Assembly: GCF_011043775.1 (NCBI RefSeq)
Contig: NZ_JAAKXY010000003.1
Location: 248,001 to 312,000 of the forward strand
Origin: Natronolimnobius sp. AArcel1
Lineage (GTDB): Archaea > Halobacteriota > Halobacteria > Halobacteriales > Natrialbaceae
DNA: 64,000 nt
Reading direction: 5' to 3'
Position 1 is the first letter of the stretch; the number at the start of each line of letters is the position of its first letter. A model generated the notes under the pieces. It was not told the origin of the DNA and made no database searches. It saw nothing but the letters and a program-made list of their open reading frames with translations. The position numbers and the translations under genes were made by a program. This document shows, one piece after another, positions 1 through 64,000 of this stretch.

Positions 1-171
1 GGCTTCGAGAAAGCCGTTTTCGACCGGTTCGTAGACCCAGAAGAGCGGCACGGTGACGTCCCCACTCGGGACGAGCGTTTCCAGTTCGATGGCCGAGGTT
101 TGCTCTAGACTGAGGATTTGCCCGAGTTCAAAAGCATCAGATGGGATGCGAATCTCCGTTATTACACTCAT
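1..171 (-). CDS. HTH-10 (bacterioopsin-activator-like) regulator, N-terminal fragment
   Basis: The reading frame starts with ATG at 171 and runs off the left edge, so only 57 residues are visible. The start MSVITEIRIPSDAFELG and the following 'VPLFWVYEP' segment have the form of the N-terminal sensory half of haloarchaeal HTH-10 proteins, a family named after the bacterioopsin activator Bat. The HTH half would lie outside the window. It is divergent from a second HTH-10 gene at 363, and the two are probably paralogues. Function beyond transcriptional regulation cannot be stated. Confidence 0.75.
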   Translation of the reverse strand, partial: MSVITEIRIPSDAFELGQILSLEQTSAIELETLVPSGDVTVPLFWVYEPVENGFLEA

Positions 172-362
172 GCTCGCTTGTGCAACTAGATTGCCCGGTT
201 GTACAAAAGGAGCTGACATGGTGTACCATGGCTTTCCGGGTATCAAACGGACTCCCCGCTTGCAGCATACACTATCCCGGCCAACAACTGTGCGTTGGCT
301 CGTCTCGAAGCCATGATACACCACCCATGCCGGTTATTTGTCTGCTAGGCGAAAGGTTCCGC

Positions 363-1007
363 ATGGCGACTGTGATGGAGTTTACGAGTCCGACAGCGGA
401 GTTCCCACTGGGGAGTGTGTTCAAAAACTTGCCGGGTGTGACGGTCGAACTGGAGCGGCTGATTCCACACCAGACGCTGATTATCCCCTACTTCTGGGTA
501 CGCGATGTGAAAACGGAGGACATCGAAGCTGAGTTCGAACAACACGCCGGCGTGAGCAACATCCGAATGGTCGATAGCATCGAAGACGAGTATCTCATGC
601 GTGCCGAGTGGGAACAAGAGTACTTCGGCATCCTGAGCGCGCTGGCCAAGGCCAACGTCGTCGTGCTCTCCGGAATCGGTACGAAAGACGAGTGGCGATT
701 CGAGGTGCGCGGCGAGAGTCAGGAGACAATCGGCGAGTTTCGAGAGTACTGCCAGGAAAACGACATTCCGATAACAATCACCGCCGTCCACGCAATGCTC
801 CCGATCCAGGGCGAGGGCTACGAGTTAACCGAGACCCAACGTGAGGCGCTGGTGTTAGCCTACGAGCGGGGCTACTTCGACACCCCACGCGAGGTGTCGC
901 TCGAAGAGATCGCTGACGAGCTCGGCATCACCCAGCAATCGCTCTCATCACGCCTTCGACGCGGGCATCGACGCCTCATTGGAGCGACACTCAGTAGTTC
1001 GGTGTGA
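363..1007 (+). CDS. HTH-10 family transcriptional regulator
   Basis: A 214-residue protein starting at ATG 363 (MATVMEFTSP). An upstream extension is open but has no family-like sequence, so 363 is preferred. The N-terminal two thirds is the variable sensory region of bacterioopsin-activator-like proteins. The C-terminal ~50 residues carry the HTH_10 domain: the typical 'AYERGYFDTPR' linker, then the helix-turn-helix 'ELGITQQSLSSRLRRG'. This class regulates transcription in haloarchaea; its target here is unknown. It sits back to back with the partial paralogue at the window edge, and a HalOD1 gene follows on the same strand. Confidence 0.85.
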   Translation: MATVMEFTSPTAEFPLGSVFKNLPGVTVELERLIPHQTLIIPYFWVRDVKTEDIEAEFEQHAGVSNIRMVDSIEDEYLMRAEWEQEYFGILSALAKANVVVLSGIGTKDEWRFEVRGESQETIGEFREYCQENDIPITITAVHAMLPIQGEGYELTETQREALVLAYERGYFDTPREVSLEEIADELGITQQSLSSRLRRGHRRLIGATLSSSV

Positions 1008-1091
1008 TCGTTCGGATAGGTCCTCTGTATTAAACCCTCTGTATAATCAGTATACTTATTGAACCGACTCAGACGGCTAGAATCGGGCGAG

Positions 1092-1442
1092 ATGGACGCA
1101 ACGGTATCTGGGGTTGGAGTCGAAGCGGTCGAGTACTCTCAGGAATCTGGGACTGTCCGCACGCAGTTTGATCAGGAGAAGACACCCGCGAGCATGGCTG
1201 TTGTCGCAACGCTGGCGGACGTAATGGACACTGATCCGGTAGAACTGGACCCGCTCCATTCCACTGTTGACGCCGACGAATTAGATGCGCTCGTCCACGT
1301 TCGCAACGGGACGAACGGAGACACCCACGTTGCATTCACGCACGAGGGGCACGCAATAACCGTACACAGCTACGGTGTGATCACCATCACACCAGAACAC
1401 GAACTCACAGTGGAGAAACACGAAGGGGGCGAGGCAAAATGA
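1092..1442 (+). CDS. HalOD1 (halobacterial output domain 1) protein
   Basis: A 116-residue protein. Residues ~35-105 fit the HalOD1 domain, with a conserved LADVMDTDPVELDPL helix, a central 'LHSTVDADELDAL' segment and a C-terminal beta hairpin 'HSYGVITI'. HalOD1 is a haloarchaeal domain thought to act as an output module of signal transduction; its biochemical role is not known. A TTG at 1059 would add 11 residues, but AT-rich TATA-like DNA at about 1041-1058 puts a likely transcription start near 1080, so ATG 1092 is preferred. The stop overlaps the next start (ATGA), so the two genes are probably co-transcribed. Confidence 0.75.
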   Translation: MDATVSGVGVEAVEYSQESGTVRTQFDQEKTPASMAVVATLADVMDTDPVELDPLHSTVDADELDALVHVRNGTNGDTHVAFTHEGHAITVHSYGVITITPEHELTVEKHEGGEAK

Positions 1443-1624
1443 CGTCTGAGGAGACCTCACTTGCGTCGAAGGAAGAATTAAACGCGGAGCTGAAAGCCCT
1501 CCTTCGCAGGGCCTACGAGAGTGGAATCGATGTGGAAGGCGGATTCGAATGTCGGAATGGGGTCGAACATCCTGACTGGGACGTGATCGTCACCGAAGTC
1601 GAAAAGAACGAGCATTCGGAGTGA
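1439..1624 (+). CDS. Small haloarchaeal protein, coupled to HalOD1 gene
   Basis: A 61-residue acidic protein starting at an ATG that overlaps the stop of the HalOD1 gene by four bases, which implies translational coupling. It has a helical N-terminal half (ELNAELKALLRRAYESGI) and a short C-terminal stretch with 'GGFECRNGVEHPDWDVIVTE'. This resembles small uncharacterised proteins often encoded next to HalOD1 genes in haloarchaea. No known catalytic motif is seen and no function can be given. Confidence 0.65.
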   Translation: MTSEETSLASKEELNAELKALLRRAYESGIDVEGGFECRNGVEHPDWDVIVTEVEKNEHSE

Positions 1625-1666
1625 ACGACTACGAGCGTGGCCAGATCGGTAGCAACTACTTGACCT

Positions 1667-1972
1667 GTGAGTGACGAACGCTGTAACCAAGATTGCATCA
1701 AACGGGTACTCTCAGCGCAACAACGGCGAGTATTACGTGCGCTCCTCGACGAGAGTTCGATATCTGCTGACCCGATTCTTCGTAAGGGAGAGACTCTCAA
1801 CTCCGGGGAGTACCTCACGATTTGTTACGAACTCCATCACGTCCTACTTCCCGAATTATCGGATAAGGGGTTCGTCGAGTTCGACAGGTTCGAAGACAAG
1901 GTACGGCGAGGAATGAAATTCGACGAGGTATGTCGGTTTCATGAACAGATCGATGACGACCATGACGAGTAA
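1667..1972 (+). CDS. DUF7344-like winged-helix protein
   Basis: A 101-residue protein with a GTG start at 1667 (MSDERCNQDC). 'VLSAQQRRVLRALLDESS' followed by 'HHVLLPELSDKGFVEFD' matches the haloarchaeal winged-helix pattern of DUF7344: helix one with RR-V-L, the H-LP-L-D recognition area, then the wing. It is likely a small DNA-binding regulator. A second, longer member lies at 50015. No partner gene is obvious; the next gene is convergent and distant. Confidence 0.65.
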   Translation: MSDERCNQDCIKRVLSAQQRRVLRALLDESSISADPILRKGETLNSGEYLTICYELHHVLLPELSDKGFVEFDRFEDKVRRGMKFDEVCRFHEQIDDDHDE

Positions 1973-2312
1973 CCTGGTCCTGTAATCGATTTGCTGCTGA
2001 ATGCGCACTTTGGGTTTGCACGACTACTTGAACAACTATCAGAATTGGCAGAACCCTCAGCGATCGATACGCACGCATACATAACGGATGCTTCGTCGTT
2101 GAGTGTCTGAAACGAACAGTGTTCGGCTGCTGCATCCACCCTCTATATTCAGCAGGCGACACTTATCATCTGCTGAGGATTTCAACAGAGCCGTCTATCG
2201 CTATGGCTCCCCTTGAACAACAATGGCTGCTTCGTGAGCGCAAACCTGACTGATCTCATCACTAAGAACGGTTGTCTCAAACGATTGCGGCGTGCTCTAT
2301 CCCCCGAATTCG
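1973..2312. other. Intergenic, no supported gene
   Basis: About 340 bases between the DUF7344-like gene and the convergent HEPN gene. A short frame at 2213 with a TTG start has no family-like sequence. A 7-bp inverted repeat (TCAGCAG at 2149-2155, CTGCTGA at 2170-2176) is present and could be part of a terminator or chance. GC drops here compared with the region to the left, marking the likely start of the accessory island. Confidence 0.5.
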
Positions 2313-2807
2313 TTATCCGCAGATACACTCGTAGGACTGACCAACCAAATGGATTATCTGCCGGTGGATTCGTGTTGAAAGCGTCAACATTGCCTCTGCT
2401 CGTTCCCGGGTAGGCATTCCGTCCTGATAGTACGTCTGTGCACGATTTTCGGTCCAGAGGTCGTCAAGTCGAGACGCGACTTCCTCACTGATGAACCCGA
2501 CTTCCGCGCTGCGATTGATTGCAGTCGTATGTGACTGGGGAGGGTTTGCCGGATCCTGGTGCCCTTCATGAATTAACCAGAACATGAACGTCTTCTCGAT
2601 GGAGGTGAACGCTGCTTCGATCGTCAGCGTGTAGTAACCATCAGTCAGCAGTTGATCTGCACCTGAAAGCGATCGACAGGCTTTGCGAAGTTGAACGAGT
2701 CCCGCGTCAGAGACATCAAGTCCTATCTCCGAGTCTTGACCGCCGTGGCGGAACGCTGTTTCAGCATCTGAGAGTTCCGGCTCTACATCGGTAAGCGTGA
2801 TCGGCAT
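2313..2807 (-). CDS. HEPN-domain protein (probable toxin of MNT-HEPN pair)
   Basis: A 164-residue, mostly helical protein starting at ATG 2807. Residues ~35-160 look like a HEPN domain: a helical bundle with 'YTLTIEAAFTSIEKTFMFWL' and an RxxxYY element (R122, Y126, Y127) in the place where HepT toxins have Rx4-6H. HEPN proteins of this kind act as RNases or as substrates of AMPylation by the partner nucleotidyltransferase. The gene follows the MNT gene with three bases between stop and start, the usual layout of such pairs. Toxin activity is inferred from family and context; the altered catalytic motif leaves doubt. Confidence 0.75.
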   Translation of the reverse strand: MPITLTDVEPELSDAETAFRHGGQDSEIGLDVSDAGLVQLRKACRSLSGADQLLTDGYYTLTIEAAFTSIEKTFMFWLIHEGHQDPANPPQSHTTAINRSAEVGFISEEVASRLDDLWTENRAQTYYQDGMPTRERAEAMLTLSTRIHRQIIHLVGQSYECICG

Positions 2808-2810
2808 CGC

Positions 2811-3494
2811 TTACTCACCTCCTCGTTCAGTTTCATATGCCGCTTTTCGAACATCCTCTAATGCACCGATCCGCTCCAGAACAAGTCCCTCATCGAAGAT
2901 CTCTCGTAACTTTTCCCCGTGTGATGCAGCAGATTCAGGCGTCTCGACGAGCACTTCGAACTGGTAACGTTCTCCATGGAACGTTCGTTCCTCCAAGTCT
3001 CTAACGAGTTGGGAAGCGAGGCGACGTCCGTACGTAAGGTTTCCCTTGACGATGACGAGGAGATCGATGTCGCTACTCCGATCGGCTTGTCCACGAGCTA
3101 CGCTTCCGAAGAGGATGATCCCAACCACCTCGTCAACGTCATCAGAGGCTTCGACGTCTTTGGCGAGTTCATTGAGGAATGCTTGTACCGGCTTTCGAAA
3201 CTCTCGCTGTGGAATGGTGAACAGTGGGTTAGATCCAGTGATGTGATCTTGATCGATCCTGATCTGTGCTGGTTTCCCGTTCGCAATATCCAGGACACCC
3301 ATCTGTTCGAGGAGTTCGACAGCTCGTGAGACAGAAGAGATATCGGAGTCAGTGATCGTCGCTAATTCTTTCTGCGTAAACTCCTCGAACGGGTTATTCA
3401 CCAAATGATGGAGGATGTCTTGCATCGCCTGGTATCGGAAGACTCGTTCCTCCGGAAAGGGGAAATCGAGAAGCACCCGCATCTGCTCTTGCAT
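2811..3494 (-). CDS. Winged-helix plus minimal nucleotidyltransferase (MNT) antitoxin-like protein
   Basis: A 227-residue protein. ATG 3494 is preferred to the TTG three codons upstream. Residues ~20-85 form a MarR/ArsR-like winged helix ('FTQKELATITDSDISSVSRA'), which would bind DNA. Residues ~120-200 are a nucleotidyltransferase fold with the signature G130-S131, then D142 and D144 ('GSVARGQADRSSDIDLLV'). MNT partners of HEPN toxins can transfer AMP to the toxin and silence it. The fused winged helix would let this protein repress its own promoter, which faces the AbrB-like gene at 3676. Confidence 0.82.
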   Translation of the reverse strand: MQEQMRVLLDFPFPEERVFRYQAMQDILHHLVNNPFEEFTQKELATITDSDISSVSRAVELLEQMGVLDIANGKPAQIRIDQDHITGSNPLFTIPQREFRKPVQAFLNELAKDVEASDDVDEVVGIILFGSVARGQADRSSDIDLLVIVKGNLTYGRRLASQLVRDLEERTFHGERYQFEVLVETPESAASHGEKLREIFDEGLVLERIGALEDVRKAAYETERGGE

Positions 3495-3601
3495 AATAGA
3501 CAAGATATTGCAGGATGTGCAAAAGTGTTACGCTCGCCGTTCTCAGTCTTGCGCTTTCGGTCACGGAGATCCACTCACGGAGGTTCCGCATAGCAAGTAT
3601 T

Positions 3602-3668
3602 GTTCAGGAAATCTGGAGTTCCTGAACACCCCGAAATACCTTTACCTCTACCGTTAGAAATAACGGTA
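3602..3668. promoter_or_regulatory. Two inverted repeats in the divergent promoter region
   Basis: Two perfect inverted repeats lie between the MNT gene and the AbrB-like gene. The first has 9-bp arms (GTTCAGGAA 3602-3610, TTCCTGAAC 3619-3627). The second has 8-bp arms (TACCGTTA 3649-3656, TAACGGTA 3661-3668) and sits between a T/A-rich element at ~3634-3646 and the ATG at 3676, the place where a bound protein would block transcription. The likely binders are the AbrB-like protein or the MNT winged helix; this is inferred from position. Confidence 0.6.
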
Positions 3669-3675
3669 CGAGCAG

Positions 3676-3834
3676 ATGCCAAAGGTTCAGCTCAAATCTA
3701 ACGGTCAGTACGTCGTCACAGTGGACAAGGGACTTGCAGACGCGATGGATCTCGCAGGAGCCGACGTCGAGTGGTCTGTCGCATCTCGAAACAAACTCGA
3801 ATTGCAGATCACATCGCGGGGTGACGATGAGTAA
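3676..3834 (+). CDS. Small AbrB/SpoVT-like DNA-binding protein
   Basis: A 52-residue protein (MPKVQLKSNGQYVVTVDKGL...). The pattern 'NGQYVVTVDKGLADAMDLAGADVEW' split over a short beta hairpin, helix and second strand is that of swapped-hairpin AbrB-type transition regulators. Such proteins are small dimeric DNA binders and often antitoxins or autorepressors. Its stop overlaps the start of the serine recombinase by eight bases, so the two are translated together. It probably controls the recombinase and itself through the palindrome just upstream. Confidence 0.7.
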   Translation: MPKVQLKSNGQYVVTVDKGLADAMDLAGADVEWSVASRNKLELQITSRGDDE

Positions 3835-4525
3835 GGCGCTCGCGTGGATTCGAAAATCTCGCGGATCTGACGACGACATCGGACTTGAAGAGCAACGTGA
3901 GGTCGTCACAAACCTCGCATACGAGCTCGCCGACGAGGTCGAGATGTTCGACCTGGGCGTCCACACCGGGTTCAGTTCACTCACTCGGGATGATGACTCT
4001 GACCTCCTCGATCAAAACGAGGATGTCCTCGACGTCGTCGAGCAACTTCGAAGCGGAGAGTACGACTATCTCGTCGCCTTCGACGACCGGCGTATCTGCC
4101 GAGATGGATACCTTACCATCATCACGTACGCCTGCAAGCAGGGAGATACGGAGATTGCGTACGTTGCCGACGTTGCAGAGGACGATTTGACTCACGACAT
4201 GCACCGGCTGTTCGAGCGAGTGACCAAACAGGAAGAGATCCGAAAGGCAAAGAGCGCACTCCAACGACGGCGAGAGAACGGGTACGACGAGGGACGACCA
4301 AAGTGGGGAACGACGTACGACGCCGACGGGGAATACCTCGTCCCGGATCCAGAGACGTTTCCCGATGTACTCACGGCTATCGAAATGGCGGAATCTGACG
4401 AGCCAGAATACTCGTACCGAGACATTGTCGGACGGACGTCGATCGAGTCAGTTGGGACACTGAAAAACATCCTCGACCGCCGTGACTGGTACCGAGAGTT
4501 GGCTATAGAACACGGGAATATCTGA
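3827..4525 (+). CDS. Serine recombinase (resolvase/invertase family)
   Basis: A 232-residue protein starting at ATG 3827 inside the end of the AbrB-like gene. The N-terminal ~120 residues form a resolvase domain: 'AWIRKSRG' with candidate nucleophile S11, and 'FDDRRICRDG' (residues 85-94) with the D-R-x(2)-R active-site cluster. The remaining ~110 residues include a helical arm ('EEIRKAKSALQRRRENG') and a short C-terminal DNA-binding region. Length is close to resolvases and far below large serine integrases. It cuts and rejoins DNA at specific sites. Its place at the edge of the defence island suggests a part in its mobility or maintenance (inference). Confidence 0.82.
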   Translation: MSKALAWIRKSRGSDDDIGLEEQREVVTNLAYELADEVEMFDLGVHTGFSSLTRDDDSDLLDQNEDVLDVVEQLRSGEYDYLVAFDDRRICRDGYLTIITYACKQGDTEIAYVADVAEDDLTHDMHRLFERVTKQEEIRKAKSALQRRRENGYDEGRPKWGTTYDADGEYLVPDPETFPDVLTAIEMAESDEPEYSYRDIVGRTSIESVGTLKNILDRRDWYRELAIEHGNI

Positions 4526-4603
4526 GACACAGCGGGAAATGTCTCCGCACCAAATAGAGTAGTCAGTCGAAATAACTATGGTTGTCAACGAATAGATGAG
4601 TCT

Positions 4604-5869
4604 GTGGAAATAAATCATGTTGCATCGGTTTTGGAAACGGTTGAAAACCGAGTTCAGGTGCTCAATGAGTCAAAACGACCACCACGAACCTTCTTCGATG
4701 TGGCTGATGTTTCTCGTTCGGAATCTGCGTGGCAACACACGCTCGCGTATTTTCTGTCCCCCAATGAACCACATGGGTTTGGAGCGACTATCCTTGGAGC
4801 GTTCCTAAGATTAATTGAAGAACATTCTGAATCGACTTTCGAATTCTATGAGTACAATCTTGAGGACATCGAAATACAGGTCGAGGCCTCGGCCGATACT
4901 GGGCGTCCTGACATTGTTCTCTGGCTGGAGGAGATGTGGTTCCTATGCGTGGAAATCAAAGTCGATGCCCCAGAAACGGAGGATCAAACAGAGCGGTACA
5001 CTAACGCGTCTCGATTCGGTGAGCTGTGTACGGCATCTATTCCATCATCTGGCCACCACTTTGTGTATCTTGCTAGTCGGCATGCGAACGACCCTAAAGC
5101 AGACAAGTTCGTAACAATAACTTGGCAAGAGGTCGTCGAAGAGTTTTCCCAGCACTTCAATCCCGGTGTCACAGCGTATCCTGCTAGAAGCGTCGCACAA
5201 TTATACGATTTCGTTCACCACGTTAAGCAGTCACTCAATATGGTAAATGAACAAGGTCCGAATTCCGAGAAGGTTGAACTGGCGTTCGAACACAGTGAGA
5301 TGATTAATGAACTCACAGACGCTGCCGATCAGTTCATCAAAGAGTATCAGGCATCGTGGGACAGACGCTTCGAACAGGATCCACCAAGTGGCTGGACAGA
5401 CAAGTGGACGACCATTCGAAATGGGAACAAGTGGGGGCGCTTGATGAAGGCAGATTGGAGACTTCCTCAAAATCCAACTGGAGCTCCACAAAAGACCTCC
5501 GGATTTTCTGTTGCGATTTCAATTGACGTCAGGTTAGAAGATTTTGAACGAGGGGAAACGGAAGCTGTGTTCCGGGTTTACGGAGATAATGAGTATACTG
5601 AATGTTACTTGGAGCGATTTCACTCGGATGGGTTTCAGGACCAAATCCAACAACGAATCAAAGATACTCGGCTAACAGTCAATGAATCCAATGAACCGAG
5701 GGTACTCAGGTCAGTACATTCCTTCGAATTCAACGACGGCGAGGGGCATTTGGAGGCACTGAAGGAAGCCTTTCTAGAATATAATAAGGTCGTGCCTCAT
5801 CTTGAAGAACTATATTTTGAGGTTCAATCAGATATCAAAAACCCAGATCAGTTATTTGAGGATGACTGA
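4604..5869 (+). CDS. PD-(D/E)XK nuclease superfamily protein (PDDEXK_4-like)
   Basis: A 421-residue protein with GTG start at 4604; upstream ATGs run into stops. Residues ~25-210 carry a PD-(D/E)XK core: the opening 'SESAWQHTLAYFLSPNEPHG', then 'GRPDIVLWLEE' (D103) and 'FLCVEIKVDA' (E117, K119), then 'EDQTERYT'. This is the layout of the PDDEXK_4 (PF14281) family, found mainly in defence loci and lone restriction-like genes. The C-terminal half (~220-421) is not recognised and contains a W-rich segment and a beta-rich region. GC is clearly lower than in core genes, suggesting transfer. It leads the plus-strand run with the RecB-like nuclease and PLD-SNF2 helicase. Confidence 0.78.
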   Translation: MEINHVASVLETVENRVQVLNESKRPPRTFFDVADVSRSESAWQHTLAYFLSPNEPHGFGATILGAFLRLIEEHSESTFEFYEYNLEDIEIQVEASADTGRPDIVLWLEEMWFLCVEIKVDAPETEDQTERYTNASRFGELCTASIPSSGHHFVYLASRHANDPKADKFVTITWQEVVEEFSQHFNPGVTAYPARSVAQLYDFVHHVKQSLNMVNEQGPNSEKVELAFEHSEMINELTDAADQFIKEYQASWDRRFEQDPPSGWTDKWTTIRNGNKWGRLMKADWRLPQNPTGAPQKTSGFSVAISIDVRLEDFERGETEAVFRVYGDNEYTECYLERFHSDGFQDQIQQRIKDTRLTVNESNEPRVLRSVHSFEFNDGEGHLEALKEAFLEYNKVVPHLEELYFEVQSDIKNPDQLFEDD

Positions 5870-5931
5870 GTAGAAATAGCAATTTTCGAAATCCGATCGT
5901 CGAATGAGTCCGCACAAACTCTATTTAGCTG

Positions 5932-6684
5932 ATGAACCGCTCGATAAGGGAGATCAGGCTCTCACCGTCTGCCCTCACTGGACTAGAAGACGGAAGCATG
6001 GAGCTGACGGCAGACGACACTGAGCGGTGCATTCGACCAACCACGACGGAGAAAGCAGAGACAAGAGAGACGAGTGACCGATCACCCTCGGACGAACAGC
6101 CCGGCATCTCGGCAGCGGTCTTCGGACAGGCAGTACACCGACTCTGTGAGGTCCGACCCCCTCGCCAGACGTGGCGATCGTTTATCGAACAGGTGTTCTC
6201 AGAGGAACGATCGGTCGGTTCAGATGAGCCACTTCAGGCGAGTAGCGGTGATCTCGATTCGATCGAGGGTGCGGCCGAGTGTGCGATCAGGTTCATCGAG
6301 GATCTTCACGAGCGGAGTGAAATGCTGGCCACATACGACGAGTTCCCGATTGAGTTGACGTTTCCGAACGGAGAGCTCCAAGGGTACATCGACCACCTGG
6401 TCGTCACACCCGATCGGTACCACGTCGTCGATTACAAGACAGATCGAACGGGTGACAACGAATCCGTAGAAGAGTTCCTCGAACGACGTGCGAATCACCA
6501 TGAGCCGCAGGTGATGGCGTACGCAGCTTCACTGATGCAGGCCGATCCGGAGCGTGACGTATCGGTGACGTTGTTCTTTACCGATATCGATCGCCGATAT
6601 ACTTGGGGATCTAACGAGGTGGAAGATGCCTATGAAGTTACCAATAAGCGGATTCACTCGGCACTAATGTCTAAAAAGCATTAA
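5932..6684 (+). CDS. Stand-alone RecB/AddA-type nuclease domain
   Basis: A 250-residue protein matching only the C-terminal nuclease part of AddA/RecB-like helicase-nucleases. It starts with 'RLSPSAL', where this domain normally begins after the helicase. All expected active-site motifs are seen: G65-x3-H69 (GQAVH), D154 (GYIDHL), D167-Y-K169, and Q193-x3-Y197 (QVMAY). The helicase is missing, so it is either a free-standing nuclease or a fragment left after a rearrangement. It is richer in GC than the preceding gene. Only 16 bases separate it from the PLD-SNF2 helicase, so it may now work with that protein. Confidence 0.75.
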   Translation: MNRSIREIRLSPSALTGLEDGSMELTADDTERCIRPTTTEKAETRETSDRSPSDEQPGISAAVFGQAVHRLCEVRPPRQTWRSFIEQVFSEERSVGSDEPLQASSGDLDSIEGAAECAIRFIEDLHERSEMLATYDEFPIELTFPNGELQGYIDHLVVTPDRYHVVDYKTDRTGDNESVEEFLERRANHHEPQVMAYAASLMQADPERDVSVTLFFTDIDRRYTWGSNEVEDAYEVTNKRIHSALMSKKH

Positions 6685-6700
6685 GAGGCCAACCAGTCAT

Positions 6701-9700
6701 GTGACGATACACGACATGGTTTACCTGGATCCGTTGGTTGATAACGGGGAAATAAAGCTTGAGGAGATTCACCGCAGGCTACTTCCTGAAACCGAGGAAG
6801 TGAGGATTGCGACTGGATACTTCTATCTTTCCGGGTTCGACCTCCTTCGAGAGGATTTACAGAGTCTACTCGATCCATCTGAACACGAATACGCCCCTAT
6901 GCGGATTCTGATGGGCCGACAGACGGATCAGAAAACAGCTGATGAAATCACAGAGGGACAAAGCTTACGAGATCAATTCCGTGACGAGGTACGGGCCGAT
7001 ATCGCGGGCTTGAACCATGCCCAACTCGATCGGTTAGATCGACTCAAAGAGTTCATCGAGCAGGGCTATGTCGAGATACGTGTTCGAGCGCCCGAACAGG
7101 GTTACTTCCACGCGAAAGGGACGAGTTTCCGTCTCGCGCCCGAAAACCCAGAACTCCGGGATGGTGACACAGATCGCAGAGATTGTGCACTTGTCGTTGG
7201 CTCGTCTAACTTCACTGCCAGCGGACAACGGAATAACATTGAGCTGAATCTGACGACACAGGATCCCCACAAAGTCGAAGACTTCGAAGATTGGTACGAT
7301 AATCAGTGGGCAAACGCTGATGAGTTCAGTGAGGATCTCGTAGACATCATTGAAACGAGCGATCGATACCAGGAGTGGAAGGACCAACAAGAAGACGACC
7401 AAAGTGTAGACAGCGGTGTCGAATTCGGTCAGTATCTCGAACCGTTCGAGTTGTACAAATTACTCGCATATGATGCCCTAAGCGGCAATGTCTGTACGAG
7501 AGATAGCCCACTCTACTACTTCCAATCACTCGGCTATGAGAGCGCCAAAGAAAAGTTGTCCCAGTACAACGGGTGTATCATCTCCGATTCGGTTGGGTTG
7601 GGGAAGTCGTTCATCGGTGGTGAGTTGCTTCATGACTATCGCCAAGGAGGGGATCGCTGTCTCCTAATCGTCCCCGCAAACCTGACCGAGCAATGGATTG
7701 ATCTCCTCCAGGATCAGACCGACGAAGATGGAAACCCGTTCTTTGGGCTCCAAGTTGACGGAAAGCATCTCGATGTCATGTCGATCAGCAAGTTTCAGAA
7801 CCTCTCCTACGAGGAGGTTCAGGAACTCCGAAACGGTTACGATGTCGTTCTAATCGACGAGGCACATCGTTTCAGAAACTTCGGAAAGTGGCGTCCAAAT
7901 CCCGATCACGAGGATGATTACAAGGGAACGCGACGTCACGCAAATCTCCGACAGCTTCGCGGGAAGACGATGATTTTGTTGACGGCGACGCCGATTAACA
8001 ACTCTGCGACCGACCTGAAAAATCTCATCTCGCTGTTTACCGGTTCGGAAGAGCTACGAAACAAGGCGAGTCTCGACTTCAGCGCGTTCGACGAATATAT
8101 CGACTTAGCCGAGCAGCGAAAACGGATCGCAGCCGACAAAGAAGAAGCCTCCGAGGAGGAGAAACAACAACTAACGGATCAGCTCCAACGGCGCTCAAAG
8201 GAGATTTCCAAGATGCTGAACGAGGTGATGGTCCTCCGGACCCGAAAGCACGTCAAGGACGAAATCCTCGACGAGGAAGACTTCGAGATGAGCTTTAAAC
8301 CTCCACATCTTTCCAAGGAGGAGTATTCTCTCCCGCCTGCGTATCAACCGATCTATCGGATGCTTCCCGATGTTATGGATGCGCTCCACCTACCTCATAT
8401 TACAATCAGGAACCCGCAAGGTGGTGGGACACTGAAAGCGCTTTATAAGCTAAATCTACTCAAACGCCTGGAATCATCCACCTATGCGTTCGTCCAGTCG
8501 CTCGAAACCCTCCACGAGAGTGAGCGAGCACTCCTCGGCCTACTTGACTCCTTACCCGAAAACGAAGACATTGATGCACTCCATGACTTCCAAGCTGACA
8601 ACGATGGAGCAACACTTAATGACTTCGTCGAAGGAAAAGATGCCGCAGAAGACCTCGAACAGACGTTAGAAGAGTTCGGATTTGATGCGGGAGTTGTACG
8701 AGCCGATGGCGGAGACGAAGACACAGAGCTTGCCGACGCGACCATAGGCGAGGTTAAAACGTACATTCGGGAGGATCTGACCCTTTTGGCGTATTTCCTT
8801 TCACAGTTCATCGGTGATGTCGCCCATGATACTGGGGCAGTCAGCGATTATGCGGTTGAAACGCGACAGTGGTTGCATGACCGCGACGTCGGTGTCATTC
8901 CGAATGTTTCTGAGGAGGAACTCAACCCTATTCTCTACCCCAACAGTGATTTGAGTGACGTCGATGGGGCAACCCGTGAGTTTTACGAAGCGGTTTTCAG
9001 CCTTCGAGAGTTCCGTGATCCGAAGATCGAACGACTTGGTGAGATCCTCGCCGGATACGACAAGAAAGTACTCGTCTTTACGCAGTACCGAGCGACCGCG
9101 GAATACGTCTATCGGACGCTCCGTAATGATCCCGGGACACCACTCACCGACGCGAATAGCGCCGTCGTCAAGGGCGGCGACGAAAACAAGCAGGAGATCA
9201 TCAAGCGATTTGCACCGGAAGCATCGGGATATCAGCGAACGCTCGCAGAATCCGACGAAAGCGAACTCCAATACGTCATTGCGACCGACACGCTCAGTGA
9301 AGGGGTTAACCTTCAGGATGTCAACGTTGTCGTCAACTACGATCTGCCGTGGAATCCAATGCGGATCGTACAACGTGTTGGTCGCGTGGATCGGATCGGG
9401 AGTACGGCGGACAAGTACGTGCACAATTTCTACCCCGACGGCGACATCGAAGCTGCAATTAAGCTCCTTGAACGTCTTCAGGCAAAGATCAACGACATCG
9501 CATTGATCGTCGGCAAAGAGAACAATATCCTTGATCCAAACGAGGATCAGGTTCTCGAACGAGCTGGCGTCGAAACCGAGAAGACGATCGGTGAGCTCGA
9601 AGTCGAGGAGATCGAACGCTCCTTGCGAGAGTCGCGTGCAGTAGACGACATCAACGAACTCGACGACGCGAGCAAGAATCCACTTCTCCGACACGCTGGC

Positions 9701-10510
9701 AGCGATGAGAACGCTGCTTACGAGCGATATCTGCTGAAAAACGAACTCAACGAAGAGTACGAATTGGAAGCAGATGACTTCGAGTTCGCCGAAGGCTACT
9801 TCGAGGACGATCCAGACGATCGAGATCTCTTGTACACAAATGTCACAGACATGGATGCAGGGCCGCCAGCGGGCGTGTTCGGGTTAGCCCACCTCTGGTT
9901 CGACGAGGAGGACGAATCGCCACTCGGACGAGTACAACGAGCGTTCTACCACAGACGGTTCGGAGGCGACGTCAAGGAGACTCACGTCCGTATGCTACGG
10001 TTCCAACCCGATACCGACGGAGAGCCAATTCGCAAGAATGCGGAGACCTCACGTGTACTCGAAAATCGAGAAGCGATCGAAGATCTCATCGAGAAACGGT
10101 TAGAGTCGATCCGAGAAAGTCAGGTCGAAGGTGCATTCCTGCACGGCGGAGATCACTCCAAAGAGCAGGAAACGTTGATCAGCTTCTGTAGACAGTATAT
10201 CGAACCCCGATTCCAGGACGAACCAACGTCGGGAGATTACGACAGTGCCAGCGATCGTGCGAAGGCTCTACGAAGCCGGCTGGGAGAGGTTGGACTCAAG
10301 AACACAGATGAGGATCAGGTTCTTCGAGACCGTTTCCGCCATAATGATCAATACGAGACGCTACCGGACTGGCCGGTAGAGGAATTCCTCAATGCGCTGG
10401 AGGAGTTCCTTGACGAATATGTGGCTGAATCGACCGAGTATCAGGAGACGTTAGTCGGCGAGAGCGAGGTTCGGGCTCGGTTGGTCTGCTGGGGAGTCGT
10501 GGGCTCATGA
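6701..10510 (+). CDS. SNF2-family helicase with N-terminal phospholipase D-like nuclease domain
   Basis: A 1269-residue protein; GTG 6701 is the first start and ATG 6716 is an alternative. Residues ~25-190 form a PLD-like domain with one HKD motif: 'YFHAKG' (~133) and 'GSSNFTASGQ' (~166). The SNF2 ATPase follows: Walker A-like 'SDSVGLGKS' (~296), 'LIDEAHRFRN' (~385), 'LLTATPINN' (~425), a long helical insertion (~450-780), then helicase C with 'KVLVFTQYRAT' (~790) and 'RVGRVDRIGS' (~892). The last ~350 residues are unknown and helical. It would use ATP to move along DNA and may cut it. Comparable PLD-SNF2 proteins occur in restriction and defence loci; it resembles DISARM DrmD only in the SNF2 part, and DrmA/DrmB are absent. 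Confidence 0.88.
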   Translation: MTIHDMVYLDPLVDNGEIKLEEIHRRLLPETEEVRIATGYFYLSGFDLLREDLQSLLDPSEHEYAPMRILMGRQTDQKTADEITEGQSLRDQFRDEVRADIAGLNHAQLDRLDRLKEFIEQGYVEIRVRAPEQGYFHAKGTSFRLAPENPELRDGDTDRRDCALVVGSSNFTASGQRNNIELNLTTQDPHKVEDFEDWYDNQWANADEFSEDLVDIIETSDRYQEWKDQQEDDQSVDSGVEFGQYLEPFELYKLLAYDALSGNVCTRDSPLYYFQSLGYESAKEKLSQYNGCIISDSVGLGKSFIGGELLHDYRQGGDRCLLIVPANLTEQWIDLLQDQTDEDGNPFFGLQVDGKHLDVMSISKFQNLSYEEVQELRNGYDVVLIDEAHRFRNFGKWRPNPDHEDDYKGTRRHANLRQLRGKTMILLTATPINNSATDLKNLISLFTGSEELRNKASLDFSAFDEYIDLAEQRKRIAADKEEASEEEKQQLTDQLQRRSKEISKMLNEVMVLRTRKHVKDEILDEEDFEMSFKPPHLSKEEYSLPPAYQPIYRMLPDVMDALHLPHITIRNPQGGGTLKALYKLNLLKRLESSTYAFVQSLETLHESERALLGLLDSLPENEDIDALHDFQADNDGATLNDFVEGKDAAEDLEQTLEEFGFDAGVVRADGGDEDTELADATIGEVKTYIREDLTLLAYFLSQFIGDVAHDTGAVSDYAVETRQWLHDRDVGVIPNVSEEELNPILYPNSDLSDVDGATREFYEAVFSLREFRDPKIERLGEILAGYDKKVLVFTQYRATAEYVYRTLRNDPGTPLTDANSAVVKGGDENKQEIIKRFAPEASGYQRTLAESDESELQYVIATDTLSEGVNLQDVNVVVNYDLPWNPMRIVQRVGRVDRIGSTADKYVHNFYPDGDIEAAIKLLERLQAKINDIALIVGKENNILDPNEDQVLERAGVETEKTIGELEVEEIERSLRESRAVDDINELDDASKNPLLRHAGSDENAAYERYLLKNELNEEYELEADDFEFAEGYFEDDPDDRDLLYTNVTDMDAGPPAGVFGLAHLWFDEEDESPLGRVQRAFYHRRFGGDVKETHVRMLRFQPDTDGEPIRKNAETSRVLENREAIEDLIEKRLESIRESQVEGAFLHGGDHSKEQETLISFCRQYIEPRFQDEPTSGDYDSASDRAKALRSRLGEVGLKNTDEDQVLRDRFRHNDQYETLPDWPVEEFLNALEEFLDEYVAESTEYQETLVGESEVRARLVCWGVVGS

Positions 10511-10564
10511 ATAAATAGCCGATAATAGTCGGTCATATAATCCATGGCATGGGCAGAAGCGTTG

Positions 10565-10795
10565 TTATAGATCTGAAGCGGGTCGGAGGTCTCTCCATCG
10601 GAGGTGTTCGGTTGTGCCATCGTCAATCTGGACGTTAAACAGATACGAGTCGCGTGAATCCCCTGTTTCTTGGCCAGCGTCATCCTCGAATATTTCGACG
10701 ATTGTACCGTGTTTTCGATGGAGTCGTTCATGATCGGGATCGTCCTTATCCGGAATATCGACTCGAATCCGATCTCCTACCTCAAATCGTCTCAT
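10565..10795 (-). CDS. Small SH3-like fold protein
   Basis: A 76-residue protein starting at ATG 10795 (MRRFEVGDRIRVDIPD). The pattern 'VGDRIRVDIPD...HGTIVEIFED...YLFNVQIDDG...LRWRDLRP' has the regular strand spacing of small SH3-like barrels of the KOW/L21e or Tudor kind that bind nucleic acid or protein. It is the last gene of the minus-strand run after the NucS-like gene. No function can be named; a role as an accessory subunit of the locus is inferred from position. Confidence 0.65.
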   Translation of the reverse strand: MRRFEVGDRIRVDIPDKDDPDHERLHRKHGTIVEIFEDDAGQETGDSRDSYLFNVQIDDGTTEHLRWRDLRPASDL

Positions 10796-10906
10796 TGGTT
10801 GCTCTTACTGCTACTCTACCCTGTCAGTTACGGCTAATACAGGTCAACAGGAGTTGCGTGACTCTTTCGATAACACGCCAGAGAAGACTGTTCGACACCC
10901 GTAGAT

Positions 10907-11941
10907 CTACCAATCAATATCTCCCACTTCCGTTTTGCGTAACTCTGTAAGTGTCATGTCGTATTTTGTATGCCGCCAGTATGGGTATCCGTTTACGTTG
11001 AACTCACGGCCAGTAGTCTCTTCGAGAACCGTCTGTGCGAGTTTCGTAAATGAATACTCAGCGCCGTTTTCGAGCCACTCTACGTTATCACTTCGTCCCG
11101 TCTTCCCAGTGATTCGTCCGCGCCAGAAATCGTCATCTGGATCAAAACGATGGTCGGCATCATCAGGAACACTCCCTTCATCAAACACTACGATATCACC
11201 TTCTTCGACGATCCCTGCTTCCAGAAGGACGGTAATCGCTCGTTCAGCGCGGGTTGACGACCGGCTTTGTTGTCGCTCCTTCTCCCGACGTTTCGCCATG
11301 TACTCTTCAGCTTCTGGAATCGGAAGCATACGGCGAGAACTCACATAGACGTCCTCACCTTCCGTACGATGCGCTTCGAGTTCTACACAGGTGATGTCCA
11401 TGCCGAACTCTCGTTCGAGCCAGATAACTGGCGTAGTAATTTCGGGCCCGAAGCTACCAGCTGCGAGGAGAATCCGAGGCCTATCGTCGAGTGCAAACTC
11501 AGCATAGCCGTCACCAGTTATGGATGCAACCTCGTCACCGAGAAATTCGGCAAACCGTTCCCCGACATCTTCCGGGGTGAGTTGTTCGTGATCGCCGCGT
11601 TCGTTCCAAAAGGTTCGATAATCCTGCTGGAGTTCCTCAGCGCTGATCGTGGAACAGTAACTGGCGTATTTGATCGCCTGTAGATCAGTCGTGTTGTCTG
11701 CTCTGTCTCGCTTAAGTTCGACGACGACCAGTTTCCCCTCTGGATCAAGTGCAAGCACGTCAGGCCGCTCAGTGGTCCTGTCGAACTTGGCGTACTGGGA
11801 CGCGACGACGAGCAGTTCTTCTCCAAGCATAGACGGGTTCTGGATGATCCACTCCTCGATGTTTGCCTCCGCGACATCGATGGCTTCAAAGCTAGTGCGG
11901 GAAAGAGAACGAACGTCGTCACCGTCGATATGAAATACCAT
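10907..11941 (-). CDS. NucS/DUF91-like endonuclease with C-terminal RAMA-like domain
   Basis: A 344-residue protein. The N-terminal ~170 residues have the NucS/DUF91 PD-(D/E)XK pattern: 'EANIEEWIIQNPSMLGEELLV' split by a loop, 'RPDVLALDPEGKLVVVELKRD' split at the turn (D at ~60, E-x-K at ~76-78), then a Q-x2-KYA helix. The C-terminal ~110 residues ('LLEAGIVEEGDIVVF ... NGYPYWRHTKYDMTLTELR') look like the RAMA domain, found with restriction enzymes and adenine methylases and thought to read modified DNA. The gene follows the methyltransferase by 38 bases, so it is a good candidate for a restriction subunit that senses its methylation. Confidence 0.75.
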   Translation of the reverse strand: MVFHIDGDDVRSLSRTSFEAIDVAEANIEEWIIQNPSMLGEELLVVASQYAKFDRTTERPDVLALDPEGKLVVVELKRDRADNTTDLQAIKYASYCSTISAEELQQDYRTFWNERGDHEQLTPEDVGERFAEFLGDEVASITGDGYAEFALDDRPRILLAAGSFGPEITTPVIWLEREFGMDITCVELEAHRTEGEDVYVSSRRMLPIPEAEEYMAKRREKERQQSRSSTRAERAITVLLEAGIVEEGDIVVFDEGSVPDDADHRFDPDDDFWRGRITGKTGRSDNVEWLENGAEYSFTKLAQTVLEETTGREFNVNGYPYWRHTKYDMTLTELRKTEVGDIDW

Positions 11942-11979
11942 TACCGCAGAGTTCTCAATAAGACGTAATCAAATTACGG

Positions 11980-14900
11980 CTACTCACATGGCCCGATATC
12001 GGTCAATTCGTCGTACTTGTCTAGCACCATCTCGAAATACGGCTCATCCATCAACCGTGGGTTCTCAACTCGGTGGAAATCGTTGAGGACAAACTCCGTA
12101 TCTTCACGATTGAGCCCATAGGCATGGAATGCAGCGGCGTCAATTTCGGCTTGTGAGCGACGACGAGCCTGCTCGTCTACAGCTGGCTTGATGCCGTTTA
12201 GCCGATCTCGCATCTCTTCGAAATCTTCACCGTAACAATTGAGGCGAGCTGCTCGTTCTGAGATGTAATGGAACCATTCAGTGCCTTTGGTGAGACGAGG
12301 AATTTGACTCTCCTCAAACTTGTACTTGACAATGTGAGTCTCAATTTTCCGCCTCATTAGGTAATCAAACGGGATGCTATTAAGCAGGCCGAGTGCTGCA
12401 AATAGCTCTCTATCAGAGAAGATTCTTTTATAGGCTGAATGAAGACTGTCCGATTGTAAATCATTTTCATCTGGTTCAATGTAGTATGGCCGAAACGATT
12501 GTAGCGTTTCTAAACATGCCGTTCCGGGAGGAATCACCGCTGCAACGAGTGTACGCTCATTCGTCGAATTTGTAACGTTCCGATATCCAATTCGATATTC
12601 CGTGAAGTCAGGGAGTAAATCACTAGGTTTTAGCCCCCTTCCCCGCTTTTCTTTCAGAAGATCATTCACAAACTGCTTCTGCGATTTGCTAGTTTCCGGT
12701 CCACCGAAGTTGTTGTAAATAGCTTTTTTGAGCCGTCCCTTGTTGAATGCCTTCTGTCGGATTCTTGCCCTAGCACTCTTATCCGGATCCTCAGATTCTA
12801 TACTCCAGTATCTCGGCCCATCTAACTCTTTATCAATCTTATTATCGTGTAGATACTGGTGGATGTTCGCACCTCCATATATCGGATAATCTCCTTCATT
12901 TTCGGTTTCAACAAACCTTCCCTTATCTGTAGGTTCGTGAAGTTCCTTAGTTACTAAGTCACCCCACCAGGCGTGTTCCTCTTGATTGCCTACTGGTGGG
13001 TGATCTAAGATTTTCTTAAGCACATTTGCTTGCTTTTGAGATGTGACTGAAGGGAATATTCCGGCACCCGGAGAAAAGTTCTCAAGAACTGACCTAGGTA
13101 TTTCTACAGATTCGCTGTCAATATATTTGAGTATCTCAGTATCTGTATGGCCAAAGGTTCCAATAACAGACTCTGTTCTGCCAGATGATTTGAAAGTTAT
13201 TATTCCAAATTTGTACTGGCCGTGTATCTGCTCAAAAATACCTTTGTTTTCAAATCCTACAACTGATTCTAATGAATTCTCGTCAAGAAGATGTCGTCGT
13301 AGATCCTTCGCAATTGCTCCTGTGAATACAAAACCTGGTAAAATTAGGCTAACATAGCTCTCACCAGAAACGATATTAAACGTCCTTTCAAGGAAGAGAG
13401 CAGATAGATCATTTTCACTTGCGATAGTCTGGCCAGCGATTTTGGGTGTTTGTAACTGGTATTCTTGACTGTTGTTGAAAAAGTCCGCTCGCCACTCTAG
13501 ATTTAGTTTATACTCTTCCCAATCATCATGCACCTCCTCACTTTCTAATAATTGTTTCTGTATCTCATCCTTCTGGTCAGCATTATATGTCCGAAATGTC
13601 TCATCATATTTTGAGAAGAAGTCATCTCGATTAGGGCTCAAAACCTCCCATGGAGGGTTTCCGATTATTATGTCAAATCCTCCGTCCCTGTATACAGGTG
13701 CAAACTCCAATACCCAATGAAAAGGGCAAAAATCTTTAATTTCATCCAAGGAGATCTCTGTTATTCCAGAGTCATAGAATTGTTCGAGTACCTTCTTATC
13801 CAATTCTTCACTATGTGACTCAATTCTTGCTTCAGCTAACTTCCGGGCATTTGTCGCCTCTTTTGCACTCGTAGAACCCTGATGACGCTCAATCGCTTCA
13901 ATTACATCCTCATACATTTCCTTAACACCGGTTCCTGTGCCGCCGCCGTAGTTCGTTAACGCTGCATCGCCATCCGCATTTGCTACTTCAACGATCTCGG
14001 TGAATCCGATCAGTGAGTTCCCTTGGCGAATGTTGAAGTCGATATTTGGAAGCGGTTCAACCTCATTCGGTTCGTCCTCTATATCTGCAACCATTGAAAG
14101 CCACAGTCGAAGTTTGCAAATTTCGACAGCACCGTCGTCAATGTCTACGCCATATAGGTTGTTCAGAATAATCTCTCGCTTAGCGTAGAGCGTCTTACTC
14201 CCCTTGCGACTCTGTATATCTTGTAGTTCATCTCGCGTCCGACTCGATAATTCCCAGCTACGGCCCTCCTGCTCCAGTTCTTCAAAGAATTCCAAACACT
14301 GAAGATAAATATCGAGTAACACATCTTGAGCTGCCAGTAGGAATGCTCCGCTACCTACTGCTGGGTCAAGCACTCGTGCATCTTGAAGAATATCGAAATA
14401 GAGCGTTTCTACGTGATCAGTCTGTACGTCGGCTGTTGGCCCTTGCTGAGTGATTGTCCCTCCGTCAGCTACAACTTCATCACCAGTCGTCTTTGCATCG
14501 AGACTGCTCAATGCGAAGATGTCGTCAATCTCTTCGTAGTCGGCATCAACGGCTTCGTTTAATTGATCCAAGAGATAGGGATGAATAGAACGGCGGGCCA
14601 TGAACCCGGTGATCTCTTCGGGCGTGTAGTACGCGCCCATCTCCTTCTGGTTCACTGTCTGCTCGAAGATGTGACCCAAGACCGCAGGGGAGAGATTCTT
14701 CGGATCGACGATATCCAGCCGCTCATCAACGTTCCAGTTCCACTCCGAGAGGAAGTCCAGAATCCGACCGAACAACTCGTTCGTCTCCTCGGCTGACTCA
14801 CCCAGCTTAGCGTTTGGAAATTCCTCTTCGACGGGATTCGTGGTGAACAACCCACCGTTCAGATATGGTAGACTGCCGAATTCCGGATCTCGCTTCCCTT

Positions 14901-15612
14901 CAGCGAGAAGATCGAAGAACAGCGGATCGTAGAACTCCTCATACACATCCTCATCCTCGCCAGCGACCCGTTTGTGATGTTCGTGTAAGTACTCGGGATT
15001 CCGATCGAGGAGGCGCTTCTCCTGGATGAAGTAGAGAAAGATCATCCGATCGAGCGTAACTTGGACATATCGCTGTTTAGCGTCGCCTCGATCGTCTGGG
15101 ACGCCGCTTACTTCTTGGACGAGTTCCGTCCGAAGCTTCTCGAAGTCCTCGTAGAACTCCTTGACGATTTGCTGTGTGTCGTAGAGATCTCCATAGATAG
15201 CAGCGGTAGAACCGTATTCGATTTCGTTGAGTTTCTGGAGAATGGTATTCTTCTCACCGCTATCGCTAGTGAACTGCGACTTGCTGAACGAGAGCTTCTG
15301 GTGTTTGATCTGGCCGTGTTGCTGGCCAAAGGTTCGAACTCGCGTGATGAACGTGAATTCCTCGAAATCGTTTGTCGCAACGAGATTCGTATGCCGGCGG
15401 TCGGTGTCTTCTGGTTTGAAATCCGTTGCAGATTCTCCGAGTCCAGCCCGTACAAGGACGATGAACTCGTCATCAGCAAGTTGGAGTACTAACTCGTGAT
15501 CGTCACCGAGATTGGGGCGAGGTTTTAGCCCGCGTTTTTCGAAGGAGGCTGCAATATCCTGTAGAGAGTCCCAGCTGGCAACATCGGACGCGGTGATCTG
15601 CTGGAGAGTCAT
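11980..15612 (-). CDS. Eco57I/PglX-like type IIG adenine-specific DNA methyltransferase
   Basis: A 1210-residue protein. The N-terminal ~300 residues form the helical region found in type IIG and BREX PglX-like enzymes ('LDRMIFLYFIQEKRLLDR', 'LPYLNGGLF'). The methylase core follows: 'GAYYTPEEIT' (~327), SAM-binding motif I 'VLDPAVGSGAFLLAA' (~413), and catalytic motif IV 'IIIGNPPW' (~645), meaning N6-adenine methylation. Residues ~650-1100 are the target-recognition region. Coding DNA at about 12390-14000 is much AT-richer than the N-terminal part, hinting that the recognition segment came from another source. There is no clear N-terminal nuclease motif, so cutting probably rests with the neighbouring nucleases. 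Confidence 0.9.
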   Translation of the reverse strand: MTLQQITASDVASWDSLQDIAASFEKRGLKPRPNLGDDHELVLQLADDEFIVLVRAGLGESATDFKPEDTDRRHTNLVATNDFEEFTFITRVRTFGQQHGQIKHQKLSFSKSQFTSDSGEKNTILQKLNEIEYGSTAAIYGDLYDTQQIVKEFYEDFEKLRTELVQEVSGVPDDRGDAKQRYVQVTLDRMIFLYFIQEKRLLDRNPEYLHEHHKRVAGEDEDVYEEFYDPLFFDLLAEGKRDPEFGSLPYLNGGLFTTNPVEEEFPNAKLGESAEETNELFGRILDFLSEWNWNVDERLDIVDPKNLSPAVLGHIFEQTVNQKEMGAYYTPEEITGFMARRSIHPYLLDQLNEAVDADYEEIDDIFALSSLDAKTTGDEVVADGGTITQQGPTADVQTDHVETLYFDILQDARVLDPAVGSGAFLLAAQDVLLDIYLQCLEFFEELEQEGRSWELSSRTRDELQDIQSRKGSKTLYAKREIILNNLYGVDIDDGAVEICKLRLWLSMVADIEDEPNEVEPLPNIDFNIRQGNSLIGFTEIVEVANADGDAALTNYGGGTGTGVKEMYEDVIEAIERHQGSTSAKEATNARKLAEARIESHSEELDKKVLEQFYDSGITEISLDEIKDFCPFHWVLEFAPVYRDGGFDIIIGNPPWEVLSPNRDDFFSKYDETFRTYNADQKDEIQKQLLESEEVHDDWEEYKLNLEWRADFFNNSQEYQLQTPKIAGQTIASENDLSALFLERTFNIVSGESYVSLILPGFVFTGAIAKDLRRHLLDENSLESVVGFENKGIFEQIHGQYKFGIITFKSSGRTESVIGTFGHTDTEILKYIDSESVEIPRSVLENFSPGAGIFPSVTSQKQANVLKKILDHPPVGNQEEHAWWGDLVTKELHEPTDKGRFVETENEGDYPIYGGANIHQYLHDNKIDKELDGPRYWSIESEDPDKSARARIRQKAFNKGRLKKAIYNNFGGPETSKSQKQFVNDLLKEKRGRGLKPSDLLPDFTEYRIGYRNVTNSTNERTLVAAVIPPGTACLETLQSFRPYYIEPDENDLQSDSLHSAYKRIFSDRELFAALGLLNSIPFDYLMRRKIETHIVKYKFEESQIPRLTKGTEWFHYISERAARLNCYGEDFEEMRDRLNGIKPAVDEQARRRSQAEIDAAAFHAYGLNREDTEFVLNDFHRVENPRLMDEPYFEMVLDKYDELTDIGPCE

Positions 15613-15725
15613 GGCGAATCGGAGACACTCATTGCATAAGAAATGTATGGTAACCTGACTACAATGACTACTCTCTCTGTAGACTATTTTTTGCTCCTAT
15701 CCGGTAAAATACCCTCTCCCGTTAG

Positions 15726-16850
15726 TTACGCTGGATCTGTATCCGGTTCTTTCGAAACACCGATGCCATATTCATCAAGCTGGCGCTGCTTACCAATTTC
15801 AGCAACCACACGTTCCTCGCATTCGTCCCTCAATTCGTCCTTCATATCCTCGATTCGCCACTCAACCCATTTGTCCTCTAAGACCCTTTCAAGATCGTCT
15901 TTGGCTGTATAGTTCGAGACAATTTTAAACTCAGCACGATCATCTTCCCACTCAGACAGGAAGTTAATCCGTTTTCCAGCCTCGATCAACTCGTTAACAA
16001 TCTCTGAGATCCGTTCGTCGGTATAATTCAATGCGCTGTTAGAAACGTACTCCTCTATATCCTCCCGGTCAATACACGGGTGTCGGTCTTCTACCCGGCG
16101 TGATTGCACGACAACGCGCAATCGATCAACGATGATCGATGTTGGCAAGACGTCCGCTTGTCCAAAACTCGTCGTCACCCGATCTAATTCTCCATTCAAC
16201 GACGCCACATCGTGTGTATGTCTTCGATCAAGCTCTTCGAGCATCGCATCCGGGTCTTCGGCTTCGAGGTTGTCAGGAAACGATGTTGGCCTAGCTTGAC
16301 GGATCCACAGGGTGTCTGAATGCGCATCCACCACCCACGTGATGAACTCCGCGCCTGTCTCGATAATCTCTTTAGCGATCTTATCACCGTGGTTGACGTA
16401 CGTCACCACCACAAATTCCATGTGGGCAATCTCACTACCGAGATACTCCTCCTCAATGTACCCCTTGTGCTCCTTGGCTACCTCTTTGCGTTCCTGTAGT
16501 TGATTCACTACGGTTGAAGCACTGGCCGGAATCGATGATTTCGCTTCACCGAAAATCACGCTCCCATCGAGGTTCCAAAGTAGAAAATCGAAGTTCGGGA
16601 CGCCAAGTTCCTCAAGTGGTTCAGCGGTGATGAATTTGTATCCAGCGGGTTCTCCCTGCGCGAATGGGAAGATTGAGTAACTGATGAGTTTTCGATGATG
16701 GCGCTGGACGTCAATTTCCTCACGGAGGTTTTCGCGCTTGGATTGCTCCGGGAATTCTCGAAGCTTATGATGGATGCACTTACCGTACAGTCCACGGTAT
16801 TTCGTTTCTTGACCCTCCAGCACCGATTCGGGAGGATCAACGTTTGTCAT
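15726..16850 (-). CDS. Putative PD-(D/E)XK nuclease with C-terminal winged-helix region
   Basis: A 374-residue protein. The core 'PNFDFLLWNLDG' (D88) and 'VIFGEAKSS' (E102, K104) followed by a long helix 'STVVNQLQERKEVAKEH' is typical of PD-(D/E)XK nucleases. 'HMEFVVVTYVN' is the next core strand. Residues ~270-330 look like a winged helix ('IDREDIEEYVSNSALNYTDERISEI' split after the first helix). Its ATG lies one base after the stop of the 365-residue gene, so the pair is translated together. No known system with this pair is recognised; a nuclease plus partner defence module is inferred. Confidence 0.65.
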   Translation of the reverse strand: MTNVDPPESVLEGQETKYRGLYGKCIHHKLREFPEQSKRENLREEIDVQRHHRKLISYSIFPFAQGEPAGYKFITAEPLEELGVPNFDFLLWNLDGSVIFGEAKSSIPASASTVVNQLQERKEVAKEHKGYIEEEYLGSEIAHMEFVVVTYVNHGDKIAKEIIETGAEFITWVVDAHSDTLWIRQARPTSFPDNLEAEDPDAMLEELDRRHTHDVASLNGELDRVTTSFGQADVLPTSIIVDRLRVVVQSRRVEDRHPCIDREDIEEYVSNSALNYTDERISEIVNELIEAGKRINFLSEWEDDRAEFKIVSNYTAKDDLERVLEDKWVEWRIEDMKDELRDECEERVVAEIGKQRQLDEYGIGVSKEPDTDPA

Positions 16851-16851
16851 A

Positions 16852-17949
16852 TTAGGCCGCAGTCTGTGATTCGTAAAGTTTCATCTTCGCGCCACCGTCC
16901 AGCATCTGAATTACGGCTAGGTAAAACTCGACGAGAGACGGGAACGAACAGTTATGTTTTGGAACGATTCGCATCGATTCTTCGGTTGCACTAACGTTGA
17001 ACAGTGATCCTCTATTCTCGTCTGTTACCTGCGCGGAGAAGTCGAGTGAGCCGGCTTGTTTCGTGACATCGGTGAAACTAAAATTCAGCTCATCACTATT
17101 TTTGGTGCCTTTGATGAAACTCTCTGCCTGCATCAACGTCACTGGGTGATCAAAATCTATCTCACCAGAACTCACCTCCGGCACTTGGATTTTCAAGTTT
17201 CCCGGCTCCACCTCCCGCTTCTCGAACTTGATCTGGTTCGCTACATCGAGCAATTCGAGCACGTTCACGACAACTTCACTCAGCAGTTCGAACAGGATGT
17301 TGAAGCTCTCTTGATTGACGGTCTCTAAAGTGAATTTGCCAGAGGTGTCAATCCTGATAGAGACGTTTTCGTGTTCGTACTGGATACGGGTTGGGACGAC
17401 ACCGTATTCATCGCGGAAGTCGTCAAGTCGGTCGCGGCCGTCCAATCCTTTGTATTCAATCTCACGATTGACATCTGGTCGGGTTCGAGCATCTGCCAGA
17501 CTTGGGACTCGTTTTGATTTGAACTCGGAAATCCGCATATCCTCGTAAGTACTGAGGACGATCTCGTTCATCGTCTGAAAGTCCTCAGTCATAATCGGCA
17601 TCGGCGACAGGCAGTCACTGTGTTCCGAGACGGGACGTAAGGCCTGTCGAATTGCTTCCTCGGTTTCAGCAGTAACAACCATCTGGAGGTCGTCCTTGTA
17701 TTCTCCGACGTAGAATTTGGCGGGTTGCTCAGCACCTCTTCGGTTTCTATACTCCCCAACGAACTTCGTGATACCTCCTAGTTCTTCAATTTCGTAGTGT
17801 TCGTCGAGGTATTCTCGCCAACCGTCGTCAGAAAGATAGAGGAATGATTTGATGCGTTGACCGTGGTACCCCTCTAGGACGGACTCAGGCGAGTCAAAGA
17901 TGACTCGGCAGAATTCCTTGAGATTGTATTGTCCTTCGGGTATATGCAT
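16852..17949 (-). CDS. Uncharacterised protein paired with the nuclease gene
   Basis: A 365-residue protein from ATG 17949 (MHIPEGQYNLKEF). The first ~110 residues are alpha/beta with 'VGEYRNRRGAEQPAKFYVGEY'. A middle part (~110-200) contains 'MTEDFQTMNEIVLSTYEDMRI'. The last ~150 residues are beta-rich and end in a helix 'FPSLVEFYLAVIQMLDGG'. No known domain, membrane segment or catalytic motif is recognised. It is the first gene of the minus-strand run and is coupled to the PD-(D/E)XK nuclease with one base between them. It could be a sensor, inhibitor or DNA-binding partner of that nuclease; this is context only. Confidence 0.6.
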   Translation of the reverse strand: MHIPEGQYNLKEFCRVIFDSPESVLEGYHGQRIKSFLYLSDDGWREYLDEHYEIEELGGITKFVGEYRNRRGAEQPAKFYVGEYKDDLQMVVTAETEEAIRQALRPVSEHSDCLSPMPIMTEDFQTMNEIVLSTYEDMRISEFKSKRVPSLADARTRPDVNREIEYKGLDGRDRLDDFRDEYGVVPTRIQYEHENVSIRIDTSGKFTLETVNQESFNILFELLSEVVVNVLELLDVANQIKFEKREVEPGNLKIQVPEVSSGEIDFDHPVTLMQAESFIKGTKNSDELNFSFTDVTKQAGSLDFSAQVTDENRGSLFNVSATEESMRIVPKHNCSFPSLVEFYLAVIQMLDGGAKMKLYESQTAA

Positions 17950-18072
17950 TAGGGCACCTCACGCAGCGTTGCTTGGTTAATGTGTAACACCCGACCGTAT
18001 ATTAGTTCCCCATTCGATGTGAAAGTGGAAATCGGCCGATTTAGTACCGTTTCCTGTACGAATTCCCCGTAG

Positions 18073-20238
18073 TCAACTAAGGGCCTCTAAATGCCGCTCG
18101 TCCTCTTCCGTAAGCAATTGGACGCTGTACTCGTCTTCGAGCTGTTTGATCTGTCGGAAACACTCCGCGGCTCGTTCTTCCTCCCCGCGTTCGAGATAGT
18201 GGGTCCCCTGCTTTCGTAGCACCTTCGCAGCTCCCGACTTGCCCTCGTACCAGGGAAGCAGTTCGAAGTACCGTTTCTTGGCTTGATCGAGTTGGTCCTG
18301 CATGGCCTCAGGGTCGTCGTCTTCGAGCGCGTTCGCTAACGCCCAGTGAGCGTCTGCTAATGACTGTGCGACGTCGTTTCGTTCCGGCTCGGTCTCGGCG
18401 GTGTCGTACGCTTCGCGGAGAGACTTGATAGTCTCAATGAGGTGTTGTGGATCGTCACGTTCGTCCACATCCTCTCGCTTGGCTTCTCTTTGGTCGTTAG
18501 TTTCCTCCCAGACAATCTCGCCATCTAGGTCGATAGCGTACGACGGATCTGCGCCCGTTTCCGTACTGAACTGGATCTCCCATTCACTGCCTTCCGTTCG
18601 AAGCGTAACCTGTCTCGCCTTCTCATGGCGTAACTCGTGCTTCGTCCGTCGGTCACCGGACTCCAAGTCAAATACGTAGACGCTGTCGTCCGGTGGATAC
18701 GTCGTTACGACCGCATACACGCCGTCCGGCGTAACGTCGCAGTCGGTGATGTCGGCGTTGAAGTAGTGCGTGAGGGGCTGTGTGCCGTCCGGCTCAAAGA
18801 CGAGAAGTTTCGCCGAATGTTCGTCCGGGTCGAGCGCGTCGATAACGATGGTTCGTCCGGAATCGGCGACTGACGCGGTCGTCGGCTCCGCGATCGTCTC
18901 TGTAATCCGTAACCCGGTATCGTCGTAGACGAACACCCGCGCGTCGTCGGGATCGGTACCACGACCGTACGCCACAAGCCACTCGCCGTTCGGCGACCGC
19001 TCCACTTGGCACGTGTAGCGTTCCTCCTCGTAGCCAATAACGCGAGCGTGATCTCGATCGCCGGAATCTTCTCCTGATGACCGAGGTTCCGACGCTGACC
19101 CATCGACATCGGCGTTTGACTCCGACTCGTCCGATGCTTCCGTGTGCTGCTCCTCAGTACTGGACTGAGACGTATCGATCGACGACGCTTGCTCACCAGA
19201 CGCTGAATCCATCTCGTCTTTGACCGGGACGGATCGACGTCGCCAGAGATAGACGAGGCCGGGAACGACAGCCACGAACCAAAGCAGCGACGCGAGAACG
19301 TAGGCCCACGTGTACTTCGGCCAGTCGGTGACGTCGCCGATCTCACGCGCATCGAGGAACATCGCCGCCGGAAGCGCGACCCACGTCGCCAGAAACAGTA
19401 GACCCCAGAGTGCCTCCGGGATCGCCACCACGCTGAAGAAGACGACGACCCAGCCGATCGTCGCCCCCATTACCACCTTATGCCAGTGCGTGGAAGGCGG
19501 ACTACCCATCTGAGTCGGTTGTTGTGCCGACACATTCGACTCCGACGACGGCGCTCCTGCTTCGGACGAGGTTTCCGGTCGATCGGCCGATTGCTCCGCT
19601 GACTGCGAGGTGTCCTCCTCGGGAACGGCTTCGACGAAGTCGAGATACTCAACGACCAGGTCGAGGGCGTCGTGTTCGAGGACAAGTTGGACGAGCTCGT
19701 CTCCGTTGATGAGTTTGACGTTCAGTTGGTCGGCGAGTTCCTTCGCCTGGCGACTGTAGCCATTAGTCGTGACGAGCAACACCTTATCGACGCCGTGGTA
19801 CTGATGACGCAGGCTCGCGTACTGTTGCACCTCGGGTGACCCGACGGTCGTGTTCGGACCGTATCGCTTCGCCTGGATTAGCAGCGTCTGTTCGTAAGGT
19901 GTTGCCTTTTCGGCGGTGACGTCTACACCCTTGTCCGCGGCAGCCGTCGAGACTTCCGTCTCCCACCCCATCCGTTCCCAGAGGTCGCCGATGAAGTGCT
20001 CGAAGTCGTACGCATCCATTCGTTGGAGGACGGCTTTGAGCTGCGCCGGTGATTCGATCTGACCGCCGTCAGCCGGAAAGTCCTGCGCATTTCCGACTGA
20101 ATGCCGCCCTTCTTCAATTACCTTTCCTGGCTCGACCGGCTGAGAGTTGGACGTCGAATCCGAACCCGAGTCGCGCATCGATTTGCGGATTAACCGATAC
20201 ACTTCGCGGTAGAGGAAGTAGCGAAGGAACCGTTTCAT
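18073..20238 (-). CDS. Membrane-anchored Mrr-type restriction endonuclease with repeat-rich C-terminus
   Basis: A 721-residue protein; ATG 20238 (MKRFLRYFLY) is preferred to an upstream start because a basic amphipathic segment follows it. Residues ~65-200 are an Mrr/restriction endonuclease-like domain: 'MDAYDFEHFIGDLWERMGWE', 'DKGVDVTAE' (D106) and 'LLIQAKRYG' (Q122-x-K124). A low-complexity linker leads to three membrane helices (~255-273, 276-296, 310-332). After an acidic Ser/Glu-rich linker, ~400-590 looks like a beta-propeller ('SPNGEWLVAYGRG', 'TPDGVYAVVTTY') and ~610-720 like TPR helices. Mrr enzymes cut modified DNA; the membrane anchor and propeller/TPR part are unusual and may hold it at the envelope. 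Confidence 0.8.
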   Translation of the reverse strand: MKRFLRYFLYREVYRLIRKSMRDSGSDSTSNSQPVEPGKVIEEGRHSVGNAQDFPADGGQIESPAQLKAVLQRMDAYDFEHFIGDLWERMGWETEVSTAAADKGVDVTAEKATPYEQTLLIQAKRYGPNTTVGSPEVQQYASLRHQYHGVDKVLLVTTNGYSRQAKELADQLNVKLINGDELVQLVLEHDALDLVVEYLDFVEAVPEEDTSQSAEQSADRPETSSEAGAPSSESNVSAQQPTQMGSPPSTHWHKVVMGATIGWVVVFFSVVAIPEALWGLLFLATWVALPAAMFLDAREIGDVTDWPKYTWAYVLASLLWFVAVVPGLVYLWRRRSVPVKDEMDSASGEQASSIDTSQSSTEEQHTEASDESESNADVDGSASEPRSSGEDSGDRDHARVIGYEEERYTCQVERSPNGEWLVAYGRGTDPDDARVFVYDDTGLRITETIAEPTTASVADSGRTIVIDALDPDEHSAKLLVFEPDGTQPLTHYFNADITDCDVTPDGVYAVVTTYPPDDSVYVFDLESGDRRTKHELRHEKARQVTLRTEGSEWEIQFSTETGADPSYAIDLDGEIVWEETNDQREAKREDVDERDDPQHLIETIKSLREAYDTAETEPERNDVAQSLADAHWALANALEDDDPEAMQDQLDQAKKRYFELLPWYEGKSGAAKVLRKQGTHYLERGEEERAAECFRQIKQLEDEYSVQLLTEEDERHLEALS

Positions 20239-20669
20239 ATTGCTGTGTTGTGGACTGACACAAGTTATCGATTCCGGTGAAAACACCAAACAAACCAATA
20301 GACGTGTTCGGGTACCTCAAAAGGCGAAATGACGCTCTTCACGTTGCGGACAAGATTGGTCTGTCTATTGTAGGGGGAAGTACGATTTGTCCAGAGTTAT
20401 TGCTTATCTAACTAGAGGACCCACCATCGAGTTAGTCTGGCAGCGAGATCTGAACGTCGCATCGCGTATCCTACTACAATCAACATCCTCGGTTGGTCTG
20501 CTCTACGCCACAATAGTGAATGATATCTCCAAAATCGCAAGAATACGCGCGCTCCAGCCTCCTGTGAAACAAATAGTCCAAGATTATTTTAACTAAATAA
20601 ACGTCTTAGCCGGTCGATTACCCGCCTGCTACGAGGGTTTTTAAACAATGCGTCTAAGCCCGGCTTGCA
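20239..20669. other. Intergenic, possible tnpB remnant
   Basis: About 430 bases between divergent genes. A plus-strand frame from 20387 encodes 'WQRDLNVASRILLQ', which recalls the 'DRDVNAARNILL' end of IS200/IS605 TnpB proteins. No other TnpB motif is found, so this is at most a decayed fragment. A TATA box for the next gene lies at 20638-20645. Nothing else is supported. Confidence 0.3.
20638..20645 (+). promoter_or_regulatory. TATA box of the 20670 gene
   Basis: TTTTTAAA lies 25-32 bases upstream of ATG 20670. In haloarchaea this spacing puts transcription start at or next to the start codon, so the mRNA is probably leaderless. Confidence 0.6.
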
Positions 20670-20996
20670 ATGCAACGCGTAATCAACCGAAAGGTCTACG
20701 ACACGGACAGTGCGGACCGAATTGCCAAGCATGGGGCCATAGTAGACAAGGGTGACTTCCACGCCCTCGCAGAAACGCTGTACAAAGACTCGAACGGTGA
20801 GTACTTCCTGCATTGTCAAGGCGGTGCGGCTACGGAGTACGCCGAACAGACCCCAAATGGGACAACGTACGGTGAAACGTTAGAGTTGCTCACGAAAGAA
20901 GAAGCCCTCGACTGGTGCGAGAAACGCTCTGCCAGCTCAGAGACAGTCCTTGAGGAGTTTGCTGATCTCATCGAGAACGTCAACACCGCACAGTAA
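20670..20996 (+). CDS. Small conserved protein of unknown function
   Basis: A 108-residue protein. The arrangement 'INRKVYDTDSADRIAKH', 'FHALAETLYKDSNGEYFLHCQGGAATEY' (broken by a turn) and 'LTKEEALDWCEK' follows a family of small proteins widespread on plasmids and accessory regions of archaea and bacteria (Y-D-T, E-T-L-Y, G-E-Y-F-L-H, G-G-A, then an E-E-A-x2-W helix). The function of that family is not known. The next gene follows after 29 bases in the same direction and may be co-transcribed. Confidence 0.7.
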   Translation: MQRVINRKVYDTDSADRIAKHGAIVDKGDFHALAETLYKDSNGEYFLHCQGGAATEYAEQTPNGTTYGETLELLTKEEALDWCEKRSASSETVLEEFADLIENVNTAQ

Positions 20997-21025
20997 CACC
21001 AGCCAACCAATCCCTTATACCAAAA

Positions 21026-21490
21026 ATGCAACAAAATAACCTCGACAGCAACGAAGACGACCAGACAGCACGAAGACGGGCGTTATCAGAGCCGATCAAG
21101 GCGGTTATCGATGAGATCGAGAAGTCAGTCGATGGCATCGCTGCGATCACGCTGAGCCACCCACTGCCGAAAGAGGAGATGCACTCGATGCAGATCATCG
21201 TCCACACTGACGATCGAAGCAACCCAATGCTTGATCCGATGCAACACATGACGGTCACCGAAGCGGTGATCGACCTCAAGGATGGAGATCAGGTTGGCAT
21301 CCTGTACGACATCCACATCATCACGGACGACCCTGCTGCAACGGAGACCGTTAACATAACGCCAGTGTACCGATCTGACGATGTTGAATATGCTGACCCA
21401 ATCACGGTTGAAGACGGGCTTGATCGTCTCCGGTGGAAGTTGGGGAAGACAAGGGATGAAATCAAATCGACACTACAAGAGGAGGAGTAA
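21026..21490 (+). CDS. Hypothetical protein
   Basis: A 154-residue acidic protein (MQQNNLDSNEDDQ). It has a helical start ('LSEPIKAVIDEIEKSVDGI'), a strand-rich middle ('MQIIVHTDD', 'VGILYDIHIITDD') and a helical end ('GLDRLRWKLGKTRDEIKSTL'). No known domain is recognised. It follows the 108-residue gene by 29 bases and may share its transcript. Confidence 0.55.
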   Translation: MQQNNLDSNEDDQTARRRALSEPIKAVIDEIEKSVDGIAAITLSHPLPKEEMHSMQIIVHTDDRSNPMLDPMQHMTVTEAVIDLKDGDQVGILYDIHIITDDPAATETVNITPVYRSDDVEYADPITVEDGLDRLRWKLGKTRDEIKSTLQEEE

Positions 21491-21516
21491 TCACCAACGC
21501 GGCGCAGAGCGGAGCA

Positions 21517-21535
21517 TAAAAAACCCCAGGGCTTT
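21517..21535 (-). terminator. T-tract terminator of the 21538-21873 gene
   Basis: Read on the minus strand, the sequence just past the gene's stop is a GC-rich GCCCTGGGG block and then six T (complement of 21517-21522). Archaeal termination relies on such T-tracts. The convergent plus-strand gene ends only 27 bases away. Confidence 0.45.
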
Positions 21536-21537
21536 AA

Positions 21538-21873
21538 TTAAATCATAGTGAGGACGTGATCAATAATTTCGTCAATCTTCGAGACAGACCGATCATCCTC
21601 TTTTGCAGTCTTGAATACACTAGATATGACTGTCGGGTTCTTTGCTCCCCGAGACTGTTTGTGATATCCGTATTTGTCGCAGCCATCTCGGAGTGCCTCA
21701 TCGTAGAAATCAGGTCCAAGAGAGGTTCGAATACATTCAGTTAGATTCTCTTGGAAGCAAGCGTGGCGATCATAGACTCCCGAGGGCCAGTCTTCCTCTT
21801 CAGCGTCAACAAGACGGAGTAATTGCCTATTGATGATGGCCTCTGACTCATCATCGTAGTCTGAGTCAAACAT
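21538..21873 (-). CDS. Hypothetical protein
   Basis: A 111-residue acidic protein from ATG 21873 (MFDSDYDDESEAI). It contains 'GVYDRHACFQENLTECIRTSL' split by a loop and a mixed helical end 'KIDEIIDHVLTMI'. No domain, metal-binding motif or membrane segment is recognised. It is followed by a T-tract on its own strand and converges with the 154-residue gene. A GC-poor stretch upstream fits accessory origin. Confidence 0.5.
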   Translation of the reverse strand: MFDSDYDDESEAIINRQLLRLVDAEEEDWPSGVYDRHACFQENLTECIRTSLGPDFYDEALRDGCDKYGYHKQSRGAKNPTVISSVFKTAKEDDRSVSKIDEIIDHVLTMI

Positions 21874-22034
21874 TACGTAGACAGATCCACCTAATTGTTC
21901 GAAAATTATTGCAGGCCGGCCGATTTTAGTTTTCCCATTGCAGGGAAGGACTGCAACTCCCTGAGAGCTAGCAGATAGTGCGCAATAATTTGAGGAGGAG
22001 TAGAATTATTGTGCTCAAGCGACTACTGTCGCGT

Positions 22035-22580
22035 ATGCCGCCCGAAAATGCGTCCGGCGACGAGCCAGAATGGGTAGGGGCGTGGAAGGAGCACGCGTCG
22101 GCGTTCGATCGGGTGAAGTCGGTCACGATGACGCTTTCGGAGCCCCGACCCGCCTCTTGGATCGCTGAAGAGGCAGCCGTCTCTCCGAATACCGCGCGGG
22201 ACCATCTGCGCCGACTCATCGATCTTGGTGTCGTGATGGCGACCGAGCAGGACGGGGTCCGCCACTACTATCCGGATCCGCTGTACACGCGACTCCGAGA
22301 CGTCCGGAAGTTACTCGAAGACACGACAAAACGGGAACTTGCAGAGCAGGCAGTGGCGTTGAAAGAAGATATCGCGGAGTGGAAAGCCGAGTATGACGCT
22401 GACTCCCCCGACACACTCCGTGAACGAGCAGCCGTGGACGAGGTCTCTGCTGAGCTGGCATACGAACTGACGCGGGCAGCAAGCGACTGGGAACTCGCCC
22501 GGTATCGGCTCTCGCTCGTGCAGGACGCGATCAAGAACTACGACACCTGGACGTCTGACCCGTCGTCGATCACCGTATGA
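22035..22580 (+). CDS. Haloarchaeal winged-helix regulator (DUF7342-like)
   Basis: A 181-residue protein; ATG 22035 (MPPENASGDEPEW) is preferred over upstream starts because family-like sequence begins there. Residues ~30-85 form a winged helix: 'PRPASWIAEEAAVSPNTARDHL' split by the turn, then 'RLIDLGVVMATEQDGVRHYY'. The rest is a long helical region typical of the DUF7342 regulators ('TTKRELAEQAVALKEDIAEW', 'LTRAASDWELARYRL'). Its stop codon overlaps the ATG of the next gene (ATGA), which is the normal layout of this regulator with a downstream partner of unknown function. Confidence 0.78.
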   Translation: MPPENASGDEPEWVGAWKEHASAFDRVKSVTMTLSEPRPASWIAEEAAVSPNTARDHLRRLIDLGVVMATEQDGVRHYYPDPLYTRLRDVRKLLEDTTKRELAEQAVALKEDIAEWKAEYDADSPDTLRERAAVDEVSAELAYELTRAASDWELARYRLSLVQDAIKNYDTWTSDPSSITV

Positions 22581-23149
22581 CCGGCGACCGGGGTGTGTCG
22601 AATAACCAGTCTGACGGTGGCATCCACCGACGCGCTACTTCTGACTCCTCCCGAGGACGTGTTCGCTTCGATGGGGGCTCGGAACTGGGTCGTGATCGAC
22701 ATCGCATTTTGCGGGAGTTACGTGGCGAACTGGCGCGACACCCTGCCGTTTGATCCATTGTGGGGGAACCACCGGACGAGTACCGGGAATTACGGGCCAC
22801 GCTCGATCCATCGTGGTTCAGGCGACCAACAGAGACCGCGTCTCTCCGGGTAACGTGGATCCCGAATCCATCACCTGGTCCCGAAGCAGCCGACCGGACG
22901 AACGATGCCTGGATGCGGAGCCCGATACAGGCGTACTACACCATCCATTACAGCGAATCGGACGGGCTCGACTGCGGATTCCTCTGTGAACCGAACCCTC
23001 ACGTCGATGGATTACTCCACTATCAGGAACGCGATGACACGAACGACGCGTACACGTACGAGCCGGTCTCGTTCGGTGCACGCTCAGTGTCCGGGCTCCT
23101 GTGGCAAGTGATGGACGCACTCGCCGACCGACTTGACAACTCCGAGTGA
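22577..23149 (+). pseudogene. Partner gene of the DUF7342-like regulator, split by an in-frame TGA
   Basis: Two open segments in the same frame, 22577-22753 (58 residues from ATG) and 22760-23149 (129 residues if GTG 22760 is used), are separated only by TGA at 22751-22753 and two sense codons. The first ends 'RELRGELARHPAV' and the second begins 'VGEPPDEYRELRATLDPSWF'. Together they read as one protein with helix, 'LDPSWFRRP', 'ASLRVTWIP' and a C-terminal 'FLCEPNPHVDGLLHYQERDD' stretch. The ATG overlaps the regulator stop, which supports 22577 as the original start. It is probably a nonsense-mutated gene. The second part could still be made from GTG 22760. The function of this family is unknown. 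Confidence 0.65.
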
Positions 23150-23447
23150 CGCACATACCGGTCCGGCTGCCGAAACGACCACGGTTCGAACGGATCGACG
23201 AGAGCGTCATCGAACCGACGTAATTCCCACAACTGCTGCACGGTTGTGAGTGAATTCCACCACTACTTATTTATGTGTAATAACCGTTCAATTACCCGGA
23301 TTCCCAGAGGGAGGCGACCCGCGTGAAACAGTTGTGTGGGTTCACAAAATATCGTGACTCGAAATCGGCCGATGAAAACCACTATTCGGCTGTTAGAAGT
23401 GCTGAGGGTGCGAAAACGACGGAGTTACAAACCGTACGTAGTTCGTA

Positions 23448-23522
23448 TGGGTTGGGGCAGATTTGAACTGCCGACTTCCTCCGTGTGAAGGAGGTATCAT
23501 AACCGGACTAGATCACCAACCC
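23448..23522 (-). tRNA. tRNA-Val (CAC)
   Basis: Read on the minus strand, the acceptor stem GGGTTGG/CCAACCC closes a full cloverleaf. The anticodon stem CCTCC/GGAGG holds loop TTCACAC, giving anticodon CAC (valine, GUG codons). The T arm is GGCAG-TTCAAAT-CTGCC and the discriminator base is A. CCA is not encoded. Confidence 0.93.
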
Positions 23523-23616
23523 GCACGAAGCAGTTGCCCTGCGTTCGACTTAAGACTTCCTTTCGCTAGCCGCAACCGTGTCCTGATCATGCGCCCCGTC
23601 TCGTCTCCATCCCGTT

Positions 23617-24162
23617 TCAACTGGTCTCATCGTACGTCGGCGCATCCTCGAGTTCGCCATCTCGGCTGTTGACGACGCGGGCGAACGTAAAGAGCGCATC
23701 TGAGAGGCGATTCAGGTACTGGACAGCATCTTCGTTGATCGTTTCAGCCTCGGCGAGCGCAACGGCGCGGCGTTCGGCGCGCCGACAGACCGTCCGGGCG
23801 TGGTGCAAGCGTGCGCCGGCGTCGCTTCCCGTCGGAAGGATAAACGAGGTCAGTGGCTCGAGTTCTTCGTCGAAGTCGTCGATCCACGTCTCGAGCGTGT
23901 CGATGTGGTCGGATCGAATCGCAGGATCATCCGCCTCGGGTTCGGGCGTTGCAAACTCTGCTTGGATGATGTGGAGGTGGTTTTGGACCGTCTGCAGGCA
24001 GTCGTCGATATCGTCGTATTCGGTCGGTCGAATCGTCCCGACGAGGGCGTTGAGTTCATCGACAGTTCCGTAGGCTTCGATTCGCGGGCTTGCTTTTGAG
24101 ACGCGCGTCATGTCGCGGAGGTCTGTCTCCCCGTCGTCGCCGCGGCCAGTGTAAATCGACAT
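23617..24162 (-). CDS. pduO: PduO-type ATP:cob(I)alamin adenosyltransferase
   Basis: A 181-residue protein; ATG 24162 (MSIYTGRGDDGET) gives the classical start 'IYTKxGDxGET'. It transfers adenosyl from ATP to cob(I)alamin to make coenzyme B12. Seen features are the N-terminal ATP-binding loop, 'VSKASPRIEAYGTVDELNAL' with the Y-G-x-V-D-E-L-N signature, 'FILPTGSDAGARLHHAR' and 'VCRRAERRAVAL', both part of the active site, and a closing 'YLNRLSDALFTFAR' helix. Length is normal for the family. It is a single gene, transcribed toward the tRNA-Val. Confidence 0.93.
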   Translation of the reverse strand: MSIYTGRGDDGETDLRDMTRVSKASPRIEAYGTVDELNALVGTIRPTEYDDIDDCLQTVQNHLHIIQAEFATPEPEADDPAIRSDHIDTLETWIDDFDEELEPLTSFILPTGSDAGARLHHARTVCRRAERRAVALAEAETINEDAVQYLNRLSDALFTFARVVNSRDGELEDAPTYDETS

Positions 24163-24282
24163 GAACGAAGAGAGGGTCGATGCGCACTTAACTACTGGCG
24201 CGGCCTCTCGTCCCGGCGACACCGCACGGTGGTCGGCACCTGAACCAGTACGTTAAACTCACTCGACACGCAACGCCCACGT

Positions 24283-24465
24283 ATGACGATGGAACTCGAC
24301 CACGAGTGTCCCGACTGCGGGACGGAGAAGACGTTTTACCGCGCAGCGAGTACGACCCTGCACCTTGGAACCAAGGTCAAATGGAGCTGTCCCGACTGTG
24401 ACTACGGCTTTACGCGGATCAACGGCGATCGCGAGAACCCAATCGACTCGAGCGTTTCGGCCTAA
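24283..24465 (+). CDS. Small zinc-ribbon protein
   Basis: A 60-residue protein with two CxxC knuckles, 'CPDCGTEKTF' and 'CPDCDYGFTR', spaced by a strand-rich 'AASTTLHLGTKVKWS'. This would bind one zinc ion. Such small zinc-ribbon proteins are common and uncharacterised in haloarchaea. It may start at MTMELDHE or two codons later at MELDHE. No operon partner is visible; 286 bases separate it from pstB. Confidence 0.75.
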   Translation: MTMELDHECPDCGTEKTFYRAASTTLHLGTKVKWSCPDCDYGFTRINGDRENPIDSSVSA

Positions 24466-24571
24466 ACCGGACTCGAGACACCGCCTGCTTCTTATCATGT
24501 CAGCATAGACACGCGCATTTTCTTCCTAGTGGGGTGGAATTTGATGGCACTCTATTTTGGTTTGCAACCGA

Positions 24572-24587
24572 ATATAGAGGTCTATAT
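24572..24587. promoter_or_regulatory. 7-bp palindrome upstream of pstB
   Basis: ATATAGA (24572-24578), two G, and TCTATAT (24581-24587) form a perfect inverted repeat in an AT-rich stretch about 165 bases before pstB. It overlaps TATA-like sequence, so it may be a promoter element or operator. The 24466-24751 gap has no other supported feature. Confidence 0.4.
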
Positions 24588-24751
24588 AGTTCACAGTGGT
24601 CCGACGTAGTCATCATAGCATCTCCTTTATCGACGTATCACGGTGAAACAGATATGTTACGCGAGTGGAAACAGTCGGTATCGACTGCCGAGACGCGACG
24701 GGCGAATCCGGAACTGGTAACTGCTCGAGGGTCAAGCGTTAGATATCCCCT

Positions 24752-25615
24752 ATGACCGCGAACAGCGGCGGACAACGAACCGTATCGACGTCCGAGGCGG
24801 GTGAGACCCGGTCGGATCCGATGACTGACGCGCCACTCGGTTCGCCACACGTTGCCGATCCGATCATTGAATCACGCGATCTTGATGTGTTCTACGGTGA
24901 GGATCAGGCCCTCCACGGCATCAACATGGAAATTCCCGAACAGCAAGTGACGGCCCTAATCGGTCCCTCCGGCTGTGGGAAATCAACGTTCCTGCGCTCG
25001 ATCAACCGGATGAACGACCTGATCGATATCGCACGCGTCGATGGCGATCTTTCTTTCCGCGGGAAAAACGTCTACGACGAGGACGTCGACCCTGTCGCGC
25101 TGCGTCGAAAAATCGGGATGGTGTTCCAAAAACCAAACCCCTTCCCGAAGAGCATCTTCGACAACGTCGCCTACGGCCTGCGCGTTCAGGGCAAAGACGG
25201 TGCCGATGTCGACGTCGAAGCGGAAGTTCGAACGGCGCTCGAGCGTGCTGCCTTACTCGATGAAGTCGAGCACCAACTCGACGAGAGCGGCCTTGAGCTC
25301 TCCGGTGGGCAACAGCAGCGACTTTGTATCGCCCGTGCGATTGCACCGGACCCGGAAGTAATTCTGATGGATGAGCCTGCGAGCGCACTCGATCCCGTCG
25401 CGACCTCGAAAATCGAGGACTTGGTCGAAGAGCTCGCCGAAGAGTACACCGTCGTGATCGTCACTCACAACATGCAGCAAGCGGCCCGCATCTCTGATAA
25501 GACGGCAGTCTTCCTGACTGGGGGCCACCTCGTCGAGTTCGACGATACGAACAAAATCTTCGAGAATCCCGAGAGCGACCGCGTCGAAGATTACATTACG
25601 GGCAAGTTCGGGTAG
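24752..25615 (+). CDS. pstB: Phosphate ABC transporter ATP-binding protein PstB
   Basis: A 287-residue protein. After a ~30-residue low-complexity leader it is a standard PstB ATPase: '[20 protein letters not shown]', Walker A 'GPSGCGKST', 'RSINRMND', Q-loop '[14 protein letters not shown]', signature '[17 protein letters not shown]', Walker B '[13 protein letters not shown]' and switch '[11 protein letters not shown]'. The 'QKPNPFP' and 'NRMND' elements are specific to PstB. It energises high-affinity phosphate uptake through PstC/PstA at the membrane. Those genes and pstS are not next to it here; phoU is 3 kb away on the same strand. A T-tract follows the stop. Confidence 0.95.
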
Positions 25616-25643
25616 CCGACTCACCGGTCGCTCGACATTACAG

Positions 25644-25652
25644 TTTTTGTTT
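25644..25652 (+). terminator. T-tract terminator after pstB
   Basis: TTTTTGTTT about 28 bases after the pstB stop is a typical archaeal T-rich termination signal. It also separates pstB from the convergent HNH gene. Confidence 0.45.
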
Positions 25653-25709
25653 CACTCCTCTCGCTCGTCTCTCTCACTTCTCTCACTTCCCTCCTGCTAA
25701 GCCAGAATA

Positions 25710-26447
25710 TCACAGCAGTGTGCCGACGAGAAAGACCAACAGCACGTAGCTGATCACGCCAATCGCCAGCCAGCGGCCGCCGTCGTGATTCCAGACGAAT
25801 CGAACCGGTGTATCGTCAATGACGCGTTCGCGAAGCGTTCGCGGCTTCCGTCGAATCGCTACCTGTGCAGGCGCGAACACGCTCGAGCGAACCGGCGCGT
25901 CGAGTCGCCACGCCGAGAGTTCGTGGATCCCAAAGCGGTGATTGGCAGTGAGGTCCTCCCGGCGGAGCGGTGAACGCTCGCACTCGAGCAGGAAGCCCGC
26001 ACACGGTTTGCAGAGCGTGAGGTGGTCAGGGAGACTGCCACGAGTTGCACTCGAGCTAGTATCCGGAACGTTGGTCCAGGCGACGAGCTCGTTCGGCTCG
26101 CAGTCGTGCCCACAGCGACTGCAGTAGCTGTCGTCCGGACTTTGCATCCGTGCGACGGGGGCGGGTGCCTCAGGTTTGGGAAAGAGCGGCGCGTCGTCGC
26201 GGACGTCGTCAAACGACTTGTTTGTCTGGTGGATGACACCGTGGCAGGGCCGACAGAGCGTCAACAGGTTCGACAACTCGTCCGGGCCACCCTGTCCGCG
26301 CGGGATGATGTGGTGAGCCTGCAGCGTGCGGTCGTCGGCCCCACAGCGGGTACAGGCGTAGCCATCGCGACGGAGCGTCTGTCGGCGAAGCTCTTCCCAG
26401 CCCTCGCCGTAGCCGCGTTGGTCCGCCTCGCCGTCACCGGTGCCCAT
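25710..26447 (-). CDS. HNH endonuclease with second zinc site and C-terminal membrane helix
   Basis: A 245-residue protein. Residues ~15-75 are an HNH domain: 'CTRCG', 'LQAHHIIPRGQGG', 'NLLTLCRPCHGVIH', with zinc Cys pairs and the catalytic His-Asn-His set. A second Cys set ('CSRCGHDCEP', 'LTLCKPCAGF') lies at ~108-165. The C-terminus ends in one hydrophobic helix ('WLAIGVISYVLLVFLVGTLL'), so the protein is probably membrane-tethered. HNH nucleases cut DNA with a metal ion. It is the last gene of a run after the M48 protease and a small membrane protein; its role is unknown. Confidence 0.85.
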   Translation of the reverse strand: MGTGDGEADQRGYGEGWEELRRQTLRRDGYACTRCGADDRTLQAHHIIPRGQGGPDELSNLLTLCRPCHGVIHQTNKSFDDVRDDAPLFPKPEAPAPVARMQSPDDSYCSRCGHDCEPNELVAWTNVPDTSSSATRGSLPDHLTLCKPCAGFLLECERSPLRREDLTANHRFGIHELSAWRLDAPVRSSVFAPAQVAIRRKPRTLRERVIDDTPVRFVWNHDGGRWLAIGVISYVLLVFLVGTLL

Positions 26448-26538
26448 TCACTCATCCCTGTGCGAGCAGCGCTCAAAATACCATCGGCGCGCCTGCCTAG
26501 AGGCGGAAGAAACGTCAGAACCGGCCAGAACCGCTGTC

Positions 26539-26802
26539 TCAGCGCACTCGAGTAAAGAGATACTCAGCACCCACAAACACGAGCATGACGAGACAGCCGA
26601 ACACCCATGCGTATCCGGCTGAGACGCCCGCGGCGGAGGCGACGCCTGCGATGATGACTGCGCTGGCGACGATGACCCACGACAGTTCCCGCGGATCTTC
26701 GGTCCTCCGGAACCGACCGACAAGCCGCTCGCTCCAGGCGTGCGAGTCGGAACTCGTGTGGCTCGTCGCTGACTCACTCGTCGGCGAGTCTGGGGAGTTC
26801 AT
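26539..26802 (-). CDS. Small two-helix membrane protein
   Basis: An 87-residue protein. A Ser-rich N-terminus is followed by 'RFRRTEDPRELSW' and then two hydrophobic helices (about residues 40-60 and 64-83). It lies 43 bases after the M48 protease and 91 before the HNH gene. Function is unknown; the repeated haloarchaeal pattern of protease plus small membrane protein suggests co-expression. Confidence 0.65.
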   Translation of the reverse strand: MNSPDSPTSESATSHTSSDSHAWSERLVGRFRRTEDPRELSWVIVASAVIIAGVASAAGVSAGYAWVFGCLVMLVFVGAEYLFTRVR

Positions 26803-26845
26803 GGGTGGTTTGACACTCCACGGTTAAAAATAGCCATCGGAAACG

Positions 26846-27829
26846 CTACTCCTGCCGCCGTTCCGCAGCAGACAGCCACTCGAGGCGCTCTGGCGTCGGC
26901 GGATGCGTCCGAAACAGTTTGTAGAGGCGTCGTCGGAGCCACCAGTAGGATGGCTCTTGTTGGCCTTCGGGGCCAAGCATGATCTTCTCGGGTTCGTCAG
27001 GCTCGAGCGAGAGGATCGACAGCGAGGAGACGGCCGCTGCGTCCCGGAGGTCTCGCGTTGGGGTCGCCGTAATCTCATCATCGAGGCGCTCGAGGGCGCT
27101 TGCGAGTGCGGCTGGGGAGCCGGTGACGTTGACGGCGGCGCGATCTGCGGCGCGTTCGCGCTCTCGAGAGAGCTGTGCCGTGATGCAGCGGCCGAGAAAC
27201 GAGACGACCAGCGAGAGAAGCCCGAGCGGGACGGTCAGAATCGAGAGAAACGCAGCGTTCTTGTCGTCGTTGTCGTTGATTCGTTCGAATCGCGAGACTA
27301 GGCCGTCGGCGAGCACCACAGGGGCCGAGACCGCGGTCATCACCATTGCATCGCGATTGGCGACGTGGGCGAGTTCATGGGCCACGACCGCCTCGAGTTC
27401 GGCCGTCGTCTCGAGTGACTCGAGTGCGCCGCTCGAGATGACGAGATGGATGTTCGACGGGCGAAAGCCGACCGCCATCGCTTCGGGCGTGTCTCGGTCG
27501 GCAATTGCGATGGTCGGCTTTGGAACGTCGAGTTGTGCCGCGACTCGAGTCGTGAGCTGCTCGAGTTCTGGTTCTGAGTCGGGGCCGATTGGACGAGCGC
27601 CAGCCAGCGCTTCAATCGTGTCTTGTTGTCGGTACTCAACGTAACCGAGTACGCCCAACAAGATGATAGTCCAGATGGTTGCTGGCCACGTCGCCGGCGT
27701 AAACCCAAAGAGTGTGAACAACCCGAAGAGGAACGCCCAGACGCCGACGAGGAAGACGGTGACAATGATAAGGAGGGCAGTGATCGCAGTTGCCATCCGA
27801 AATCGAAGACCGAGTGTTGTGGCGGGCAT
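26846..27829 (-). CDS. htpX: HtpX-like M48 family membrane metalloprotease
   Basis: A 327-residue protein. Two N-terminal membrane helices (about residues 15-38 and 43-62) precede the catalytic domain with 'VVAHELAHVANRD', the HExxH zinc motif. 'RERERAADRAAV' gives the third zinc ligand Glu further on, and two more hydrophobic segments lie between these motifs. HtpX proteins degrade misfolded membrane proteins. The C-terminal 'FRTHPPTPERLEWL' is the usual M48 closing motif. It starts the minus-strand run with the small membrane protein and HNH genes. Confidence 0.9.
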   Translation of the reverse strand: MPATTLGLRFRMATAITALLIIVTVFLVGVWAFLFGLFTLFGFTPATWPATIWTIILLGVLGYVEYRQQDTIEALAGARPIGPDSEPELEQLTTRVAAQLDVPKPTIAIADRDTPEAMAVGFRPSNIHLVISSGALESLETTAELEAVVAHELAHVANRDAMVMTAVSAPVVLADGLVSRFERINDNDDKNAAFLSILTVPLGLLSLVVSFLGRCITAQLSRERERAADRAAVNVTGSPAALASALERLDDEITATPTRDLRDAAAVSSLSILSLEPDEPEKIMLGPEGQQEPSYWWLRRRLYKLFRTHPPTPERLEWLSAAERRQE

Positions 27830-27951
27830 CTATCGTGACGACTGATTGGCGTATGGACTCTTGATACTACCGGACAGTATCGTTGCCCTGTAGGACGGGG
27901 AGTCCAACTCAATCGATTATCGGCCTTGTCACGCGGTCGCAGAGCGCAGAC

Positions 27952-28401
27952 TCAGGCCGCATCGACCGAGCCATCCGGCCGTACTGTGACAACCGGCACC
28001 GGAGCCGTCTGGACGACTTCGTTCGTCACGCTGCCGATGAGTCGGCGCTCGAGGCCGCTGCGGCCGGCGGTCCCGATGACAACCATGTCGGCGTCGATCT
28101 CGCCCGCGTAGGTGGCGATTTCGTCGGCTGGTTTTCCGACGCGAACGACCGGTTCGGCCGGGATTCCAGCGTCTTCGGCCAGTTCGACAAGCTCTGTCGC
28201 CCAGCCAGCCGCCAGCTCCGTGACATCGTCTTTCGTTTTTGGGGGTGGACCGCCCACTGAGGAAATCTGTGTGAGATTCAGGTCGCCAACGGCGAGTGCG
28301 TGAATCGTCGCATCCATTTTTGCCGCGATATTGAATCCGACTTCAGCTGCATTCTCAGCGTATTCGCTTCCGTCCGTCGGGATAATCATCGCATTTCCCA
28401 T
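27952..28401 (-). CDS. Universal stress protein (UspA family)
   Basis: A 149-residue protein from ATG 28401 (MGNAMIIPTDGSEYAENA). It has the single Usp domain with the opening 'IIPTDGSEYA', the middle helix 'TELVELAEDAGI', and the ATP-binding G-x2-G-x9-G-S stretch 'GTAGRSGLERRLIGSV' followed by 'PVPVVTVRP'. Such proteins help stress survival; exact role is unknown. It is divergent from phoU, so the two share the 28402-28569 promoter region, which holds an inverted repeat (CGAGTG 28417-28422, CACTCG 28433-28438). Confidence 0.92.
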   Translation of the reverse strand: MGNAMIIPTDGSEYAENAAEVGFNIAAKMDATIHALAVGDLNLTQISSVGGPPPKTKDDVTELAAGWATELVELAEDAGIPAEPVVRVGKPADEIATYAGEIDADMVVIGTAGRSGLERRLIGSVTNEVVQTAPVPVVTVRPDGSVDAA

Positions 28402-28569
28402 TGTTTGTGTTCTACTCGAGTGATTATGAAGACACTCGTATAGTCGTTGCTGCTGGTGCAGTTTTTCGTACGTACCCGACGCGAGTGGGCCAGTGCTCGT
28501 CTCCACGGCGTGTTTCGCCGAGCTACAGCGAGCACAAGCTATATTGCCACCCGGAAAGGTCGGTGGACT

Positions 28570-29241
28570 ATGGCTCGGAAATCCTACCAAGAGAAACTCG
28601 AGGAACTCCGAGAGGATATCCTCTACATGAGCGAGGTCGTGATGGAACGACTTCGCATGGGGCTCGATGCACTCGAGCAGAAAGACGAAGCGCTCGCTGA
28701 ACAGGTGATTAAGGGCGACGGCGAAATCAATCGGATGTATCTCGACCTCGAGCAAGACTGTATTGACCTGCTCGCGCTGCAACAGCCTGTTGCCAGTGAT
28801 CTGCGATTTATCGCTGCGTCGTTCAAAATCATCACCGATCTCGAACGAATCGGCGACCTCGCAGTCAATCTCGGCGAGTATACGTTTGAGTCCGAACAGG
28901 ACCTGTTCCCCGACGTCGACGTCCAAGCGATGGGCGAGATGACTCTCGAGATGGTCGAGACGGCGATGATCGCTTACGACACGGAAAATACCGACAGCTG
29001 TCGCGCGCTGGCCAGTCGCGACGACGACCTCGATCAGTTCGCCGAGCGTGCAAGCGGCATCGTCGTCCGGGACCTGATCGAACGCGAACTCGAGGAACCT
29101 GAGGAAGTCGAGCGACTCTTACAGGACGTGTCCCGACTCCTGCTGACGATTCGTGATCTCGAGCGTGTCGGCGATCATGCGGTCAACATCGCGGCACGGA
29201 CGCTGTATATGGTCGAAAACGACGACGAACTCATCTACTGA
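28570..29241 (+). CDS. phoU: Phosphate signalling/transport regulator PhoU
   Basis: A 223-residue protein from ATG 28570 (MARKSYQEKLEELREDI). It is all helical, with two PhoU repeats, each ending in the metal-binding signature: 'FKIITDLERIGDLAVN' and 'LLTIRDLERVGDHAVN' (E/D-x3-D). PhoU restrains phosphate uptake and signals phosphate status with PstB. Here it stands apart from pstB by a block of unrelated minus-strand genes. Length is normal for a two-repeat PhoU. Confidence 0.95.
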   Translation: MARKSYQEKLEELREDILYMSEVVMERLRMGLDALEQKDEALAEQVIKGDGEINRMYLDLEQDCIDLLALQQPVASDLRFIAASFKIITDLERIGDLAVNLGEYTFESEQDLFPDVDVQAMGEMTLEMVETAMIAYDTENTDSCRALASRDDDLDQFAERASGIVVRDLIERELEEPEEVERLLQDVSRLLLTIRDLERVGDHAVNIAARTLYMVENDDELIY

Positions 29242-29698
29242 GTTCTCTCTGGTCCTGTGTTAGGTCGAAATAGTCGCTGCCACATCGGCACAGACGACAC
29301 TGATCCGTGTGGCTACGATTCCTCAGTCTCGTCCTGCTGGCAATTGGAGCCGTTCGTTGTCGAGTTGTGATCGGTCGTGGCACAACTCGATGTAGCGCCG
29401 GAGAACACGGAATGGGTGTGCTGCCAGCAAACAGTCTGTGCAGTCTCTGATCGACTCAGTCCTGTTTCGGACAGGTATCACGACTTGCGTCGGTCACGGA
29501 GCGGCATAGTCATATCCCTCGTGCGTTTTGTTGTGTTTGCGATACTGCGACACCACGCTGTGTCAAACCCTCGAGATGTGACGTATGGCCCGGGAAGCGC
29601 CAAAAATCGATCGGCGAACAAACCGCGCGCACTCGAGTGTACCAGCCTCTGTCGTGACAGTGACTGTCCCTCGAGGCGCAGGTAGCGGGTCCCCCGAT
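29242..29698. other. Intergenic with a 10-bp hairpin
   Basis: About 457 bases between the convergent phoU and a lipoprotein gene. No frame looks like a gene. A perfect 10-bp inverted repeat with an 11-base loop (TCGAGTTGTG 29360-29369, CACAACTCGA 29381-29390) lies about 120 bases after phoU and may be a transcript-end hairpin. Nothing else is supported. Confidence 0.5.
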
Positions 29699-29905
29699 CT
29701 AGAGGTCGTCGTCCTCGTCCTCGTCTTCATCGGGGTCCTCTTCTTCATCGACCGGATCCTCCTCTTCCTCCTCTGCGGGGTCATCCCCATCATCGACTGG
29801 GTCTTCCTCTTCACCAGGCCCTTCGTCGCCACAGCCAGCAAGTGCGGCCGCGCCAACAGCGCCACTCAGTGCAATCAGTCGTCGTCGACTTAGTCGATCA
29901 GTCAT
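29699..29905 (-). CDS. Small acidic Tat lipoprotein
   Basis: A 68-residue protein. 'MTDRLSRRRLIALSGAVGAA' is a twin-arginine signal, followed by the lipobox 'ALAGC' with Cys 25 as the likely lipid-modified residue. The rest is almost only Asp, Glu and Pro, with no fold expected. It would be exported folded or unfolded by Tat and anchored to the membrane. The purpose of such a tail-only lipoprotein is unknown; it may be the remnant of a longer one, since a similar acidic linker occurs in the cupredoxin at 43352. Confidence 0.65.
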   Translation of the reverse strand: MTDRLSRRRLIALSGAVGAAALAGCGDEGPGEEEDPVDDGDDPAEEEEEDPVDEEEDPDEDEDEDDDL

Positions 29906-30247
29906 GTATCACCAGAAGGGACACGCGGGTCATCAAGAGAATGCGTGTCCTAGGACCCATTGTGCCGACTGACACTCAGACCAAGCAACTCTTACGCGGT
30001 CTGACTGCTAGCCCTCGAACAGATACGCCAACACACAGGAAACGGGGTCGAAATCCACGGCCGTGAGACGGCTCTGTGGACTGTTTCAGACGCGAAAATT
30101 GGAGTTACCCTCGCTGTGGAATGGCCGAGCACTGGAACGCGACGAAACAGTCTCGAGTCAGTGACGTTATTTAAGTACCATGTCGCCTGGCGCTCGAGAC
30201 GACAGCGGGCGTCTTTGGAGGCGTTAAAACAGAGACAGGATGGAGTC
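29906..30247. other. Intergenic, no gene
   Basis: About 340 bases between gfcR and the small lipoprotein, both on the minus strand. The part next to 29905 should hold the lipoprotein promoter. A 'TTATTTAAGTA' TATA-like element lies near 30169-30179 but has no gene behind it on the plus strand. Nothing more is seen. Confidence 0.5.
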
Positions 30248-30898
30248 TCAGTCGTCTTTGCCGACGCTGATAACCTGGAACAGCGAGTAGACGGGGACGC
30301 CGTTGATCTCTTCGACGCCTTGTTTGTCTGCAAGGACAACGCAGGCAAGTGGCTCGCCACCCTCTGCGCGGATCGCCTCAATCGTCTCACGCATCGTGGT
30401 TCCGCTCGTGATCGTATCGTCGACGACGTAGCACTCGCGGTCACGAATCGTCGCAAAGTTCCGTGAGAACGTGCCACCCAGATCCTCGATATCGCCTTCT
30501 TCCCACTGGTGTTTCGCAGGCGTGTACGACGCCATATCGCTCTCGAGTTCGCGGGCGATGAGCGTCGCGATTGGACCACCGGCTTTCTCGATGCCGACTG
30601 TGAGGTCGACGTCTTCACCGTGTTTGGCGAGCAGGTCGGCCATCGCCGTTGCAATGTGGCCGAGTCGCTTGCTGTCTCGGCCGATGGCCGACCAGTCAAC
30701 GTGGATGTCCTGTGGCCCGCCACTTGAGGTGGCGTCGGTCGCGCCATTGCCCGATGGTTGTGTCGTCGTTCCGCTGCGTTCGACGAGCCAGCTCGCCGTC
30801 TCACGGGAGACGTTCAGTTCGTCTGCAATCTCGCCCTTCGAAAGCCCGCGGTCTGCGAGTTCCGCCGCGCTCTCGATGAGGTCGTCGACGTTTTTCAT
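30248..30898 (-). CDS. gfcR: GfcR-type transcriptional regulator (HTH plus phosphoribosyltransferase-like domain)
   Basis: A 216-residue protein; ATG 30898 (MKNVDDLIESA) is preferred to an upstream extension. Residues ~10-45 are a helix-turn-helix ('GLSKGEIADELNVSRETASW'). The rest has an orotate phosphoribosyltransferase-like fold with the PRPP loop 'YVVDDTITSGTTMRETI'. In Haloferax volcanii the homologue GfcR regulates central carbon genes, and the domain is thought to sense a metabolite rather than catalyse. It is divergent from the HAD phosphatase at 31046; the 147-base region between them holds both promoters. Confidence 0.88.
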   Translation of the reverse strand: MKNVDDLIESAAELADRGLSKGEIADELNVSRETASWLVERSGTTTQPSGNGATDATSSGGPQDIHVDWSAIGRDSKRLGHIATAMADLLAKHGEDVDLTVGIEKAGGPIATLIARELESDMASYTPAKHQWEEGDIEDLGGTFSRNFATIRDRECYVVDDTITSGTTMRETIEAIRAEGGEPLACVVLADKQGVEEINGVPVYSLFQVISVGKDD

Positions 30899-31045
30899 AG
30901 GCGACGCTTCGAGCGCCGTTTTTATAGTCGTGTCGTCGTCGGCTAAGTGTTCGCACACAGACGACATCCGTCCCGCCTCGAGACGGCGCACATCCCTCGG
31001 AGAGAACTGCAAACGATTATCCCGCTGCCTCCGACAGGTGGTATC

Positions 31046-32335
31046 ATGGAGCGATACGATCTCATCTACCGGCTCTACGACGAGTACGACACGAAGACGC
31101 TACGCGAGTATCAGGAGTTCGTCGACGTCTTCCCGGCCGTCGACTCGCGTGTCGCCCTCGATCACTGGCAAGAAGCAACCGAAGAACTCGAGGCGCGAAA
31201 AGACGAGATTCGCTCAGACTTTGCGGCTGGTGAGACCTTTGCAGAGGTCGCCTCGTGGGCCGACCGCGATCAGGCTTTTACCGCGCTCGATCTCGAGGCC
31301 AAGTACGGTCGGGCGGTGAACGTGCTTGTCCTCGATGTTGACGAGACGCTGCGCTCGGCCGGTGGAACGGACAACGAAATTCCCCGTGAGACGCTGCACG
31401 TCCTAACGGAGTTTCACGAGGCTGGCGTTCCAATCGTCATCTGTACAGGCCAGACCTTAGAGAACGTCAAGGGGTTCGCGATTCAGGGATTGGGCAGCGA
31501 AATTGTGCATTCGGGCGACCTCTCAATCGTCTACGAGGCCGGCACTGGCGTCTTCACGCCGGGCCACGGCGCAGAGACGAAGCAGTTGCTCTATGAGGAC
31601 TTAGACGAGGAGATTCGGACGGTTTTCGACGACGTTCGCTCCCGGATACTCCCAGAAGCGCCCGAGACGCTCCGCCGGGGTTGTCACCTACAGGGGAATG
31701 AGTTCAACGTCACGATGAAACCCAACTACGAGACCGGGTCGTCGGACGCTCGCGACGTCATCGACGAGGCGCTGGTGTATCTCATCGACCTGCTCGCCGA
31801 CGCCGTCAGCGCAGCCCTCGAGTTGGACGGTGAGGCTGATGACGACAGCGACGACGGGAACTCCGAAATCAGCGACGAAACTATCATTGACTGGACCCGT
31901 GCGTTCTACGCCGCACAGGACCCCGAAATCCGCGCCGTCCTCGAGAGTGAGGGGGTCTATCCTGACCGGGACGCTGACGACGTCCCAGCCCAGATCGCAG
32001 ACACACTCGAGCGCATCGACGTGGCCTACTACGAGGCTGATGCCGCCGAAATCGGTAGCCTCGAGTTGAACAAGGTCGTCGGCGTTGAACGCGCACTCGA
32101 CGTGCTGGGCATCGACGATCCGTTCGCACTCGTGATGGGCGACTCGAAAAGCGACCTGCGCGTAATGCGCTGGGTTGCAGACACCGATGCGGGCATTTCA
32201 GCTGCCCCCGAACACGCCTCGAGAGATACTTTAGAGCACGTCCTCGAGACGGATGACCTCGTCTTCGATCAGGGGCAGAGTGTGGACGTGTTGCGGACAG
32301 TGTACGCGCTTAATCGTCTGGCACGACTCAACTGA
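31046..32335 (+). CDS. HAD-superfamily phosphatase
   Basis: A 429-residue protein from ATG 31046 (MERYDLIYRLYDEYD). After a ~95-residue helical N-terminal region, the HAD core starts with motif I 'VLVLDVDETLRSAGG'; motif II is 'PIVICTGQT', and the closing motif is 'LVMGDSKSDLRVMRW'. A cap with an acidic insertion (~245-290) lies between. The fold is like sucrose-phosphate or trehalose-phosphate phosphatases, but the substrate is unknown. It is divergent from gfcR. The helical N-terminal extension is not recognised. Confidence 0.8.
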   Translation: MERYDLIYRLYDEYDTKTLREYQEFVDVFPAVDSRVALDHWQEATEELEARKDEIRSDFAAGETFAEVASWADRDQAFTALDLEAKYGRAVNVLVLDVDETLRSAGGTDNEIPRETLHVLTEFHEAGVPIVICTGQTLENVKGFAIQGLGSEIVHSGDLSIVYEAGTGVFTPGHGAETKQLLYEDLDEEIRTVFDDVRSRILPEAPETLRRGCHLQGNEFNVTMKPNYETGSSDARDVIDEALVYLIDLLADAVSAALELDGEADDDSDDGNSEISDETIIDWTRAFYAAQDPEIRAVLESEGVYPDRDADDVPAQIADTLERIDVAYYEADAAEIGSLELNKVVGVERALDVLGIDDPFALVMGDSKSDLRVMRWVADTDAGISAAPEHASRDTLEHVLETDDLVFDQGQSVDVLRTVYALNRLARLN

Positions 32336-32599
32336 TCACCACGGGCGCCAGGAAGGGGCTTGGTGTCGTGTGTCCAAACTGATGTACTTCGCTGACAATC
32401 ACGCCATCCAGTCACGTTCGTCGCGTGCATGCTCATGACTACCTATCGCTTGTCGACACGATGACCAACAGGACCAACGGGCTCCGTGAGATCATGATCC
32501 GGATCGAGTCCCAGTTCGACCACGGACGAGCCGTCGCTGGGGCGTCCATCAGCGCGAGCAGTACATATATTCTCCCGCCGGCCCTACAGTCTCGTAGCC

Positions 32600-33118
32600 G
32601 TGAGCACATACGACGCCGTCGTCTACGATCTCGATGGAACGTTGGTCGACCTCGACGTGAACTGGGGAGCCGTCGCAACCGACGTTTCCGCTGTCTACGA
32701 GGATGCCGGGAAAACGCCCCCGGGCGACGGACTCTGGGGAATGCTTGAGGCCGCACCCGAGGTCGGCCTCGAGGCAGCCGTCGAGTCTGCGATTGCAACC
32801 CACGAACGCGAGGGTGCACGCACCGCGCCACGACTCGCACACGCCGATGAACTACTCGATCGGACGGTTCCCGTCGCCATCTGCTCACTCAACTGCGAGG
32901 CCGCGTGTCGGATCGCACTCGAGGAACACGAGTTAGCAACAGCTGTCGACTGTGTCGTTGGCCGGGATACTGTCGCGACGCAGAAACCGGACCCGGAGCC
33001 GCTGTTGACGGCTGTTCGCGCGCTCGAGGCGGAGCCGGCGGAGACGGTGTTCGTCGGCGATTCGCCGCGAGATGAACTGACAGCCGAGCGAGCGGGGACG
33101 GCCTTCGAGTACGTGTAG
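32600..33118 (+). CDS. HAD-family hydrolase (phosphoglycolate phosphatase-like)
   Basis: A 172-residue protein with GTG start at 32600. It shows the full HAD motif set: 'YDLDGTLVDL' (motif I), 'VAICSLN' (II), the lysine in 'TQKPDPEPL' (III) and 'VFVGDSPRDELTAERAG' (IV). A small helical cap lies after motif I. It is a Mg-dependent phosphatase of small phosphorylated metabolites; the substrate cannot be told. It is short for the phosphoglycolate phosphatase class (~210), as many haloarchaeal members are. Confidence 0.85.
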   Translation: MSTYDAVVYDLDGTLVDLDVNWGAVATDVSAVYEDAGKTPPGDGLWGMLEAAPEVGLEAAVESAIATHEREGARTAPRLAHADELLDRTVPVAICSLNCEAACRIALEEHELATAVDCVVGRDTVATQKPDPEPLLTAVRALEAEPAETVFVGDSPRDELTAERAGTAFEYV

Positions 33119-33153
33119 TGGCGGTCCACGCCTGCACTGGTGGGTGGAACAGA

Positions 33154-33414
33154 CTACTTGTCTTGGTGACGTTTCGCGTACGCGAACACTGACAGTGCGA
33201 CGACGATCCAGACAACGGCACCGACGCGGATGGCAAACTCTGCTCGAGAGGCCCACGTGGGCAGATCAACGTTGATTGAGAGCACTGCGACGAGCGGCGC
33301 GCCCACGAGAATCGTGAGGACGAACGTCGTCTGCATGACCCAGCCGTAGTCGACGCCGTCGGGCGTACTCGTTTCGACGGGTTCTGGCACGTTCGACACT
33401 CCCGAGGGAGCCAT
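33154..33414 (-). CDS. Small two-helix membrane protein (DUF5822-like)
   Basis: An 86-residue protein. After a polar start there are two membrane helices, 'MQTTFVLTILVGAPLVAVLS' and 'FAIRVGAVVWIVVALSVFAY', separated by 'PTWASRAE'. The 'VDYGWVMQTTFVLTIL' pattern matches a conserved family of haloarchaeal membrane proteins that I recall as DUF5822. No function is known. It is convergent with the HAD gene and divergent from panB. Confidence 0.7.
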   Translation of the reverse strand: MAPSGVSNVPEPVETSTPDGVDYGWVMQTTFVLTILVGAPLVAVLSINVDLPTWASRAEFAIRVGAVVWIVVALSVFAYAKRHQDK

Positions 33415-33530
33415 CTTAAGCCTCGCGGGTTCTCTGTTCGGTGTTCAGCGGTGTGTCTCTCACCCAAAAGTCCTTGCTACAGACACACACAGAACGATGC
33501 TGTTTACTCGGCGGACGTAAATCTGTGCGT

Positions 33531-34343
33531 ATGCCTACCGTTCGCGACCTCAGGGAACAGGCGGGCGAGGAACCGATCACGATGTTGACGGCCTACGACG
33601 CCCCGACAGCCACGGTCGTCGATGAGGCCGGCGTCGACGCGATTCTCGTCGGCGACAGCGTCGGCAACGCCTCGCTCGGCTACGAGACGACACTGCCGGT
33701 CACCGTCGACGACATGGCTCGCCACGTCGGCGCTGTCTCGAGAGCCACGGATGACGCCCTCGTCGTCGCTGACATGCCGTTTCTCTCCATCGGCGTCGAC
33801 GAGAAGACGAGTCTCGAGAATGCCGGTCGGATGCTCAAAGACGAAGGCGCTCACGCAGTCAAACTCGAGAGCGGCCCACACACGGTCGAGTTGACCGAGA
33901 AGATGGTCCAGCTTGGGATTCCAGTAATGGCACATCTCGGCTTGACGCCTCAACACGTCAACCAATACGGCGGCTACCCGCGACAGGGAACCGATACGGA
34001 AGCCGCAGAGCGCATTCTCGAACTTGCACAGGCCCACGACGAGGCGGGCGCGTTTGCGCTCGTTCTCGAGCACGTGCCCTCGAACCTCGCGGCGCAGGTC
34101 ACCGAGGCCGTGGAGATGGCGACGATTGGCATTGGGGCCGGGCCGGACTGTGATGGGCAGGTGCTCGTTGTCGACGACGCGATTGGGCTAAGCGAGTGGT
34201 CACCATCCTTCGCAAAACAGTTCGGCAACGTCCGCGAGGAGATGGAAGCAGCAGTCGACGGCTACGTCGACGCAGTCGAATCCGGCGAGTTTCCGGCAGA
34301 GGAACACAGCCACGAGGAAGCCGACCTCGACGAACTCTATTGA
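33531..34343 (+). CDS. panB: 3-methyl-2-oxobutanoate hydroxymethyltransferase PanB
   Basis: A 270-residue protein; ATG 33531 (MPTVRDLREQAGEEPITMLTA, split at the turn) is the family start. It makes ketopantoate from 2-oxoisovalerate and methylene-tetrahydrofolate/-pterin, a step to coenzyme A. It has the metal-binding 'AILVGDSVGNASLGYETTLP' loop, 'ADMPFLS', 'KLESG', 'VMAHLGLTPQ' and the C-terminal 'IGIGAGPDCDGQVLVVDDAIG' region, which is broken here after the second glycine pair. Length is standard. It is a single gene convergent with the permease. Confidence 0.95.
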   Translation: MPTVRDLREQAGEEPITMLTAYDAPTATVVDEAGVDAILVGDSVGNASLGYETTLPVTVDDMARHVGAVSRATDDALVVADMPFLSIGVDEKTSLENAGRMLKDEGAHAVKLESGPHTVELTEKMVQLGIPVMAHLGLTPQHVNQYGGYPRQGTDTEAAERILELAQAHDEAGAFALVLEHVPSNLAAQVTEAVEMATIGIGAGPDCDGQVLVVDDAIGLSEWSPSFAKQFGNVREEMEAAVDGYVDAVESGEFPAEEHSHEEADLDELY

Positions 34344-34348
34344 GTCAC

Positions 34349-36649
34349 TCAGTCGAACAGGAGCCGATCGAGGATCGGCCGCAGGAACGACCCACGTCGC
34401 GTCTGTTTCGAGTGAACCAGCAAGACGGGCTGTTCAATTGCCGCCGCGAGGCGATCCGAGCGCTGTTCGATGAGGAGATCCGGGAGTCGACGGTGCGTGA
34501 CGGTACTCACTATCACCAGATCCGAGGACTCGAGTTCTCTTGAGAGCCCAGAGACGCCTTCATCAGTTCGCACAATCGTTGACTCGACGGGGACCGTACA
34601 GAGGTCGTCCAGTTCGTCGTGGTAGTCTGCAATCGTCTCGGCTAGTTCCTCGGGTGCACTCTCATCGACGGCAAAGAGGAACCGAATGCGTGCGCCGAGG
34701 ATGTCGGCCATCGCATTGGCGAGTTCGACCTTCAGCGGGTCGTTGAACGGACTGCGGTCGGTGACGACCGCGATTTCGTTGACGTCGACGCGCTGTTCGT
34801 GCTGGACGAAGACCACGTCACACGGGGCGTGTTCCATGATCCAGTCTGTATCGCGACCGAACAACGTTCCAAGGCGGCTGGTCGCCTCCTGACGAGCGAG
34901 AATCAGATCAGCACCCGAGCGCTCGGCGAAGTTCACGACCGCGTGGCGCGTGTCGTGGCTGACGATCTCACCGACTTCGACGGGCACCTCGAGGTCACGC
35001 ACGAGTTCGTCGGTCCGCTGTTCGAACTCCACATCGGCTTCGGAGAGCTCCGCTGCGGCGGTATCCAATGGCACCTGGTCAGGGACCTCATCGAAGCGCA
35101 CCACGCGGATGTGGCCGCCTCGTTGTTTGACGATCGGCGCGGCCATATTGATCAGCGCGTCTTCCTGCTCGCGCGTGACGTCCTGGCGAATCGGAATCAG
35201 AATCTCGAACTCGTCGGCACGTTCGAGTTGAGCTTCTGTATCTTGGACGAACTGGCGACCGGCTTCGCGGCGGGCGAGGCCCTTGGCGACGCCCTCGCGG
35301 TCGACCTTGTCCGCGGCGTAGTACTTGAACCAGAGGAAGCCAAGAATCACGATTGCAATGGAGCCGAGGATCTCGCGGGCTTCCATCTGCGTGATGATGA
35401 AGATCCCCGAGACGATGCCGAACAACTGTACCCACGGATAGCCTGGCGTGTGGAAGTCGGGATTGTACCACTCGAGGTCGCGCTCGCGGAACGCAATGAG
35501 CGCGCCACAGACGAGGATGTAGACGAGAATCTGGAATGCACCGGCCATCTTCGCAATCTCGTCGACGTTCTGCGTGGCGACGATGAAGATGATCGCCGCA
35601 CCAGTCGTCAGGATGGCGACCGTCGGCGTGTTGAATCGTGGGTGAATGTACTCGAAGCGCTCGAGAAAGAGCTTGTCTCGACTGAGCGCGAGTGGGTATC
35701 TCGAGGCGGTCAGGATACCGGCGTTTGCGGTACTGACGAGTGCGAGGACGGCCGCGATGATGATCCCGACAACGGCAAAGAATCCAACCTCAAACCCACC
35801 GAGGACAGCGTTTCCGAACAGCAACTCTGTTGCTTCTGCCATCGGTTCGTTGGAATCTGCTAAGTCTTCAGCCTCCATCACGCCGACGAGGACGAACACG
35901 AGGAGCGCATAGAGAAACGCCGTGACACCGAGCGAGATAGCAAGACCAAGCGGGAGGTTGCGCCCTGGATTTTCAATCTCTTCTGCGACCGCGGCGACTT
36001 TCGTCACTCCGGCATAGGAGACGAGCACGAGTGCGGTCGCCCCGAGAATGCCGTCGATTCCCTCATCGAAGAAGCCGTCGTAGTTCGCGCCGTCGACCTG
36101 CACGATTGTCGCGGCGACAAACACGCCCAGAATAATGAGCATGATGACGACCATGATCGACTGGATGCCGCCGGTCTGTTTGACGCCGATGAGGTTGATT
36201 CCGATGAAAATGAGCGCAAATGTGATCCCAAGCGCGCGAACGCCGGGGATCGGCAATGACGCCTCGAGGAGTGGAACTGCGAGTTCCCACGTCGGGAGCG
36301 AGTAGATGAAATCGATGTAGAACATGCCGCCATACAGCGCGAGCGATCCCTTCAGCATCAACATGAGCCAGGTCCCAAGCCCAGCAATCGTCCCGAACGA
36401 AGGGCCAAGCCCTCGCTCGATGAAGACGTAATCACCGCCCGCTTCCGGCATCGCCGTCCCCAGTTCCGCGATGGAAAGCGCCGCCGGAACGACCAGAATC
36501 GCTGCAATCACGAACGCGAGGATTACGGCCGGTCCGGCCTCCGCCATCGCGACACCGGGCAAAATGAAAATGCCGCTGCCGATCATCGCGCCCATACTGA
36601 TCGCGATGACGGCACCCAACCCGAGGTCACGCTCGAGGTCCTTTGTCAT
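34349..36649 (-). CDS. APC-superfamily amino acid permease with C-terminal UspA-like domains
   Basis: A 766-residue protein. Residues ~1-430 form a 12-helix APC transporter beginning 'DLGLGAVIAISMGAMIGSGI', with the substrate-binding 'GSGIF' turn. The soluble C-terminal part carries two universal stress protein-like repeats (~460-600 and ~615-750). The first has 'LILARQEATSRLGTLFGRD', the second 'LVIVSTVTHRRLPDLLIEQR'. It would import amino acids or amines at the membrane, with the Usp repeats binding nucleotides for control. This fusion is common in haloarchaea. The start ATG at 36649 follows a gene-free region. Confidence 0.9.
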   Translation of the reverse strand: MTKDLERDLGLGAVIAISMGAMIGSGIFILPGVAMAEAGPAVILAFVIAAILVVPAALSIAELGTAMPEAGGDYVFIERGLGPSFGTIAGLGTWLMLMLKGSLALYGGMFYIDFIYSLPTWELAVPLLEASLPIPGVRALGITFALIFIGINLIGVKQTGGIQSIMVVIMLIILGVFVAATIVQVDGANYDGFFDEGIDGILGATALVLVSYAGVTKVAAVAEEIENPGRNLPLGLAISLGVTAFLYALLVFVLVGVMEAEDLADSNEPMAEATELLFGNAVLGGFEVGFFAVVGIIIAAVLALVSTANAGILTASRYPLALSRDKLFLERFEYIHPRFNTPTVAILTTGAAIIFIVATQNVDEIAKMAGAFQILVYILVCGALIAFRERDLEWYNPDFHTPGYPWVQLFGIVSGIFIITQMEAREILGSIAIVILGFLWFKYYAADKVDREGVAKGLARREAGRQFVQDTEAQLERADEFEILIPIRQDVTREQEDALINMAAPIVKQRGGHIRVVRFDEVPDQVPLDTAAAELSEADVEFEQRTDELVRDLEVPVEVGEIVSHDTRHAVVNFAERSGADLILARQEATSRLGTLFGRDTDWIMEHAPCDVVFVQHEQRVDVNEIAVVTDRSPFNDPLKVELANAMADILGARIRFLFAVDESAPEELAETIADYHDELDDLCTVPVESTIVRTDEGVSGLSRELESSDLVIVSTVTHRRLPDLLIEQRSDRLAAAIEQPVLLVHSKQTRRGSFLRPILDRLLFD

Positions 36650-37126
36650 TGCACACGACTTTCGAACGGAAGGTAAGAAGTCTTCCCATTTCGAAACTGA
36701 GTGTGTCTTTTGCCGGTACTGAATTGAAATCCAAAATAAAATCGCGGCTTTTTCAGGTCATTTGGCCACATCGAATAGGCAAGATCTACCTGTGGGCACC
36801 CACAGCAATCGACACGTCGCCAGTGAGGTACACGTACAGTGGGAAGCAGTCCAGAAACGATGACTCGAGCGTGTGTCTCGAGGTGCCTGTGGCTGCCAGG
36901 TCAACCCACTGTGTTTTTAACACCTGGGCGTGTAGGAGCAAGTACCGAGACCCGCGGGCAAGTGCGTTCGGGGCTCACAGGCGTGAGCAACGAGGGATTC
37001 GCCCTCTCCCGGACGCATAGCGGGATTGACGTGGCCGACGAGCTGCAAGACGCCGGGGCCGCATAACCAGGAGTCCGCGGACCGTTTCGAAGAGAGTCCA
37101 CGAACGCGGCTTTCAGTACAACGACC
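36650..37126. other. Intergenic with a long structured leader before rnj
   Basis: About 477 bases. A TATA box (TTTTTAA, 36914-36920) points to a transcript start near 36945 and so a ~180-nt leader for rnj. This leader has hairpins: GCTCAC/GTGAGC (36973-36988, 4-nt loop), GAGGG/CCCTC (36992-37006, 5-nt loop) and the palindrome GTCCGCGGAC (37073-37082). A 27-codon frame from GTG 36983 to 37066 has haloarchaeal codon use and could be a leader peptide. The left part (36650-36900) carries the permease promoter. Most haloarchaeal mRNAs have no leader, so this one is notable. Confidence 0.5.
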
Positions 37127-38479
37127 ATGGAAATCGAAATCGCAACCATTGGCGGCTACGAAGAAGTTGGACGGCAGATGACTGCTGTCCGCGCTGGTGA
37201 CGACGTCGTCATCTTCGACATGGGTCTGAACCTCTCGCAGGTTCTCATCCACGACAACGTCGAAACCGAGCGCATGCACAGTCTCGACCTGATCGATATG
37301 GGCGCAATCCCAGACGACCGGGTCATGAGTGACTTAGAGGGCGACGTGCAGGCCATCGTGCCAACCCACGGTCACCTCGACCACATCGGTGCCATCTCGA
37401 AGCTTGCGCACCGATACGACGCGCCGATTGTCGCGTCGCCGTTTACAATCGAACTCGTCAAACAGCAGATCGAAGGCGAGCAGAAGTTCGGCGTCGAAAA
37501 CGACCTCATCAAGATGGAGGCCGGCGAGACGATGTCGATTGGCGACTCCGGCAACGTCGACCTCGAGTTCGTCAACGTCACACACTCGATCATCGACGCG
37601 ATCAACCCAGTACTTCACACGCCCGAAGGCGCAATCGTCTACGGGCTCGACAAACGGATGGACCACTCGCCAGTCATTGGCGACCCCATCGACATGGAGC
37701 GCTTCCGTGAGATTGGCCGCGAAGGCGAAGGTGTCCTCTGTTACATCGAGGATTGTACCAACGCGAACAAGAAAGGGCGCACGCCCTCCGAAAACGTCGC
37801 TCGAGAACACCTCCGTGACGTCCTCTACAGCATGGAGGACTACGACGGCGGGATCGTCGCAACGACGTTCTCGAGTCACATCTCACGTGTGACCTCGCTC
37901 GTCGAGTTCGCCAAGGATATCGGCCGACAGCCGGTCCTACTCGGTCGCTCGATGGAGAAGTACTCGGGCACCGCAGAGCGACTCGACTTCGTCGACTTCC
38001 CGGACGACCTCGGGATGTTCGGCCACCGCAAGTCCGTCGACCGCACGTTCAAACGGATCATGAACGAGGGCAAGGAGAACTTCCTGCCGGTTGTCACCGG
38101 CCACCAAGGCGAGCCACGCGCGATGCTCACTCGCATGGCCCGCGGCGAGACGCCCTACGAACTGGACGACGGCGACAAGGTCGTCTTCTCCGCACGCGTG
38201 ATTCCGGAGCCAACCAACGAGGGCCAGCGCTATCAGGCAGAGAAACTGCTCGGTATGCAGGGCGCTCGTATCTACGATGATATCCACGTCTCGGGCCACC
38301 TCAATCAAGAAGGCCACTACGCGATGCTTGACGCACTCCAGCCCCAGCACATCATCCCTGCGCACCAGGATCTGAAAGGCTTCTCTGGCTACGTCAACCT
38401 CTGTGAGAGCGAAGGCTATCAGATGGGCCGTGACGTCCACGTCACGCGAAACGGCAACCTCATCCAGCTCGTCGATTGA
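37127..38479 (+). CDS. rnj: Ribonuclease J (beta-CASP metallo-beta-lactamase family)
   Basis: A 450-residue protein from ATG 37127. The metallo-beta-lactamase motif '[10 protein letters not shown]' gives zinc ligands H81, H83, D85 and H86. The beta-CASP part follows ('[17 protein letters not shown]'), and the C-terminus carries '[20 protein letters not shown]' split at the turn, then 'HIIPAHQD'. RNase J trims RNA from the 5' end. It is upstream of idsA with only 4 bases between, an arrangement common in haloarchaea where isoprenoid genes sit nearby. Length is standard for archaeal RNase J. Confidence 0.93.
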
Positions 38480-38483
38480 TCAT

Positions 38484-39572
38484 ATGACAACCCCCGAGGC
38501 ACGAGAAGAGGCGGTACTCGAGGCGGTCCGCAAGCGACGGGAACTGGTCAACGAGGCCATCCCTGAATCGCTGCCGGTTCAACAGCCCGAACGACTCTAT
38601 GAAGCATCGCGCTACCTGCTGGATGCCGGTGGAAAGCGACTTCGCCCGACGATCCTGTTGACCGTCGCGGAAGCACTCGCCGATGTCGAGACGCTGACCG
38701 AGGACTACCACGCGTTCCCAACGTTGACGGGAAGCGACGCAAACGGCAGTCCACCAAACGGGTCGACAGCCGAGACAATCGACATCATGGACGCCGCCGT
38801 CAGCGTCGAGGTCATCCAGTCGTTTACCCTGATCCACGACGACATCATGGACGACGACGACCTCCGACGCGGCGTCCCAGCCGTGCATCGCGAATACGAC
38901 CTCGAGACGGCGATTCTCGCCGGCGATACGCTCTACTCGAAGGCGTTCGAGATCATGCTCGAGGCGGGAGCCGATCCCGACCGCGCCGTCGACGCCCTCG
39001 ACATCCTCGCGACGACCTGTACCAAGATTTGCGAGGGACAGGCACTCGACGTGACGTTCGAAGAACGCGAGGACGTAACGCCCGAGGAGTACCTCGAGAT
39101 GGTCGAACAGAAGACCGCCGTTCTCTACGCTGCAGCGGCGTGTCTCCCGGCGATCTTGATGGGTGCCGACGACGAAACAATCGACGCACTCTATGGCTAC
39201 GGACTCGACATTGGCCGGGCGTTCCAGATCCAAGACGACGTACTCGATCTGACCGTTCCGAGCGAGAAACTCGGCAAACAGCGCGGCAGCGACCTTGTCG
39301 AGAACAAACAGACGCTAATCACCGTCCACGCCCGCGAACAGGGCATCACCATCGAGGATCTAGTCGATACGACCGACGTCGACGCCGTCACCGAAGCCGA
39401 AATCGATGACGCCGTTTCCCGACTCGAGGCGGTCGGCTCGATCAGTTACGCCAACGAGATGGCCCGTGATCTGGTCGAACAGGGCAAAGACAGACTCGAG
39501 GTTGTGCCGGACAACGAGGCCCGTGAGTTGCTGTTCGAACTTGCGGATTACCTGATCGAACGCGGCTACTGA
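38484..39572 (+). CDS. idsA: Polyprenyl (geranylgeranyl/farnesyl) diphosphate synthase
   Basis: A 362-residue protein from ATG 38484. It has the chain-elongating synthase motifs: 'GGKRLRPTILL', the first Asp-rich motif 'LIHDDIMDDDDLRRG' (D119, D120, D123), 'GDTLYSKAFE', and the second 'FQIQDDVLDL', plus 'GKQRGSDLVENKQTLI'. It builds C15-C20 chains for archaeal membrane lipids. It starts 4 bases after rnj. A variable insertion (~75-100) before the first Asp-rich motif is unusual in sequence but in a loop. Confidence 0.93.
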   Translation: MTTPEAREEAVLEAVRKRRELVNEAIPESLPVQQPERLYEASRYLLDAGGKRLRPTILLTVAEALADVETLTEDYHAFPTLTGSDANGSPPNGSTAETIDIMDAAVSVEVIQSFTLIHDDIMDDDDLRRGVPAVHREYDLETAILAGDTLYSKAFEIMLEAGADPDRAVDALDILATTCTKICEGQALDVTFEEREDVTPEEYLEMVEQKTAVLYAAAACLPAILMGADDETIDALYGYGLDIGRAFQIQDDVLDLTVPSEKLGKQRGSDLVENKQTLITVHAREQGITIEDLVDTTDVDAVTEAEIDDAVSRLEAVGSISYANEMARDLVEQGKDRLEVVPDNEARELLFELADYLIERGY

Positions 39573-39649
39573 GCCCTCTTATTTCCCCTTTTCATCACCA
39601 TCTTTCGATAGGACACGTTGGCAATCAGCTGTACAGGCGGTCTTCTCCC

Positions 39650-39715
39650 TAAATAGTAAACAACTAATTATAATATATAAATATAAAATCGGCAATAATA
39701 CTTATTTTGATCGCC
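39650..39715. promoter_or_regulatory. Very AT-rich tract with stacked TATA-like elements
   Basis: About 65 bases (around 'AATTATAATATATAAATAT') are far richer in A/T than the surrounding DNA. They directly precede the lipoprotein gene at 39739, so they should act as its promoter; several overlapping TATA boxes fit. Confidence 0.5.
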
Positions 39716-39738
39716 TCCATTTGATTGACACGACTGTG

Positions 39739-40149
39739 ATGGATTCGACACGCAGAGTGTTGTTATGTAGTATTGGTAGCGCAGGTGCGGTTGCACTTGC
39801 AGGCTGTACAGGAAGTGTTGGCCTTGGTGATGATCCATCCGTTGAAGTCACCGAAAACGAGTTTGACGCTCTCGAGATCGATGATCACGAAGTGGAGAAC
39901 CAGGAGGTACTCGGTACAGATGCCGTTGTTGCGACTGGGACAGTGACGAATACAGGTGACGAAACGGTGACAGCAACGATTGGGGCTAAATTCTATGACT
40001 CCGACGATGTGTTGCTTGGTGAGGACGAACCAGGCTACAGTGGAACCGAAATCAGTCCCGACCAGAGCCAGCAGTACCAGCAAGCAATCGACGGCGACGC
40101 GAGCGATATCGATTACGTTGAACTCCGCGTTGTCGAACCAGGCTTTTGA
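39739..40149 (+). CDS. Secreted Tat-like lipoprotein with FxLYD-like domain
   Basis: A 136-residue protein from ATG 39739 (MDSTRRVLLCSIGSAG). It has a twin-arginine-like signal (TRRVLL) and lipobox 'ALAGC' with Cys ~23. The mature part (~55-136) is beta-rich, 'VVATGTVTNTGDETVTATIG', 'FYDSDDVLLGEDEP' and 'DVELRVV'-like end, which resembles FxLYD-type extracellular domains. It is anchored outside the cell. Function is unknown. The AT-rich promoter tract is just upstream. Confidence 0.75.
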   Translation: MDSTRRVLLCSIGSAGAVALAGCTGSVGLGDDPSVEVTENEFDALEIDDHEVENQEVLGTDAVVATGTVTNTGDETVTATIGAKFYDSDDVLLGEDEPGYSGTEISPDQSQQYQQAIDGDASDIDYVELRVVEPGF

Positions 40150-40375
40150 TAGAGGTCGCGAAAGCCAAGTATCACGCTTGGTGATTCCTGTCTATAGTCA
40201 GTAGTGACGGCTTCATTCGCACGGCTAAAGTCGTGGGTTCTCGCGTGTCCTATTTGTAACTGCGACTCCCACTTTGCAACTCACAGGTCACGATGTTCCC
40301 CGTCTGCTCACGGCACAATGCACCGTTCGCATGGTATGCGAGACCGCCGGTCTCGCACTATTCGCCATCGGCGGT

Positions 40376-40858
40376 TCATCCAGCATAGATCGTATATGTG
40401 AGGAAAATCGCAAAGCTCACCCAGGCGAGATACGGCACGAGCAAGGCGGCTGCGAGGCGACTTATACGGTCGAACGCAACGATGGTCGCGACGATGGCAA
40501 CCCAGAGGATGCTGATGACCGCTAATCCGAGATCAGCCCGCTGCAGGCCGAAAAAGGCTGGTGTCCACGCAAGATTCAGCACGAACTGGATCGCGAACAG
40601 CGAGAGGGCGATGCGGACTGCCCGTTTGTGTGTTCCTCGCTGCCAGACGAGCCAGATCGCAATCCCCATGAGCGTAAACAGCAGCGTCCAGACAATCGAG
40701 AAGACGTAGCCCGGCGGGAAGAACCACGGCTCAGCAAACCATGACGTATCGGAGCCGACGAAAAACGCCGGCGATGAGCCAAGCAGGTTGACCGCGACGA
40801 TAATTGCGAGTCCGGTGAGAAGTTCCCCTAACTCGAGGCGGCGAACACGCGTTTCCAT
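40376..40858 (-). CDS. tspO: TspO/MBR family membrane protein
   Basis: A 160-residue protein; ATG 40858 (METRVRRLELGELLTG) is preferred over an upstream start. It has five hydrophobic helices and the family signature 'WFFPPGYVFSIVWTLLFTLM' with W-x-P-P-G-x-x-F-x-x-V-W-x-x-L, then 'FVLNLAWTPAFFGLQ'. TspO proteins bind tetrapyrroles and take part in stress signalling. It sits alone, divergent from nothing obvious, with the next gene on the same strand 80 bases upstream. Confidence 0.88.
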   Translation of the reverse strand: METRVRRLELGELLTGLAIIVAVNLLGSSPAFFVGSDTSWFAEPWFFPPGYVFSIVWTLLFTLMGIAIWLVWQRGTHKRAVRIALSLFAIQFVLNLAWTPAFFGLQRADLGLAVISILWVAIVATIVAFDRISRLAAALLVPYLAWVSFAIFLTYTIYAG

Positions 40859-40937
40859 ATCGGTCCTATTCGATTGCAAAACGGGTAGTAACTCCCCTTG
40901 GCAGCACAAGCACCTGCCAACGGCGTGTTACAACGAG

Positions 40938-41474
40938 TTATCCGAGCCCGCCAAAGCCGCCCATCCACGACCAGTCGCCACTATCGTCATGGTAGTAGTC
41001 CCACTCCCCGAGCGTCTCACCCCACGCGACCGGCGGAATTTCGTCGTCGCCGTCGTCGAGGTCCTCGAGGCGCTCGCGGAGGTCGACATCATCGAAGCTC
41101 GCATCTCGAGTGAGGACGTCAATGTCCTGCGGTCGGGCGCTGATTCGGCGTTCTGTGACGTCCCAGCGTAGCCACGAGGTGGTCCCGTAGGTACACTCGA
41201 GGTCGTACTGACGGACGTGGACGTCGCGAAAGTGTGGGTGGAGACGTCGAAAAATCGCCGCGGCGAGTCGATACACTGCATCGAGGTCGGGGTCGTCCTC
41301 GGTTGCGAGCGTAAGTTCGACGACTGGGACGTACACCGGGTCGCCATCCCGATTCGTGTTGACCTGATAGACGTTGTCGAGCGTCGGCGGCGACTTCAGG
41401 CGCTCACCATCACGGCCGAGTTGGCACTGCTCGAGTGCGTCTCTGGCCGTCTCCACGAGCGCAGATCGATCCAT
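40938..41474 (-). CDS. Conserved haloarchaeal hypothetical protein
   Basis: A 178-residue acidic protein; ATG 41474 (MDRSALVETARDALEQC) is preferred. It has 'PVYVPVVELTLATEDD', 'RLAAAIFRRLHPHFRDVHVR', 'SWLRWDVTERRISARPQDID' and a C-terminal Trp/Tyr-rich tail ('WDYYHDDSGDWSWMGG'). No domain is recognised. It is divergent from gltX and shares its promoter region, a position suggestive of housekeeping co-location only. Confidence 0.65.
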   Translation of the reverse strand: MDRSALVETARDALEQCQLGRDGERLKSPPTLDNVYQVNTNRDGDPVYVPVVELTLATEDDPDLDAVYRLAAAIFRRLHPHFRDVHVRQYDLECTYGTTSWLRWDVTERRISARPQDIDVLTRDASFDDVDLRERLEDLDDGDDEIPPVAWGETLGEWDYYHDDSGDWSWMGGFGGLG

Positions 41475-41596
41475 AGTAGAGATGACAGCGAGCGGCCATA
41501 AAAAGATGTACTGGTGGTTTCTGGCTGCGTACCGGCGCCACGGCTCGCAGGCGAACACCGCGAGGATTTTGAACGGGCGCGGCAAACGTCTCGCCA

Positions 41597-43315
41597 ATGG
41601 ACGACGATCTACGCAAGCAAATCGAGCGCGAAGCCGAAAAGCACGCGCTGTTGAACGCCGTCAAACACGAAAGCGACGCCAACGTCGGCGCGATCATGGG
41701 GCCGCTGATGGGCGACAACCCCGACTTCCGCCAGCACGGCGACGAAATTCCGGGCATCGCCGGCGGCGTCATCGGCCAGGTCAACGACCTCTCCTACGAC
41801 GAGAAACGCGACCGACTCGAGGAGCTTGCACCCGAGGAACTCGCCGAAATCGAAGCGGAAGAGGAAGAAGATGAGCATGACCTGCCAGACCTCCCGAATG
41901 CTGAGGAATATGACGAGGTTCGCATGCGCTGTGCGCCGAATCCGAACGGCCCGTGGCACGTCGGCCACGCCCGCATGCCCGCCGTTATCGGGACCTATCG
42001 CGACCGCTACGACGGCTGGTTCTGCGTCCGCTTCGACGACACCGATCCCGAGACGAAACGGCCGGATCTGGACGCCTACGACGATATTCTCGAGGATCTC
42101 GACTATCTTGGCTTCGAGCCGGATGACACCTACCGAGCCAGTGATCGCCTCGAGGTGTACTACGACCACGCCCGCGAGTTGATCGAAATGGGCGGGGCCT
42201 ACACCTGCTCGTGTTCGGGCGAGGAGTTCTCGGAACTCAAAAACAACGGCGAGGCCTGCCCACACCGCGACAAGGATACAGAGACCGTACTCGCGGAGTT
42301 CGAGGACATGATCGCCGGCGAGTACGAGAGCGGTGAGATGGTGCTTCGCGTCAAGACCGACATCGAACACAAGAATCCCGCGCTGCGTGACTGGGTTGCG
42401 TTCCGGATGATCGACACGCCTCACCCTCGCGAGGATGCCAGCGAGTACCGCTGCTGGCCGATGCTCGACTTCCAGTCCGGCGTCGACGATCACCTGCTCG
42501 GAATCACGCACATTATCCGCGGGATCGACCTGCAGGATTCGGCAAAGCGCCAGCAGTTCGTCTACGACTACTTCGGCTGGGAGTACCCCGAAGTGGTTCA
42601 CTGGGGCCACGTCCAGATCGACGCCTACGACGTCAAGATGAGCACCTCCACGATTTCGGAACTCATCGACGACGGCGAACTCGAGGGCTGGGACGACCCG
42701 CGCGCGCCGACGCTCAAAAGTCTCCGCCGTCGAGGCATCCGCGGCGAGGCCATCGTCGAAGCGATGACCGGTCTCGGCACCTCGACCAGCGATGTCGACC
42801 TCGCAATGAGCACGATCTACGCGAACAACCGCGACCTGGTCGACGACGAGGCTGACCGGCGCTTTTTCGTTCGAGACGGCAATCAGGTCCCACTCGGTGG
42901 TAATCCGCCTGCCGAGGCGTCCCCGCCAGTCCATCCCGACCACGACGAGCGCGGTGTCCGTGAGATTCCCGTTGGGGACTCCGTCCTGCTCGAGCCTGCC
43001 GACCTCCCCGACTCAGGCGAACGTCTCTGGCTGAAAGGACTTGGTTGCTTCAAGTTCACCGGAGAGACGCTCGAGTACACTGACGACGATATCGACGTCG
43101 TCCGCGAGGGGAACGCCGATGTCGTCCACTGGGTTCCCGCAAGTGAGAGTGTTTCTGTCCGGATGCGAACGATGGACGGCGACGTGACCGGCCGCGCAGA
43201 GCCAGGCGTTGGCAACCTCGAGGCCGACGAAGTCGTTCAGTTCGTCCGCGTTGGTTTCGCTCGAATCGATGACTCGAGCGGTGATGAGACGGTCGTCTAC
43301 TACACACACGACTGA
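41597..43315 (+). CDS. gltX: Glutamyl-tRNA synthetase (non-discriminating type)
   Basis: A 572-residue protein from ATG 41597. A ~100-residue acidic N-terminal extension, as in archaeal GluRS, precedes the HIGH-type motif 'PNGPWHVGHAR' (HVGH 121-124). Class I catalytic residues 'CVRFDDTDPETKRPDLDAY' follow; the KMSKS-type motif is 'DVKMSTS' (~345). The C-terminal beta-barrel anticodon domain matches GluRS/GlnRS of archaea. It charges tRNA-Glu, and in haloarchaea also tRNA-Gln for later amidation. The tRNA-Glu gene is also in this window, at 53928. Confidence 0.95.
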   Translation: MDDDLRKQIEREAEKHALLNAVKHESDANVGAIMGPLMGDNPDFRQHGDEIPGIAGGVIGQVNDLSYDEKRDRLEELAPEELAEIEAEEEEDEHDLPDLPNAEEYDEVRMRCAPNPNGPWHVGHARMPAVIGTYRDRYDGWFCVRFDDTDPETKRPDLDAYDDILEDLDYLGFEPDDTYRASDRLEVYYDHARELIEMGGAYTCSCSGEEFSELKNNGEACPHRDKDTETVLAEFEDMIAGEYESGEMVLRVKTDIEHKNPALRDWVAFRMIDTPHPREDASEYRCWPMLDFQSGVDDHLLGITHIIRGIDLQDSAKRQQFVYDYFGWEYPEVVHWGHVQIDAYDVKMSTSTISELIDDGELEGWDDPRAPTLKSLRRRGIRGEAIVEAMTGLGTSTSDVDLAMSTIYANNRDLVDDEADRRFFVRDGNQVPLGGNPPAEASPPVHPDHDERGVREIPVGDSVLLEPADLPDSGERLWLKGLGCFKFTGETLEYTDDDIDVVREGNADVVHWVPASESVSVRMRTMDGDVTGRAEPGVGNLEADEVVQFVRVGFARIDDSSGDETVVYYTHD

Positions 43316-43351
43316 AAAACAAGCTGCAAGCGCACCGATTCGACGAGTTCG

Positions 43352-44023
43352 TTATTCGTCGTCGCCGTTATCGTTGCCGTTCTCCTCGTCGCCATTTTCG
43401 TCTTCATCGCCGTTCTCGTCTTCCTCGTCGTCACCGTTGCCGTTTCCTTCGATTTCAATTGCACCGCGCATCGTGCCCTCGTGGGGACGACAGACGTATT
43501 CAGCAATCTCGTCAGTGGCCTCGAATTCGATGAACTGATCGTCGCCACCTTCGCTTTCCTCTTCGGTTTCGTAGTCGTCGACGACTTCATCGTCATCATC
43601 GACGAGTTCGATGTTGTGGTCCGCACCGTCGCCTTCTTCCCAACCGATTTCGTACTCTTCGCCCTCCTCGAGAGTCAGTGTGGGGTTTTCTTCATCAGCA
43701 ATCTCGTCGGGTTCAATGCCGACCCAACCGGGAGTCTGTGCATCGAATTCAATCGTGGTACCGGGCTCGATGACGTCGCCATTCTCGTCAGTTTCGTCTT
43801 CGTCCTCGTCTTCATCATCTGCTGGATCCTCGTCGTCATCCTCCATGTCGTCTTCGTCGTCTTCGACCGGTGCGGTGTCGTCCTCTTCATCTTCGGCTGG
43901 GTCGTCAGCAGGTTCATCTTCTTCTTCTCCATTGTCTGCGCAGCCAGCAACCGCTGCGGTGATACCAGCAACACCGGTCAGTTTGAGCATTGTACGACGG
44001 GATAGATCGTCGGCATTCTTCAT
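43352..44023 (-). CDS. Tat-exported cupredoxin (halocyanin/plastocyanin-like) lipoprotein
   Basis: A 223-residue protein from ATG 44023 (MKNADDLSRRTMLKLTG). It has a twin-arginine signal and lipobox 'AVAGC' (Cys ~27), then a long Asp/Glu linker (~28-90). The blue-copper domain (~100-195) has ligand His in 'DHNIELV', then 'YVCRPHEGTMRG', the classical C-x2-H-x3-M set. A Glu/Asp/Gly/Asn repeat tail ends the protein. It would carry electrons outside the cell. The acidic linkers are very repetitive. Confidence 0.85.
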   Translation of the reverse strand: MKNADDLSRRTMLKLTGVAGITAAVAGCADNGEEEDEPADDPAEDEEDDTAPVEDDEDDMEDDDEDPADDEDEDEDETDENGDVIEPGTTIEFDAQTPGWVGIEPDEIADEENPTLTLEEGEEYEIGWEEGDGADHNIELVDDDDEVVDDYETEEESEGGDDQFIEFEATDEIAEYVCRPHEGTMRGAIEIEGNGNGDDEEDENGDEDENGDEENGNDNGDDE

Positions 44024-44279
44024 GGGTACCCATACTCCGACCTCCTCCGAACACCTGTTCCTTTCATATGCAGCGGGTTGATCCCTCGCTTGCAGGCCAT
44101 CTACCGACGAATCACGCCATTGTCTGGCGGTTTCTCACTCGAGGTGAGACAGGAAAATCAGAGTCAGTTTTGAATGATAAATTCGTGCATGTCTTTGACA
44201 CGCTAGGGTGTAGTGGGTACCTCACCGTCCTGGGGCCATACGGCAGTGAGTTAAGGCGAAACTGCTGTTCAACAGCGCC

Positions 44280-44765
44280 TTAGAATACGAAGACGGCAAT
44301 GAGGAATCCAAACAGTATTGCCGTCGTCAATAACGCCTGAGCTGCTGTCGACGCCAGAATGCCACCGGTTGCATACAGCGCGGACTGAGCGCTCCTGTCC
44401 AGGTCACCGCCGCGAGCGAACTCGAGGATAAAAACGGTTCCGAACAGCCCAACGAGGAGCCCGAGTGGGCCGGTCACGATCATCAGCAGAATGCCAACGG
44501 CTGCGGCGGCCGCGGTCGTTGCCCAAGACGCACCGCCGGCTCGCGCCGCAATCGAGCCGCCGAAAAATTCGACGAACAGCGTGAGCAGCCCCAGGAACGT
44601 CAGGACGGCCAACGAGATGGTTCCCGGTGCGGTAAACCCCGAGTGCCACCAGTACAGATAGACGCCCGACAGCGAGAGCAACCCGCCGGGAACGAGTGGC
44701 ACGAGCGTGCCGACCACGCCACCGACAAGCAGTAAAATCGCGATAAGCGTGAGCGCGTCGACCAT
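44280..44765 (-). CDS. DUF456-family membrane protein
   Basis: A 161-residue protein; ATG 44765 (MVDALTLIAIL) is preferred to a GTG two codons upstream. It has five to six membrane helices with 'VVGTLVPLVPGGLLSLSGVYLYW' split by the turn and 'GPLGLLVGLFGTVFILE', the Gly-rich segment of DUF456. Its function is unknown. It is convergent with the cupredoxin-distal region and lies 111 bases from the divergent SDR gene. Confidence 0.8.
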   Translation of the reverse strand: MVDALTLIAILLLVGGVVGTLVPLVPGGLLSLSGVYLYWWHSGFTAPGTISLAVLTFLGLLTLFVEFFGGSIAARAGGASWATTAAAAAVGILLMIVTGPLGLLVGLFGTVFILEFARGGDLDRSAQSALYATGGILASTAAQALLTTAILFGFLIAVFVF

Positions 44766-44876
44766 ATACACGTCTCGAGTTCGGGTGGCTGGGGCAAAGA
44801 CTTACTGCCTTCTCGGCCCAAGCGCTCTGATCGCCTGCTCCGACAGTAATACGTACCGGGCATCGAACCGAGTGGT

Positions 44877-45614
44877 ATGACACGTGCTGCGATCATCGTT
44901 GGCGCATCCTCAGGGATCGGCGAAGCGTTGGCCCGGGAACTCGCCACTGATGGCTACGAGATCGGACTGGCTGCTCGCCGGACAGACCGCATGCGACAGA
45001 TCGGGACCGAACTCCCGACCAAAACCTACGTCGCAACGCTGGACGTGACCGACACCGCAGACGCACGCGAGGGCTTTTTCGAACTGGCCGAGGCGATGCC
45101 CGCCGTCGATCTCGTCATCATTAGCGCCGGTGTCGGCGAGGCAAACTACGACCTCGAGTGGGAATCCGAACGCCGAACGGTCGACGTCAACGTCCGTGGC
45201 TTCACCGCTATTGCGACGGCAGCGCTCGAGTACTTCGAGACGCAGCCAGACCACGCGAGCGAGGCAGATGGCCACCTCGTCGGTATCTCGTCGGTCGCCG
45301 CCCACTTCGGCAACGGCGGCACGCAGGCGTACAACGCCTCGAAAGCGTACGTCTCGCGCTATCTCGAGGGGCTTCGCGCTCGTCAAGCGAGCACCGATGC
45401 GGACGTGACGATTACGACAATCGAACCCGGATTCGTCGACACCGAGATGGCCTACGGCTCGTTCTGGCAGTGCTCGCCCGAAACTGCGGCCGCTCAGATC
45501 GCTCGAGGGATCCGCAAAAAGCGCACGCACGCCTATGTCACGCGGCGCTGGCGGCTGGTTGCGTGGGTGTTGAAAGCGCTCCCGGAGTCGGTGACCCGAC
45601 GACTGCTCTCGTAG
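44877..45614 (+). CDS. Short-chain dehydrogenase/reductase
   Basis: A 245-residue protein from ATG 44877 (MTRAAIIVGASSGIGEA). It has the cofactor loop 'VGASSGIGEALA' (TGxxxGIG type), 'LDVTDTA', the 'SAGVG' variant of NNAG, catalytic Ser in 'GISSVAAHFG' and 'YNASKAYVSRYL' with catalytic Tyr-x3-Lys. 'LAARRTDRM' after strand two suggests NADP preference. A C-terminal 'RRWRLVAWVLKALPESVTRR' segment could be membrane-associated. The substrate is unknown. The stop is 8 bases before the convergent tmcA stop. Confidence 0.88.
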   Translation: MTRAAIIVGASSGIGEALARELATDGYEIGLAARRTDRMRQIGTELPTKTYVATLDVTDTADAREGFFELAEAMPAVDLVIISAGVGEANYDLEWESERRTVDVNVRGFTAIATAALEYFETQPDHASEADGHLVGISSVAAHFGNGGTQAYNASKAYVSRYLEGLRARQASTDADVTITTIEPGFVDTEMAYGSFWQCSPETAAAQIARGIRKKRTHAYVTRRWRLVAWVLKALPESVTRRLLS

Positions 45615-45622
45615 CTCTGGTC

Positions 45623-47944
45623 CTATTCTGACCGCTCATCCGAGCGAAATCGCGCTCGAGTGTCGCGTGCCGTCTCTACACCCGCCGTGACGCCGTAGTA
45701 ATCGACCAGCGGCTGGAACGCATCGCCCAGTGCCCGCATGCACTGACCCGTCGAGTGATACTCGAGGTGGTCTGCAACGGATTCCCAGTCGTGTGCCTGT
45801 AGGACGCGCAGGACGAGCAGTTGCTCTTCGCGAGTCGACAACTCGATGGAGTCGGGCCGCTCGATCAGGTAATTGATCGCAAGCTGTCGGAACGGACCAG
45901 GGTCGACATCGAACAACCCAGGGCCGTAGGCGGCTCCGGCGACGACGCGCCAGTCGTGGTCGGTGAGGTGGAGTGCCGGTAGCGCATCCGCGTCGACGCT
46001 GTGCAAGACAGCGCAGGCGACATCCGGCTCGAGATCACTCAGTTTGTCCGAGCAAAGCGCGCCAAATCGGTTGGCGAACCAGCCGGCGTGGCGCTCGGCG
46101 AGCCCTCGGCCGTCGTTGCTGGTGGGAGAGAGCATCAGCACCGAGTACTCGCCGCTGGCGTCGTTGCGCGTCGTCGAGAGGTGGATCGCCCGATAACCGC
46201 TCTCGCGCCAGAACTCGAGGAGGCCGGGCGTCGCGCCGAAGGCGGTCCCAAGCCAGTCGACTGTCGATTCGAACTCGTCGCGAACGCACTCGAGGAGGTG
46301 CGATCCCAGCCCGTTCGAGCGAACGGCGTGGTGGGTTGCGATCCGAACAATTCGCACGCCGGCAGGCTCGGCAGCGGCCTCGTCGCGAAGCTGGCTCGTC
46401 AGGATATCGGGGAGCATGTTCCCGCGGACGCGCCCGCCCTCGTACATCATCGTCCGCGTTTCGTGACCGAGGTCGCCCTCGCGGGCGAGTAAGACAATAC
46501 TGACGACGTGACCGTCGTGACAGAGCGCCCGCGCCTCGAGATTGGGCGCGTCGAGCAGTCGCGCGAGGTCGTTGGGTTCAGTTCGGTAATGTGCGAGCAC
46601 GAGCAGGCCGAACGCCTCTCGGAGCAACTGCTCGTCCGCAAGTAGCTCGTCGGGCTCGAGTCGCCGGTACGTGACGGTTCCAGGCTTGGTGTCTGCGACG
46701 AGTGGTTCGACCGGCGGCCGCGCATCGAGCAAGAGCGCGCGAAACGCCCAGACCTCGAGCGGGTCGCCCGCTGCGTAGCGAATCGGCTCGACAAGCGTGC
46801 AGTCGGTCACGGTGTGGTCGCTCTCCGCGAGGCGGTCACGGAATCGGACCGAAAAGCCCCGCCCAGCGCCCTCGTAGCCATGGATCGTCGTCGCGAAGGC
46901 GATTCGGTCGGCTGCGAGAAACGCCTCGAGTCTCGAGACGGGAAGCGCCGCGGCCTCGTCAACGATGACGATATCGGCGTCTGCGAGTCGCTCGAGGGCC
47001 TCGTCAGGCTCGAGAAAGTAAACGCGGCCGCCTGCATCCGTCTCGAGTTGTCGCAGGCCGGTCGCGGTCACGGGACAGTCCGAGAGCATCTCACAGAGTT
47101 CCCTTGCACGCTCGAAGACTTCGGCCGCGTTTCGTGCGGCGGGTGCGGTGACGAGCACCTCGAGTCCGTCGGCGGCGAACGCACCTGCAGCGACGCCTGC
47201 AGCACTCGACTTCCCGCGGCCGCGGTCCGCCTCGAGGACGACTGCTCGTTGTTCGGAGTCATTACCCGAGTCCGGGTGCAGCGACTCGAGCGCGCCGACG
47301 GCCTCAGCCTGATCGCTCGTGAGACACGCCGCGTACGCTTCGGACGGGAATCGTCGCGGCGATTCGTTGGGATTGCGCTCGAGTGTGCCGTCGACTTGCT
47401 GGCCGCCAAGACGGGGCGCAGGGTTTGTGTGGCCGTCGTCAACAACGGAGTCGGTCTCGAGGTCAACGATTCCGATACCGCGATGTTCGTGTACCGTCTC
47501 GGCGAGGCGACGCTGAAATCGCCCAGTTACGTCCGCACGTGTGAACGGTGGAATTGCGAGCGACTCAGCGAACGCACCCTGTTGGTCGGGCCACTCCTCG
47601 AGCGACGGTGTCAGGAGAATAAGCAGGCCACCGCCGGTGATTGCCCCTACGACTTTGCCGAGTGCGTTCGGCTGGAGGTCTTCGGACGCGTCGAGAATCA
47701 CGATGGAGCGTGTCGTCCCAAGCAGGGTACTCGCGTGTACCTGTTCGACGTGCTCACAGCGCAGTCGATCCTCAGGCCCGACCAGCGTCGTCTCCGTGAT
47801 GCCAACTGAGAGCGCATCGAGGACGGACTCGAGCGTTCGATAGCCTCGTTCGCGCTCGCCCGCGAGGACGAGGGCGCGTCGCTCGTTCGTCTGGGCCGCC
47901 TCCTCGAGCAGCGACGTGGCGAGCGACACAGCATCCGTCTCCAT
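45623..47944 (-). CDS. tmcA: tRNA(Met) cytidine acetyltransferase TmcA
   Basis: A 773-residue protein; ATG 47944 (METDAVSLATSLLEEA) is preferred. The N-terminal ~190 residues are DUF1726-like. The RecD-like ATPase has Walker A 'EADRGRGKSSAAG' and Walker B 'DIVIVDEAAALPVS'. The GNAT acetyltransferase part has the acetyl-CoA loop 'IATHHAVRSNGLGSHLLE', and a tRNA-binding C-terminus ends with 'YHSTGQCMRALGDAF'. It uses ATP and acetyl-CoA to make N4-acetylcytidine in RNA. It is divergent from the rpl7ae operon, across a 314-base region. Confidence 0.93.
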   Translation of the reverse strand: METDAVSLATSLLEEAAQTNERRALVLAGERERGYRTLESVLDALSVGITETTLVGPEDRLRCEHVEQVHASTLLGTTRSIVILDASEDLQPNALGKVVGAITGGGLLILLTPSLEEWPDQQGAFAESLAIPPFTRADVTGRFQRRLAETVHEHRGIGIVDLETDSVVDDGHTNPAPRLGGQQVDGTLERNPNESPRRFPSEAYAACLTSDQAEAVGALESLHPDSGNDSEQRAVVLEADRGRGKSSAAGVAAGAFAADGLEVLVTAPAARNAAEVFERARELCEMLSDCPVTATGLRQLETDAGGRVYFLEPDEALERLADADIVIVDEAAALPVSRLEAFLAADRIAFATTIHGYEGAGRGFSVRFRDRLAESDHTVTDCTLVEPIRYAAGDPLEVWAFRALLLDARPPVEPLVADTKPGTVTYRRLEPDELLADEQLLREAFGLLVLAHYRTEPNDLARLLDAPNLEARALCHDGHVVSIVLLAREGDLGHETRTMMYEGGRVRGNMLPDILTSQLRDEAAAEPAGVRIVRIATHHAVRSNGLGSHLLECVRDEFESTVDWLGTAFGATPGLLEFWRESGYRAIHLSTTRNDASGEYSVLMLSPTSNDGRGLAERHAGWFANRFGALCSDKLSDLEPDVACAVLHSVDADALPALHLTDHDWRVVAGAAYGPGLFDVDPGPFRQLAINYLIERPDSIELSTREEQLLVLRVLQAHDWESVADHLEYHSTGQCMRALGDAFQPLVDYYGVTAGVETARDTRARFRSDERSE

Positions 47945-48099
47945 GGTGGGCCGTTGGCGTGTTGGATGTATAGTACCCATTGAGAGCGACCTGCCGGCCG
48001 GTGAGTGTGTTGACAATCACGAACGTTCGATTCGCTCGTGCTCGAGAGCGATGAGACGCCCATGCGTCACCCTCCCACAGCGCCGTTCGTTTGAACACG

Positions 48100-48107
48100 C
48101 TTTTAAG
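48100..48107 (+). promoter_or_regulatory. TATA box of the rpl7ae operon
   Basis: CTTTTAAG, about 25-30 bases before the start of the strongly paired leader near 48131. It fits a haloarchaeal TATA box followed by a long 5' leader rather than a leaderless start. Confidence 0.6.
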
Positions 48108-48134
48108 GGGGGCAACGCTACAGACGTAGTACAC

Positions 48135-48258
48135 CCTACGCGGGGTTGATGATGCTCCTAGCCCCACAGGACTTCCGCCGGCACGACGCCGGCACGGGAA
48201 CCCAGTTCCCGGATGGCAGGGGAGCGCGAGCCCACGTGTAGGAGATGGTGAACAACCC
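48135..48258 (+). ncRNA. Structured 5' leader with K-turn-like internal loop, upstream of rpl7ae
   Basis: The transcript can fold as an outer stem CCUACGCG (48135-48142)/CGUGUAGG (48235-48242) and GGG/CCC (48143-48145/48231-48233). An internal loop UUGAUGAU (48146-48153) facing GCGAG (48226-48230) follows, then GCUCC/GGAGC (48154-48158/48221-48225). Inside are two hairpins: GCCGGC/GCCGGC (48177-48193) and CGGGAAC/GTTCCCG (48195-48211). The UGAUGA/GCGA loop resembles a K-turn, the motif bound by L7Ae, whose gene starts at 48259. A competing fold pairs GGGTTG (48143) with CAACCC next to the ATG and CTCCTA (48155) with TAGGAG (48239). An H/ACA guide RNA is another possibility. The pairing is visible; function is inferred. 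Confidence 0.55.
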
Positions 48259-48621
48259 ATGTCAGTCTACGTCAATACCGACATCCCAGCCGACCTCGCA
48301 GATGACGCCCTTGAGGCGCTCGAGGTCGCACGAGACACCGGCCGAGTAAAGAAAGGAACCAACGAATCTACCAAAGCAATCGAGCGCGGAAACGCAGACC
48401 TCGTTTTCGTCGCCGAAGACGTCTCCCCTGAGGAGATCGTCATGCACATTCCCGACCTCGCAGACGAGAAGGGAATCCCAGTCGTCTTCATCGAGACCCA
48501 GGACGACGTTGGCCACGCTGCTGGCCTCGAAGTCGGCAGCGCCGCTGCGGCAATCGTCGACACCGGCGAGGCCGACGGCGACGTCGAGGACATCGCCAAC
48601 AAGCTCGAGGACCTCGAGTAG
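48259..48621 (+). CDS. rpl7ae: Ribosomal protein L7Ae
   Basis: A 120-residue protein from ATG 48259. It shows '[20 protein letters not shown]' with the RNA-binding loop, '[20 protein letters not shown]' and '[15 protein letters not shown]'. L7Ae binds K-turns in 23S rRNA and also in box C/D and H/ACA guide RNAs and RNase P. It leads the operon rpl7ae-rps28e-rpl24e-ndk. The structured leader in front carries a possible L7Ae site, so the gene may limit its own translation. Confidence 0.96.
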
Positions 48622-48631
48622 GTGATCAGAG

Positions 48632-48856
48632 ATGAGTGCTGAAGAGGACGAAAGCGGATCCACGCCCGCCGAGGTCATTGAGATCGTCGGCAAAACCGGC
48701 ATGCACGGCGAAGCCATGCAGGTCAAGTGCCGCATTCAGGAGGGCGAGAATCAAGGCCGTATCATTACCCGAAACTGCCTCGGGCCGGTCCGCGAAGGGG
48801 ATATTCTCCAACTTCGTGAGACCGCCCGTGAGGCCGACTCCATCGGAGGTCAGTAA
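48632..48856 (+). CDS. rps28e: Ribosomal protein S28e
   Basis: A 74-residue protein from ATG 48632. The family core '[20 protein letters not shown]' (with the G-x-x-G turn), '[17 protein letters not shown]' and the C-terminal '[10 protein letters not shown]' are all present. It is part of the small ribosomal subunit near the mRNA exit. It starts 10 bases after rpl7ae and ends 3 bases before rpl24e. Confidence 0.95.
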
Positions 48857-48859
48857 CCA

Positions 48860-49246
48860 ATGGTCGAGAAACGAACCTGCGACTACACGGGCGAAGAGAT
48901 CGAACCCGGCACGGGCATCATGTACGTCCGCAACGACGGCAGCGTGCTCCACTTCGTCGACTCGAAAGCCGAGAAAAACTACAAACTCGGCCGCGAACCA
49001 CGCGATCTCGAGTGGACCGAAGAAGGTCGTGCTGGCAAAGGGCCAGCACAGGCCGACACGGCTGCCGATGAGTCGGCAGACGAGGACGAGGACGAGGTCG
49101 TCGACGCAGCTGAAGACGAAGATCTCGACGAAGAGAGCGAGGTCGACGCAGACGACAGCGAGGACGACGACGATGATGTCGCTGCCGATGACGAAACGGT
49201 CGACGAGACCGAAGCCGACGACGAGCAGGCGGAGGCCGAACAATGA
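48860..49246 (+). CDS. rpl24e: Ribosomal protein L24e with long acidic tail
   Basis: A 128-residue protein. The first ~60 residues are the normal L24e domain: '[17 protein letters not shown]', '[20 protein letters not shown]'. Haloarchaeal L24e is usually about 65 residues; here ~65 more residues made almost only of Asp, Glu, Ala and Val are added. The tail would be disordered. It ends by overlapping the ndk start (ATGA), so the tail is not a read-through artefact of the track but a true coding extension up to the stop. Only one Cys of the usual zinc set is visible, as in other haloarchaeal copies. Confidence 0.9.
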
Positions 49247-49713
49247 GCGACGGCGATCACGAGCGAACCTTCGTGATGATCAAGCCGGACGCATTTGGTC
49301 GCGGCCTCGTCGGCGAGGTTATCTCTCGACTCGAGGAACGCGGACTCAAACTCGTCGCCATTAAGGTCGAGAACATGCCCCGCGAACGGGCTGAAGAACA
49401 CTACAGCGAACACGAGGACAAGCCGTTCTACGACGACCTCGTAGACTTCATCACCTCGGGACCGGTTGTCCCGATGGTCTGGGAAGGACAGGACGCAACC
49501 CGTCAGGTCCGTCAGATGATCGGCGAGACCGACCCACTCGAGGCTCAGCCAGGAACCATCCGCGGTGACTTCGCACTCGATCTCGGTCGCAACGTCGTTC
49601 ACGCGGCCGATCACGAGGATGAGGGCGCAAACGAGCGCGAAATCGGAATCCACTTCGACGACGACGAACTGATTGACTACGATCAGCACGACGCCGAGTG
49701 GCTCTACGAGTAA
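49243..49713 (+). CDS. ndk: Nucleoside diphosphate kinase
   Basis: A 156-residue protein. It has '[19 protein letters not shown]' at the ATP site, '[18 protein letters not shown]', '[10 protein letters not shown]' and the active-site loop '[20 protein letters not shown]', where the catalytic His lies in 'NVVHAAD' (His 121 approx). It equalises NTP pools using a phosphohistidine. It overlaps the end of rpl24e by 4 bases and closes the ribosomal operon. Confidence 0.96.
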
Positions 49714-50014
49714 GCGACTGCGACTCTTATCCACATTTTGCTATCGGAGCGCCCGTATCCCACGTAGCAGTTGCGCTGGAACCGCCGGCAGGATTCCGTT
49801 ATCTGTAACGACCGGGGAGCAGCCACCACCGTCTGCGGCAGACAGAGTTTCATTTTCCAAACCCATCCAGCAGCCTCTGTGTCGTATTTACTCCCTGTTT
49901 AATTGTATGTATGAAAGACAGATACTATTCTAGGGAGACGCAACATCTAATGTGTCGGCTGTAGAAGGGGCTGTTGGTGGTTTCGAATGGTAACTCACGG
50001 TAGGTGGTCTGTGG
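49714..50014. other. Intergenic, no gene
   Basis: About 300 bases between ndk and a DUF7344-like gene. The first part has a T-rich stretch after the ndk stop; the last part has the downstream promoter, with AT-rich 'TTTAATTGTATGTATGAAAG' near 49898-49917. Nothing else is seen. Confidence 0.5.
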
Positions 50015-50404
50015 ATGCGTGAAACGGAACGAGCGTCATCACCGCTCGAGACAGAGGCAACACCGTCACTTGATCAGGTGTTTGACCTCCTTTCGAATCG
50101 TCGGCGTCGGTACGCCCTGTACCATCTCTACGAACAGGATGATGGCGTTGCGACGACGACAGCGCTGACAAATCGCGTTGCCGAACTCGAGGTTGTGGCT
50201 GAACAGACCCACACAACAGAGGTAACAGACGAGTTCATCACGGCGGTTCGAACCGACCTCCAGCACGTCCACTTGCCGAAACTCGAGGATGCAGGTGTTC
50301 TCGAGCATGACCATCGGAGCGAAACAGTCCGATACTGGACGCAGCCGTCGCTCGAGGAGTGGCTCGAGCACGCCTATCACAAGGAATCGATGACGTCCTT
50401 GTAA
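50015..50404 (+). CDS. DUF7344-like winged-helix regulator
   Basis: A 129-residue protein from ATG 50015 (MRETERASSPLETEATPSL). 'DQVFDLLSNRRRRYALYHLYE' then 'HVHLPKLEDAGVLEHDHRSE' and 'VRYWTQPSLEEWL' show the DUF7344 winged helix: R-R-R-Y-A-L-Y helix, H-x-LP-K-L-E-D recognition, and wing. It is likely a transcriptional regulator. A second family member sits at 1667. It does not share an operon with its neighbours. Confidence 0.78.
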   Translation: MRETERASSPLETEATPSLDQVFDLLSNRRRRYALYHLYEQDDGVATTTALTNRVAELEVVAEQTHTTEVTDEFITAVRTDLQHVHLPKLEDAGVLEHDHRSETVRYWTQPSLEEWLEHAYHKESMTSL

Positions 50405-50659
50405 GCAGTTTTAGCCCGCGCGATTTCATCGGGTACGGTGGTGTCCCCAATCGACGATAGTGAGACGTCGCAGTGGCGCCAGTGAGACGAACTGGTGGCC
50501 TCGGTTTCGATATGATTGCAGTCATCTTTCAGGTCCACCGAGTATCAGTAACCAGATTGTATGAAAGGTTTACCACACTGAGCGATGTCCGTGCAGTGAG
50601 GTCCCGGTCGCCGACGCCGGGACCTGCCGTGTACTATGATACCGTTTCTCTCCTCAACG

Positions 50660-50696
50660 TTTAACAGGAGAGATGCCGATACAACCCACTAGGTGA
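50660..50696 (+). promoter_or_regulatory. TATA-like box and ribosome binding site of sod
   Basis: TTTAA at 50660-50664 and AGGTGA at 50691-50696, six bases before ATG 50703. The Shine-Dalgarno match to the 16S tail (AGGTGA) means this gene, unlike many leaderless haloarchaeal ones, is likely translated from a leadered mRNA. The 50405-50702 gap otherwise holds nothing supported. Confidence 0.5.
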
Positions 50697-50702
50697 GATA
50701 TA

Positions 50703-51305
50703 ATGGCTGACCACGAACTTCCACCACTACCGTACGACTACGACGCACTGGAACCATCGATCTCCGAGCAGGTCGTTACCTGGCATCACGACACCCACCA
50801 TCAGGGCTACGTCAACGGCCTCAACTCCGCCGAGGAAACCCTCGAGGAGAACCGCGAGTCCGGCGACTACGGCTCGACCGCTGGTGCACTCGGCAACGTC
50901 ACCCACAACGGCAGCGGACACTACCTCCACACGCTGTTTTGGGAGAACATGAGCCCAAACGGCGGCGGCGAGCCAGAGGGCGACATCGCCGACCGCATCG
51001 AAGAGGACTTCGGCTCCTACGAGGGCTGGAAAGGTGAATTCGAGGCTGCAGCCAGCGCTGCCGGTGGCTGGGCACTGCTCGTGTACGACCCAGTTGCCAA
51101 GCAACTGCGCAACCTCGCGGTCGACAAGCACGACCAGGGCGCACTCTGGGGCTCGCACCCAATCCTCGCACTCGACGTCTGGGAGCACTCCTACTACTAC
51201 GACTACGGCCCAGACCGCGGCGAGTTCATCGACGGCTTCTTCGAGGTCGTCAACTGGGACAGCGTCGACGAAGAGTACCAGAAGTGCCTCGACCACTTCG
51301 AGTAA
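50703..51305 (+). CDS. sod: Superoxide dismutase (Mn/Fe type)
   Basis: A 200-residue protein from ATG 50703 (MADHELPPLPYDYDALEP). It has the metal-ligand segments 'WHHDTHHQGYV', 'GSGHYLHTLFWENM', and 'LDVWEHSYYYDYG' with D-x-W-E-H. 'GGWALLVYDP' is a core strand. It turns superoxide into oxygen and peroxide in the cytoplasm. Manganese is the usual metal in haloarchaea. Length and motifs are standard. Confidence 0.96.
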   Translation: MADHELPPLPYDYDALEPSISEQVVTWHHDTHHQGYVNGLNSAEETLEENRESGDYGSTAGALGNVTHNGSGHYLHTLFWENMSPNGGGEPEGDIADRIEEDFGSYEGWKGEFEAAASAAGGWALLVYDPVAKQLRNLAVDKHDQGALWGSHPILALDVWEHSYYYDYGPDRGEFIDGFFEVVNWDSVDEEYQKCLDHFE

Positions 51306-51445
51306 TCCAGTTGTAGGACCGCGACGACCCGGTCAACACCGCTTTTCTTTCGATGCCGACCGGCCAGCCACAGCACTCGAGGGGTCGCCGTTAATCGGCA
51401 CTCGAGAACGAACGACTTAGGCGTTCGAAGTGGAAATGATGGCGT

Positions 51446-51730
51446 ATGCCTGTTCCAAAATCCGAGTTCGAGAATCGACCGCCGTGTGACTTCTACACGC
51501 CGGCGGAGTTGCTCGAGAACGACCAGATGTACACTGTCTACGAAATCGCGCGGCTGCTGCAGGGACTCGAGCCCGATGCGGAGATTGAACAACAGACAGA
51601 AAGCGTCTTGCTCGATTGGGCGATTCCGTGGGTCATGACGAACGCGGACGACCTCGTTGTAGCCGAGCCACGCAGTGACGACGAACCCGGTTACTACGGT
51701 GTCAAAGAAGACGACGGCGACGACGAATAA
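51446..51730 (+). CDS. Conserved haloarchaeal protein (DUF5827-like)
   Basis: A 94-residue acidic protein from ATG 51446. 'CDFYTPAELLENDQMYTVYE', 'IARLLQGLEPDAE' and 'DWAIPWVMTNADDLVVAEP' are strongly conserved in haloarchaea in a family I recall as DUF5827. No function is known; its presence in many genomes suggests a housekeeping role. It is a single gene. Confidence 0.72.
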   Translation: MPVPKSEFENRPPCDFYTPAELLENDQMYTVYEIARLLQGLEPDAEIEQQTESVLLDWAIPWVMTNADDLVVAEPRSDDEPGYYGVKEDDGDDE

Positions 51731-51774
51731 CCAGAGTCACCGCTGGCAACACAACCGCTTCAGCAGAGGTGCGC

Positions 51775-52359
51775 TTATGCCCGTCGCGCCATCTGACTCG
51801 CGAGTTCGATGTGTTCGTACGGCGTCTCCGTCACGCTCGGGCCATGGCCCGTATGCATCGCCTCGAGATCCTCATCGACGACCTCGAGGATGCGATCGAT
51901 ACTCTCGATGAGTGTCGCGCGGTCGCCTTCTGCCAGGTCAGTTCGTCCGAAACTGCCGTTCTGGAAGACGAGATCACCGGCAATGAGGACGTCCGCCTCT
52001 CGTGAGTAGAAACAGAGGTGGTCGTCTTTGTGCCCGGGCGTGTGCACCGCCGTATACTCGTCATCGCCGAGTACGAGCGTGTCGCCGTCGGCGATTTTGT
52101 GGCCGCTGGAGACCGCATCGACTGACGGATCGTAACACCACGGCTCGAGGTCAAACTCTGTCGTTACTGCCTCGAGATTGCCGATATGATCGGGATGGGT
52201 GTGCGTCAGAACGACGGCCTCGAGGTCGTCGACGTGTTCGCGAACGGCTGCGACGACATCGAAATTCGAACCAGTATCGATTAGAACGGGGCGTTCACCC
52301 GTCACCAGAAATGCGTTGCTCGTAAACGACTGGACGCCACGCGCGAGATTCGTGATCAT
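51775..52359 (-). CDS. Metallo-beta-lactamase fold hydrolase
   Basis: A 194-residue protein; ATG 52359 (MITNLARGVQSFTSNAF) is preferred. It shows the metal motif 'LTHTHPDHIG' (H-x-H-x-D-H), then 'VHTPGHKDDHLCFYS' and 'GDLVFQNGSFGRTDL', and a C-terminal 'HTGHGPSV' giving the last ligands. It is glyoxalase II-like, so it may hydrolyse thioesters or similar; substrate is unknown. It is convergent with the preceding gene and divergent from the membrane regulator. Confidence 0.88.
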   Translation of the reverse strand: MITNLARGVQSFTSNAFLVTGERPVLIDTGSNFDVVAAVREHVDDLEAVVLTHTHPDHIGNLEAVTTEFDLEPWCYDPSVDAVSSGHKIADGDTLVLGDDEYTAVHTPGHKDDHLCFYSREADVLIAGDLVFQNGSFGRTDLAEGDRATLIESIDRILEVVDEDLEAMHTGHGPSVTETPYEHIELASQMARRA

Positions 52360-52461
52360 ACGACCCCTACGAAATCGATTCGTTTGTGCGTATCGACCCA
52401 CTGTCTGGGAGACCCCCGCTATTCACAAGCATTTTTAGCTCCCGCACGTAGGGACACACCA

Positions 52462-53814
52462 ATGAACCAGCCGGTTGCAGTCGGGCTGCTCATCGCCGTT
52501 CTCGTCGTCGGTTTGTTCGCCGGCGTTGGCGGCCCGATAGTCGCGGCTGGGGATGGTGGACTTGGGGCTGACGCTGGATTGCTCACTGTTGCCGGACCGG
52601 CCGACACAACAGCCGAACCATCTGCTGCGGACGCTCAACCGCAGCACGAACACGTGACAGTGGCGACAACTGACGAAATGAGCGCCGGTGACTTCGATAG
52701 CACAACGTTCGAAATCACGGTTCACGAAAACGGCAGTGCAACCTGGACGTTCCGCTACGAACATCACTTCGATGAGAGCAACGAGACGACCAGATCAGAG
52801 TTCGAAACGTTCGCCGACGAGTTTGAGTCCGACGAAACCGACCTCTACACCCTGTTTTCAGAGCAGGCACAGGCAATGGTCGAAACCGGTGACGAGCAAA
52901 CCGAACGCGAGATGGACGCCACCGCGTTCAATCGCTCTGCACAGGTCGATGGTACCTTCAACCCCGTTGGCGTCGTCGAAATGACGTTCACCTGGCACGG
53001 ATTTGCCGCCGTTGAAGACGAGTCCATCCTCGTCGGTGATGTCTTCGAAAACCAGAACCTTATCCTCACAGAAGAGCAGGCGATGGAACTCCAGGCTAGC
53101 GATGGACTCGCGTTCGAACACGTCGAACCCGAGGCTCAGTACGTCGGCACTTCGCTTTCGGAAGCCAACTCCGTCCACTGGAGTGGCGAACGACAGTTCC
53201 TCGATGGCCACCCTCGAGTCGAACTCACTAAAACCGATGAGGGGGCAGACTCGCCGTTGACGGCCATGACCGACAACACCAACTCCTCGTGGCTGTTCGC
53301 CGCCGGTGCCCTCATTATCCTCGCTGGCAGCGGCGGCGCAGTCTGGTATCGACGCCACCGCAGCGACTCGAGTAAAACTCCCGAGCACACGGCTACAGAT
53401 GACCAGACTGCAGTGTCAGACACACCCGATACCGGCGCTCGTACATCACACGAAACGGCCGCACAGAGGGGCACCACACCTGCCGCTGGTGGCCACCAGA
53501 CTCCAGACTCGAGCACTGAGACGGATACTGACGAGTCGGCCAGTGCTAATACCCCACACCCGCCACTCTCCGAAGACGACTTGCTCACGGACGAAGACCG
53601 CGTTGTCAAACTTATCCGCGAAAACGGCGGCCGAATGAAACAGGTCAACATCGTCGACGAAACCGGCTGGTCGAAATCCAAGGTCAGCATGCTTCTCTCG
53701 GAGATGGAAGCCGACGACACCATCAGCAAACTTCGGGTTGGCCGAGAAAATATCATCAGCCTCGAGGGGTTCGAACCCGAAGCAACGAAATCCCCCTTTG
53801 ACAATCAGGAGTAG
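52462..53814 (+). CDS. Membrane-anchored protein with extracellular domain and cytoplasmic winged helix
   Basis: A 450-residue protein; ATG 52462 (MNQPVAVGLLIAVLVVGLF) begins a signal peptide. An extracellular region (~60-270) has the pattern of haloarchaeal DUF7345 domains ('FEITVHENGSATWTFRYEHH'). One membrane helix follows (~274-296: 'WLFAAGALIILAGSGGAVWY'). A Thr/Ser/Asp-rich linker leads to a DUF7343-type winged helix (~375-440: 'RVVKLIRENGGRMKQVNIVD', 'SKSKVSMLLSEMEADD'). It likely senses outside conditions and controls transcription directly from the membrane. Confidence 0.82.
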   Translation: MNQPVAVGLLIAVLVVGLFAGVGGPIVAAGDGGLGADAGLLTVAGPADTTAEPSAADAQPQHEHVTVATTDEMSAGDFDSTTFEITVHENGSATWTFRYEHHFDESNETTRSEFETFADEFESDETDLYTLFSEQAQAMVETGDEQTEREMDATAFNRSAQVDGTFNPVGVVEMTFTWHGFAAVEDESILVGDVFENQNLILTEEQAMELQASDGLAFEHVEPEAQYVGTSLSEANSVHWSGERQFLDGHPRVELTKTDEGADSPLTAMTDNTNSSWLFAAGALIILAGSGGAVWYRRHRSDSSKTPEHTATDDQTAVSDTPDTGARTSHETAAQRGTTPAAGGHQTPDSSTETDTDESASANTPHPPLSEDDLLTDEDRVVKLIRENGGRMKQVNIVDETGWSKSKVSMLLSEMEADDTISKLRVGRENIISLEGFEPEATKSPFDNQE

Positions 53815-53927
53815 CTCCAAGACCGGGGCCACGGCCGCTCAGAAACGTGGTATCTCTCCGCAACCTCGAATCGAAACGGAATGCTTAAACATCGTACTGC
53901 GTTAGAAGTGGGTGTAGACGCACACCC

Positions 53928-54002
53928 GCTCCGATGGTGTAGTCCGGCCAATCATATTGCCCTCTCACGGCAATGACCTGGGTTCGAATCCCAGTCGGAG
54001 CA
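53928..54002 (+). tRNA. tRNA-Glu (CTC)
   Basis: Acceptor stem GCTCCGA/TCGGAGC closes the cloverleaf; anticodon stem TTGCC/GGCAA holds loop CTCTCAC, giving anticodon CTC (glutamate, GAG codons). T arm CTGGG-TTCGAAT-CCCAG; discriminator A; no encoded CCA. No intron. Confidence 0.94.
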
Positions 54003-54109
54003 TTTCTCAGCGAACAACTTTGTGAGCGGAGAATGCGACCCTGGATTTGAAGCACGGAAATCCGAGCGAAGTGAGGATTTGCATCGGGTTCGAATCCCAG
54101 TCGGAGCAT
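53980..54109. repeat. 24-bp direct repeat of the tRNA-Glu 3' end (att-like)
   Basis: The last 23 bases of tRNA-Glu plus one more (53980-54003, starting GGGTTCGAATCCCAG) recur exactly at 54086-54109, 106 bases downstream. This is the signature left by integrases that target tRNA 3' ends. The 82-base spacer between the copies has small hairpins (AAATCC/GGATTT around 54058-54080) and GGATTTGAA (54043-54051), an imperfect inverted copy of the T arm. No integrase is nearby. Confidence 0.75.
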
Positions 54110-54249
54110 CCTTTTAAACGAACAAAGTGAGTAATACTCCTTCGAACGTGACGTTCGGTCAAAATTCTTCTACTGATCTGAGTCTGTAGTCATCTCTGCT
54201 ACAACCCGTGCATCAGAACGGTTATTCGGTTCGTTGTTCCAGTTTCTGT

Positions 54250-54597
54250 ATGGAAGACGAGATTTCATTTGATGGAGTGACACTGACTGGTGTTTCGAAC
54301 GACGAAAACGGAGATGTGGGTGCAGAGACGGTCTTTCACTTCGAACAGACTGGTGAGCGACTCTATGCACAGTATGCTGGCGGCGAGATCGTCGATGGGC
54401 ATCTGGTTGGAACGTTCGATGGAACCCACTGGGACATCAGATACACGCAGATAAACACAGCACATGAAACGGCGACTGGTCACTCTGTTGGTGTTGTTGA
54501 ACGCCTCGAGGACGGGCGGATTCGAGTCGAAGACGAGTGGGAGTGGGAATCAAAACCAGGTACCGGCGAATCAGTCCATGAAGAGGTTGTGGAGTAG
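54250..54597 (+). CDS. Small conserved protein (often mis-named N-acetylglutamate synthase)
   Basis: A 115-residue protein; ATG 54250 (MEDEISFDGVTLTGVSNDEN) is preferred. 'NDENGDVGAETVFHFEQTGE', 'YAQYAGGEIVDGHLVG', 'IRYTQINTAHE' and 'GRIRVEDEWEWES' follow a family of small beta-barrel proteins found in bacteria and archaea. The family carries an old database label of N-acetylglutamate synthase, but it is not an acetyltransferase by sequence. Function is unknown. It sits between the tRNA-Glu locus and the convergent ychF. Confidence 0.7.
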   Translation: MEDEISFDGVTLTGVSNDENGDVGAETVFHFEQTGERLYAQYAGGEIVDGHLVGTFDGTHWDIRYTQINTAHETATGHSVGVVERLEDGRIRVEDEWEWESKPGTGESVHEEVVE

Positions 54598-54670
54598 ACT
54601 GCTTTTCTTTCACCTCGGTTGAGCACAACCCGTTTTGGCGGAGAGGTTGCATTCACATCGCAAGAAAACG

Positions 54671-55849
54671 CTAATTGGTGCTTACGATCTTGATTACGTC
54701 ACCCTCCTCGAGTTCGTACTCTTCGCTGACCTCTCGATTCGATTTCGCGTTGACGGCGTGGAGATAGCCGTCGCCGATATCGGAGTGGACGGCGTAGGCG
54801 AGGTCGACAGGCGTCGAGCCATCGGGTAAGAGGAAGGCGTCGGGCAAGATATTCCCGCTGCCGTCGGACCATTTCGCGGCGTCTTCGACGGGGTAGGCCG
54901 TGATGTGCTCGAGTAAGTCGTAGACGGCGTAGTTGAGCGCGCCCTGAACGCCGGTGCCGTCCCAGTTGGTCATCGTTTCACGAAGCTCCTCGAGTGCGTC
55001 GCGCTGGGCGTCGTTAACGCCGTCACCGATCTCGAGGGCGTCGTCGCCGGGGTCGTAATCGACGAGACCGTTGTCGGCGGCACGGCGAAGTGCAAGTTCG
55101 CCCTCTGCGGTCGTCGGGATGACAGGCTTGTCGAGTTCGAGCAGTGTCTCGACGTTTTCCTCGGGGGCAACGTCGATTTTGTTCGCGGCGACGACGATGG
55201 GTTTGGTACGCTCGCGAACAAGGCGGGCGAGTTCCTCGCGGTGGCTGTCTTCCCACTGGATCGGGTCCGCTGGATAGTCGAGTTCGCGGAGGACGATTGC
55301 GATCTGGCGGGGCGAGGCCCCAAAGCCTGAGAGCATGTCCGCGAGCACGTCATCGATATCGAAATCGGGTGAGCGGGACTTTCGTTCGACGGACTCCCAG
55401 TTGCGGTCGACGATGCCAGCTAACCAGAGGTCCATCTCCTCTTCGACGAAGTCGATGTCCTCGAGCGGGTCGTGTTCGCCAATATCGACGGGTTCGCCCT
55501 TCTCGTTGGTGCCGCCGGAGGCGTCGATCACGTTGACGATTACGTCGGCGTTGGTGAGTTCGTCGAGGAACTGATTGCCCAGGCCTTTCCCCTCGTGTGC
55601 GCCGGGAACGAGTCCGGCGACGTCGATCAGTTCGATTGGGACGTAGCGTTTGCCGTCCTCGCAGTCATCGGCGTTACAACGCTCGTCGCGCTCGAGGCAG
55701 GGACACTCGGTTCGGACGTAGCTGACGCCACGGTTGGCGTCGATCGTCGTAAACGGATAGTTCGCGACGTCGACGTCGGCCATGGTCGCCGCGGTGTAGA
55801 ACGTGGACTTGCCGGCGTTTGGTTTTCCGGCAAGCGCAATCGAGAGCAT
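54671..55849 (-). CDS. ychF: YchF/OLA1-type GTPase/ATPase with TGS domain
   Basis: A 392-residue protein from ATG 55849 (MLSIALAGKPNAGKST). It has Walker A 'GKPNAGKS', switch I 'YPFTTIDANRG', G3 'DVAGLVPGAHEGKGLGNQFL' and the G4 position 'ANKIDV'. The C-terminal ~75 residues are a TGS domain ('AYAVHSDIGDGYLHAVN'). An insertion with Cys residues (~50-65, 'CPCLERDERCNADDCED') is characteristic of archaeal members. YchF binds ribosomes and hydrolyses ATP in bacteria; archaeal function is inferred to be similar. Confidence 0.93.
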   Translation of the reverse strand: MLSIALAGKPNAGKSTFYTAATMADVDVANYPFTTIDANRGVSYVRTECPCLERDERCNADDCEDGKRYVPIELIDVAGLVPGAHEGKGLGNQFLDELTNADVIVNVIDASGGTNEKGEPVDIGEHDPLEDIDFVEEEMDLWLAGIVDRNWESVERKSRSPDFDIDDVLADMLSGFGASPRQIAIVLRELDYPADPIQWEDSHREELARLVRERTKPIVVAANKIDVAPEENVETLLELDKPVIPTTAEGELALRRAADNGLVDYDPGDDALEIGDGVNDAQRDALEELRETMTNWDGTGVQGALNYAVYDLLEHITAYPVEDAAKWSDGSGNILPDAFLLPDGSTPVDLAYAVHSDIGDGYLHAVNAKSNREVSEEYELEEGDVIKIVSTN

Positions 55850-56179
55850 GCGTCATCGTAGCATCGTGGGTTCAAACTGTCTTTCGATTGTGCGTCCCGG
55901 CCTGTCGAACGCGCGTCCACAACAGATGGCCGTTGACCCACTTGATTGCAGACACAGTCCAACCTGATACGCACCCTTCCATCGTTGCTCTCCGGAGACT
56001 CCGTTATTCGACCTGTGGGACAGTCAGGCTGGGTGAACAGAGCGCTCGTCGTCGGATTCGGTTCGGTTTTAAAACTCGTATACGTGCAGCCGTCCACACT
56101 TGCTTCGAGCGTCCCTCCGATCGAATGCGCGGGTGCTCCTGAGTGGCGAACTGGTATTTGGGACTGATCCGCGCGTCGC
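55850..56179. other. Divergent intergenic region, no gene
   Basis: About 330 bases between ychF and the membrane protein at 56180, which point away from each other. It must contain both promoters. No coding frame or strong repeat is supported. Confidence 0.5.
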
Positions 56180-56650
56180 ATGATCGGAATAGATGTGGTG
56201 GGTGCTGGCGTCGCGCTCGCACTTGCAGTAGGAATCGGATTGATTGCTCACGAGTGGTCTCATGCACTCGTCCTTCGATTTGCAGGGATTGCCTTTTCGA
56301 TCAACTATCTACCAAATCGTACCAGCGGCCCGCTTGGACTCCTCGCGAGTTGCCCATGGGCAGTCGTGGAACCGCAGCCAACGGCCCGTGATCCAGCCTG
56401 GGTCCTTCGCGTTGCCGCACTCATGCCCCTCGCGCTTGCCGTCCCCGTCCTCGCAGTTGGGATCACCGGCCACCTACCAGGTGAAATGCCGATACTCACA
56501 GCAGCCGCAATCGGCTGGCTTGCCTGCGCAATTCCAAGCCCACAGGACTTCTCCGTTGCCTTCCACGCAGAACAACTGCTCGAGGAAACAACGGACACAA
56601 CGGATACAACCGACACGACAGCGGTGGTATCGTGTTCCCGCGCTGACTGA
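56180..56650 (+). CDS. Membrane protein with HExxH motif (putative membrane-embedded metalloprotease-like)
   Basis: A 156-residue protein from ATG 56180 (MIGIDVVGAGVALALAVGI). Helix one contains 'LIAHEWSHALVLRF', an HExxH zinc-like motif placed inside a hydrophobic segment, as in site-2-protease and DUF3267 relatives. Three more hydrophobic helices follow ('AALMPLALAVPVLAVGI', 'AAAIGWLACAIPSPQDF'). The C-terminus has a repeated T-T-D unit from a short DNA repeat. Protease activity is possible but the other zinc ligand is only suggested by 'SPQDFSVAFH'. Confidence 0.65.
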   Translation: MIGIDVVGAGVALALAVGIGLIAHEWSHALVLRFAGIAFSINYLPNRTSGPLGLLASCPWAVVEPQPTARDPAWVLRVAALMPLALAVPVLAVGITGHLPGEMPILTAAAIGWLACAIPSPQDFSVAFHAEQLLEETTDTTDTTDTTAVVSCSRAD

Positions 56651-57080
56651 CGGTCGCCGGGTATCACCGTGTTTGGTGTCGTTTGTATGCCGCGTGCAGG
56701 TTCTCCTCGAGAGCGAGAGTTTCCGGACAAAAGTATGGCAGGCCACAGATCTCTTGAGCCCACCAGGGGATCTGTCAGCAGTGTCGACTACACAGCCACG
56801 AGTAGCCGTTGCTGATCGAGCACGAGTGATCCACCGGTCACAGGATGTCTGTTGCCGATGCGTCAGGGTCGGCGGTGTGCCGACATGCATATTATAATAC
56901 GTTCAGTAATAAAGCTATCTGTTAGTGCGAATTCGACCTAATATAGAGACATGGTGGACAAATTCTCATCGATGTTGTGATGTGAGTGTGTTTGTCGAAA
57001 ATTGAGTGATGATATCAGTTGCCGCTCCCGCATTCGTGACCGTCCACTCGAGACTACTTGCGCTGGATACCATCTCTACG
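56651..57080. other. Intergenic, no supported gene
   Basis: About 430 bases. A frame starting near 56688 has no haloarchaeal codon bias or family match. AT-rich stretches at ~56880-56950 look like promoter DNA but no gene follows. The region lies beyond the 3' end of both neighbours. Confidence 0.45.
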
Positions 57081-57770
57081 CTATGGGTCTGCCTTTTTCG
57101 GTGCGTGCCGGTCAGCCAACTCCGAACTAATGAGGGCAGCATGACTCCGACGAAGACGCTCCGACAGCGCCTGATGGGAGATATCCATCTCAGAAGCGAG
57201 TTCCTCAAGTGTTACCTGTCGCGGCACGTCGAAGTAGCCCAGTTCGTGTGCCATCGTGATCGTCTCGTACTGTGTTTCTGTTAGCGGCGTCTCGAGCCGG
57301 TCGAGGTCGAGATCCGCCGAATCGGTTTCCGTGATCCGGGTGACGTTGACGTGATAGTCGTACTGTTCGAACAGCGCATGCGAGGTTGAGACCGACTCGC
57401 GATCGTGAAAGAGCAATCGCAGCGACCACGTGTTGTCGTGGCTGCGTGCCGAGAGCATCGCGCCATCGTTACTGGAGACGATCTCCTGAAACAGTTTGAT
57501 ATCCTCACCGAACTCGAGTCGAAACAGCCACCGATTGTGATCGGCCCCAGTCGACTGCGTGTTGCCACTGAGACTCGCGACGACATCGACCGACGGATCC
57601 GCCTCGAGTGCCCGTTTGACATCGTGACGGTCTTCGCCCGATACGTGTACCAGCGGTGCTGTATCGCCAATGAGCCCGCCGATCTCACACTCGAACGTCG
57701 GGACGCGATCGAACGTCCGTGCAAGTCCGAGCCGTTCAGCCGGAACCTCGAGTTCGACGACCGTAGTCAT
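57081..57770 (-). CDS. HTH-10 (bacterioopsin-activator-like) transcriptional regulator
   Basis: A 229-residue protein; ATG 57770 (MTTVVELEVPAERLGLART) is the usual family start. The N-terminal ~155 residues are the sensory half with 'NRWLFRLEFGEDIKLFQEIV'. The C-terminal HTH_10 domain has 'ITMAHELGYFDVPRQVTLEE' then 'EMDISHQALSERLRRSHAAL'. It probably controls a stress or membrane response; target unknown. It is the third member of this family in the window, and is divergent from the small membrane protein at 58078. Confidence 0.87.
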   Translation of the reverse strand: MTTVVELEVPAERLGLARTFDRVPTFECEIGGLIGDTAPLVHVSGEDRHDVKRALEADPSVDVVASLSGNTQSTGADHNRWLFRLEFGEDIKLFQEIVSSNDGAMLSARSHDNTWSLRLLFHDRESVSTSHALFEQYDYHVNVTRITETDSADLDLDRLETPLTETQYETITMAHELGYFDVPRQVTLEELASEMDISHQALSERLRRSHAALISSELADRHAPKKADP

Positions 57771-58077
57771 CACCGGAATCCACCACAGAGACGTATAGAC
57801 GCGTTGGGTTTCCGGTAGCCTTTCCCGCCACCCAATTCGAGTGAGAGTCAGTGCAACCAAACGGTCGGTTTGAGTAACAAATTACGCAGCCACTACTGGC
57901 AGTGACGAATACACAGGGCTGGCCGACGCTCCCATCGTTTTTCGATTTGTCGCACTCTCGCCTGTCTTGAGTCAATCAGTCTTACTGCTACCAAATTTCG
58001 ACGACGACCACACTGCAACCATCGACGTGGCCACTTCAGGGAGTCTGTTTACCCGTGCCTATCACGACACATCCCGC
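57771..58077. other. Divergent promoter region, no gene
   Basis: About 307 bases between the HTH-10 gene and the small membrane protein. A plus-strand frame is open from 57967 but only the part from ATG 58078 looks like protein. The region should hold both promoters. Confidence 0.5.
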
Positions 58078-58287
58078 ATGGATATTCCCACTGACCGACT
58101 GCTCATCATGGTGATCGTCGCAACCGGATTCGCGGTCCTCATCGGCGGCTGGGCCGGTGGACTCGTCCACGCAGAGGCGACCGGCCTCGAGGAACTCGGC
58201 TTGCGCGTCGGCTTAGGCGTCGTCTTCTTTGCCATCTTGCTTGGTGTGTGGTATCAGTTCAGCCGTGTTGATGAGGACTCGAGTTAG
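58078..58287 (+). CDS. Small two-helix membrane protein
   Basis: A 69-residue protein from ATG 58078 (MDIPTDRLLIMVIVATGF). Two membrane helices (about residues 9-26 and 44-60: 'VGLGVVFFAILLGVWYQF') flank a short polar part with 'VHAEATGLEELGLR'. Such small proteins are widespread in haloarchaea; function unknown. A T-rich stretch follows its stop. Confidence 0.6.
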   Translation: MDIPTDRLLIMVIVATGFAVLIGGWAGGLVHAEATGLEELGLRVGLGVVFFAILLGVWYQFSRVDEDSS

Positions 58288-58310
58288 GAGTTTTTGCTTC
58301 TCGTTTTCTC
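58288..58310 (+). terminator. T-rich terminator after the 58078 gene
   Basis: TTTTTGCTTCTCGTTTTCT directly after the stop at 58287 is a double T-tract suited to archaeal termination. Confidence 0.45.
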
Positions 58311-58369
58311 CTCGAGAGTGATGTAACCGGCTGATGCATGAAAATAGTACAACAACCAATTGCAAGTCC

Positions 58370-58493
58370 GGGTCGGAGGGATTTGAACCACGGTCGCAGC
58401 GGAGCTGCTCCCTGATTCAAATCCTCCGAATTACATACCTGACGCTCACGGATTTGTGAGCGTCAGAGGTATGGGGTCGGAGGGATTTGAACC
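58370..58493. repeat. 20-bp direct repeat of the tRNA-Trp 3' end (att-like) with inverted repeats
   Basis: The T arm and acceptor end of tRNA-Trp (58474-58493) recur exactly at 58370-58389. In tRNA orientation the copy lies downstream, as at tRNA-Glu. The spacer contains TTCAAATCCTCC (58416-58427), an inverted match to the copy's GGAGG-GATTTGAA, so the copy can form its own long hairpin with an inner GCAGC/GCTGC stem. This is consistent with a past integration at the tRNA 3' end. Confidence 0.72.
58439..58466. repeat. Perfect 11-bp hairpin just after tRNA-Trp
   Basis: CTGACGCTCAC (58439-58449) and GTGAGCGTCAG (58456-58466) flank a 6-base loop. ATAC and GTAT outside extend the pairing past a two-base bulge. 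It starts 6 bases after the tRNA 3' end on the minus strand. It may serve in transcript ending or be part of the integration scar. Confidence 0.65.
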
Positions 58494-58647
58494 CCCGATC
58501 GACTGATATCTCCGGTGCGCCTCGGAACTCCAGAGGGTCATCACACGGACACTGATCAGGTGTCCGATCAGTATATCAGTCTGGAGTGTCGTCCCGGGCG
58601 CGGTGCCTCTGGAGTCAGTCGCCATCCCTGGCTTGGCCACGACCCCG
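58472..58647 (-). tRNA. tRNA-Trp (CCA) with ~101-nt intron
   Basis: On the minus strand, acceptor GGGGTCG/CGACCCC encloses D arm, anticodon stem ACTGA/TCAGT and T arm GGGGG-TTCAAAT-CCCTC-type. The anticodon loop CTCCA is interrupted by an intron after position 37 (about 58508-58608). The exons give anticodon CCA. Haloarchaeal tRNA-Trp is known for such an intron, which in Haloferax acts as a box C/D guide for 2'-O-methylation of its own tRNA. Here the intron has box C GUGAUGA (complement of 58538-58544) and several CUGA D boxes, so the same role is likely. Intron ends are within a base or two. Confidence 0.93.
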
Positions 58648-58695
58648 CGAGCATACGTTGGGGGATCCGCCCTAAAGTGGTTTCGATTCGAGCCG

Positions 58696-59628
58696 TTACA
58701 ACCAAGGAGCGCGTTCTTCGGTGTCGCTCGAGTCCTCGCCGGAAGACGATCGCTTGTCACCGCCGCTGCGAGTGTCGCCGTCGTCAGCGTCACTCGAGTT
58801 GCTCGGCCGTGTTGGACCGAAAGCCCCGCCATCGGTGAGTGGTCCGGTGCCGACTGCAGGTGCGAACGAATCAGAATCGTCGTCTTCCGAGTCGCCACCG
58901 CGCTCGAGTGGGAGGTCGAGTGCGAACAGGCCGGCGACGACGAGCGCGGCGAGTGGGGCCTGACCGAACGTGTCGGCGACCAGCGCGATGGGGAGCAAGC
59001 CCAGCGCAACAGCGCTGCCGAATCGGAAGCGGTCGAGGTCCATGTACTCGCGCAGGTACGGGCCGGTGAGGGCAATACCGAGCGCGAATGCGACGCCGAC
59101 GGTCGCAGAGAGCGTCGCGTTCATCACGAGCGCGGGGTCGTCCATGAGGACGAACGCCATTCCGTTCGGATCGAGACTCGCGACCAGTCCGAGGCTAATG
59201 ATGACGGCGGGACCGGGGAGATACTCGCCGATGGTCGCACTCGCGGTTTTGGCGGCGATTGCGAGGATCACCAGTGCGGCGAAGCGCTCGAAGATAACGA
59301 TATCGAGGACGCTCTCGATTGCCGGCGCGAGCGCGGCCTGTATGGCCGCAAGCAGTATGAGCGGAATCCCGACTAACAGGACAATCGTCGCCTGCTCGCG
59401 AGGCGTACCGCTCATCTCTGCGAGAATCACGGCAACGGTTGCACTGCCACCGAAGATGAGCAGTCCAACCTGGATTGCACCCATTGGACTGTCGAGTGCG
59501 CCTGCGAGGATCAACGCTGGGAAGACGCCGTCGATCAGCGGGAGCATCATCACCAGCGCCAGCAACCGCGTGTCACCACCGACTAACCGCTCGAGGCGGA
59601 GGGCAATCGGGTGTTGAGAGGTACTCAT
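58696..59628 (-). CDS. Multi-pass membrane protein (DUF5794-like)
   Basis: A 310-residue protein from ATG 59628 (MSTSQHPIALRLERLVGGD). Seven to eight membrane helices fill residues ~20-235 ('LLALVMMLPLIDGVFPALIL'). A Ser/Asp-rich cytoplasmic tail ends it. The start 'HPIALRLERLVGGDTRLLAL' is conserved in a haloarchaeal family I recall as DUF5794; function unknown. It is next to the tRNA-Trp, which it does not overlap. Confidence 0.72.
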   Translation of the reverse strand: MSTSQHPIALRLERLVGGDTRLLALVMMLPLIDGVFPALILAGALDSPMGAIQVGLLIFGGSATVAVILAEMSGTPREQATIVLLVGIPLILLAAIQAALAPAIESVLDIVIFERFAALVILAIAAKTASATIGEYLPGPAVIISLGLVASLDPNGMAFVLMDDPALVMNATLSATVGVAFALGIALTGPYLREYMDLDRFRFGSAVALGLLPIALVADTFGQAPLAALVVAGLFALDLPLERGGDSEDDDSDSFAPAVGTGPLTDGGAFGPTRPSNSSDADDGDTRSGGDKRSSSGEDSSDTEERAPWL

Positions 59629-59970
59629 TGGTCAGGGAGAGTGGCCATGACCCGAGGCCCGTGGGTAATAGGGTGGACGATGCCGTAACTGGTGAGAACG
59701 CACCCAGTTCGTCCGGTTGTGGCCTCGTGCTGTGAGTTTGCGTTTGCGATTCCCGAATGTAAACGTAAAGGCGGAGTCACTGCTCACCTTGCCACCAATT
59801 CGGGTATCGATTGTACTCACAGCGTACATATTTGGAGGAACGATGGGATTGTCAATAAGCGTTGTGTGAGAGCGACTTTCACGATCAGTCGCGTTTCCGA
59901 CACTAACGTGCAGGTCCGCGCGTCGGTGTACTGATCTGCAGTCGACTGGCAGACCGATACGCGAATCTCG
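59629..59970. other. Intergenic, no gene
   Basis: About 342 bases between two minus-strand genes. The part next to 59629 should hold the promoter of the DUF5794-like gene. No coding frame, repeat or hairpin of note is seen. Confidence 0.5.
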
Positions 59971-60297
59971 TTACGTCGGCGCTGCAACGACGAGATCGCC
60001 ACGACTCGAGATTGTTACCTGACAGCCGTGGTAAAAAAAGGAGATGATCGTCGAGTTGCGTCCGTGTCGGCCGTGTGCCAGCAGTTCAGTGACGGCTTCG
60101 GTGTCGATGGTGTCGTACAGCGGAGGCATGTCGTCGACGGCTTCGTCCATGATGGTCGCGACGCTCGTCACGATGGTAACGACGACTGCGTCGGTTTCGT
60201 CGATTTCGAACGCAGTGCGGAGAACAGTTCCAGTGTCGGTTTCGCCGATCCCCCCATCGACGGATGGCGATTCTGCGTGTGTCGAGTTATCATTCAT
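59971..60297 (-). CDS. HalOD1 domain protein
   Basis: A 108-residue protein from ATG 60297 (MNDNSTHAESPSVDGGIGET). Residues ~28-105 are HalOD1: 'VVTIVTSVATIMDEAVDDMP', 'YDTIDTEAVTELLAHGRHGR', 'ISFFYHGCQVTISSRGDLVV'. It is next to a PAS/HTH-10 regulator on the same strand (46 bases), so they may work in one signalling unit. This is the second HalOD1 protein in the window. Confidence 0.82.
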   Translation of the reverse strand: MNDNSTHAESPSVDGGIGETDTGTVLRTAFEIDETDAVVVTIVTSVATIMDEAVDDMPPLYDTIDTEAVTELLAHGRHGRNSTIISFFYHGCQVTISSRGDLVVAAPT

Positions 60298-60343
60298 TAC
60301 ACTTCCTACGGACGGGGGTATGGTAAGCGGACGCGCTGACTAG

Positions 60344-61489
60344 TCACCGTGCGGCTGCAGCCGACTTCTCGAACAGGTGTTTGAAGACGACCTGCTGGGC
60401 TTTGCGCAGGTGTTGGTTGAACGTCTGACGAGTGACACCGAAGCGATCAGCAAGTTCATCACCGGTGCTGGTTCGTGGCGTCTCGAAGTAGCCGCTATAG
60501 TAGGCTGCATCGAGTGTCGCGAGTTGGCGGCCGGTCAGTGCATCCGTGACGACGTCGGCGAGCAGATGGGGTGAGTAGACAAGTTCGTCGTCGACCAACT
60601 CAACACCTGTGTGAAACTGTCGAATACCGTCGGCAACGCGTTGGTACTCCACGTCTCCCGGCAACTCTCCCTGGAACCGAACTTCATTCCGGGCGACGAT
60701 AACCGCACAGGGTTGACCGCCGAGTGTCTGAAACAGCTCCGAGACTGTCGCTGATTCGGCACGCGCCTCGAGCCGGCTGTAGCCGTCTGCGGTACTAAGC
60801 AGGCGGACATCGGTGTAGTGTGGGACTTCCTCGATAGCGGTGACAAACGCACTCGCCGAAAGGTCGGCCGTGCCCATGTACTGCACGGTACCGTTGTCAG
60901 GGACTGAAACGACGGATTCGATGTCGATGCGGCGCTCGCCATTGTCTGTCTCCGCTTGACTCTCGACGCGAATCGAGGGCGGCACAGCGGACTGGTCGAC
61001 GCGAAACTCGAGGCGGCGCATGTGATCGCTGGTCAGTCGTTCTTCGCGTTGTTTGAGCGCTGTCACGTCTTCGAATGAGTGGACGACGTACTCGACAGTG
61101 TCCGGATCGCCTAGAACGGGTGACGAGTTGGTCGTGAGCCACCGCTTCGCCCCATCGGGAAGTTCGATCCAGTGTTCGAAGCCAAAAACCGGAGACCCCG
61201 ACTCAAAGACGCGCGTCACGGGATGTTCAGTGGGCGGAATCGGTGAGCCAGCGTCATCGGTAAGCGGCCACGTCGACGGTCCGGCAGTCTCGCTCGTAAG
61301 GTCCGCTTTCGAGACACCGAGCGTTTCAGTGGCGCGTTCGTTCGCGAACACGACCGTTCCCGACGGGTCGACGACGACAGTACTGATCGGTCCGCCAGCG
61401 AATATTCGGCGAGCGAGTTCGGCCGGAAGGCGGTCGTGATCAACGCTTGCGTCTGCTTCCGTTCGATCCCATTTCGAGGTGTCGGTCAT
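60344..61489 (-). CDS. PAS domain plus HTH-10 (Bat-like) regulator
   Basis: A 381-residue protein; ATG 61489 (MTDTSKWDRTEADASVDHD) is preferred. A PAS domain spans ~28-145 ('ISTVVVDPSGTVVFANERAT', 'HSFEDVTALKQREERL'). A bacterioopsin-activator/GAF-like part follows (~150-310), then HTH_10: 'YYSGYFETPRTSTGDELADR', 'FGVTRQTFNQHLRKAQQVVF'. It has the architecture of Bat, the light and oxygen regulator of bacteriorhodopsin genes, though no rhodopsin gene is near. It lies upstream of the HalOD1 gene. Confidence 0.88.
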   Translation of the reverse strand: MTDTSKWDRTEADASVDHDRLPAELARRIFAGGPISTVVVDPSGTVVFANERATETLGVSKADLTSETAGPSTWPLTDDAGSPIPPTEHPVTRVFESGSPVFGFEHWIELPDGAKRWLTTNSSPVLGDPDTVEYVVHSFEDVTALKQREERLTSDHMRRLEFRVDQSAVPPSIRVESQAETDNGERRIDIESVVSVPDNGTVQYMGTADLSASAFVTAIEEVPHYTDVRLLSTADGYSRLEARAESATVSELFQTLGGQPCAVIVARNEVRFQGELPGDVEYQRVADGIRQFHTGVELVDDELVYSPHLLADVVTDALTGRQLATLDAAYYSGYFETPRTSTGDELADRFGVTRQTFNQHLRKAQQVVFKHLFEKSAAAAR

Positions 61490-61751
61490 TGAATCACCTG
61501 CGAGGACTGCCAACAACTGGTGGCGATGTACTCGCCGCCTCCGCGACGGCTCGCTCGAGGAGGACACTCAGTACGGAACTGCGGTCCTGCTGCCCCATGT
61601 TCGGAGAACCCCATAGACAGCCTACGTCGTCAGAGACTATGAGTTGTGCGCGGAATAAGCCAGTTATCTACCTGATCCGTGGACCAAAACGATATTCAGG
61701 TAGACAGCTCGGCTTTCAGGACGGGCAGTCGGTCAAAAATCACACTTGTCA

Positions 61752-62726
61752 TTACTCGCCGTTGGCAGTCGGGAAGATTCGTTCCGGAAGGTACGCAGAG
61801 ACCGTCCAGTTGGGTGCGTTGACAACCTGGTTGACTTTCAGATCGACGGCTACTGAACACAGAATATACGCTTCATCGCGCGCAAGACCCCGTTCGTGAT
61901 GCAGGTACTCGATCATGCCTCGGATTGCTATCTTCGTTGCCTCGTGAAGATCTGCGTCAACTCCCGTTGTCCCGAAGACGGGTTCCTCGCGCCCACTCGA
62001 GGAGAGTGGGCCGGTAGTCTCGAACTGGGGGTACTCGAGTGAGCGATCCGTCTGCAACTCGAATCGGCAGGTAACGGTCATCGGTGCCTCGAGGCCGTTC
62101 ACACAGACCTCTCCGTCACCTTGTGCGGCGTGGCAGTCGCCGATACTGAACAGCGCGTCTTCGACGGCAATGGGAAGATGAAGTGTCGACCCTGCAGTGA
62201 GGTGTTTAATATCGAGATTGCCGCCAACCGCTCGTGGCGGCGTGGTCTCGTGTTCGCCGTCGTCAGCAGGAGCAACACCGATCGTTCCCGGGAACGGCGC
62301 CACTGGCACCTCGATCCCGTTTGTGAAGTGAGCAACACCGTCCTCGAGATCCCAGACGTACATCGCAGGCTCTGGAAAGTCATCGGCAAGCAGTCCAAGG
62401 CCGGCTGCACCCGGCAACACCAGCGTGTATCCCCACCCGTGGTGCTCGAGCGACAGAATATCAACTGTGAGCACGTCTCCGGGCTTGGCACCGGCAATGG
62501 CGACTGGCCCGGTGAGCGGATGAATCTGGCTGATATCGATTGCTGGTACGTCCGTGGCTGTTGATTTTTGATCGATCTGGCCGTTTGTGGCGTCCCGGCA
62601 CTCGAACTGGACGACGTCACCGGGTTCGATCGTTAACACCGGCTCGAGAGCGTTATTCCAGGTGCTGTGGATTGTCTCGTCGGTAGCGGGGAGTCGATGA
62701 TCGATTGTGAGGTCTATCTCCGACAT
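61752..62726 (-). CDS. Acetamidase/formamidase family protein
   Basis: A 324-residue protein from ATG 62726 (MSEIDLTIDHRLPATDETIH). Family marks are 'HSTWNNALEPVLTIEPGD', 'LTGPVAIAGAKPGDVLTVDI', 'PFPGTIGVAP', 'RAVGGNLDIKHLTAGSTLHL', 'FSIGDCHAAQGDGEVC' and 'EAYILCSVAVDLKVNQVV'. The His/Asp/Asn metal-site set is present. It hydrolyses formamide or acetamide to ammonia and acid. It is divergent from guaB across 139 bases. Confidence 0.93.
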   Translation of the reverse strand: MSEIDLTIDHRLPATDETIHSTWNNALEPVLTIEPGDVVQFECRDATNGQIDQKSTATDVPAIDISQIHPLTGPVAIAGAKPGDVLTVDILSLEHHGWGYTLVLPGAAGLGLLADDFPEPAMYVWDLEDGVAHFTNGIEVPVAPFPGTIGVAPADDGEHETTPPRAVGGNLDIKHLTAGSTLHLPIAVEDALFSIGDCHAAQGDGEVCVNGLEAPMTVTCRFELQTDRSLEYPQFETTGPLSSSGREEPVFGTTGVDADLHEATKIAIRGMIEYLHHERGLARDEAYILCSVAVDLKVNQVVNAPNWTVSAYLPERIFPTANGE

Positions 62727-62865
62727 TCGATAAGAGAGACGCGGTGATGGAAGATAAAGCGATCACCGAGAACGCCGGGACCACTCTAGCGCTCGTGAGC
62801 GACGAGTCTGCTCGGAAACGGGTCTATCTCGCAACGCTTTTTGCTGGCGGGTCCGGACGGTTTAC

Positions 62866-64000
62866 ATGGCGAACGACGTTCCCGAGCACGAGCCCTATTT
62901 GTCGAAACTGCAGGTACCGGAAGCGCTAACGTTCGATGATGTCCTCCTTCGACCCAAGGAGAGTCGCGTCGAACCAGATGATGCAGACCTCACCTCGCGA
63001 GTCTCAAAGACAGTTGAGGTCTCCGTGCCGATCCTCTCGGCAGCGATGGACACCGTCACCGAGAGCGGCATGGCAATCGCAATGGCTCGCCACGGCGGTC
63101 TCGGCGTCCTCCATCGCAACATGAACATCGACGAGATGGTCGAAGAGATTGGCCGCGTCAAAAGCGCCGACGAACTCATTATTCCACAAGACTCAGTCGT
63201 CACCGCCGACCCCGAAATGTCCGTTCGCGAAGTTGACGACCTGATGGCCCGCGAAGGCGTTGGCGGCGCACCTGTCGTCAACACCCGTGGTGAAGTGCTG
63301 GGCATCATCTCGAGTACGGATATCCGGCCTCACCTCGAGGTCAACGAGGATGACCCGGTCACCGAAGCGATGACGGATGAGGTCATCACAGCCGGAGACG
63401 ACATCGGACCGCGTGATGCGTTCGATCTGATGTACGAGCACAAGATTGAACGCGTGCCGGTCGTCGACGACGAGAACCTCCTCGTCGGCCTCGTCACAAT
63501 GCAAGGCATTCTCCAGCGCCGTGAGTACGAGGAAGCTGTCCGCGACGAGGACGGCAAACTCTGCTGTGGCGTTGCCGTCAGTCCCTTCGAGATGGACCGC
63601 GCGGAAGCCGCCGACGAGGCGGACGCGGACGTGCTCTTTATCGACACCGCCCACGCGCACAACCGGAACGTCATCGACGGCGCTCGAGAGATCAAAGAGG
63701 CCGTCGACGCGGATGTCGTCGTCGGCAACGTCGGTACCCGCGAAGCGGCCGCAGAACTCGTGGAGTTCGCAGACGGGATCAAAGTCGGCATCGGCCCAGG
63801 CTCGATCTGTACGACTCGAGTCGTCTCCGGTGCAGGAATGCCCCAGATCACGGCCGTTGCACAGGTCGCAGACGTTGCGAGCGAGCACGACGTGCCTGTG
63901 ATCGCAGACGGTGGCATCCGCTACTCCGGCGACGCGATCAAAGCGATCGCAGCCGGTGCGGATGCGGTCATGCTCGGCTCGTACTTCGCCGGCACCGACG
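62866..64000 (+). CDS. guaB: Inosine-5'-monophosphate dehydrogenase, partial (C-terminus off window)
   Basis: The frame opens at ATG 62866 ([20 protein letters not shown]) and runs past the right edge, so 378 residues are visible. It shows 'TFDDVLLRP', '[20 protein letters not shown]', two CBS domains (~105-220: '[20 protein letters not shown]', '[17 protein letters not shown]'), 'FIDTAHAHN' and the catalytic loop '[14 protein letters not shown]' with the active Cys (~315). It converts IMP to XMP, the first step to GMP. Motifs are standard for full-length IMPDH. Confidence 0.95.

What the first reader, a model, noticed from the sequence alone, without database searches (positions are those of the whole stretch)
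4604..17949. Candidate new multi-gene defence locus: PLD-SNF2 helicase, type IIG methyltransferase and up to four nucleases
Seen: a plus-strand run (PDDEXK_4-like nuclease, RecB-type nuclease, PLD-SNF2 helicase) meets a minus-strand run (unknown protein, PD-(D/E)XK nuclease, Eco57I/PglX-like N6-adenine methyltransferase, NucS-like nuclease with RAMA-like domain, SH3-like protein). Known: helicase plus adenine methylase plus nuclease is the theme of BREX, DISARM and type I-like restriction. Inference: this combination is not one I recognise; DISARM DrmA/DrmB and BREX PglZ/BrxC are missing. It could be a distinct system in which the RAMA domain reads the methylase's mark and the SNF2 motor drives cutting.
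Basis: partly seen in the sequence, partly recalled or inferred. Interest (0 to 1): 0.72.

Follow-up and report, generated by a model that had tools for sequence, protein, structure and literature searches.

The report
Archaeal restriction pair; relatives switch specificity
A salt-loving archaeon carries a two-gene DNA-restriction-like system (a DNA-marking enzyme plus a cutting helicase), and in many related species the marking enzyme sits in a flippable DNA cassette, next to a virus-type recombinase, that swaps which DNA sequence it should recognise.

Summary
Across 63 non-redundant relatives, two genes always travel together: the PLD-SNF2 helicase (6701-10510) and a PglX-like N6-adenine methyltransferase (MTase; 11980-15612), mostly convergent. 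The NucS-like nuclease (10907-11941) is a recurrent add-on, always between them (10 loci). The two upstream nucleases never recur with the pair. The two right-hand genes (15726-17949) are an independent module. Best reading: a two-component restriction-modification system, with the MTase as self-marker and specificity subunit and the PLD-SNF2 protein as motor and nuclease. It is not BREX, DISARM, ARMADA or a BR system, because their defining partners are missing. The larger finding lies outside the window. At least 15 related loci carry two alternative C-terminal MTase halves around one invertible N-terminal half, bounded by inverted repeats (perfect, 38-80 bp, in most). A tyrosine recombinase follows (14/14 switch loci, 0/36 others). 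Two Halorubrum loci 98% identical over 20 kb differ by exactly this inversion. The recombinase is 40-45% identical to halovirus Int1, whose invertible segment switches tail fibres. The window copy is a single-cassette, non-switching member. No restriction, methylation or switching was tested experimentally.

The parts
6701..10510 (+). CORE 1: PLD (HxK) + SNF2/RapA-like helicase, 1269 aa; predicted restriction motor and nuclease. The start at 6716 (M6) matches homologues better.
   Evidence: Pfam PLDc_2, SNF2, Helicase_C. H137, K139, GSSN 167-170 and E181 invariant in 24 homologues; GLGKS at 299, DEAH at 386. PADLOC best hit C3a139 HKD+Snf2, E 4.8e-83. Nearest solved structure by sequence is RapA.
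11980..15612 (-). CORE 2: PglX-like N6-adenine methyltransferase, 1210 aa; predicted self-marking and specificity subunit.
   Evidence: Pfam Eco57I. Motif I DPAVGSG at residue 416 and NPPW at 652. Foldseek top hit PglX/BrxX 8q56, then CamA and MmeI. Present beside the helicase in 62/63 loci.
14305..15612 (-). N-terminal module of the MTase (residues 1-436, contains SAM motif I). In relatives this is the segment that inverts together with its upstream region. Here it is fixed.
   Evidence: Helicase distance tracks the distance of this module (Mantel r 0.94, 0/2000) but hardly that of residues 680-1060 (r 0.18). Inversion shown in relatives.
11980..14304 (-). C-terminal half of the MTase (residues 437-1210, NPPW plus hypervariable target-recognition region). 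In relatives this is the exchangeable cassette.
   Evidence: 46% identity over residues 680-1060 against 90% for the N-module and helicase versus the nearest relative L022.
10907..11941 (-). Optional third gene: NucS_C-like PD-(D/E)XK nuclease with weak RAMA-like C-terminus, 344 aa, directly downstream of the MTase.
   Evidence: NucS_C in 8/8 homologues scanned. In 10 loci, always between helicase and MTase, never in a locus with two cassettes.
10565..10795 (-). Small SH3-like protein, 76 aa; frequent companion, also found near other methyltransferases.
   Evidence: Found at 27 other core neighbourhoods, but also in genomes without the core.
4604..5869 (+). PDDEXK_4 (PDC-S26-like) nuclease; neighbour, not part of the conserved system.
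   Evidence: 0 of 62 other core loci have it.
5932..6684 (+). RecB/AddA-like PDDEXK_1 nuclease, 250 aa; 16 bp upstream of the helicase frame, so possibly co-transcribed here, but private to this locus.
   Evidence: 0 of 62 other core loci.
15726..16850 (-). 374-aa protein with a visible D...EAK motif; partner of 16852-17949; a separate two-gene module.
   Evidence: 11 of 194 genomes; in all 11 directly beside the 16852-17949 homologue.
16852..17949 (-). 365-aa protein without any family match; the other half of the separate module.

Best explanation
The core is a two-gene restriction-modification-like defence system. The PglX-like MTase recognises a specific sequence through its variable C-terminal target-recognition region and methylates an adenine there, so host DNA is marked. 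The PLD-SNF2 protein docks on the constant N-terminal part of the MTase. When the MTase finds an unmarked site, the SNF2 motor moves on the DNA and the PLD (HxK) domain cuts it, so the motor stays the same while specificity lives in the MTase. In a subset of relatives the MTase is a two-way specificity switch. An N-terminal half with its upstream region is flipped by a neighbouring tyrosine recombinase between inverted repeats, fusing it to one of two C-terminal halves with different recognition regions. Self-mark and restriction target should then change together. The window copy is a fixed, single-cassette version with a NucS-like accessory nuclease. Shown by sequence: gene pairing, intact catalytic motifs, co-evolution, the inversion, linkage to the recombinase, selection on silent cassettes. 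Inferred: methylation, cutting, docking, defence, and the recombinase as the agent of inversion.
For: Pairing: 62/63 loci; helicase and MTase N-module distances correlate, Mantel r 0.94, 0/2000 permutations, while residues 680-1060 give r 0.18. MTase fold nearest BREX PglX, which is the specificity factor for both methylation and defence (PMC11341690). PLD and helicase motifs conserved. Switch: in L122 (Halorubrum salinarum plasmid) and L124 (H. salipaludis), 20 kb are 98% identical and only segment 12123-13589 is reversed, 99.5% identical as reverse complement against 29% directly, with breakpoints at a perfect 54-bp inverted repeat. Both states recur in 15 loci. Silent cassettes keep open frames with dN/dS 0.03-0.15 in the six loci tested. 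Tyrosine recombinase in 14/14 switch loci and 0/36 single-cassette loci, Fisher 1e-12; in 382 genomes every homologue of 73% identity or more is in a genome with this system. It is 40-45% identical to halovirus Int1, which lies in an invertible segment for tail-fibre switching.
Against: No experiment. The helicase model is poor (mean pLDDT 54.5), so PLD geometry and C-terminal domains are unknown. The MTase model matches PglX with low global TM (0.37). No methylation motif is known to me for any member. How a cell survives a switch, when new sites are unmethylated, is unexplained. The switch is absent from the window and no homologue of its recombinase was found in the window's genome. The inverted repeats lie at different codons in the two switch subfamilies, so the recombination site is not defined.
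Confidence: 0.72

Rival explanations
1. All genes from 4604 to 17949 form one new multi-nuclease defence system in which the RAMA domain reads the mark.
For: The genes are contiguous, with tight spacing in each run. The NucS-like gene recurs with the core in 10 loci.
Against: The 4604-5869 and 5932-6684 genes are beside the pair in 0/62 other loci. The 15726-17949 genes are a separate module found mostly without the core. RAMA similarity is below the cut-off.
Confidence: 0.05
2. The MTase is mainly an epigenetic regulator (a phasevarion); the PLD-SNF2 protein remodels or silences rather than cuts, and the switch serves gene regulation, not defence.
For: Specificity switching by inversion controls gene expression in bacterial type I systems (PMC7394358). 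The nearest solved helicase by sequence is RapA.
Against: The PLD HxK and GSSN residues are invariant. The best helicase profile neighbours are defence-associated helicases: C3a139, DrmD, HmaA, BrxH. Loci sit among other nucleases and on plasmids.
Confidence: 0.13
3. The pair is mainly a plasmid-stabilising selfish module (addiction by restriction), with defence a by-product.
For: Ten named plasmid records of 107-312 kb carry matches to the first switch subfamily.
Against: Many copies are on large contigs or chromosomes, e.g. L057 and L061. A specificity switch is not needed for addiction.
Confidence: 0.12
4. The inversions come from host homologous recombination at the repeats; the recombinase is a passenger.
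For: Repeats of 54-80 bp in coding sequence could recombine without a dedicated enzyme; an S. pneumoniae type I specificity locus recombines independently of all its known site-specific recombinases (PMC6620402, title and abstract). The repeats sit at different codons in the two subfamilies.
Against: Perfect linkage of the recombinase to the two-cassette arrangement (14/14 against 0/36). Conserved HGLR...GW...Y. Homology to Int1 of an invertible tail-fibre segment.
Confidence: 0.1

Closest known systems
BREX-related (BR) type-2 systems (PMC12839542)
   Same: HKD-nuclease fused to a Swi2/Snf2 helicase plus an N6-adenine MTase, proposed to work as restriction-modification.
   Different: BR systems also have a DUF499 ATPase, and type 2 has DUF3780; no DUF499 gene lies near any helicase locus in the 44 genomes searched. 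The BR MTase carries DUF1156, which is not detected here.
DISARM class 1 (DrmD-DrmMI part)
   Same: SNF2 helicase paired with an adenine MTase; DrmD and DrmMI profiles match significantly.
   Different: No DrmA, DrmB or DrmC gene in the window; the helicase has an N-terminal PLD nuclease.
BREX (PglX)
   Same: The MTase fold and motif layout are nearest to PglX/BrxX; some annotators call the cassettes 'BREX-1 PglX'.
   Different: No PglZ within 100 kb of any helicase locus where both are on one contig; no other BREX component matched in the window.
ARMADA (PMC12458937)
   Same: BrxHII/RapA-like helicase plus PglX-like MTase pair, also in archaea.
   Different: ARMADA is defined by a YprA-like helicase, absent here.
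PLD-helicase anti-phage proteins (NCBIfam NF042964)
   Same: PLD plus helicase domains in one protein.
   Different: Scores 145 bits against a cut-off of 1100.
Inverting type I R-M systems (hsdS switches, PMC7394358)
   Same: Inverted repeats, silent alternative specificity cassettes, locus-encoded recombinase.
   Different: Described in bacteria, where they exchange TRDs of a separate S subunit. Here half of a single-chain MTase, including catalytic motif NPPW, is exchanged, and the constant half moves.
Halovirus phiH1/phiCh1 Int1 tail-fibre switch (PMC6210493)
   Same: Homologous tyrosine recombinase (40-45% over about 97%); inversion decides which of two alternative gene versions is expressed.
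   Different: A viral structural gene, with the recombinase inside the invertible segment; here a host restriction gene, with the recombinase outside it.

Membership tests
BR (BREX-related) type 2 | DUF499 ATPase in the locus | tested here: not met
   PF04465 searched in 44 genomes that carry the helicase: 13 have it, never near the helicase.
BR (BREX-related) type 2 | MTase with DUF1156 | tested here: not met
   No DUF1156 match at E <= 1.
BR (BREX-related) type 2 | HKD nuclease fused to Snf2 helicase | tested here: met
BR (BREX-related) type 2 | DUF3780 gene | not tested
   No separate search; no match among the window proteins.
BREX | PglZ gene in the locus | tested here: not met
   PF08665 in 44 genomes: none near the helicase loci.
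BREX | PglX-type MTase | tested here: inconclusive
   Best PDB fold match is PglX, TM 0.37; NCBIfam BREX-1 PglX 72 bits against a cut-off of 500.
DISARM class 1 | DrmA/DrmB core with DrmD/DrmMI | tested here: not met
   Among eight window proteins only DrmD-like and DrmMI-like similarity; a DrmA model matches only the helicase region.
ARMADA | YprA-like helicase beside the BrxHII/PglX pair | tested here: not met
   No second helicase in the window locus.
Type IIG restriction enzyme | Nuclease domain in the MTase chain (PD-(D/E)XK at the N-terminus) | tested here: not met
   Columns 30-115 keep only T87 and R91 invariant in 39 homologues; no catalytic D/E/K.
N6-adenine gamma-type MTase | Motif I (DPAVGSG) and NPPW in that order | tested here: met
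   Residues 416 and 652, conserved in 39 homologues.
Invertible specificity switch (relatives) | Two orientations of one segment bounded by inverted repeats | tested here: met
   L122 against L124 and four other pairs.
Invertible specificity switch (relatives) | Linked site-specific recombinase | tested here: met
   14/14 against 0/36.
Invertible specificity switch (window copy) | Second cassette, inverted repeats and recombinase in the window | tested here: not met
Invertible specificity switch (relatives) | Flipping within one culture | not testable with these tools
   No reads available; contig ends exactly at the repeat in several drafts are suggestive.

The most novel reading that the evidence does not exclude
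Haloarchaea own a previously unnamed two-component restriction system (PLD-SNF2 plus PglX-like MTase) that in part of its members changes sequence specificity by a programmed inversion of half the methyltransferase gene. The inversion is driven by a recombinase of the same family that haloviruses use to switch tail fibres. Restriction target and self-mark switch together, a specificity-switching defence in archaea that mirrors the virus's own switch.
Probability: 0.6. Interest if true: 0.78.

Novelty: new variant of a known kind. Interest (0 to 1): 0.67.

Why it matters
Specificity switching by DNA inversion is known for bacterial type I restriction systems; I found no report of it for an archaeal defence system or for a PglX-like single-chain methyltransferase in the open literature searched. 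If true, it gives a compact two-gene relative of BREX/DISARM for mechanistic work, a predicted cause of mixed methylomes within clonal haloarchaeal cultures, and a case where host and virus use related invertases, one for restriction specificity and one for tail fibres. It is directly testable by long-read methylome sequencing of existing strains such as Halorubrum salinarum and Natronomonas gomsonensis, which show opposite states.

Tried and rejected
One multi-gene system spanning 4604-17949: rejected. Type IIG enzyme with its own nuclease: rejected on conservation. BREX, BR, DISARM and ARMADA membership: rejected. Switch present in the window: looked for and not found. My first gene caller discarded basic proteins and missed the recombinase, so I first thought the inversion had no dedicated enzyme; the annotated plasmids corrected this. 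AlphaFold of the helicase was too poor to use, so no fold search was made with it. Whole-genome laying was not available. A shared recombination site for the two switch subfamilies was not found: their repeats sit at different codons. L064, labelled a Nitriliruptoria MAG, is treated as a probable mis-binned haloarchaeal contig (71% identity), not as evidence for bacterial spread; the only bacterial relatives are two Leptospiraceae contigs at 31-36%.
Full report
What is in the window. A plus-strand run (4604-5869, 5932-6684, 6701-10510) meets a minus-strand run (17949 down to 10565). Two corrections: the RAMA similarity of 10907-11941 is below the Pfam cut-off in every homologue tested, and the methyltransferase shows no nuclease site of its own. 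In 39 homologues the first 115 residues contain no invariant D, E or K, so 'type IIG' is not supported.

What belongs together. I collected homologues of the helicase from 84,980 species genomes and from 391 genomes of the same class (44 of them positive), fetched their neighbourhoods and reduced them to 63 non-redundant loci. The MTase, or part of it, is beside the helicase in 62; the exception is a contig end (L039). In 55 the two genes converge; exceptions are a nanohaloarchaeon, L068, L144-L146 and two Leptospiraceae. In the reverse direction, 37 of 382 class genomes have the MTase N-module at E below 1e-60; all but two also appear in the helicase list. The exceptions are G019 (54% identity) and G261 (68% identity, with no helicase in the 20 kb fetched around it). 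Helicase distances follow those of the MTase N-terminal module (Mantel r 0.94, 0 of 2000 permutations) but barely those of MTase residues 680-1060 (r 0.18). That is the pattern expected if the helicase docks on the constant part while the recognition region is exchanged. The window and its nearest relative illustrate it: 90% identity in helicase and N-module, 46% in the recognition region.

What does not belong. The nucleases at 4604-5869 and 5932-6684 occur beside the pair in none of the other 62 loci. The genes at 15726-16850 and 16852-17949 are their own module, adjacent in all 11 genomes that carry the first; outside the window's own genome only G203 also has the core, elsewhere on the same contig. 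The NucS-like gene 10907-11941 is a real but optional partner: ten loci, always in the slot between helicase and MTase, with a stop or frameshift in L137 and L022. Other loci fill that slot with other genes, including an HNH protein and a DUF4268 protein. The small SH3-like protein at 10565-10795 is near the core in 27 other loci but also occurs without it.

The switch in relatives. Fifteen loci carry two different C-terminal halves of the MTase, pointing at each other around a single N-terminal half; in L047 the second half is at the other end of the same contig, and L120 is broken by insertions. Between 38 and 80 bp of perfect inverted repeat lie where N-half meets C-half; in the two Halorussus aquaticus copies (L049, L060) the 56-bp arms differ at two positions. 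The join lies between SAM motif I (residue 416) and the catalytic NPPW (residue 652). Proximal and distal cassettes within a locus are about 53% identical, while the same position in different genera of the first subfamily is 92-98% identical. The decisive comparison is L122 (Halorubrum salinarum plasmid pHAR02) with L124 (Halorubrum salipaludis): 20 kb collinear at 98%, except that 12123-13589, the N-half plus about 160 bp upstream, is reversed (99.5% identity as reverse complement, 29% directly), with breakpoints at the 54-bp repeat. In the six loci tested, silent cassettes have no stops, and dN/dS is 0.03-0.15 whether the copies compared are silent or active, so silent copies are kept functional. 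Two draft contigs end exactly on the last base of the repeat and another on the outer end of the opposite arm; four further contigs start or end at a cassette edge. This is what an assembler would do with a culture holding both orientations, though repeat length and assembler settings could also contribute.

The recombinase. A tyrosine recombinase of about 223 aa lies about 53 bp beyond the distal cassette, convergent, in all 14 switch loci with sequence there, and within reach of none of 36 single-cassette loci. In 382 genomes all 16 homologues of 73% identity or more are in genomes with this system, including those whose locus was split between contigs. Homologues of 62-65% identity sit beside a second, related MTase family without the PLD-SNF2 helicase (L174, L176, L177, L178), and two of these (L174, L177) show a diverged MTase copy on the opposite strand. 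In phage records the best matches are Int1 of phiH1, HCTV-5, ChaoS9 and phiCh1 (40-45%); in phiH1 and phiCh1 the gene lies in an invertible segment that switches tail fibres (PMC6210493). That the recombinase carries out the inversion here is inferred from linkage and homology.

Mechanism. BREX PglX is the specificity factor for both methylation and defence (PMC11341690), and PglX is the nearest fold to this MTase. The PLD active-site residues H137, K139, GSSN 167-170 and E181 and the helicase motifs are invariant. The simplest model is therefore an MTase that marks self and directs a PLD-SNF2 nuclease to unmarked sites. No step has been shown biochemically; the helicase model is poor, and how cells tolerate a change of specificity is open.

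Comparison. No DUF499 ATPase or PglZ lies near the pair, no DUF1156 was detected, and no DrmA/DrmB or YprA gene is in the window. It works like a restriction-modification system and resembles BR type 2 and the DrmD-DrmMI half of DISARM, but meets the membership test of none. PADLOC's closest model for the helicase is C3a139 (HKD+Snf2), which I take from memory to be a CRISPR-accessory candidate. Literature searches found inverting type I systems in bacteria and viral tail-fibre inversion, but no archaeal restriction switch of this type; the library is open-access only.

Noticed in passing
window 15726-17949 (minus): A separate conserved two-gene module (365-aa protein without any family match plus a 374-aa protein with a D...EAK motif), adjacent in 11 of 11 haloarchaeal genomes that carry the second; a candidate uncatalogued defence pair.
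   Followed up: partly
L174, L176, L177, L178 (G170, G085, G255, G367): Relatives of the switch recombinase (62-65% identity) sit beside a different PglX-like MTase family without the PLD-SNF2 helicase; L174 and L177 also show a diverged MTase copy on the opposite strand, so switching may extend to a second family.
   Followed up: partly
L189 (G026:C4:33700-53699): A recombinase of the same family (40%) lies between two oppositely oriented copies of a repeat-containing gene resembling halovirus tail fibres, with 57-bp inverted repeats; looks like a proviral tail-fibre switch.
   Followed up: no
G000:C10:16692-24160 (L023): The window's own genome carries a second complete helicase-MTase pair on a 32.6-kb contig with a ParA-like gene; its helicase groups with the second switch subfamily but it has a single cassette.
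   Followed up: partly
G000:C3:208470-210641 (L033): A third, 51% related MTase about 40 kb upstream of the window start, without the helicase within the 20 kb fetched; the MTase family also exists without PLD-SNF2.
   Followed up: no
L046 and L050 (Halobaculum saliterrae): One strain carries two copies of the switch locus in opposite states.
   Followed up: partly
window 18073-20298 (minus): Mrr-type restriction endonuclease domain (E 9.5e-29) in a 741-aa protein with probable membrane segments, next to the right-hand module.
   Followed up: no
window 3734-4525 (plus): Serine-recombinase-like ORF (no Pfam match at E 0.1); similar genes flank 9 other core loci.
   Followed up: no
L144, L145, L146: A variant with two full MTases in tandem on either side of the helicase (60-63% and 43-46% identity), all on one strand.
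   Followed up: no
L062 and L070/L071: The pair also occurs in a nanohaloarchaeon MAG (51-53%, MTase upstream in tandem) and, distantly, in Leptospiraceae contigs (31-36%).
   Followed up: no
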